This document shows, one piece after another, positions 1-24,308 of a stretch of DNA of 24,308 nt (position 1 is the first letter of the stretch; the number at the start of each line of letters is the position of its first letter). The notes beneath the pieces were generated by a model, which searched no databases, was not told the origin of the DNA, and was given only the letters and a program-made list of their open reading frames with translations. This DNA comes from a virus. The stretch spans positions 1 to 24,308 of IMG/VR virus record IMGVR_UViG_3300037231_000008. The stretch is one strand, 5' to 3'. The position numbers and the translations under genes are program-made.

Positions 1-2
1 AG

Positions 3-473
3 TTAATAAATGGTAGATTTAAAAGTAAGATAGTCGGAGTTGGTGCTGGAAGAGTCGGCATGGCTCTTAAAGGATTTATTATGAGATTAGGGCATATGGG
101 GTATGACGCATGGTTTATAGGCGATACAACCGTACCATCTATTGGTAAAGAAGATATATTAATAGTAGCTTCTGGAAGTGGTTCTACAAAGACCATAGTT
201 GAACTCGTGCAAATTGCGTATAAGAATGAATGTATGATATTATGTGTTACTGGCAATCCAGATTCACCAATTGGTAAATTATCAGATTTTATCATTGAAA
301 TGAAAGCTCCTTCTGCAACTAAAGATGTGAATGGAACATTATCTATTCAGCCAATGACAACTTGTAATGAACAATCATTAGGAATCTTATTTGATGCAAT
401 AGTATTGGATCTTATGAAACTGTTGCAAGAAACACATGAAACAATGTGGAATAATCATTCAAATCTTGAATAA
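3..473 (+). CDS. 6-phospho-3-hexuloisomerase-like SIS-domain sugar isomerase (5' truncated by window)
   Basis: The reading frame is open from base 3, and the residues before the first ATG (position 60) already belong to the fold (GVGAGRVGMALKG), so the gene starts upstream of the window. The protein is a SIS-domain phosphosugar isomerase. The stretch MRLGHMGYDAWFIGDTTVP, then a serine-rich phosphate-binding loop (VASGSGST), TGNPDSPIGKLSD and a C-terminal LGILFDAIVLDLM helix follow the pattern of 6-phospho-3-hexuloisomerase (HxlB/PHI), which interconverts 3-hexulose-6-phosphate and fructose-6-phosphate. It is closer to PHI than to KdsD/GmhA arabinose- or heptose-phosphate isomerases. No hexulose-phosphate synthase gene lies beside it in the window; a ribulose-phosphate epimerase follows 51 nt later. 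The physiological substrate is therefore uncertain, and it may make a pentose or hexose phosphate for the nucleotide-sugar genes downstream. Confidence 0.85.
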   Translation, partial: LINGRFKSKIVGVGAGRVGMALKGFIMRLGHMGYDAWFIGDTTVPSIGKEDILIVASGSGSTKTIVELVQIAYKNECMILCVTGNPDSPIGKLSDFIIEMKAPSATKDVNGTLSIQPMTTCNEQSLGILFDAIVLDLMKLLQETHETMWNNHSNLE

Positions 474-477
474 TAAA

Positions 478-508
478 TTTGGACAGGAATCTCAAATTTC
501 GTATCTTC
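478..508 (+). promoter_or_regulatory. Bacteroidota-type promoter before the epimerase gene
   Basis: TTTG at 478-481 is followed after 20 nt by TATCTTC at 502-508. This matches the -33 TTTG / -7 TAnnTTTG pattern of Bacteroidota primary sigma promoters. The start codon at 525 lies 16 nt past the -7 box. Confidence 0.55.
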
Positions 509-524
509 GCTAAATAATTAAATT

Positions 525-1208
525 ATGAAATCTCCACTAATTGCTCCTTCTATAATTTGTATGGATCCCTTAGATATAAGGAAAGATCTGAAAGAACTTG
601 TTGATTCTAATGTAGATTTCCTTCATTTTGATGTAATGGATGGATTGTTTGTTCCAAGATATGGCTTATATCCAGAAATCTTAAAAGAAATAAAAACAGA
701 AGTTGCTCAAACTGGTAAGTACATTCCAGTAGATGCGCACATGATGGTTGCAAATCCTGAAGATTATATAGATACATTTGCAACAGCAGGAGCAGACTAT
801 TATAATGTACATTATGAAGCATGTCCAAACTTACACAGAACTATAAAGAAAATAAAAGATAGTGGAATGAAAGCAGGAGTTGCTTTAAACTATCACACTT
901 CTCCAGAAGTTCTCCATTATTTACTTCCTGATATTGATATGATTGTTCTAATGGCAATCAATCCAGGTATCGTTGGGCATAAAATCATTCCAGGAATATA
1001 TCAAAAGATTCTTGATACAAGGATAATGTTTAGAGATGCTGGATTCAAAGACATACTTATTCAGATAGATGGTGGCGTAACATTTGAGAGTGCTAATAAG
1101 ATGATGAATAATGGTGCAGATATTTTAGTATGCGGAACAGGAACTATCTTTCGTAAACATGAGGATACAATAACAAATCAAATTACAAAATTTAGAAAAC
1201 TATTTTAA
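525..1208 (+). CDS. rpe: Ribulose-phosphate 3-epimerase
   Basis: 227 aa, normal length for the family. It is a TIM-barrel epimerase that interconverts ribulose-5-phosphate and xylulose-5-phosphate in the cytoplasm. Family residues are in place: S9 (IAPSI), the metal/catalytic pair H34 and D36 in HFDVMDG, D70-H72 (DAHMM), HYEAC near residue 96, the AINPG loop near 144-148 and the second catalytic aspartate D182 in IQIDGG, followed by the phosphate-binding GTGTIF near the C-terminus. The stop overlaps the next start by one base (TAATG), implying co-translation with the nucleotidyltransferase-kinase. Together with the upstream PHI-like isomerase it probably redirects host pentose phosphates into an activated sugar. 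Epimerization of another ketose phosphate (as by allulose-6-phosphate epimerases) cannot be excluded from sequence alone. Confidence 0.9.
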   Translation: MKSPLIAPSIICMDPLDIRKDLKELVDSNVDFLHFDVMDGLFVPRYGLYPEILKEIKTEVAQTGKYIPVDAHMMVANPEDYIDTFATAGADYYNVHYEACPNLHRTIKKIKDSGMKAGVALNYHTSPEVLHYLLPDIDMIVLMAINPGIVGHKIIPGIYQKILDTRIMFRDAGFKDILIQIDGGVTFESANKMMNNGADILVCGTGTIFRKHEDTITNQITKFRKLF

Positions 1209-2806
1209 TGGCAACAGTACTTATAACAACATCAGGAATTGGTTCACGATTAGGAGATTTCACGAAACACACTAATAAAGCATTAGTAAGAGTTGGAGAC
1301 AAACCAGCCATATCTCATATTGTTGAGAGTTATTGTAAAGATACAGATTTTGTAATAACTCTTGGACACTTTGGTGCACATATAAAAGAGTTCTTGGAGA
1401 TAGCTTATCCGAATAGAAAGTTTGAATGGGTTTATGTGAATAAGTTTGAAGGAGAAGGAAGCAGTCTATTGTATAGTATGTTGCAAGCAGAAAGTCTTTT
1501 GCAGAAGCCATTTATATTTCATACTTCTGATACCATTGTTGAGAATGATTATTTTACTAGGCTGGAAGAGGGAAGTTTCAAGATAATGAATCATAATTTC
1601 ATACTTGGTGCAAAAACAAAAGACCATTCTCAGTATGCTTCCTTTGATGCATTTAATAATAATGTTATTAAAATGCATAAGAAAGGTGAATCCAATACAG
1701 ATTACACTCATATAGGTGTTGTTGGCATAAAAGATTATGAAATCTTTTGGAGAAATGCACAGAACACACATACATTAAACACTAAAAATACACAACTGTC
1801 TGATGTTGATGTTCTGACCAGAATGATTAATAATGGAGTTGTTTTCAAATCATTAGAAGCAACAGGATGGCATGATGTTGGAAATATAGATAAACTGAAT
1901 GAAACAAGAAAACATCTTTCCAGTTCCACAATGCATGTTCTTGATAAATTAGGTGAATCAATATTCAATGTTGAAGGTTATGTTGTTAAGTTTTTTGCGG
2001 ATCGTAATATTTGCAAGAATAGAGTAGAAAGAGTTAAATATTTGAATGGAACAGTTCCAGAGATAACAGCTTCTTCAACTTACTTTTATAAATATCCTTA
2101 TGTACAAGGAGAGTTGTTTGCAAATGTTGTTAATAGACAAGACTTTAAAGATTTCTTAAAGTTTGCTAAGTTCAATTTGTGGATTAATCCTGTTGATATG
2201 GATAGACACAAACAAGGAGAAATATTAAGAGAATTCTATTATGATAAGACGTTATCTCGCTTGAATGCGTTTCTCCTTAAAAGAAACATTAAGGATAAGG
2301 AAGAAATCATTAATGGTGAGAGAGTTCCTTCTGCAATAAATCTTATTGCAATGATAGATTTTAATATATTCAATGATTCTGATCTTACAAGCTTCCATGG
2401 TGATTTTATTTTGGATAATGTTATTAAAACACATGATGGATTTAAGTTGATTGACTGGCGCCAAGATTTTGCTGGATATATACAATTCGGTGATAAATAT
2501 TATGATCTTGCTAAACTCGCTCATAATCTTGTAGTTAATCATGGAATCATAGACAACAACAACTTCTCAGTATCAACTAAGAATGATGAGATATATCTCA
2601 ATATACACAGATTGCAAACCTTAGTAGAATGTGAAGAGATTCTATTCAACGTTTTTGATCCAAAAGAACAAAAGAAGATAAAGATATTAAGATCAATAAT
2701 ATGGTTGAATATGAGTGCTCTTCATCATCACCCTTTTGATTTGTTTCTTTATTATTTTGGTCGCTATACATTAAATCAAATATTACAAGATGGCGCAACA
2801 ATATAA
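1208..2806 (+). CDS. Two-domain sugar nucleotidyltransferase / choline-kinase-type kinase fusion
   Basis: 532 aa. The N-terminal domain (about 1-230) is a GT-A-like nucleotidyltransferase. It has the signature GIGSRLG at 10-16, then K24 and GDKP at 30-33, where most relatives have PK, and an HTSDT acidic site near 100. The C-terminal domain (about 250-532) is an aminoglycoside-phosphotransferase/choline-kinase fold: Brenner motif HGDFILDNV from H397 with D399 and N404, then IDWR with D416 as metal ligand. Such pairs phosphorylate a small alcohol or sugar and then attach CMP or UMP. Here both steps may be in one chain, giving an activated sugar from the sugar phosphates made by neighbours. The substrate is unknown. 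It overlaps the epimerase gene by 1 nt and the HAD gene by 17 nt, a strong operon signature. Confidence 0.8.
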   Translation: MATVLITTSGIGSRLGDFTKHTNKALVRVGDKPAISHIVESYCKDTDFVITLGHFGAHIKEFLEIAYPNRKFEWVYVNKFEGEGSSLLYSMLQAESLLQKPFIFHTSDTIVENDYFTRLEEGSFKIMNHNFILGAKTKDHSQYASFDAFNNNVIKMHKKGESNTDYTHIGVVGIKDYEIFWRNAQNTHTLNTKNTQLSDVDVLTRMINNGVVFKSLEATGWHDVGNIDKLNETRKHLSSSTMHVLDKLGESIFNVEGYVVKFFADRNICKNRVERVKYLNGTVPEITASSTYFYKYPYVQGELFANVVNRQDFKDFLKFAKFNLWINPVDMDRHKQGEILREFYYDKTLSRLNAFLLKRNIKDKEEIINGERVPSAINLIAMIDFNIFNDSDLTSFHGDFILDNVIKTHDGFKLIDWRQDFAGYIQFGDKYYDLAKLAHNLVVNHGIIDNNNFSVSTKNDEIYLNIHRLQTLVECEEILFNVFDPKEQKKIKILRSIIWLNMSALHHHPFDLFLYYFGRYTLNQILQDGATI

Positions 2807-3314
2807 GAATTTTATTTTTGATGTAGATGGTGTATTGACAGATGGTAAATTTCACTATTCAGTTGATGGCAAAGTGATGAAGGCATTTGGATCTGATGAT
2901 GCAGATGCTTTGCAATTAATAAAACATCGCATTAATATTGTGTTTGTTACTGGAGATTGGAGAGGATATGCTATAACATGCAAAAGAATGGAAGACATGG
3001 GATTTATAACCAACATTGTTAGTACTCACGAAAGATTAGCTTGGATTAAAGAAAGATACAATCCAGAAGAAACTATTTATGTTGGTGATGGTATATTTGA
3101 CTCTCTTGTTATGGAAGGAGTTGCAATTGGGATAGCTCCAGCAAATGCATTCCATTTAACAAAAAATGCTGCCAAAGTTAGATTAACTAATAAAGGTGGG
3201 GAAGGTGCTGTTGCGGAAGCAGTTTGTTGGTATGTAGAAAGCATACTTGGAATAGAATTTGATGTAGAACAACTTTTAAAAGATAAGAAAGATTATGAAG
3301 AAAACAATAAATGA
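2790..3314 (+). CDS. KdsC-like HAD-family sugar phosphatase
   Basis: 174 aa, cap-less HAD phosphatase of the KdsC / acylneuraminate-9-phosphatase group. Motif I is FDVDGVLTDG with nucleophile D11 and acid/base D13, motif II is T54 in FVTGD, and the late acidic motif is VGDGIFDS (D100, D104). GGEGAVAEAV near 137-146 corresponds to the GGxGAVRE tail of KdsC, though the usual Arg is an Ala. KdsC removes phosphate from 3-deoxy-octulosonate-8-phosphate. In this cluster it more likely trims a phosphate from the sugar being activated. The ATG at 2790 lies inside the end of the preceding gene and the next small gene starts 20 nt before this stop. Confidence 0.8.
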   Translation: MAQQYKNFIFDVDGVLTDGKFHYSVDGKVMKAFGSDDADALQLIKHRINIVFVTGDWRGYAITCKRMEDMGFITNIVSTHERLAWIKERYNPEETIYVGDGIFDSLVMEGVAIGIAPANAFHLTKNAAKVRLTNKGGEGAVAEAVCWYVESILGIEFDVEQLLKDKKDYEENNK

Positions 3315-3501
3315 TATTAGGATTCACGATATTATAAATGTGACGATAGGTGAAGATTTTTATGTATCTAAAATAGACGGTGATAAAATTATTGGCAATT
3401 ATATTGGAACTGATAGAGAGGAGGAATTTCCATATAAAGAATTTAACATTTCAAGTAGGATATTCGGAGAACATGCAACAACTGAAGATTTAAACTTTTA
3501 G
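3295..3501 (+). CDS. Small hypothetical protein
   Basis: 68 aa, start overlapping the HAD gene by 20 nt and stop 9 nt before the glycosyltransferase, so it sits within the sugar operon. Acidic at the C-terminal half, with alternating hydrophobic residues (INVTIGEDFYVSKIDGDKIIGNYIG) suggesting a small beta-rich fold. No signal peptide or membrane segment and no family recognised. The overlap and uninterrupted operon spacing argue for a real gene. Confidence 0.6.
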   Translation: MKKTINDIRIHDIINVTIGEDFYVSKIDGDKIIGNYIGTDREEEFPYKEFNISSRIFGEHATTEDLNF

Positions 3502-3510
3502 AAAACACAT

Positions 3511-4341
3511 ATGAAGAAAGCAACAAACAGGTTTCCTGATCTTACAATTTATATTCCTACATTAGGAAGGGCTGAAATCCAGAATACATTTAAGAATCTG
3601 TCTCCAGAATTACAAGCAATCACAATTCTTGTTATACATACAAGTGAAGAAGATAATGAATATTACGAAGATTACAATCATATTGTTTGTCCATTGTTTC
3701 CTATTTCTGAAAAGAGGGCTTGGATTATTAATCAATGTAAGACCAAATATCTTATAATGCTTGATGATGATTTACTTTTCTACACAAGGAAAGATGATAT
3801 TGATTGGAGATTAAGATATAATGATAAGGGAGAAGATATGAACAATATGTTCGAAGACATTCTCTCAGCATTACAAGCAGGATATGCACATGTAGGGATA
3901 AGCCCTCGTGCTGGTAATAATAGAGTTATGGAAGTTGCTGTAGAGAATTCCAGGATGTATGCTGTTCTTGGATTCAATGTACAGATAATAAAAGATAATG
4001 TTAAATTTTGTAGAATACAATTCCAGGAAGACTTTGATATAACATTACAGCTCCTTAGAAAAGGCTATCCAAATTGTGTTTATTATAAATGGGCTCATGG
4101 TCCAATGATTGGATATCAAACTAAAGGTGGTTGTGAAAATGAAAGGACATTAGAACTACAAAATGCTTCTGTAAGGAAGTTAGTTGAATTACATCCAGGA
4201 TTTGTGACTGTAAGAAAGATGAATAAGAAATACAAAGGAGAAATGGCAACCAGAGATGAGGTCATAGTCTATTGGAAAAAGGCTTTTGCAAGCAGCGATC
4301 TTGAGAATGTTAAAAAGAAAAAGGCATCTGCAAGTAAATGA
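3511..4341 (+). CDS. GT-A glycosyltransferase resembling phage DNA-base glycosyltransferases (TAGT-like)
   Basis: 276 aa. It begins LTIYIPTLGRA (R20), then HTSEEDNEYY, PISEKRAWIINQ (K68, R69), and the metal/nucleotide-sugar site LIMLDDDLLF with DDD at 85-87. This arrangement (IPTxGR, xEKRxWI, MLDDDL) is what I associate with the TET/JBP-associated glycosyltransferase group that Iyer, Aravind and colleagues described in phages with modified DNA. Members transfer sugars to hydroxymethylated bases. No membrane segment or signal peptide, so it acts in the cytoplasm. It is the last gene of the sugar cluster and is the natural user of the activated sugar. A protein- or lipid-directed acceptor cannot be ruled out. 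Confidence 0.7.
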   Translation: MKKATNRFPDLTIYIPTLGRAEIQNTFKNLSPELQAITILVIHTSEEDNEYYEDYNHIVCPLFPISEKRAWIINQCKTKYLIMLDDDLLFYTRKDDIDWRLRYNDKGEDMNNMFEDILSALQAGYAHVGISPRAGNNRVMEVAVENSRMYAVLGFNVQIIKDNVKFCRIQFQEDFDITLQLLRKGYPNCVYYKWAHGPMIGYQTKGGCENERTLELQNASVRKLVELHPGFVTVRKMNKKYKGEMATRDEVIVYWKKAFASSDLENVKKKKASASK

Positions 4342-4342
4342 T

Positions 4343-4372
4343 TTTGTTATCTTGAATGCATTTATTATCTTG
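4343..4372 (+). promoter_or_regulatory. Bacteroidota-type promoter before DNA ligase
   Basis: TTTG at 4343-4346, 19 nt, then TATCTTG at 4366-4372, in the gap between the glycosyltransferase stop and the ligase start at 4405. Near-identical -7 boxes (TATCTTG) occur at 17225 and 18460. Confidence 0.65.
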
Positions 4373-4404
4373 CACTTATTATTGTGAATTAAACGAAAAT
4401 TAAA

Positions 4405-6297
4405 ATGCTCAAAACAACAAATGTTGATACTTTAGTAAATCAATTAAGAAAATATAATATTTCTTATAGAAAAGGAATGCCTCTTCTAAGCGATAAGGAA
4501 TTCGATGCATTAGAAGATCAACTGAGAGAAATCGATCCTTACAATGCATATTTTGAAACAATAGGAATTGATCCATTAAAAATTTCTACACATAAGGCAA
4601 AACTTCCAGCACCAATGTTTTCAATGAACAAATTGAAGACAGCTAAAGAAATTCAACTTTGGATAAAAAGACATGGATTAGAAAAGGAATTATTTGTTCT
4701 AACACCAAAATATGATGGCTTCTCAATATTAGCTGACGGGAGAATAGAAAAGTTTTATTCCAGAGGTGATGGAGTCGAAGGGAATGATATAAGCAGTTTG
4801 TTCAAACTTGTTGGTGAGGAATATAATCACAAAAGTCCAATTATGTATTTTGGTGAAGGTATAATATTGAAAGACATTTTTGAAAACAAATACACTAAAG
4901 AGGTTCTCGGAGAAGATGATGGATATGAAAATCCGAGGAATATGGTTGCTTCTTTATTTAATCCTGAAACAAAACATCCAGACAAAGATAAATTAAAAGA
5001 CGTTCATTTTATAAGATATGGAACAGATAAGGAAGATCTTTCTAAAGACAAACAGTTGCAATTATGCAATAAAGTCAATAGAATAAAAGTTCCTTATCTT
5101 GTTGTTGATGCAAGTATCTTAACAGAAGAGATATTGCAAGCATATTTTTTTAATTGGGGTAAAGAATTTGAACTTGATGGCATCATAATAGATGTCAACA
5201 ATGCAGAAGTAAGAAAGAGACTTGGTCGTGAAACAAATGGCAATCCAAAATATGCCCGTGCATTTAAAGGTAATTTCGAAACTGTTAAGGAAACATGGAT
5301 AAAATCTATAACTTGGCAGACAAGTAAAGATGGATATCTCACACCAGTTGCTCAGATAGAACCTGTTCGGTTGGATGGTGCGGAAGTTAGTAATGTTACG
5401 CTTTATAATGCCAAAACTGTTAGAGACAACAAATTGGGGATTTTGGCGAAGATAAGAATTAAACGTAGTGGTGGTGTAATACCTAAATTCTTGGAATGTA
5501 TAGAACCTGCTCTTGTTGTTAATATTCCAAAATCAATTGATAAGGTATTAACGGAATGGGATGAGAATGAAGTTGAATTGAGATTGATAAAGAAAACTGA
5601 TAAATGGAAGATTCAAGAAAATCTTCACTTCTTCAGAACATTTGATATTGAAGAGATTGGTGAACCAACAATTGAAGCATTTTTTAATGCTGGATATAAA
5701 ACTCCTAAAGATATTCTGATGATGACTGAGAATGATATTGCTGTCATTCCAGGATATGGTCGCAAGAAAGCCATTTTCTTTCTAAAAGAATTTAAAGAGA
5801 AGATAAAAAGTGGTGTTGATCTTGAAAGATTAATGCATGCAAGTAATATTGTTAAAGGATTAGGTGAGAAGACTTTGAAATTAATAAACAACCATATTGA
5901 AAGATCTCCAGAAGATGAAGAGATTAATGAGCAATATCTGATAGAATTAGAAGGTATCGGTAAAGAAAAGGCTGATATGTATTTAACAACTATTGGACAA
6001 TTCTGGAATTGGTATGAGGAACAATATCAATCAATAATTAAAATAAATGTTATGAAAACAAAGGAAGAGGTTGTTGCAACTGGTGATAAAATGAAAGGTG
6101 AGAAAGTCTGCTTTTCAGGATTCCGTGATAAAGAGATGGAAGATTCGATAGTTAATAATGGTGGTGAGATAGTTTCAGGAGTCAGTAGAAACACAACTAT
6201 CTTGATTGTTAAAGATATTGAGTCAGGAAGTAGTAAGATACAGAAAGCAGAACAACTTGGAATCAAAATATACACAAGAGAAAAATTTAAGATATGA
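4405..6297 (+). CDS. ligA: NAD-dependent DNA ligase lacking the zinc finger
   Basis: 630 aa, slightly short for LigA (about 670). It seals nicks using NAD+ during phage replication. Order of parts: truncated Ia-like region (YRKGMPLLSDKEFDALEDQL, 21-40), adenylation domain with active-site lysine K102 in KYDG (102-105) followed by SRGDG, motif ELDGIIID in the middle, OB region (GILAKIRIKRSGGVIPKF), helix-hairpin-helix repeats (IPGYGRKKA, VKGLGEKT, LEGIGKEKA) and a C-terminal BRCT domain from about 565 (KVCFSGF, NNGGEI). Between the OB and HhH parts, where LigA carries four zinc-binding cysteines, there are none. The stop overlaps the next start as ATGA. It has its own promoter at 4343. Confidence 0.93.
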   Translation: MLKTTNVDTLVNQLRKYNISYRKGMPLLSDKEFDALEDQLREIDPYNAYFETIGIDPLKISTHKAKLPAPMFSMNKLKTAKEIQLWIKRHGLEKELFVLTPKYDGFSILADGRIEKFYSRGDGVEGNDISSLFKLVGEEYNHKSPIMYFGEGIILKDIFENKYTKEVLGEDDGYENPRNMVASLFNPETKHPDKDKLKDVHFIRYGTDKEDLSKDKQLQLCNKVNRIKVPYLVVDASILTEEILQAYFFNWGKEFELDGIIIDVNNAEVRKRLGRETNGNPKYARAFKGNFETVKETWIKSITWQTSKDGYLTPVAQIEPVRLDGAEVSNVTLYNAKTVRDNKLGILAKIRIKRSGGVIPKFLECIEPALVVNIPKSIDKVLTEWDENEVELRLIKKTDKWKIQENLHFFRTFDIEEIGEPTIEAFFNAGYKTPKDILMMTENDIAVIPGYGRKKAIFFLKEFKEKIKSGVDLERLMHASNIVKGLGEKTLKLINNHIERSPEDEEINEQYLIELEGIGKEKADMYLTTIGQFWNWYEEQYQSIIKINVMKTKEEVVATGDKMKGEKVCFSGFRDKEMEDSIVNNGGEIVSGVSRNTTILIVKDIESGSSKIQKAEQLGIKIYTREKFKI

Positions 6298-6461
6298 TAA
6301 GTAAAAAGTTGATTTATGCAGCAATGGTTTTGCAAATTTTATTATTTCTATGGGGAATTTATGATTTGATGCTTGGTAGAATATTTTTAGGCATTTTTCA
6401 AATAGTAATTAATTCAACATTCTTTATTGTTAATATATCTAATCTTAAAAGAATCTCTTAA
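6294..6461 (+). CDS. Small two-helix membrane protein
   Basis: 55 aa. The ATG overlaps the ligase stop (ATGA) and the stop abuts the next ATG at 6462 with no gap. After MISKK come two hydrophobic stretches, about 6-23 (LIYAAMVLQILLFLWGIY) and 28-47, then a basic tail (LKRIS). The pattern is a small inner-membrane hairpin. No family recognised. Function unknown; such proteins are common in phage early regions. Confidence 0.65.
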   Translation: MISKKLIYAAMVLQILLFLWGIYDLMLGRIFLGIFQIVINSTFFIVNISNLKRIS

Positions 6462-6803
6462 ATGAAAGTAGGAAGTCTTGTGGAATTAATGAAAGATGGA
6501 TGGATGGATCCAAATGTTAAGAGATATAACATCAAGACTCCTGTTACTGGAATTATATATGTTGTTAGAGATATTGAGCGCTGTAGATTAACATTGAGAA
6601 TGGGACTTCGTTTGGAAGAAATAGTTAATGAGGAAATTTCCACATTATTAGGATTAATGGAACCGACTTTTAGTGTCGAAAGATTTAGAGAAATTCAACC
6701 ACCAATGGATTTAAGTGAATTATTGGAAAATAATAATAAAATACAAAGGAATTTGTTCTATAAAAGATGGAAAAGTTTCTTTGGTTTAAAGGTACATTAT
6801 TAA
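6462..6803 (+). CDS. Conserved-type phage hypothetical protein
   Basis: 113 aa. It starts MKVGSLVELM, has GIIYVVRDIERC and LRLEEIVNEE in the middle and FREIQPPMDL near 95-104. This layout, a small beta-rich N-half followed by a phrase like FREIQPP, recurs in small phage proteins of unknown role, so I treat it as a real gene. It directly abuts the small membrane protein upstream. No catalytic motif, no membrane segment. Confidence 0.6.
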   Translation: MKVGSLVELMKDGWMDPNVKRYNIKTPVTGIIYVVRDIERCRLTLRMGLRLEEIVNEEISTLLGLMEPTFSVERFREIQPPMDLSELLENNNKIQRNLFYKRWKSFFGLKVHY

Positions 6804-6823
6804 CAACTACAAAATTTAATATT

Positions 6824-7621
6824 ATGTTTAAAGTAAATCTCCAAGAAAGAATGATCGCTGGCAAGAAAAAGTCTGAATTCAAAAAGGAATTAGATGGCGA
6901 TATTGTAATTAAAGAATTCAATAACATTATTGAGAATAATACAAAAGAAGATTTGTATGTTCTTCAAAGACTTGGAATGGATCATAATATTAGAAGAGCG
7001 CAAGAAAAAATTGAAGCTGTAAAAGATAGAACAACACAAGAAATTGAATTAGATAAATTCTTATCGCAATTTGATAAAACTAAAGTCTTTCACATTTCAG
7101 AAATAAAAAAATTGTGTGGAAAATATGGATTAAGATTTTTAGATTCAAATATGTATAAAGGAACAATAGATCCTTTATTACCAAGTAAGATTAAGCAATT
7201 TGAATCTGAACATAAGAATATAGAATTCCAAGTACGTGGAGGTTTGAAATATAAAATAATGGCTCCAACATCATCTTTTGAATTGCAAGAAAGACCAAAA
7301 GATCCTTTAATGTTTGCTGATCTTGGAAGTGGATATTATTATCTTGTTCATAAATGGGGCAATGATCTTTCAATTTTCAGAGCACTATTTGAACCATTTA
7401 AAGCTCTTGATGGATTTGCGTTTTTAATTGTAACTCTTATTCCATTTTTAATTACTGTTGCGTGCAATTTAGAAAGACCTGCAGTTGGCGATACAATAAT
7501 GCGTTTTGATAAAACTTTTAGTATATTTTTAAAATTTGAATTATTACCAGTTCTATTGTTATTACATTCTATGGGGAAATCATGTCTTAGAGATGAATTT
7601 GAATCAAAATTTGAAAAATGA
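6824..7621 (+). CDS. Hypothetical protein with two C-terminal membrane segments
   Basis: 265 aa from the ATG at 6824. An in-frame ATG at 6767 would overlap the previous gene by 37 nt, so the later start is preferred. The N-terminal two thirds is soluble and charged with likely helical stretches (residues 10-80). Two hydrophobic segments lie near 196-213 (AFLIVTLIPFLITVAC) and 232-249 (FSIFLKFELLPVLLLLHSM), followed by a short charged tail. It is probably a membrane-anchored cytoplasmic protein. No family recognised. The stop overlaps the metallophosphoesterase start as ATGA. Confidence 0.65.
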   Translation: MFKVNLQERMIAGKKKSEFKKELDGDIVIKEFNNIIENNTKEDLYVLQRLGMDHNIRRAQEKIEAVKDRTTQEIELDKFLSQFDKTKVFHISEIKKLCGKYGLRFLDSNMYKGTIDPLLPSKIKQFESEHKNIEFQVRGGLKYKIMAPTSSFELQERPKDPLMFADLGSGYYYLVHKWGNDLSIFRALFEPFKALDGFAFLIVTLIPFLITVACNLERPAVGDTIMRFDKTFSIFLKFELLPVLLLLHSMGKSCLRDEFESKFEK

Positions 7622-8367
7622 AAATAGTCCACATATCTGATACCCATGGATCTAAGCAACATTCCAAATTAATAATTCCAGAATGTGATGTTATTGTTCA
7701 CACAGGCGATATTGGTGGAAGAACAAATCTATTCGAATTAATGGAATTCCTTGAGTGGTTCTCAAAACTTCCAGCAAAAGTAAAAATATTTATTGCTGGC
7801 AATCATGATCTTATACTTGATGCTGATTTTATAAAGAGACAGAAAGATAGCTTAGATAGTATTGCATTTATGTTATTAGAACAATCACATAAAGATGCTA
7901 TTAATTTGATTAAACAATATAATGTTGTTTATCTTAATGGTTCTAACAAAGATTATGTTTACAATGGAATAAAATTTTGGGGCAACCCTTACTCTCCAAG
8001 TTTCCATAGAGCATATTGGGCATTTAATGCTGATAGAGGAGATGAAATAAAAAGACATTGGTCTAAAATGCCAAGTGATGTTAATATTCTTCTAACACAT
8101 TCTCCAGTGTATGGAGTATTTGATGATGTCAAAGAATGTAAATCTGAAAATGAAATGGATGCTCATGTTGGCTGCAAAGATTTAATGGACATAATTAAGA
8201 AAAGATTATTTGCTCTGAAATTACATTGTTGCGGGCACATACATGATAATTATGGAATTGCACAAATTAATATAAGTAATTCAAGAAGATGTTTATTTAG
8301 CAACGGATCAGTTTTAAATAATCAATATGAATTATTGATTAAAGAACCAATTATTATAAACATATGA
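7618..8367 (+). CDS. Calcineurin-like metallophosphoesterase (MPPED-like)
   Basis: 249 aa. It carries the full binuclear-metal set: D8-H10 (ISDTHG), D31 (TGDIGG), N62-H63 (AGNHD), a histidine in LLTHSPVYG, and GHIH near the C-terminus. The segment KFWGNPYSPSFHRAYWAFN is typical of the MPPED1/MPPED2 (239AB) group, which hydrolyses 2',3'-cyclic nucleotides in vitro. It overlaps the genes on both sides by ATGA, so it is translated with the PPP-type phosphatase and the receiver-domain protein that follow. A role in cyclic-phosphate or nucleotide hydrolysis is inferred; the true substrate is not visible. Confidence 0.85.
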   Translation: MKIVHISDTHGSKQHSKLIIPECDVIVHTGDIGGRTNLFELMEFLEWFSKLPAKVKIFIAGNHDLILDADFIKRQKDSLDSIAFMLLEQSHKDAINLIKQYNVVYLNGSNKDYVYNGIKFWGNPYSPSFHRAYWAFNADRGDEIKRHWSKMPSDVNILLTHSPVYGVFDDVKECKSENEMDAHVGCKDLMDIIKKRLFALKLHCCGHIHDNYGIAQINISNSRRCLFSNGSVLNNQYELLIKEPIIINI

Positions 8368-9038
8368 GAACATTTGTAATGGGAGATATTCATGGCCATT
8401 ATGATAAATTATTAAAATGTTTAAAAGAAGTTAATTTTAATAATAAGATCGATACATTGATACAACTTGGTGATGTTGTTGATCGTGGCAAACAAACTCG
8501 TGAATGTGTTTCAAGATTATTGAAGATAAACAATCTAATTGCGATTAAAGGGAATCATGATAAATGTTGGTTAGATTCAATAACTACTGGTCACCAAAAT
8601 TTATTATTCGATACAGGAGGAAAAGAGACTCGTCAGTCATATTATAATAAAGACATGGGAGATATGTTTGTCCCTAAAGAACATTTAGAATTCTTTAAGA
8701 ATCAAAAGTTATATCATAAAGATGAGAATGATAATTTATTCATTCATGGTGGATTTAATAGACACGAGTTATTATCAAAGCAAGATAGTAAAATATTTTT
8801 GTGGGACAGAGATTTATTCTTATCAGCACTTAGTTTTGAATCAATGAAACAAAATGAATATCCTTTCAAATACAAAGAAAAATTTAATGAGATATTTGTA
8901 GGACATACACCAACAACTTATTGGAAAGAAAAAACACCGATACATGCTGCAAATATTTGGAATCTTGATACTGGTTCTGGAAAAGGTGGATTATTGACAA
9001 TTATGGATTTAGAAACAAAACAATTCTGGCAAGCGTGA
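8364..9038 (+). CDS. PPP-family phosphatase (Ser/Thr phosphatase or diadenosine tetraphosphatase type)
   Basis: 224 aa. Canonical PPP motifs are present: GDIHG (D8, H10), GDVVDRG (D37, R41), GNHD (N64, H65), FIHGG, and EIFVGHTPT near the C-terminus, followed by NLDTG. This is the small prokaryotic/phage lambda-phosphatase type. Such enzymes remove phosphate from Ser/Thr/Tyr or His residues, and relatives (ApaH) cleave Ap4A. The start overlaps the upstream phosphoesterase stop (ATGA), and its own stop overlaps the GTG of the next gene. Two unlike phosphoesterases in a row plus a cREC domain suggest a shared nucleotide or RNA-end substrate pathway. Confidence 0.88.
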   Translation: MRTFVMGDIHGHYDKLLKCLKEVNFNNKIDTLIQLGDVVDRGKQTRECVSRLLKINNLIAIKGNHDKCWLDSITTGHQNLLFDTGGKETRQSYYNKDMGDMFVPKEHLEFFKNQKLYHKDENDNLFIHGGFNRHELLSKQDSKIFLWDRDLFLSALSFESMKQNEYPFKYKEKFNEIFVGHTPTTYWKEKTPIHAANIWNLDTGSGKGGLLTIMDLETKQFWQA

Positions 9039-9424
9039 AAATATTTTTAGATGATATTCGTGTTCCAAAAGATTGCATAATACATATGCAACAACGCATT
9101 GGGCCATTATGTGTTATTTATTATACTGATTGGATAATTGTGAGGAATTATGATGAATTTGTAAAAGTGATAAAAACAAATTTCAAAGAAATAACTTATG
9201 TCTCATTCGATCATGATCTTGGTGAAGATGTTGCAAAATTAGCCATAGAAGATGGTATTAGTAAAAGAAAAGCAAGGCAAGCCAAGAAGAATGTTAAGTC
9301 TGGATATGATTGTGCAAAATGGTTAAGGCAATTCTATTCAGAAGCTGAATGTAAACTACCAGTTATGTTCGTTCATAGTATGAATCCAGTTGGAACTGAT
9401 AATATCATAAATGTGTTTAAATAA
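9035..9424 (+). CDS. Cyclic-phosphate-processing receiver-domain (cREC) protein
   Basis: 129 aa, starting at GTG (the only start that keeps the 4-nt overlap GTGA with the preceding stop). Signature positions: FLDDIRVP (D6, D7), VSFDHDLGED (D59, H60, D61), SGYDCAKWL and VHSMNPVG followed by NI (H114, N117, G120). This is the small receiver-like domain named cyclic-phosphate processing receiver by Aravind and colleagues. It has additional His/Asp residues and is encoded near RNA- or nucleotide-processing enzymes. An insert (about 64-88, rich in K/R) sits between the two halves. Next to two phosphoesterases it supports a 2',3'-cyclic-phosphate or ADP-ribose-phosphate processing role; that role is inferred. 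Confidence 0.75.
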   Translation: MKIFLDDIRVPKDCIIHMQQRIGPLCVIYYTDWIIVRNYDEFVKVIKTNFKEITYVSFDHDLGEDVAKLAIEDGISKRKARQAKKNVKSGYDCAKWLRQFYSEAECKLPVMFVHSMNPVGTDNIINVFK

Positions 9425-9558
9425 TGGCAACTAAAAAGAAAGGATTGGAAACAGTGTCTGGAGAATGGAAGGTTCATTTGAGAAAGTTTTTCAAACGTAA
9501 ATTCTGGAAGAAGGAAAGACAACAAACAAAGAAAGTTATAAATCGTGATTTGAAATAA
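9424..9558 (+). CDS. Small highly basic protein
   Basis: 44 aa. The ATG overlaps the preceding stop (TAATG). It begins MATKKKGLETVSGEWKVHLR and continues with many Lys and Arg (FKRKFWKKERQQ). The net charge is strongly positive, suggesting nucleic-acid binding. The tight spacing on both sides (6 nt to the next ATG) supports a real gene. No family recognised. Confidence 0.5.
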   Translation: MATKKKGLETVSGEWKVHLRKFFKRKFWKKERQQTKKVINRDLK

Positions 9559-9564
9559 TAAATT

Positions 9565-9753
9565 ATGAAAGAATCAACAAGACATCATTTATATTTTGCG
9601 ATTGGGTTATCAAGCATGTTGTTTATAATGATATCTGCATTCACATCATATAACAATTGGGAATATGTTTGTTTTTGTGTTGGAATTTTAATACCAATAT
9701 CATTTGTTGGCTTAGTTAGAACAAGCGGTGATATGGGGAATAATTTAGATTAA
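9565..9753 (+). CDS. Small membrane protein
   Basis: 62 aa with two hydrophobic spans, about 9-27 (LYFAIGLSSMLFIMISAFT) and 32-50 (WEYVCFCVGILIPISFVGL), separated by a short polar turn. Probably an inner-membrane hairpin protein. It follows the basic protein by 6 nt and precedes the next gene by 2 nt, so it is part of the same transcript. Function unknown. Confidence 0.6.
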   Translation: MKESTRHHLYFAIGLSSMLFIMISAFTSYNNWEYVCFCVGILIPISFVGLVRTSGDMGNNLD

Positions 9754-9755
9754 AA

Positions 9756-11006
9756 ATGATAACAAGAAAACGAGCAAATGATTGTCGCAAGATAATGGAA
9801 GAATTTACGGATCTGCTTAATGAAGCAGAATCAAAGTTTAATGGAGATGATGAAGAAGCAACAATTACAGATTATGAATTATCTGCAACGTTAAGAACTA
9901 AAAGTCACGATTTAACAAAAGCATTAACTAAATTCAGACAAGTGAGACTAGGACAAATAGACAACCAGCATAGATTAAAGCCTTATTTTAAATTACTTCC
10001 AGATGCATCAATGGATGTTAATGAGGAAATGATAAAAGAATTCTTCTGGCATCTTTTTGAAAGACAAGAGATATGGTATAAGCGCAATGTGTTAAAATTA
10101 TCGCCTCCTTGGACTAAAGACAAGCATTTGGCTAATTTTAAGTTCACAAACACATATAGAGATCTTGACAGAGCTTCTCAATATTTGATTAGGAATGTTC
10201 TGTGTGATCCAAAAAATGACAATACGATTGAAGACATACTTTTTAAGATAATTATTTTTAGATTCTACAACCAACCAGATACATTTACGCATCCTAAATA
10301 TGCAGTGGAATTGCAGAACTGGAAAACATTCGATGTCGAAAAGCAGTGGGAGCAAACAGTTACGTACAGAGAACAAGTTGATAATCCATTTCACACAGCT
10401 TATCTAATGAACATGAGTTTTCTTCCAATGTCAAGTGATTGGACAGGTCGTGGATTATTTAAAGATGAAGCATATGTTAAATATGTGTTTCCGAAAGTTC
10501 ATGAGATCATTCCAGAATTAAAAGATAAGATAAAAACTTGTAAAGATCCACAAGAAGTATTAAAATTTTTACAACAAAAGATTCCAGCAGTAAGTAGCTT
10601 TACAAGCTATGAATTTTACTTGGACATATGCGGGACAGGTCGATATTGGCGTCAAAAATTATGGTCTATTGATGAGGATATGTTTGTCAATATAGGTCCA
10701 GGTTGTTCTCTTGGCATTCGTTTATTATTTCCATCTTTACAAACTATTAAGGATCAAGAACAGGCAATTGATTGGTTATATGACATTGCTGAAGAACAAT
10801 TTAAAGAATATGGACAATTCAAATACATAAGATGGGATAAAAATAAGAAAGATTATCGAATTGAATATGAATTATCAAAAGATAATTTCTCAAAACATAT
10901 TCTTGAATTTGGTCTATGCGAGATGGGGAAAAGATTTAAATTATCTATTGGAGAAGGAAAGCAGAGAAGCAAATTTGTTCCTGATAATAATAATTGGAAA
11001 TTATAA
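9756..11006 (+). CDS. 5-hmdU DNA kinase helical-domain / alpha-glutamyl-putrescinyl-thymine pyrophosphorylase-like protein
   Basis: 416 aa. The block FFWHLFERQEIWYKR (96-110), PPWTKDKHL (117-125) and FKFTNTYRDLDRAS (128-141) matches what I know of the helical domain shared by phage 5-hydroxymethyl-deoxyuridine DNA kinases and the alpha-glutamyl/putrescinyl-thymine pyrophosphorylase group. The later GTGRYWRQ (293-300) and NIGPGCSLGIR (312-322) also fit. These enzymes act after replication on hydroxymethylated pyrimidines during DNA hypermodification. No P-loop kinase domain (GxxxxGKS) is visible at the N-terminus, so this is the helical-domain-only form and the exact reaction is uncertain. With the sugar-activation genes and base-glycosyltransferase-like gene upstream, it points to modified phage DNA. 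Confidence 0.68.
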   Translation: MITRKRANDCRKIMEEFTDLLNEAESKFNGDDEEATITDYELSATLRTKSHDLTKALTKFRQVRLGQIDNQHRLKPYFKLLPDASMDVNEEMIKEFFWHLFERQEIWYKRNVLKLSPPWTKDKHLANFKFTNTYRDLDRASQYLIRNVLCDPKNDNTIEDILFKIIIFRFYNQPDTFTHPKYAVELQNWKTFDVEKQWEQTVTYREQVDNPFHTAYLMNMSFLPMSSDWTGRGLFKDEAYVKYVFPKVHEIIPELKDKIKTCKDPQEVLKFLQQKIPAVSSFTSYEFYLDICGTGRYWRQKLWSIDEDMFVNIGPGCSLGIRLLFPSLQTIKDQEQAIDWLYDIAEEQFKEYGQFKYIRWDKNKKDYRIEYELSKDNFSKHILEFGLCEMGKRFKLSIGEGKQRSKFVPDNNNWKL

Positions 11007-11009
11007 ATA

Positions 11010-11876
11010 ATGGGATTTGCAGATTTAAAAAAACAAAGAACTTTTTTAAGTAAACTTTATAAATTAGAACAGCCTTGTGAATGTTTAATTTGTAATGAAA
11101 AATTTAACAAGAATTTAAAATTGTCTGGACATGTTAGATCTGCACATGACATGAAAATTCAAGATTATTATGATAAATATATTTTGGATGGAACAAACAT
11201 TTGTATTTGTGGAAATAAGAAGAAATTTATAAGCATAGGTGCTGGATATAATTCATTCTGTTCAAAGAAATGTCAATATGAGCAAATCAGTAAGGGAGGA
11301 GTAAATTATGTTGATAGAAGTGGAAGACCAAGTCCATTTAAAGGGATCTCATCAGGAAAAGGAAGACCAAGTAAAAAGAAAGGAAGAAGAAATACTTTGA
11401 CTCCTGAACAGAGTAAAAATTTAAGCGAAGGAATAAAGATTGGTTTAGAAAAAAGTGATAAGAATAAAGAAAGAGTTGAAAAAGGTATTTTTAAAGGTGG
11501 TCGTTGTAAATTATATTTCATAGATGGACATATTTTACAAGGAAGATATGAGCTTTATTATTTTTTGACAAATAAGGATAAGATATTATCTGTTCCAAAC
11601 AAACGAATAAAGACGCCATTTGGATTCTACACTCCAGATTTTGAATTAAAAAATTATTTTATTGAAATAAAATCAACTTATACAATAACAACAAAAATGT
11701 TTAAGAAACAAGTCAAGAAAATTAATTGGACATCTGAGAATATTAAAAAAGTTAAAATATTAGTTTTAGACGGCAAACTTGTTGATAGTTATTTAGGAAG
11801 CAACAAGAATCTCGTTAAATATTTATATGATAAGGAAAAACATAAGGCTCTGTATGACCTTATTAATCCAATTTGA
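11010..11876 (+). CDS. Free-standing homing-endonuclease-like protein, zinc fingers plus PD-(D/E)XK nuclease
   Basis: 288 aa. The N-terminus has a C2H2 finger (C25, C28, H41, H46, with FNKNLKLSGHVRSAH), followed by a CxC...CxxxC cluster (C65, C67, C84, C88). The middle is very basic (residues 100-165), likely DNA-contacting. The C-terminal domain has the PD-(D/E)XK core: E181 in a helix, then YTPDFELKNYFIEIKS with D210, E219 and K221. This zinc finger plus nuclease layout is seen in phage free-standing homing endonucleases. It sits 3 nt after the hmdU-kinase-like gene, and does not split a recognisable gene here. The protein at 14912 has the same plan. Confidence 0.72.
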   Translation: MGFADLKKQRTFLSKLYKLEQPCECLICNEKFNKNLKLSGHVRSAHDMKIQDYYDKYILDGTNICICGNKKKFISIGAGYNSFCSKKCQYEQISKGGVNYVDRSGRPSPFKGISSGKGRPSKKKGRRNTLTPEQSKNLSEGIKIGLEKSDKNKERVEKGIFKGGRCKLYFIDGHILQGRYELYYFLTNKDKILSVPNKRIKTPFGFYTPDFELKNYFIEIKSTYTITTKMFKKQVKKINWTSENIKKVKILVLDGKLVDSYLGSNKNLVKYLYDKEKHKALYDLINPI

Positions 11877-11890
11877 TTATAAATAATTAT

Positions 11891-11912
11891 TATCTTCTCA
11901 CTGCTAAACACA
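11891..11912 (+). promoter_or_regulatory. Possible promoter: weak -7 box and CAGTTAT motif
   Basis: TATCTTC at 11891 resembles the -7 box used elsewhere, but the nearest upstream TTTG is only 15 nt away instead of 19-20. CAGTTAT follows at 11906-11912, 12 nt before the ATG at 11925. The same heptamer precedes several other genes in the window. Tentative. Confidence 0.3.
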
Positions 11913-11924
11913 GTTATCTGTAAT

Positions 11925-12275
11925 ATGAGCAAACACAAAGACTTCGTAACAAGACCAACTAAAACTTGGTTAAAATCTGCTGAGAAGAATGAGAAACAAT
12001 TCAAACTTATTCTTGATATCATAATAGATCATCATATTGATTCTAACAAATCTGACTGTACAATTCAGGATCTATACACAAAATATTATAACAAAGATCA
12101 TTCCTGCCTCACAACTATCAGAGAATTCCGTAATCTAATTGGAAATGTCTATTTAATTGATTATTGGACGAAAGTTGGACATTTATTTGCTTGGGGAGAA
12201 AAGGCTTTGTTTGCTTATGATAATAAGAAAGAGATGGTTGAATGCATTCATATTTTAGAATCCTGCAATAGTTAA
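11925..12275 (+). CDS. Hypothetical protein
   Basis: 116 aa, soluble, no recognised motif. Likely helical, with many Lys and Asp/Asn (residues 15-45 predicted amphipathic), ending with a short hydrophobic strand region (GHLFAWGEKALFAYD). Preceded by a 48-nt gap that may hold a promoter and followed 9 nt later by another unknown gene. Codon use resembles neighbours, so probably a normal phage gene of unknown role. Confidence 0.6.
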   Translation: MSKHKDFVTRPTKTWLKSAEKNEKQFKLILDIIIDHHIDSNKSDCTIQDLYTKYYNKDHSCLTTIREFRNLIGNVYLIDYWTKVGHLFAWGEKALFAYDNKKEMVECIHILESCNS

Positions 12276-12284
12276 AATAAACAT

Positions 12285-12740
12285 ATGTTCACAAGAGGCG
12301 TAACAAAAACAGAAATCAATAATCTGTTTAAAAATAAAGATGTCAATGCATTGAAAATGTGCGATATCTTTGAACAAATAAAACCTTATCTAAGCAATAA
12401 AGCCATAGATATTTGTTATAGAATAAATGATACTTGTGATGAAGATTTATGCGATAATGAAAATGGATTACAATGTCAATTCTTAGTGACAAGTTTTACT
12501 TCAATAGATACAGATCCTATATTCTGGAGTGTCATCCCAGATTCAGTAATAAGAGAATTTGCAAACATGATAAATAATGCTGGCGTCAAAGGATTAATAG
12601 AACATTCATGTTTACATACGCCATTTGTTATGGAATTAGCAAATATGAATGATGGAACAAAAAGAGCAATGCTGTCTTTCTATGTTTTTTCAAGATACAA
12701 CACAGCATTTCTTAAGAAGCAATCATTGACTTCTTATTGA
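12285..12740 (+). CDS. Hypothetical protein
   Basis: 151 aa, soluble, no recognised family. Cysteines are scattered (C26, C44, C50, C56, C64) without a regular metal-binding spacing except the local CDEDLC. It begins MFTRGVTKTEINNLFKNKD, which could be a small helical DNA- or protein-binding start. It shares an operon with the preceding unknown gene (9-nt gap). Function unknown. Confidence 0.6.
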   Translation: MFTRGVTKTEINNLFKNKDVNALKMCDIFEQIKPYLSNKAIDICYRINDTCDEDLCDNENGLQCQFLVTSFTSIDTDPIFWSVIPDSVIREFANMINNAGVKGLIEHSCLHTPFVMELANMNDGTKRAMLSFYVFSRYNTAFLKKQSLTSY

Positions 12741-12811
12741 TAATATATAATCTCACTACTATCCAGTCCTTTCAGTTATCATAGGTGTACAATCTCACCA
12801 ACATCCATTAG

Positions 12812-13951
12812 ATGACTGAAACCCAAAGAATTAAAGATTTCATTCTAAAGAATCCAAATCTTTCAAATCCTGAGATTGCCAAACAATTAAACAGCACTAA
12901 AGATTTTGTTTGTAAATGTCGAATGAAATTAAGAAAGGAAGGTAAGATTCCACCATTTGATAAATTAAGTAAGAGAAGAGAAAACCAACATCCTGCATTA
13001 ACAAAGGAATGTGAAACAGTTGGAATCCCATTGGAAGATGTTAGGCATTACTGGCACAAAGGTCAACACTTCAGTATATTCGTAAAAGGAGAAGAAGTTA
13101 ATCTATGGGATCTAAAAGATAAAATGATTGAGGAGATGAAAACCTATTCTCCGAAATATCCTGTTATAAAATATCCAAAAAATAAAGATCCTCATTTACT
13201 TGTTATTGATCCAGCAGATATTCATATTGGTAAATTATGTAAAGCATTTGAAACTGGTGATGAATATAATCATAAGATAGCAATTGATCGTGTTAAATCT
13301 GGCGTTATTGGGATATTAAATAAAGCGCAGGGTTTTCCTATTGATAAAATATTATTGGTAATTGGAAATGATATTCTCCATGTAGATAATCCAAAGAATA
13401 CGACAACTGCTGGAACACATCAAGATACTGAATTAATGTGGTATGATGCATTTAATGTTGCAAAAACATTGCTTGTTGAATGTATAGAAATACTACTTAC
13501 AGTTGCCCCTGTACATATTCAATATGATCCAAGCAATCATGATTACATTTCAGGATTTATGCTTGCGCAAACAATAGAGGCATGGTTTAAGAATTGCAAT
13601 AATTGTACTTTTAATGTTTCCATTGCCCATAGAAAATATTTTACTTATGGTAAGAATCTAATAGGTACAACACATGGTGATGGTGCAAAAGAATCAGATC
13701 TTCCGCAATTAATGGCACATGAAGCTAAAGAACATTGGGCAACTTGTGTTCATAGGTATTATTACACACATCACATTCATCATAAAAGAAGTAAGGATTA
13801 TATGAGTGTATGTGTGGAAGTATTGAGGAGTCCTTCAGGAACTGATGGATGGCATAATAGAAATGGTTATGACCATGCCCCGAAAGCTGTAGAAGGCTTT
13901 ATTCATCATCCTGTTCATGGGCAGGTTGCAAGAATTACACACTTATTTTAA
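12812..13951 (+). CDS. HTH-fused metallophosphoesterase (DNA-acting phosphoesterase family)
   Basis: 379 aa. Residues 4-41 form a helix-turn-helix (TQRIKDFILKNPNLSNPEIA followed by KQLNSTKDFVCKC). From about 128 a calcineurin-like phosphoesterase domain follows: D136-H138 (DPADIHIGK), GND with a downstream HVDN, a SNHD motif, TTHGDG, and HHIHHK near residue 320. The order matches binuclear metallophosphoesterases related to archaeal DNA polymerase II small subunits and SbcD-type nucleases, a combination often seen in large phages. A role in DNA ends or repair is inferred. The 71-nt gap upstream holds CAGTTAT at 12769 and two diverged copies of an ATCTCAC-containing repeat. Confidence 0.75.
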   Translation: MTETQRIKDFILKNPNLSNPEIAKQLNSTKDFVCKCRMKLRKEGKIPPFDKLSKRRENQHPALTKECETVGIPLEDVRHYWHKGQHFSIFVKGEEVNLWDLKDKMIEEMKTYSPKYPVIKYPKNKDPHLLVIDPADIHIGKLCKAFETGDEYNHKIAIDRVKSGVIGILNKAQGFPIDKILLVIGNDILHVDNPKNTTTAGTHQDTELMWYDAFNVAKTLLVECIEILLTVAPVHIQYDPSNHDYISGFMLAQTIEAWFKNCNNCTFNVSIAHRKYFTYGKNLIGTTHGDGAKESDLPQLMAHEAKEHWATCVHRYYYTHHIHHKRSKDYMSVCVEVLRSPSGTDGWHNRNGYDHAPKAVEGFIHHPVHGQVARITHLF

Positions 13952-13957
13952 TTTGTT

Positions 13958-14248
13958 ATGAAAACAATAAGAGTTGTTGAGATCATTACAGTCTTTTGTG
14001 AAGAAGATTTGCCATTGTGGACAACATATGAAGAAGGGAATGTTTATTATTCTGAGAAGCATAGTAGAATTGGATTTAAGTGTTTGTGTGGATGTGGTGC
14101 ATTAACTATAATACCAGTAAATCAAAGCCCACAAGGATGGCAACTGGAAATTGATGAACAGAAAAGATTAACTCTTATTGGATCTGTATTACAAAGTTGC
14201 TGTAAGGCACATTACATTATTACAAAGAACAAGGCAAATTTTGTTTGA
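13958..14248 (+). CDS. DUF6527-like small zinc-binding protein
   Basis: 96 aa. The core FKCLCGCGALTIIPV (C42, C44, C46), then GWQLEIDEQKRLTL and a C-terminal SCCKAHYII (C81/C82, H85), matches the DUF6527 layout (CxCGC, then S/TxxC..HY.I). It probably binds one zinc. In bacteria this domain occurs beside E1/E2-like ubiquitin-type conjugation genes, but none is visible here, so its phage role is unknown. The gene is 6 nt after the phosphoesterase and ends just before the first tRNA-operon promoter. Confidence 0.6.
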   Translation: MKTIRVVEIITVFCEEDLPLWTTYEEGNVYYSEKHSRIGFKCLCGCGALTIIPVNQSPQGWQLEIDEQKRLTLIGSVLQSCCKAHYIITKNKANFV

Positions 14249-14261
14249 TTATAAAATAAAT

Positions 14262-14294
14262 TTTGTGGTTCCGAAAACAATTATTAGTTTTACG
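14262..14294 (+). promoter_or_regulatory. Promoter of tRNA operon A
   Basis: TTTG at 14262-14265, then 19 nt, then TAGTTTTACG at 14285-14294. The same extended elements (ATAAATTTTGT ... TARTTTTACG), with identical spacing, recur before operons B (17724) and C (19469). This class differs from the TATCTTG promoters that serve protein genes. Confidence 0.75.
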
Positions 14295-14349
14295 TCCTAA
14301 TAAAAAATAAACAAAGCAAGTGTTACAAATTATAAATATAGAGATAAAT

Positions 14350-14436
14350 ATGGCTGCGGGACGCAACATTGGCAGAAATGTCGATAAACGCACCGAGGGC
14401 AACTCTTTATATTATATTTGGGAAGAAAAAGAATAA
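14350..14436 (+). CDS. Leader peptide of tRNA operon A
   Basis: 28 codons plus stop. Residues 2-18 read AAGRNIGRNVDKRTEGN: apart from one Thr, every residue is an amino acid whose tRNA gene follows in operon A. All nine non-Met specificities of that operon (Ala, Gly, Arg, Asn, Ile, Val, Asp, Lys, Glu) are represented. The tail is SLYYIWEEKE. Codons such as GCG, GGC, CGC, GTC, ACC and GAG are unusually GC-rich for this AT-rich phage. Their choice may sharpen the response and is partly set by the base pairing described for the attenuator. The start is about 50 nt after the expected transcription start, with no Shine-Dalgarno sequence. It is probably a regulatory leader whose translation, not product, matters. 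Confidence 0.8.
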   Translation: MAAGRNIGRNVDKRTEGNSLYYIWEEKE

Positions 14437-14489
14437 CAGATATAAAATTAAAAATAAAGAACCCTCGGTGCTGAAAAGTTGCCGAGGGT
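14390..14489 (+). promoter_or_regulatory. Attenuator of tRNA operon A (alternative RNA pairings)
   Basis: GCACCGAGGG (14390-14399), inside leader codons 14-17, is complementary over 10 bp to CCCTCGGTGC (14462-14471), which contains the 5' arm of the intrinsic terminator. Pairing the two would prevent the terminator hairpin. The arrangement mirrors operons B and C. I did not find an equally clear arm that sequesters 14390-14403, so the switching details for this copy are less certain. Confidence 0.65.
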
Positions 14490-14500
14490 TTTTGTTTTAA
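14461..14500 (+). terminator. Intrinsic terminator of leader A
   Basis: ACCCTCGG (14461-14468) pairs with CCGAGGGT (14482-14489) across a 13-nt loop, followed by a T-rich run. It lies between the leader ORF and the first tRNA gene, so the tRNA genes should be transcribed only when it is bypassed. Confidence 0.85.
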
Positions 14501-14507
14501 TGCAAAT

Positions 14508-14583
14508 GCAATCGTAACTCAGTCTGGTCAGAGTGCTATACTTTTAATATAGAAGTCAGTGGGTTCAAATCCCCTCGGTTGCA
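14508..14583 (+). tRNA. tRNA-Lys(TTT)
   Basis: Acceptor GCAATCG/CGGTTGC, D stem ACTC/GAGT, anticodon stem CTATA/TATAG with loop CTTTTAA, anticodon TTT at 14543-14545, T arm GTGGGTTCAAATCCC. First gene after terminator A. CCA is not encoded. Confidence 0.93.
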
Positions 14584-14597
14584 CGAAAATAAAATAT

Positions 14598-14670
14598 AGA
14601 TCTTTAACTCAGTTGGAAGAGTGCCTATTTTACATGTAGGATGCCACAAGTTCGAATCTTGTAAGATCTA
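14598..14670 (+). tRNA. tRNA-Val(TAC)
   Basis: Acceptor AGATCTT/AAGATCT is perfect, D stem ACTC/GAGT, anticodon stem CCTAT/GTAGG, loop TTTACAT, anticodon TAC at 14631-14633, T arm CAAGTTCGAATCTTG. No encoded CCA. Confidence 0.93.
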
Positions 14671-14690
14671 CTGAATAGAAAAAAAAATAA

Positions 14691-14765
14691 GTAGGATTAG
14701 CATAATTGGAAGTGCTTTAGAATACGAATCTAAGTTGTGTGAAAGTTCGAGTCTTTCATCCTACT
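14691..14765 (+). tRNA. tRNA-Arg(ACG)
   Basis: Acceptor GTAGGAT/ATCCTAC, D stem GCAT/GTGC, anticodon stem TTAGA/TCTAA, loop ATACGAA, anticodon ACG at 14724-14726. If deaminated to ICG it reads CGC, a codon used twice in leader A. Confidence 0.92.
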
Positions 14766-14770
14766 CATAA

Positions 14771-14841
14771 GCAGATATAGCACAATGGAAGTGCAGGGGA
14801 CTTCTAATCCTCGTATAATGGTTCGACCCCATTTATCTGTT
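14771..14841 (+). tRNA. tRNA-Arg(TCT)
   Basis: Acceptor GCAGATA/TATCTGT (one G-U), D stem GCAC/GTGC, anticodon stem GGGGA/TCCTC, loop CTTCTAA, anticodon TCT at 14803-14805, reading AGA (present in leader A). Confidence 0.88.
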
Positions 14842-14864
14842 CAAAATTAGTTCTTTTATATAAT

Positions 14865-14895
14865 GGCAAAGTAGCTCCAATGTAGAGCGGAAAAT
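14865..14895 (+). pseudogene. 5' half of a disrupted tRNA gene
   Basis: GGCAAAG, TA, then D arm GCTC-loop-GAGC and GGAAAA look like positions 1-31 of a tRNA, but no anticodon loop with T33, T arm or 3' acceptor follows. Similarity ends at CAGTTAT (14896), just before the homing-endonuclease-like gene at 14912. Its specificity cannot be read. It is probably a remnant of the nuclease gene's insertion. Confidence 0.6.
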
Positions 14896-14911
14896 CAGTT
14901 ATGATATTTAT

Positions 14912-15769
14912 ATGATTACATATAGGGATTTAACAAATGAACAAATAGAATTAATAATTGCATTAAGTAATGAGCAGAAATTAAAGAAAAAAGTTATTAG
15001 TTTGCAATTAAATGTGTCATACAGTGCAATTAAACATGTTCTTAGTGGAAATGTCTTTGTTAAGAAAGAAACAAAGACATATGTGTGCAACAAATGCAAC
15101 AAAGAATTTGATAATCCACATAAATTTAGAGGACATTGTAGTTTTCATCTAAGAGAAAATAGAACAAATAAAAAGGTTTTAAAAAAAGAAAAGCAAAAAT
15201 TAGAAGGAGGATATAGATGTAGATTTTGTAATTTGTTATATAAGAATCCATTTTCTTTGGGATCGCATGTTCCTCATTGTGTTAAAAATCCAAATTGTGA
15301 AATCAACAAGGAAATATTTAAGAAAAGTAGTTTGAAATCACAATTAACATTAAAGAACAAAAGTTATGAAGATAAGATTAAATCTAGTGATAAGTTATCA
15401 AACACTATAAGAAATAAAGTTTTAGAAGGGACTTGGCACACCAGCCTAAAGAAAACAAAAATATATGAATATAACGGAATAAAATTCCATGGAACATGGG
15501 AATTAAAATATGCAAAATGGTTAGATGAAAATAATATAAAATGGAGGAGACCAATAGAAAATTTTCCATATCCTTGGAAAAATAAAACAAATCGGTACAC
15601 TCCAGATTTTTATCTTATAAAAGAAAAATGTTACATTGAAATAAAAGGATATGAAACAGATAAAGATCTAATGAAACAAAGACATTTTCCAAAGAATTTA
15701 GTTTTAAAAGTTTTAAAAGGAAAGGATCTTATTGAAATAGGAATTGAATTGCATAAAAAATTCACGTAG
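14912..15769 (+). CDS. Homing-endonuclease-like protein in tRNA operon A (HTH, zinc fingers, PD-(D/E)XK)
   Basis: 285 aa. Residues 5-45 form a likely HTH. Two zinc fingers follow (C59, C62, H75, H79 and C103, C106, H119, C123), then a basic linker. The C-terminal nuclease has E197 (GTWELKYAKWLDENN), YTPDFYLI (P231, D232) and YIEIKG (E243, K245), a PD-(D/E)XK core. It resembles the protein at 11010 in plan. Upstream is a tRNA 5' half; downstream its last codons and TAG stop (15767-15769) lie inside the acceptor stem of tRNA-Asn. CAGTTAT at 14896 may be its promoter element. It is inferred to be a selfish mobile gene that targets the tRNA region. Confidence 0.8.
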   Translation: MITYRDLTNEQIELIIALSNEQKLKKKVISLQLNVSYSAIKHVLSGNVFVKKETKTYVCNKCNKEFDNPHKFRGHCSFHLRENRTNKKVLKKEKQKLEGGYRCRFCNLLYKNPFSLGSHVPHCVKNPNCEINKEIFKKSSLKSQLTLKNKSYEDKIKSSDKLSNTIRNKVLEGTWHTSLKKTKIYEYNGIKFHGTWELKYAKWLDENNIKWRRPIENFPYPWKNKTNRYTPDFYLIKEKCYIEIKGYETDKDLMKQRHFPKNLVLKVLKGKDLIEIGIELHKKFT

Positions 15770-15836
15770 AGATGGGTTGGCTTCATCACCTGACTGTTAA
15801 TCAGCGAGTTCCTTGGTTCGAATCCAAGTGCGTGAG
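15762..15836 (+). tRNA. tRNA-Asn(GTT)
   Basis: Acceptor TCACGTA/TGCGTGA, D stem GATG/CATC, anticodon arm with loop CTGTTAA, anticodon GTT at 15796-15798 (outermost stem pair C-C mismatched), T arm TTGGTTCGAATCCAA. The first 8 nt overlap the end of the nuclease gene. Confidence 0.9.
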
Positions 15837-15852
15837 CAAAATAAATAAAAAT

Positions 15853-15925
15853 TGCGGGCGGGAGGTAAGGTATCTCTCTAGTCTCATAAGCTAGTCCAAT
15901 CCAGTTCGATTCTGGAGCGTCGCAA
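15853..15925 (+). tRNA. tRNA-Met(CAT), irregular acceptor stem
   Basis: Anticodon stem CTAGT/GCTAG, loop CTCATAA, anticodon CAT at 15885-15887, T arm TCCAGTTCGATTCTGGA are clear. The acceptor pairs well only in its outer half (TGCG/CGCA) and the D stem is 3 bp (GAG/CTC). Ends are approximate. It could be initiator or elongator Met. Confidence 0.75.
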
Positions 15926-15935
15926 CTTGTATAAT

Positions 15936-16012
15936 GTAGCATAGGTGTAAATGGTTGCATGTCAGTCTTCCAAACTGAAGGAATATAGTGAGTTCGATCC
16001 TCACATGCTACA
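15936..16012 (+). tRNA. tRNA-Gly(TCC)
   Basis: Acceptor GTAGCAT/ATGCTAC, anticodon stem TCAGT/ACTGA, loop CTTCCAA, anticodon TCC at 15969-15971, T arm GTGAGTTCGATCCTCAC. Reads GGA (and GGN by wobble). Confidence 0.92.
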
Positions 16013-16024
16013 CAGGTCAGTTAA

Positions 16025-16051
16025 CAAGTTCTGCGTGGAGTTAAAAACTTG
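16025..16051 (+). other. Short hairpin between tRNA-Gly and tRNA-Glu
   Basis: CAAGTT (16025-16030) pairs with AACTTG (16046-16051) around a 15-nt loop. No T tract follows, so it is not a typical terminator; possibly a processing or spacer structure. Confidence 0.35.
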
Positions 16052-16055
16052 AAAT

Positions 16056-16130
16056 GCCCATGTCGTCTAATGATTAGGACGGCTCACTTTCCATGAGCAA
16101 ATTTCGGTTTGAATCCGTGCTTGGGTACCA
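16056..16130 (+). tRNA. tRNA-Glu(TTC) with encoded CCA
   Basis: Acceptor GCCCATG/CTTGGGT (one U-U mismatch), D stem GTCT/GGAC, anticodon stem GCTCA/TGAGC, loop CTTTCCA, anticodon TTC at 16089-16091. The only tRNA here followed directly by a genomic ACCA end. Confidence 0.85.
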
Positions 16131-16183
16131 AAGTAAAGTTGTTATTTGCATATAGCAAGAAAAGCAATAACATGTCTTTACTT
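16131..16183 (+). repeat. Imperfect inverted repeat (long hairpin)
   Basis: AAGTAAAG (16131-16138) pairs with CTTTACTT (16176-16183), and GTTATTTGC (16141-16149) pairs with GCAATAAC (16164-16171) with one bulge, giving about 16 bp around a 14-nt loop. It fills the gap between tRNA-Glu and tRNA-Asp. No T tract follows. Confidence 0.6.
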
Positions 16184-16187
16184 AAAT

Positions 16188-16262
16188 GGCTCGTTGGTCC
16201 AGTCAGCAGTGGACGTTCCCTTGTCACGGGAAAGATCGCAAGTTGAAATCTTGTACGAGCCG
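16188..16262 (+). tRNA. tRNA-Asp(GTC)
   Basis: Acceptor GGCTCGT/ACGAGCC, D stem GTCC/GGAC, anticodon stem TTCCC/GGGAA, loop TTGTCAC, anticodon GTC at 16223-16225. The T loop is TTGAAAT. Confidence 0.93.
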
Positions 16263-16272
16263 CAGATTAAAA

Positions 16273-16347
16273 TGACACTTAGCTCATTATTGGAAGAGCA
16301 GCAAACTCATAATTTGAAGGTGATGGGATCATAGCCCGTAGTGTCAA
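16273..16347 (+). tRNA. tRNA with CAT anticodon (Met or lysidine-type Ile)
   Basis: Acceptor TGACACT/AGTGTCA is perfect, D stem GCTC/GAGC, anticodon loop CTCATAA with CAT at 16308-16310, stem 4 bp plus a G-A mismatch. The T stem ATGGG/CCCGT encloses an atypical loop ATCATAG. As a second CAT gene it may be tRNA-Ile2, read after lysidine modification. Confidence 0.78.
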
Positions 16348-16352
16348 CATAT

Positions 16353-16424
16353 AGGAAGTTAGTAGAAAGGTAAGCACGCTGCACTGATACTGCAGAAATA
16401 GGATCTCGGAATTCCTACTTCCTA
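16353..16424 (+). tRNA. tRNA-Ile(GAT)
   Basis: Acceptor AGGAAGT/ACTTCCT, anticodon stem CTGCA/TGCAG, loop CTGATAC, anticodon GAT at 16386-16388. The D stem is poor and the T arm irregular (AGGA/TCCT with an enlarged loop). Confidence 0.82.
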
Positions 16425-16434
16425 CAAAATAAAT

Positions 16435-16508
16435 GGGCTGTCATGTTCCAAGGCTGGCGAAGGATCCTTGCAAGATCTTTGTGAAAGGTTCGTTTCCTTT
16501 ACGGTCCA
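16435..16508 (+). tRNA. tRNA-Ala(TGC)
   Basis: Acceptor GGGCTGT/ACGGTCC, anticodon stem GGATC/GATCT, loop CTTGCAA, anticodon TGC at 16469-16471, T arm AAAGGTTCGTTTCCTTT. Last gene of operon A. Confidence 0.88.
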
Positions 16509-16529
16509 CATATAAATTAAAAACATAAT

Positions 16530-16727
16530 ATGATATTACAATTGAAAAATGAACTTGATGAGATTTGTAATGATCTTGGATTGCAAGACATCCACTTTAC
16601 AGTCTCTCCAAAAGCAAAGAATGCAAGTATTATTGATTTAACGAAACATGCAATTTGTATGTTGAAGATTTACAAAAGACATTTAGAAGGTGATAAAACT
16701 GCACCTATCAGAGAGATCTTTATATAA
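16530..16727 (+). CDS. Hypothetical protein
   Basis: 65 aa. Starts 21 nt after tRNA-Ala and may be co-transcribed with operon A. Mostly helical (MILQLKNELDEICNDLG; then TKHAICMLKIYKRHLEG). No recognised motif. The following RNase H-like gene starts 10 nt after its stop, which supports it being translated. Function unknown. Confidence 0.55.
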   Translation: MILQLKNELDEICNDLGLQDIHFTVSPKAKNASIIDLTKHAICMLKIYKRHLEGDKTAPIREIFI

Positions 16728-16737
16728 AACACTTATT

Positions 16738-17199
16738 ATGGAAAGGAACACTTTCAAAACATTAAGCAATCATAAAACAATCAACCTAATTGATTACATT
16801 GCAAACTATGTCATAGATTATCCAGAAACTGAAATCTTAATTGGTTGTGATTCTCAAAATCATAAAAGAAATACTTTATTTGCAATTGTAATTGGTTTAT
16901 ACAGACCAGGAAAAGGAGCGCATGTATTGTATTCAAGATTCGAACAAAAGCGTGAGAAAGATAGCGTAACTCGTTTATTAAATGAAGTATGGTTCTCTGT
17001 TGAAGTTGCTGAGAAGATATTAAATGAACTTGGAATAAGAGCATCTAATATTGACATTGATATTAATCCAGATCCAAAATATAAATCAAATGTGGCTTTA
17101 AGCTCTGCTGTTGGGATAGTACAGGGGCTTGGCTATACCTGCCGTCATAAAGGTAATTATCCAACCATGACGTATTGCGCAGACAGTTTAGTAAAATAA
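16738..17199 (+). CDS. RNase H-like nuclease-fold protein, YkuK/DUF458 family
   Basis: 153 aa from the ATG at 16738. An earlier in-frame ATG at 16690 overlaps the preceding gene and is not preferred. Features: first strand ILIGCDSQNHKRNTLFAIVI with D38, a downstream E83 in RLLNEVW, the IDIDINPDPKYKSN segment (D106, D108, N110, D112) and a terminal CADS aspartate near 149. This matches the ribonuclease-H-like DUF458 (YkuK) fold with its acidic metal site. The substrate of the family is not established. It sits just downstream of a tRNA operon, where an RNA-processing role would make sense, but that is inference. Confidence 0.72.
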   Translation: MERNTFKTLSNHKTINLIDYIANYVIDYPETEILIGCDSQNHKRNTLFAIVIGLYRPGKGAHVLYSRFEQKREKDSVTRLLNEVWFSVEVAEKILNELGIRASNIDIDINPDPKYKSNVALSSAVGIVQGLGYTCRHKGNYPTMTYCADSLVK

Positions 17200-17201
17200 A
17201 T

Positions 17202-17231
17202 TTTGCAAGACGTTTTTTCTTTATTATCTTG
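17202..17231 (+). promoter_or_regulatory. Bacteroidota-type promoter before 17266 gene
   Basis: TTTG at 17202-17205, 19 nt, TATCTTG at 17225-17231, upstream of the ATG at 17266. The two boxes overlap an inverted repeat GCAAGA ... TCTTGC, which could affect its use. Confidence 0.6.
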
Positions 17232-17265
17232 CTTTTCCTTATTAATAATTTAAAATGAAAAACAA

Positions 17266-17721
17266 ATGGAAAACGCGCAATTTACTGAATTGAGATTAAA
17301 CAAGACTCAAGAGGAAAAATTAACTGAATTGACAATAAAATTCTTTAGAAGAAAGAAACGAAAGAATGATGATTACATCTATATCAAAGAAGTTCCCTAT
17401 TCAGAAGATGTTGAATTAAAAGTTGTTAATTATGATGATGTAATTAAAAGAGAAAGAGGAACAGGAGACATAATTAAAATGGATTCTATTCTTGATATGC
17501 CTTGGTATGAATTCTGCATGACAATTCTTCCAATAGCAATTTTTTCCAAAATCAATCCTAAAAAATATGATGAGATCGATAGCACATTCTTTTACGATTA
17601 CAAACCAGATTATCGCAGCATCATTCTTGATAAATTAATAAATCATGAAGAAGAACACATTGTTGATTATCTTTATGATTTTGTTGTGGATCTTACATCA
17701 AGAAAATTATTTGTAAAATAA
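17266..17721 (+). CDS. Hypothetical acidic protein
   Basis: 151 aa, soluble. It has a basic patch early (FFRRKKRKNDD, residues 27-37) and an acidic C-terminal half rich in Asp, Tyr and Glu (HEEEHIVDYLYDFVVDL). No recognised family. It is a single-gene unit with its own promoter at 17202 and ends directly at the promoter of tRNA operon B, whose TTTG box lies 2 nt after the stop codon. Confidence 0.6.
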   Translation: MENAQFTELRLNKTQEEKLTELTIKFFRRKKRKNDDYIYIKEVPYSEDVELKVVNYDDVIKRERGTGDIIKMDSILDMPWYEFCMTILPIAIFSKINPKKYDEIDSTFFYDYKPDYRSIILDKLINHEEEHIVDYLYDFVVDLTSRKLFVK

Positions 17722-17723
17722 AT

Positions 17724-17756
17724 TTTGTCATCTAAATAAATAGTCATAGTTTTACG
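17724..17756 (+). promoter_or_regulatory. Promoter of tRNA operon B
   Basis: TTTG 17724-17727, 19 nt, TAGTTTTACG 17747-17756. Same extended boxes and spacing as at 14262 and 19469. The leader ATG lies only 2 nt after the -7 element, so the leader mRNA may be leaderless. Confidence 0.75.
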
Positions 17757-17758
17757 TC

Positions 17759-17827
17759 ATGAAAAATTTACAACATACACAACATTGGTTTACGCCGTTT
17801 ATAGGTGTAACGAGGTTGTGTAGTTAA
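17759..17827 (+). CDS. Leader peptide of tRNA operon B
   Basis: 22 codons plus stop. Residues 5-14 read QHTQHWFTPF: ten consecutive residues drawn only from Gln, His, Thr, Trp, Phe and Pro. These are exactly the six tRNAs encoded after the terminator. Codons CAA, CAT, ACA, TGG and TTT match the tRNA anticodons TTG, GTG, TGT, CCA and GAA; CCG needs wobble by the Pro TGG tRNA. The remaining residues are MKNL at the start and IGVTRLCS at the end, whose codons carry the antiterminator arm. The peptide itself probably has no function beyond being translated. Confidence 0.85.
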   Translation: MKNLQHTQHWFTPFIGVTRLCS

Positions 17828-17874
17828 TTGTCTTAACATATTAATAACATTTGAACCTCGTTTTTAACGAGGTT
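17777..17874 (+). promoter_or_regulatory. Four-arm attenuator of tRNA operon B
   Basis: Arm 1 ACACAAC (17777-17783, within the His-Thr-Gln-His codons) is complementary to GTTGTGT (17815-17821). Arm 2 AACGAGGTT (17809-17817) is complementary to arm 3 AACCTCGTT (17854-17862). Arm 3 also pairs with arm 4 AACGAGGTT (17866-17874), and arms 2 and 4 are identical. A ribosome stalled on the core codons would block 1:2, allow 2:3 and prevent the terminator. A ribosome reaching the stop (17825) would cover arm 2 and allow 3:4. This is the classic trp/his attenuator logic. Confidence 0.82.
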
Positions 17875-17879
17875 TTTTG
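17854..17879 (+). terminator. Intrinsic terminator of leader B
   Basis: Nine-base-pair stem AACCTCGTT/AACGAGGTT with a 3-nt T loop, followed by TTTTG. Located between the leader ORF and tRNA-Pro. Confidence 0.9.
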
Positions 17880-17904
17880 TTTGTATAGATCTTTGAATAA
17901 ATAT

Positions 17905-17994
17905 CGGGGCGTGTAGGTAACCAGGAAGCCGACTCATTTTGGAAATGAGAATGGACATAAAAGTCTTATGCAAGTTCAAATCTTGTCGTCCCGA
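17905..17994 (+). tRNA. tRNA-Pro(TGG) with a long variable arm
   Basis: Acceptor CGGGGCG/CGTCCCG is perfect, anticodon stem CTCAT/ATGAG, loop TTTGGAA, anticodon TGG at 17940-17942, T arm GCAAGTTCAAATCTTGT. The variable region is about 20 nt with GGAC/GTCT able to pair, unusual for a Pro tRNA. The D arm is irregular. Confidence 0.85.
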
Positions 17995-17999
17995 CACAT

Positions 18000-18072
18000 G
18001 CGTCGATAGTGTAACAGCGTAGCACAGAAGCTTCCAAACCTTTTAGTTCGGGTTCAAATCCTGATCGACGTG
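18000..18072 (+). tRNA. tRNA-Trp(CCA)
   Basis: Acceptor GCGTCGA/TCGACGT, D stem GTGT/GCAC, T arm TCGGGTTCAAATCCTGA. Standard spacing puts the anticodon loop at TTCCAAA with CCA at 18034-18036 (innermost stem pair C-C). Shifting by two would give Gly TCC but destroys the stem. Leader B contains Trp and its core contains no Gly, which agrees. Confidence 0.8.
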
Positions 18073-18085
18073 CATAATAAAATAT

Positions 18086-18157
18086 GGTGCAATAGCTGAG
18101 ATAGATTAGCGCAAGTCTGAAAAACTTGAGAGAAAAGAGCATTACTTTTTTGTACCG
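18086..18157 (+). tRNA. tRNA-Phe(GAA) with atypical T loop
   Basis: Acceptor GGTGCAA/TTGTACC, D stem GCT/AGC, anticodon stem CAAGT/ACTTG, loop CTGAAAA, anticodon GAA at 18119-18121. T stem AAAAG/CTTTT encloses AGCATTA, lacking the TTC signature. Confidence 0.85.
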
Positions 18158-18166
18158 CTTTGAAAT

Positions 18167-18240
18167 GTTGGATATGCTGATATGGTGCAGCACTGGATTT
18201 GTATCCCAGAACAGACAGGCTTCGAGTTCCTGATCCAACT
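18167..18240 (+). tRNA. tRNA-Thr(TGT)
   Basis: Acceptor GTTGGAT/ATCCAAC, D stem GCTG/CAGC, anticodon arm CTGGA/CCCAG (inner A-C), loop TTTGTAT, anticodon TGT at 18200-18202, T loop TTCGAGT. Confidence 0.9.
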
Positions 18241-18250
18241 CAGTTTATAT

Positions 18251-18323
18251 TGCGCTTTGGTATAACGGCTTATTACGGAGAGTTTTGATCTCTCAAATCA
18301 CTGTTCAACTCAGTGAAGCGCAT
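18251..18323 (+). tRNA. tRNA-Gln(TTG)
   Basis: Acceptor TGCGCTT/AAGCGCA, D stem GTA/TAC, perfect anticodon stem GAGAG/CTCTC with loop TTTTGAT, anticodon TTG at 18285-18287, T arm CACTGTTCAACTCAGTG. A one-base shift would read Lys TTT but with a weaker stem. Confidence 0.88.
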
Positions 18324-18331
18324 CAAACATG

Positions 18332-18401
18332 GTGACTGTAGTGTAATGGTAGCACGAAAAATTGTGGATTTTTTAGATAAGGTTCGAATCCTGCTGTCAC
18401 A
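18332..18401 (+). tRNA. tRNA-His(GTG)
   Basis: Acceptor GTGACTG/CTGTCAC (one U-U mismatch), preceded by G at 18331 as the expected G-1. D stem GTGT/GCAC, anticodon stem AAAAA/TTTTT, loop TTGTGGA, anticodon GTG at 18364-18366. The T stem is weak. Last gene of operon B. Confidence 0.87.
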
Positions 18402-18436
18402 CCTTTCAGCCAATTTTAAAATATTTCTCTAAATAT

Positions 18437-18466
18437 TTTGCAGTTTGCAAATAAAGGATTATCTTG
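18437..18466 (+). promoter_or_regulatory. Bacteroidota-type promoter before 18534 gene
   Basis: TTTG 18437-18440, 19 nt, TATCTTG 18460-18466, about 67 nt before the ATG at 18534. Confidence 0.65.
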
Positions 18467-18533
18467 TCTTCGAATTACTCTTATTAATAAACAAAACCCA
18501 CAGCCGCAGTGGTTATAAAAAGACGGAAACAAA

Positions 18534-19061
18534 ATGAAAACAATCAGAACAAAGGTTTACGAATTCAACGAATTAAGTGAATCTGCAAAACAAAAAGCTA
18601 TTGAACAATATTATGAAATTAATGTTCAAGATGATTGGTGGCAAAGTACTTATGAAGATGCTGAAAACATCGGATTAAAAATAACGGAATTTGAGATTGA
18701 TAGAATATCCTATTGCAACGGTGAGCTTATATCCAGCGCTAAAGAAATGGCTGATAAGATTAAAGAAGAACACGGCGAAATCTGCGAGACTTACAAATCA
18801 GCAGTTAATTACCTAAAAGAAAGAGAAGAATTGTTGCATAACAGTCCAAAGGATCCAGATGGTGACTATTATGCTGATGAGAATAAAGTTGATTCTGATT
18901 TGGAAGAATTAGATGCCAATTTCTTAGAATCTATTTGTGAAGATTATAGGATTATATTGAAAAAAGAATTTGAATATCTTACCAGCAAAGAAGCTATCAT
19001 TGAAACTATTTGTAATAATGAATTTTATTTCACAATAGAAGGTAAAAGATTTAATCAATAA
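18534..19061 (+). CDS. Conserved phage/bacterial hypothetical protein (VYEFNELSExAK family)
   Basis: 175 aa. It opens with KVYEFNELSESAKQKAIEQYYE and continues DDWWQSTYEDAENIGLKI. This N-terminal phrase (xYxFxELSExAKxKA, then WW..YEDA) is shared by a widespread group of phage and mobile-element proteins of unknown function. The rest is acidic and helical with coiled-coil character (about 65-125), and the C-terminus has FEYLTSKEAIIETI and a short strand. Own promoter at 18437. First of three short genes between operons B and C. Confidence 0.68.
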   Translation: MKTIRTKVYEFNELSESAKQKAIEQYYEINVQDDWWQSTYEDAENIGLKITEFEIDRISYCNGELISSAKEMADKIKEEHGEICETYKSAVNYLKEREELLHNSPKDPDGDYYADENKVDSDLEELDANFLESICEDYRIILKKEFEYLTSKEAIIETICNNEFYFTIEGKRFNQ

Positions 19062-19093
19062 TACTTATTAACAAAAATAAAACGAAAAGCAAA

Positions 19094-19252
19094 ATGACAT
19101 CTTCTAAAACAAACAAAGAGATACTTTCTATTATAGAAAAACATCTCACTAAAGAAAAAGCAATCAACCTATTTACAGAACTTTCAACTGTAGATGGTAA
19201 TAAATCTTTCAAGGATTCTATAAAGAATCTATTAAAACTTCTAAAAAGTTAA
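19094..19252 (+). CDS. Small hypothetical protein
   Basis: 52 aa, MTSSKTNKEILSIIEKHL and onward, helical and Lys-rich, ending NLLKLLKS. Starts 32 nt after the preceding stop and ends 2 nt before the next ATG. No family recognised; kept because of the spacing and codon use. Confidence 0.5.
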   Translation: MTSSKTNKEILSIIEKHLTKEKAINLFTELSTVDGNKSFKDSIKNLLKLLKS

Positions 19253-19254
19253 TC

Positions 19255-19461
19255 ATGAAAAAACTAAATAGATGGTTACGATACATAGTTTATCGTAGAG
19301 CATATTTTGATGCTGTCTTGATGTATGGATTAGATTCTAAAACAGCAAGATTCTTCAGAAGAATAACTTACAGATACGCAACGAAAGAACAATATGAGAC
19401 CGCTCTATCTTATGGAAGATATCTTTCTAAGAATGGTGGAAAAGTTTTAAGCTACGTTTAA
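19255..19461 (+). CDS. Small basic protein
   Basis: 68 aa, rich in Arg, Lys and Tyr (MKKLNRWLRYIVYRRAYFD; FFRRITYRYATKEQYE). Probably a compact helical nucleic-acid- or protein-binding polypeptide. It ends directly at the promoter of tRNA operon C: the TTTG box follows 7 nt after its stop. No family recognised. Confidence 0.55.
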   Translation: MKKLNRWLRYIVYRRAYFDAVLMYGLDSKTARFFRRITYRYATKEQYETALSYGRYLSKNGGKVLSYV

Positions 19462-19468
19462 AATAAAT

Positions 19469-19501
19469 TTTGTCAATAAATAATAAAGCATTAATTTTAC
19501 G
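19469..19501 (+). promoter_or_regulatory. Promoter of tRNA operon C
   Basis: TTTG 19469-19472, 19 nt, TAATTTTACG 19492-19501. Third copy of the tRNA-operon promoter class. The leader ATG is 6 nt past the -7 element. Confidence 0.75.
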
Positions 19502-19507
19502 CCATAA

Positions 19508-19594
19508 ATGAAAAAACAAAATCTATATTGTCTCTCTTTGTCGTTATTAAGTAGTTATCTATTTGATAAGGGAAGAGACACTGATTTGGGATAG
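19508..19594 (+). CDS. Leader peptide of tRNA operon C
   Basis: 28 codons plus stop. Residues 6-18 read LYCLSLSLLSSYL: thirteen consecutive residues using only Leu, Tyr, Cys and Ser, the only four amino acids served by the tRNA genes downstream (Leu TAG, Leu TAA, Ser GCT, Cys GCA, Tyr GTA, Ser TGA). Codon choice covers each isoacceptor: CTA and TTA/TTG for the two Leu tRNAs, AGT and TCT/TCG for the two Ser tRNAs, TGT for Cys and TAT for Tyr. The ends (MKKQN and FDKGRDTDLG) are outside the pattern. Near-leaderless start, no Shine-Dalgarno sequence. Confidence 0.88.
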   Translation: MKKQNLYCLSLSLLSSYLFDKGRDTDLG

Positions 19595-19644
19595 ATTTAA
19601 ATCATAACAAATTATTAAAGCCTCTTCAGTAATGTTGAGGCTTT
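19529..19644 (+). promoter_or_regulatory. Four-arm attenuator of tRNA operon C
   Basis: Arm 1 TGTCTCT (19529-19535, in the Tyr-Cys-Leu-Ser codons) is complementary to AGAGACA (19574-19580). GAAGAG (19572-19577) overlaps that arm and is complementary to CTCTTC (19622-19627), which overlaps the terminator 5' arm AAAGCCTC (19617-19624). Thus 1:2, 2:3 and 3:4 pairings are mutually exclusive in the same order as in operon B. The 2:3 pairing is short (6 bp), so this copy is somewhat weaker on paper. Confidence 0.72.
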
Positions 19645-19651
19645 CTTGTTT
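19617..19651 (+). terminator. Intrinsic terminator of leader C
   Basis: AAAGCCTC (19617-19624) pairs with GAGGCTTT (19637-19644) across a 12-nt loop, followed by CTTGTTTT. It stands between the leader ORF and tRNA-Leu(TAG). Confidence 0.85.
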
Positions 19652-19656
19652 TATAT

Positions 19657-19730
19657 GTCACATTAGCCCAATTGGAAGAGGCAATAGTTTTAGAAACTAT
19701 CAAGTATCAGTTCGAATCTGATATGTGATA
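19657..19730 (+). tRNA. tRNA-Leu(TAG) with short variable loop
   Basis: Acceptor GTCACAT/ATGTGAT (G-U at the end), anticodon stem ATAGT/ACTAT, loop TTTAGAA, anticodon TAG at 19691-19693 (reads CUA), T arm ATCAGTTCGAATCTGAT. The variable loop is only 5 nt, whereas bacterial Leu tRNAs normally have a long arm. Confidence 0.87.
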
Positions 19731-19746
19731 CAAAGTTATTATTAAT

Positions 19747-20460
19747 ATGGATTTTATTTGTAGATTTTGCAATGAAAATATTACTGTTGTTAAATGGCAA
19801 CAAAAAGGAGCACATCTTTCAAATTGTAAATTAAACCCAAATAAAATAAATAAAAGTTTATTGTGCAGTGAAAAAAGCCAAGCATATTGTGATAAAAAAT
19901 ATTCACAATTAAAAGATAAATATCATAAAAATCCTAAAAGATGTAAATTTTGTAAAAAAGAAATACATTTTATAAACAGACAAAAGAATTTTTGCAATCA
20001 TTCATGTTCTGCAAAACTCAATAATACATTAAAAGTTAGGAAAAATAATAGAGAATATCCATATTATTCTGAAAGATGTAAATTCAAATTTTCAATAGAA
20101 AAATTTAATTTCTTATTTTCAGATCAAGAATTAAAATTATTAGAATACAAAATATATTCTCCTAAGAATAATAAAAATGGATTTAGTAAAGATCATATGC
20201 TATCTGTGAATTATGGTTTTAATAACAACATTCCAGAATATGTATTAAGTCATGTTGCAAATTGTTCTTTAATTTTACAAACACAAAATAGAATAAAAAA
20301 TGCAAATATTATTTTAACTCTTGATGAATTAATAGAAAGAATTTTATTGTTTGAATGCAAAATAAAAATTAGATATCCAGAATTAGATAGAACTGAAATT
20401 ATTAGAAAAATATTATCTATTTGCTCTCATGGTGGAAATGGCGATACACGTAGAACTTAA
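19747..20460 (+). CDS. HNH homing-endonuclease-like protein ending inside tRNA-Leu
   Basis: 237 aa. Two zinc-binding clusters come first: C5, C8 with a later H23/C27, and C66, C69, C83, C87. The C-terminal half has an HNH-type core: KDH (D149, H150), SHVANC (H169, N172) and QNRIKNAN (N181, K184), then LTLDELIERIL. The last 38 nt of the gene lie in tRNA-Leu(TAA), and the TAA stop (20458-20460) is exactly the tRNA anticodon. It sits between two Leu tRNA genes of operon C. Likely a free-standing homing endonuclease adapted to a conserved tRNA target. Confidence 0.8.
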   Translation: MDFICRFCNENITVVKWQQKGAHLSNCKLNPNKINKSLLCSEKSQAYCDKKYSQLKDKYHKNPKRCKFCKKEIHFINRQKNFCNHSCSAKLNNTLKVRKNNREYPYYSERCKFKFSIEKFNFLFSDQELKLLEYKIYSPKNNKNGFSKDHMLSVNYGFNNNIPEYVLSHVANCSLILQTQNRIKNANIILTLDELIERILLFECKIKIRYPELDRTEIIRKILSICSHGGNGDTRRT

Positions 20461-20506
20461 AATTCTATGCCTTTATGGATTGTGAGTTCGAATCTCACTG
20501 GGAGTA
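20423..20506 (+). tRNA. tRNA-Leu(TAA)
   Basis: Acceptor GCTCTCA/TGGGAGT, anticodon stem TAGAA/TTCTA, loop CTTAAAA, anticodon TAA at 20458-20460, a long variable arm, and T arm GTGAGTTCGAATCTCAC. The 5' 38 nt are also the 3' end of the HNH gene. Confidence 0.9.
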
Positions 20507-20512
20507 CAAAAC

Positions 20513-20599
20513 AGTAGGTATCTGATTGTTGGTTTATCAGAGCAATTTGCTAAATTGCCCCGTGTAAAAGCGGCAAGAGTTCAATTCTCTTACCTACTG
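20513..20599 (+). tRNA. tRNA-Ser(GCT)
   Basis: Acceptor AGTAGGT/ACCTACT, D stem CTGA/TCAG, anticodon stem GCAAT/ATTGC, loop TTGCTAA, anticodon GCT at 20549-20551, long variable arm, T arm AAGAGTTCAATTCTCTT. Confidence 0.93.
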
Positions 20600-20606
20600 C
20601 CAAAAT

Positions 20607-20695
20607 AGCAAGTTGGTTCGAGTGGTCGAAGACTACACTCTGCAAAAGTGTATGGAAGAAATTCCTCATCATCAGTTCAAATCTGATACTTGCTT
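20607..20695 (+). tRNA. tRNA-Cys(GCA) with class II (Ser-like) body
   Basis: Acceptor AGCAAGT/ACTTGCT, anticodon stem ACACT/AGTGT, loop CTGCAAA, anticodon GCA at 20642-20644, T arm ATCAGTTCAAATCTGAT. The variable region is about 19 nt with a GGAA/TTCC hairpin, and the D arm (CGAGTGGTCGAAG) is like that of Ser tRNAs. Normal Cys tRNAs have a short variable loop. Confidence 0.85.
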
Positions 20696-20705
20696 CAAAA
20701 TATAT

Positions 20706-20791
20706 GGATAAGCGGCAACGATGGTGGAGTTGCAACAGACTGTAAATCTGTCACATTAGAAACTCAGTGGATTCGAATTCCACCTTATCCT
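20706..20791 (+). tRNA. tRNA-Tyr(GTA)
   Basis: Acceptor GGATAAG/CTTATCC, D stem GCAA/TTGC, anticodon stem ACAGA/TCTGT, loop CTGTAAA, anticodon GTA at 20742-20744, long variable arm as normal for bacterial Tyr, T arm GTGGATTCGAATTCCAC. Confidence 0.94.
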
Positions 20792-20802
20792 CAAATAACA
20801 AT

Positions 20803-20887
20803 GGAAGAGTGCTCGAGAGCCTTAAGAGGATAGTCTTGAAAACTATTGGATGTCAAAGTTCCGTGGGTTGGAATCCCACCTCTTCCT
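20803..20887 (+). tRNA. tRNA-Ser(TGA)
   Basis: Acceptor GGAAGAG/CTCTTCC, anticodon stem ATAGT/ACTAT, loop CTTGAAA, anticodon TGA at 20837-20839, long variable arm, T arm GTGGGTTGGAATCCCAC. Last tRNA of operon C. Confidence 0.93.
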
Positions 20888-20899
20888 CAACTTATATTG

Positions 20900-20907
20900 C
20901 AGTTATT
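20900..20907 (+). promoter_or_regulatory. CAGTTATT motif before GT-B gene
   Basis: CAGTTATT lies 17 nt before the ATG at 20925. The same octamer precedes the portal gene (21944) and the last gene (23748), each after a T-rich stretch. It is a candidate phage-specific late promoter element; no -33 TTTG is paired with it. Confidence 0.35.
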
Positions 20908-20924
20908 AAATTTGAAAACATTTA

Positions 20925-21932
20925 ATGATGCAACATTCTATCTTATTCCTTCTTAAACAAAACAATACATACGGAGCAAACCTATCAACAACAAAATCTG
21001 GATTGCTGAATTCTGCAAAACTTACTTCCAGTCAATTACGCAACAAACTACAAACAGGAACAGATATTGAAATCTGCGTTGATGCAAATGATATTGATAA
21101 ATATCTTGTTAAGCATAGACCATCTATTTGTATATTAGAAGCTATCTGGGCAACTCCTGAAAAGTTAAAACAACTAAAATCAATCCACAAGAAAGTAAAA
21201 TTTATTGTTCTCATACATTCAGAAGTTCTGTTCTTATCAAATGAAGGCAATGCAATGGAATTTATTTATGGATATTCAGAAGCAGGAATAACAGTTGGAT
21301 TTAATTCTTTAGAAACAACAAAGCAATTCCTTTCTTTAGGAATAAATGCAGAATATCTCCCTAACATTTATGAAGATGTTTTTATTCTTGATATTGATAC
21401 TCGTAAATATGAATATCTTAACATTGGATGTTTTGGTGCAATTCGTCCAATGAAGAATCAATTATTGCAAGCCATTGCTGCCATAACATACGCAAATAAA
21501 AGAGAAATGCAATTGGCATTTCATGTAAATGCATCAAGAACTGAGCAAGGTGGTGAATCTGCACTAAGAAACATAAGAGCTTTATTTAAAAACACAAAGC
21601 ATGAATTAGTTGAACATGATTGGATGGAAAGAAAAGAATTCCTTGAATTAATATCTACAATGGATTTGGGGATGCAATTGTCAGTATCAGAATCATTCAA
21701 TATAGTATGTGCTGATTTTGTTAAAATGAATATACCTATTGTTGTATCTTCTTCTATTAAATGGATGCCTGATTCTGAAAAGATTTATGGAACATCTATT
21801 GAAGATATATGCTATTCAATTGGTAAATGTTTATCTGTAACCAAGAAGATTGCAAGGAAGAATGTAAAATATCTAAATGAATATAATGCTGCTGCTATTA
21901 AAGTGTGGAAGAACTTCTTAGATAAAGCCTAA
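20925..21932 (+). CDS. GT-B fold glycosyltransferase (GT4-like)
   Basis: 335 aa from ATG 20925 (a second ATG follows immediately at 20928). The N-terminal Rossmann half is degenerate. The C-terminal half has the GT4-type nucleotide-sugar site: NIGCFGAIRPMKNQLLQAIAAI near 165-187, then LVEHDWMERKEFLELIS and a late ESFNIVCADFVKMNIPIVVSS, where the glutamate and following loop contact the donor. No membrane segment. It may transfer a sugar to a virion protein, to DNA or to a host glycan. It is separated from the sugar cluster at the window start and lies just before the portal, so a virion-decorating role is possible but unproven. Confidence 0.75.
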   Translation: MMQHSILFLLKQNNTYGANLSTTKSGLLNSAKLTSSQLRNKLQTGTDIEICVDANDIDKYLVKHRPSICILEAIWATPEKLKQLKSIHKKVKFIVLIHSEVLFLSNEGNAMEFIYGYSEAGITVGFNSLETTKQFLSLGINAEYLPNIYEDVFILDIDTRKYEYLNIGCFGAIRPMKNQLLQAIAAITYANKREMQLAFHVNASRTEQGGESALRNIRALFKNTKHELVEHDWMERKEFLELISTMDLGMQLSVSESFNIVCADFVKMNIPIVVSSSIKWMPDSEKIYGTSIEDICYSIGKCLSVTKKIARKNVKYLNEYNAAAIKVWKNFLDKA

Positions 21933-21943
21933 ATAGACTTTTG

Positions 21944-21951
21944 CAGTTATT
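21944..21951 (+). promoter_or_regulatory. CAGTTATT motif before portal gene
   Basis: CAGTTATT after CTTTTG, 28 nt before the portal ATG at 21980. Same octamer as at 20900 and 23748. Confidence 0.35.
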
Positions 21952-21979
21952 AGCATAGAGATAAACTCATATTGTACTA

Positions 21980-23707
21980 ATGTCTAATAAAGGATTACCA
22001 ATACATGCTCAGCTGGAATCAGTGCAAAGAACTAAAAAGCTTCTTGATGCAAAAGAGAACATCCTTCTCAATAAAGCCATAAAGTCTTCAAATCCTTCAG
22101 ACATACTTTCTGCTCAAAAGATTATCCAGAACGTTGATGAATTTCATAAGAGTGATAGAAAGAGTTTCATCTTCGACCCTCTTGCACCAAACACATTTAT
22201 GCATTATAAGGATAAGCCATTTGTCCTTAGTTATGAAATAATAAAGAAGATAAGTTACGTTGTTCCAATTATCCGTGCAATAATAATGACAAGGATAGAT
22301 CAGGTTGCAGCATTTTGTGAACCACAATCCGATAAATACTCTACAGGCTTTATAATACGTAAGAAACAGCGCTTCTATACTGCTCAGAAAGAAGAACCAA
22401 CCAAAGCGGAATTAAACAAAGCAGAAGACATTACCAACTTCATATTAGGTTGCGGCAAAGGTGATAACTTTACAGGATATGATTTTGACACATTCATAAG
22501 AATGATTGTTAACGATTCATTGACATATGATCAGATGACATTTGAAGTTGTTAATAATCGTCGTGGTTTTCCACATAGTTTTAATGCAGTTGACGCTTCC
22601 ACTATCAGATTAAGTGAACATTGGGATGATGAAGATCGTGATAGATTTTATCAAGGATATGAAAAGAAAGTTGTTTTAAAGAATGGATATGCTCCTTCAT
22701 ATGTTCAGATCAACCAAGGAATTGTAAGAGCAGAGTTCTATCCTTGGGAGATGTGTTTCGGGATAAGAAATCCTACCACAAATATTTACAACAACGGTTA
22801 TGGCGTATCGGAGATTGAGTTGATGGTTAATATCATAACATCAATGCTATGGTCTGATGAATACAACAGACGTTTCTTCAGTCAAGGTAGTTCTCCAAAG
22901 GGTATGTTGAAGATAAAGAATGGCAACATGTCAAGTGATAAAATGGCTGAATTCAAACAGGCTTGGAGTGGCATGATGTCTGGGGTGCAAAATTCTTGGA
23001 AAACGCCGATAATGGATGGTGACGTAGATTGGATAGATCTTCAGAAATCTAATCAAGACATGGAATTTGCTCATTGGCAAGAATACCTTATCAAACTTGC
23101 TTGTGCTATATATAGAATAGATCCCGCAGAAATTAACTTCCCTCTTTCAGGAGCATCTGATGCAAAACCAATGTTTGAAGGAAACAATGAGGCTCGTCTT
23201 AAACATAGTAAGGATAAAGGACTTTATCCATTACTTAAATTTGTACAAAGAAAGATCAATAAATTTATAGTAAGTCGTTTGGATCCTGATTACGAATTTG
23301 TATTCTGTGGAATGGAACAAGTTAGTCTTTCAGATGAATTGGATCAAGATATTAAAATGCTTAGCAACTTCATGACAATTGATGAGGTGCGTATTCGTCG
23401 TGGATTAGAAGCATTAGGAAAAGAAAATGGTGGAAACATCATCAACAACTCTATATGGCTGCAGAATAAAAATGCAATGGATCAGCAAGCACAAGGAATG
23501 CAACAAGGACAAGGCGGTCAGGATGATGGACAAGGACAAGAAGATGATGAGGATGGGCAACAATTTGGTCAAAGCAGCAATCCTTTTGATAAATATAATC
23601 AAGGAGGTGGACAAGAAGATAATGGGCAGGATGAAGATGTGAATAAAGGAGAGGAGACAAATCCGTTTGAAATCGCCTTCGACGCTTTCTTAGCAACGTT
23701 GAATTAA
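21980..23707 (+). CDS. Phage portal protein
   Basis: 575 aa. The portal forms the dodecameric vertex through which DNA enters the capsid and to which the tail attaches. Sequence signs: an N-terminal helical region, KPFVLSYEIIKKISYVVPIIRAII (about 78-101, wing/stem start), LTYDQMTFEVVNNRRG, then YPWEMCFGIRNPTTNIYNNG followed by YGVSEIELM, a RFFSQGSSPKGMLKI stretch, and the INFPLSGASDAKP loop with the following long helix (LLKFVQRKINKFIV). This matches HK97-type portals. After about residue 495 the protein ends in a Gln/Gly/Asp-rich acidic tail, likely disordered, finishing with a short hydrophobic segment (FEIAFDAFLATL) that may be a binding peptide. It marks the start of the virion gene module. 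Confidence 0.9.
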   Translation: MSNKGLPIHAQLESVQRTKKLLDAKENILLNKAIKSSNPSDILSAQKIIQNVDEFHKSDRKSFIFDPLAPNTFMHYKDKPFVLSYEIIKKISYVVPIIRAIIMTRIDQVAAFCEPQSDKYSTGFIIRKKQRFYTAQKEEPTKAELNKAEDITNFILGCGKGDNFTGYDFDTFIRMIVNDSLTYDQMTFEVVNNRRGFPHSFNAVDASTIRLSEHWDDEDRDRFYQGYEKKVVLKNGYAPSYVQINQGIVRAEFYPWEMCFGIRNPTTNIYNNGYGVSEIELMVNIITSMLWSDEYNRRFFSQGSSPKGMLKIKNGNMSSDKMAEFKQAWSGMMSGVQNSWKTPIMDGDVDWIDLQKSNQDMEFAHWQEYLIKLACAIYRIDPAEINFPLSGASDAKPMFEGNNEARLKHSKDKGLYPLLKFVQRKINKFIVSRLDPDYEFVFCGMEQVSLSDELDQDIKMLSNFMTIDEVRIRRGLEALGKENGGNIINNSIWLQNKNAMDQQAQGMQQGQGGQDDGQGQEDDEDGQQFGQSSNPFDKYNQGGGQEDNGQDEDVNKGEETNPFEIAFDAFLATLN

Positions 23708-23747
23708 ACAATGCTTATACTTGAAATTTGAGATTTAGTTCAATTTT

Positions 23748-23755
23748 CAGTTATT
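23748..23755 (+). promoter_or_regulatory. CAGTTATT motif before GAF-like gene
   Basis: CAGTTATT after AATTTT, 19 nt before the ATG at 23775. Third exact copy of the octamer upstream of the right-hand genes. Confidence 0.35.
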
Positions 23756-23774
23756 GGCTTTTGAAAATGGCACA

Positions 23775-24308
23775 ATGATCCAAGAGACAAAATTAGCGAT
23801 GATATCAGGAATCTTTTTAGTTATTGCGGCATTGATCTCTGTGTTCAGAGTTGAGATAAATTTAGCCTTCAAAAAGAAGAAAAGTTTGAAGTCTCTGGAA
23901 GAAGCTATGCGCTTCAATAGTGAGATAGATGTTAAGCTACGTGCAATCCTTGCTCAATTTAATGCATCAAGAATTTGGATAATGCAGTTTCACAATGGTG
24001 GAAATTTTTATCCAACAGGAAAATCTATCCAGAAATTATCAATGATATATGAAGCAGTGGCAGAAGATGTCAATTCAGTACAAATACAATATCAAAATGT
24101 CCCAATAAGTTTATTCTCTTATTCACTTAATAAAATGCTTGATGAAGATGTTTTTGTCATAGAAGATAAAAAATCATTCGTAGAGAATAGGCAATATCTA
24201 AAATCTATTTTATTTCTTGATACTGAAAAGGTAATGGCTTGTTTTTCATTGAAAGATTTGAATGGTACGTTTGTTGGTGTTCTTGGCTTATCATTTAATG
24301 AGAAAGAT
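23775..24308 (+). CDS. Membrane-anchored GAF-like protein (3' truncated by window)
   Basis: 178 codons to the window end, still open. Residues 9-24 (MISGIFLVIAALISVF) form one membrane segment, followed by a basic stretch (FKKKKSLKSL) and a short helix. From about 60 the pattern NASRIWIMQFHNGGNFYPTG, then KLSMIYEAV, VFVIEDKKSF and GVLGLSF near the end resembles a GAF-type sensory fold as found in some phage proteins (FHNGG ... KxSxxxExV ... GxLGLxF). An earlier ATG at 23767 stops after three codons, so 23775 is the start. Its place right after the portal suggests late expression. Ligand and role are unknown. Confidence 0.65.
   Translation, partial: MIQETKLAMISGIFLVIAALISVFRVEINLAFKKKKSLKSLEEAMRFNSEIDVKLRAILAQFNASRIWIMQFHNGGNFYPTGKSIQKLSMIYEAVAEDVNSVQIQYQNVPISLFSYSLNKMLDEDVFVIEDKKSFVENRQYLKSILFLDTEKVMACFSLKDLNGTFVGVLGLSFNEKD

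Follow-up and report, generated by a model that had tools for sequence, protein, structure and literature searches.

Why phages carry tRNA genes, and how those tRNAs are controlled, is a long-standing open question. It is posed here by a 24.3-kb phage fragment (IMG/VR record IMGVR_UViG_3300037231_000008, positions 1 to 24,308; hereafter the window) containing three tRNA operons, A, B and C. The original prediction was that each is governed by an attenuator whose leader peptide is written in the amino acids of the operon's own tRNAs. All three operons share one build, consisting of a Bacteroidota-type promoter, a 22- to 28-codon ORF, an intrinsic terminator and tRNA genes, all on the plus strand, and the observation behind the prediction holds. 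Jointly, the operons cover 20 of 20 amino acids, and any one amino acid is confined to a single operon.

The promoters comprise TTTG (14262-14265), 19 nt and TAGTTTTA (14285-14292) in operon A (14262-14292), TTTG, 19 nt and TAGTTTTA in operon B (17724-17754), and TTTG, 19 nt and TAATTTTA in operon C (19469-19499); the Bacteroidota consensus is TTTG/TANNTTTG (PMC6847099). A motif search found three occurrences against zero expected, in agreement with the predicted common promoter class, and a sigma-70 promoter scan gave nothing above chance. The ATG of leader B is only 4 nt past promoter B, so that mRNA B would be almost leaderless.

ARAGORN called 18 tRNAs in the window at its default threshold and additional Ala, Thr, Tyr and Phe tRNAs at a lower threshold. 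Operon A encodes tRNA-Lys(ttt), Val(tac), Arg(acg) and Arg(tct) at 14508-14842 (ARAGORN) and tRNA-Asn, Gly, Glu, Asp, Met(cat), Ile(gat) and Ala(tgc) at 15762-16509 (ARAGORN and cmscan). Within the latter group, Ile (16353-16424) was added by cmscan, with its GAT anticodon loop read by eye, and Ala (16435-16509) by lower-threshold ARAGORN. A further CAT tRNA is probable between tRNA-Asn and tRNA-Gly (about 15855-15930), where it was seen by eye only; ARAGORN did not call it even at a very low threshold. Operon B encodes tRNA-Pro, Trp, Phe, Thr, Gln and His (17905-18403; ARAGORN, default and lower thresholds), and operon C encodes tRNA-Leu(tag), Leu(taa), Ser(gct), Cys, Tyr and Ser(tga) (19657-20888; ARAGORN), with an ORF between the two Leu genes. 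DNA similarity searches of the region against phage records matched only the tRNAs and one endonuclease-like stretch.

The leader ORFs, located exactly as described in the original prediction, are A (14350-14436, 28 aa, MAAGRNIGRNVDKRTEGNSLYYIWEEKE), B (17759-17827, 22 aa, MKNLQHTQHWFTPFIGVTRLCS) and C (19508-19594, 28 aa, MKKQNLYCLSLSLLSSYLFDKGRDTDLG). Their cores consist of A G R N I V D K E, Q H T W F P and L Y C S codons, respectively, and own-operon residues account for 16 of 17, 10 of 10 and 13 of 13 core positions, as originally counted. Each own-operon amino acid is present, Met excepted, and leader C contains both classes of Leu codons (CTN and TTR) and of Ser codons (TCN and AGY). 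Over the entire ORF, the chance of full coverage with the observed purity is ∼0.01 for A, 3e-4 to 6e-4 for B and 1e-4 to 6e-4 for C, and ∼1e-9 for the three jointly; the whole-ORF values are less extreme than the core-only figures first given.

The predicted terminators are real (A, 14457-14495, -22.2 kcal/mol; B, 17853-17880; C, 19617-19650). The competing upstream arm, a copy of the terminator 3' arm that complements the 5' arm and could serve as antiterminator strand, is strong in leaders A (14389-14410, -25.0 kcal/mol, p about 0.002 to 0.007) and B (17808-17818, -13.0 kcal/mol, p = 0.007); in leader C, the possible copy is weak and not significant (19571-19578, -8.7 kcal/mol, p about 0.35 to 0.41). 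Some of the Lys/Asp codons of leader A, as well as its Glu codon, lie at or within the arm copy and may escape sensing.

The anatomy, with an arm copy in the end of the ORF and near-constant spacing from stop codon to terminator, is that of a ribosome-mediated attenuator, and each operon is very probably under such control, its leader sampling the codons of its own tRNAs. When charged tRNAs are ample, the ribosome would reach the stop codon and mask the arm copy, the terminator hairpin would fold and the tRNA genes would be off. With the arm copy placed immediately ahead of the stop codon, stalling of the ribosome at a cognate codon is predicted to cause read-through: scarcity of any sampled tRNA would halt the ribosome upstream, and the exposed arm copy would pair with the emerging terminator 5' arm, letting polymerase proceed to produce every tRNA of the operon. 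The leader would thus act as an OR-gate over the tRNAs encoded downstream and as feedback on tRNA supply, possibly substituting during infection for tRNAs lost through host decay or anti-phage tRNA nucleases. The trigger may be anticodon nucleases, a loss of host tRNAs or plain matching of supply to demand. We infer leader translation, stall-dependent read-through, its sign, its trigger and this benefit; the layout is read directly from the DNA, and so, across related phages, are the arm copies, their spacing to the stop codon and terminator, the constraint at codon level, the bias toward matching isoacceptors and the way leaders co-vary with tRNA content.

The original prediction looked to such relatives for leaders that co-vary with tRNA content. 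The same layout occurs in relatives, in ∼50 leaders, and co-variation spans five lineages, two unrelated phage groups among them. Phages with several operons (15 leaders from six phages in five lineages: the window; Lbo-JY46; Cellulophaga phi17:2/phi4:1; the L133/L134/L138/L139/L147 clade; the L044 phage) lack none of their own-operon amino acids in the leaders, and the true leader-operon pairing is the best in six of six (global permutation p ≤ 5e-6). The cultured Cellulophaga phage phi17:2 is one of these phages; its terminators lie near 87638, 88614 and 90184 of NC_021798, and its Arg codons are CGT in operon 1 and AGA in operon 2, the counterparts of tRNA-Arg(ACG) and tRNA-Arg(TCT), respectively. 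Leaders of full arrays contain 20 of 20 amino acids in 15 of 17 cases, within 39 to 53 residues, and leaders are longer the more amino acids they cover (Spearman 0.79). Between L138 and L134/L147/L133, Thr and Val moved from operon 1 to operon 2 and Gln from operon 2 to operon 1, and the homologous leaders track this shift. The majority of the matching leader codons moved along with the relocated tRNA genes, with one exception (L139), in which leader 1 retains three Thr codons and tRNA-Thr sits in operon 2.

Such leaders were not seen by the scan in KVP40, DSS3_MAL1, phiKT1024, Astolliot, crAss001 or DAC15, all of which are tRNA rich, and the system is therefore not universal. In addition, a tblastn search with a leader against the phage collection gave no match, tRNAs are scarce or absent around the portal in the portal relatives (L003-L027), and the RNase H-like protein of Lbo-JY46 retrieved no relatives from IMG/VR.

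In operons encoding a single isoacceptor class, core codons match that class for Arg in 12 of 14 cases, Ser in 15 of 19 and Ile in 12 of 16. This bears on the possibility that the leader senses amino acid starvation or a general slowdown of translation rather than tRNA abundance, with tRNA output a by-product. A ribosome would stall at any loss of charged tRNA, lack of the amino acid included, and the all-20 leaders of full arrays could serve as general speed sensors. Nevertheless, a match to the operon's own tRNAs and isoacceptor class makes sense for tRNA identity, and amino acid sensing predicts no need for a CGN/AGR or ATY/ATA split between the leaders of one phage; we consider it unlikely.

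Copies of the terminator 3' arm just 5' of the stop codon are present in the majority of 46 leaders (Fisher combined p = 4e-16 for 20 leaders, not all independent) and fall below significance in window C, L038, L053, L127 and certain full-array leaders. A terminator was called between the ORF and the first tRNA gene at 40 of 53 visible array starts, and inspection revealed one at at least six of the 13 listed starts lacking a call; it mostly lies 17 to 33 nt past the stop codon. In folding, antiterminator and terminator are mutually exclusive (weakly so in window C). When transcripts of 51 leaders were cut before the terminator 3' arm and folded with ribosome masks, a stall in the core allowed the antiterminator in 47, and a ribosome at the stop codon allowed it in none, which follows from masking of the arm copy. 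Minimum-energy folding of full-length transcripts with the ribosome footprint masked was rejected as a test of the switch; the terminator wins almost everywhere, and the switch must therefore be kinetic.

Ribosome-free RNA favored the antiterminator in 40 of the 51 cut transcripts, and unlike trp-type leaders, those of the phages have no protector (1:2) hairpin, so read-through would be expected of a leader that is not translated. This departure from the trp scheme would suit the opposite sign, in which leader translation promotes tRNA expression, e.g., by a ribosome occluding the terminator, and tRNAs are made when translation is good. However, the terminator mostly lies beyond the footprint of a ribosome at the stop codon, and the arm copy lies inside it, making this arrangement very unlikely.

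The leader frames are constrained (pN/pS of 0.46 to 0.68, with alignment gaps that keep frame), as expected if the short ORFs encoded small functional peptides acting in trans, their composition matching only indirectly. However, leader sequences are unrelated across lineages, yet the amino acid set tracks the operon, and within aligned families residues shift position while the set is retained; a role in trans is highly improbable. Although a leader taken alone, such as A, is only mildly improbable over its full ORF, a chance or composition artifact of AT-rich phage DNA is refuted for the leaders taken together by the joint probabilities, the permutation test and the codons relocating with tRNA genes.

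Attenuation remains the favored reading, supported by co-variation that extends largely to isoacceptor codons, by the arm copy and by near-constant spacing. The synthetase operon pheST has a leader peptide attenuator. As in the trp, his, leu, thr, ilv and pheST attenuators, the phage leaders combine a control-codon ORF, an intrinsic terminator, antiterminator pairing and predicted read-through on stalling, but their output is tRNA genes rather than biosynthesis or synthetase genes. They also sample many amino acids, often 20, with codons largely isoacceptor matched. Ribosome-mediated attenuators are described as having a short ORF with control codons, a terminator, an alternative antiterminator and stall-induced read-through (PMC1183508); in the phages, as in these, the ORF shares the strand of the controlled genes and lies directly 5' of them, and its control codons are cognate to the product. 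Leader peptide systems known to a 2010 survey were confined to Proteobacteria and Actinobacteria, to which the survey itself added Firmicutes (PMC2965389), whereas the present carriers are phages of Bacteroidota. T-box riboswitches likewise couple charged-tRNA supply to transcription termination, but they do so by direct binding of uncharged tRNA to the RNA, with no translation involved; Rfam covariance models of T-box and other leader families gave subthreshold matches only.

Phage tRNA arrays have been considered against host tRNA depletion by anticodon nucleases, retrons and PARIS (PMC10264068, PMC11555353). The present operons likewise supply viral tRNAs that may stand in for host tRNAs that have been lost; neither attenuation nor leader peptides come up in those papers, and expression here appears conditional on tRNA shortage. 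In line with the original prediction, no earlier description of tRNA operons with self-spelling leaders was found in the literature searched, which included few subscription journals. This class of mechanism is already known, but its application to tRNA operons appears to be new.

These operons are probably self-monitoring viral tRNA units, in which a leader takes a census of its own tRNAs and restocks them, and which persisted or arose repeatedly in unrelated Bacteroidota phages and follow moving genes. If so, leader peptide attenuation would also operate in Bacteroidota phages and have tRNA genes among its outputs, and leaders would provide a reporter-ready assay for tRNA depletion; the system is testable, as phi17:2 and phi4:1 are cultured on Cellulophaga baltica. 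The leader sequence would spell out which tRNAs a phage monitors, and tRNA supply during infection would be managed by feedback.

The 24,308-base virus record, which the window covers in full, encodes a phage portal gene and a tRNA array, and ORF, terminator, and tRNA searches confirmed the positions originally predicted for three leader ORFs, their terminators, and their tRNA groups. According to ARAGORN and cmscan, operon A contains tRNAs for Lys, Val, Arg, Arg, Asn, Gly, Glu, Asp, Met, Ile, and Ala, operon B those for Pro, Trp, Phe, Thr, Gln, and His, and operon C those for Leu, Leu, Ser, Cys, Tyr, and Ser; ARAGORN at its default skips several of these, and a lowered threshold plus cmscan added Ala, Thr, Phe, Tyr, and Ile. 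The operons jointly serve 20 of 20 amino acids, every one confined to a single operon, and each leader contains its own operon's amino acids complete (Met counted as start only). By eye, a sequence at 15855-15930 resembles an additional CAT-anticodon tRNA, with no call by ARAGORN or cmscan. Two ORFs amid the tRNAs (14912-15769 and 19747-20460) are homing-endonuclease-like, with no Pfam match; within the first, ~215 bases share 70% identity with huge phages LR756500 and LR756508, and the tRNA-like 5' half immediately ahead of this ORF (14870-14910) may be a disrupted tRNA. By eye only, an ORF cluster at 60-3314 resembles sugar isomerase, epimerase, nucleotidyltransferase, and phosphatase genes, perhaps for surface sugars.

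Approximately 100 IMG/VR loci were retrieved via an RNase H-like gene located among the tRNAs. The usual layout in these relatives is a strong terminator ahead of the first tRNA, with a short ORF before the terminator (40 of 53 visible array starts and, on inspection, at least 6 of the other 13). The leaders group into families. Phages with a single large array have nearly every amino acid in the leader (all 20 within 39 to 53 residues in 15 of 17 tested), and in phages with two or three operons the alphabet is divided among leaders as the tRNAs are divided among operons. The same scan did not find the leader system in several tRNA-rich Proteobacteria phages, crAss001, or DAC15. The RNase H-like gene (PF04308; window 16738-17199) lies in or beside the tRNA arrays at most array-bearing loci, and in phages of Vibrio, Pseudomonas, and Ruegeria it likewise lies near such arrays; a role in tRNA metabolism is a guess.

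Comparison of leader composition with tRNA content in relatives, proposed with the original prediction, indicates that the two covary. Six multi-operon phages supply 15 leaders, each of which contains every amino acid of its operon, and in all six phages the true pairing of leaders with operons scores best; leaders permuted over operons reached a maximum of 8.98 in 200,000 trials versus 11.52 observed. These phages represent five lineages: the window, Leptolyngbya phage Lbo-JY46, Cellulophaga phage phi17:2, the L147/L138 clade, and the L044 phage. In phi17:2, MKIQRLHLQELEQPIISGGTGV precedes Pro, Glu, Gln, His, Leu, Leu, and Arg(acg), MQLTKTGITVIDKTKGARAYLGDTVIG (GTG start) precedes Ala, Lys, Ile, Gly, Met, Asp, Thr, Val, Arg(tct), and Met, and MKTNYCTYNNSNWSFSYDTGSVCTLGSDGLIG precedes Tyr, Ser, Ser, Asn, Trp, Phe, and Cys, the last being a pseudo-tRNA in the record with anticodon GCA by eye. 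The search for the second leader came once the other two showed the pattern, and the start of that leader was picked by hand; in the annotation it is hypothetical protein gp077, made longer by a TTG start (L163:3943-4062 of the phi17:2 locus, NC_021798.1 88442-88561).

Transfer of tRNA genes between operons is, at the sequence level, a natural experiment on gene position and leader codons. The relatives L133, L134, and L147 encode tRNA-Thr and tRNA-Val in operon 1 and tRNA-Gln in operon 2; their leader 1 has the sequence ..FTHTMSFTIC..AEVAD.. or a near variant, and their leader 2 has QQP, no Thr, and one Val close to the start. The L138 phage carries tRNA-Thr and tRNA-Val in operon 2 and tRNA-Gln in operon 1; its leader 1 (L149; MKQFKHIQSFIMCSKWADERD..) lacks Thr and contains two Gln, and its leader 2 (MNTVINISLSLNPLYNGNRRGVLPTGT..) has Thr and Val and lacks Gln. 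L139 is a partial exception, as its leader 1 lacks a core Val and retains Thr. Matching extends to isoacceptors: within one phage, CGN codons occur in the leader ahead of tRNA-Arg(acg) and AGR codons in that ahead of tRNA-Arg(tct), a split covering Lbo-JY46, phi17:2, and the L138, L147, and L044 phages. Window operon A has both Arg tRNAs and both Arg codon types in its leader; L134a and L139a have an extra AGA codon alongside CGC. In operons with a single isoacceptor class, core codons match that class for Arg in 12/14, Ser in 15/19, and Ile in 12/16, counts that take in related leaders and are not independent events.

The motif AAATAAATTTTG-N22-TTTTACG occurs three times in the window versus 0 expected, once for each operon as the predicted shared promoter class implied, and conforms to TTTG-N19-TAnnTTTR. 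It fits the Bacteroidota -33/-7 promoter type, TTTG/TANNTTTG (PMC6847099); if so read, the leader B mRNA would begin at or beside its AUG. The best match of the window portal in the phage collection is a Chryseobacterium phage, and all four genome contigs with related genes are labelled Bacteroidota MAGs, one of which (a Flavobacterium MAG) bears a full-array leader. Promoter type, portal match, and MAG contigs suggest a Bacteroidota host. The recorded host of Lbo-JY46 (L086; PP438436.1) is a cyanobacterium; its terminase clusters with those of crAss-like, Cellulophaga, and Flavobacterium phages, its leader promoters fit TTTG-N20-TAnnTTTG, and a Bacteroidota bacterium present in the culture may be its true host.

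Biosynthesis operons controlled by ribosome-mediated attenuation are textbook knowledge. Control-codon sensing and isoacceptor effects in attenuation have been discussed (PMC1183508), and a premature-terminator survey mentions neither tRNA genes nor phages (PMC2965389). Attenuation and leader peptides are unmentioned in work on phage tRNAs countering host tRNA loss (PMC10264068, PMC11555353) and in a large phage tRNA gene survey (PMC13015707). No description of leader-peptide attenuation of tRNA operons was found in the searchable literature, and its novelty is likely rather than certain because this coverage misses most subscription journals and bioRxiv at large.

Most leaders have, close to the ORF end, a segment complementary to the terminator 5' arm (the arm copy), its centre usually 4 to 24 nt ahead of the stop codon, which is mostly 17 to 33 nt from the terminator. 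Arm-copy pairing beats shuffles at p <= 0.05 in 23 of 46 leaders; with the search limited to the ORF end, the combined p is 4e-16 over 20 leaders, not all independent. Of the predicted terminators with a competing upstream arm, the terminators are present in all three window operons and the arm is weak in C. Arm copies are also weak in L053 (443-511), L127 (8594-8668), and L038 (1734-1772), short leaders with a partial amino-acid set before large arrays, which are possibly decaying attenuators. In leader A, the Glu codon is probably too near the arm copy for sensing, as perhaps are the Lys and Asp codons. Leader families have pN/pS of 0.46 to 0.68 and frame-preserving gaps, consistent with selection on the codons of these putatively translated ORFs. 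In transcripts folded without the terminator 3' arm, the antiterminator can form in 47 of 51 leaders with a core-stalled ribosome and is lost in all 51 with the ribosome at the stop codon, a result built into the masking of the arm copy. The antiterminator forms in 40/51 naked RNAs; thus, these leaders lack a protector of the trp type, and read-through would be expected without translation. The terminator is favoured at equilibrium, so the decision must fall during transcription: in the proposed attenuator, which would sample codons of the operon's own tRNAs, the choice between terminator and antiterminator would be made kinetically, while transcription proceeds.
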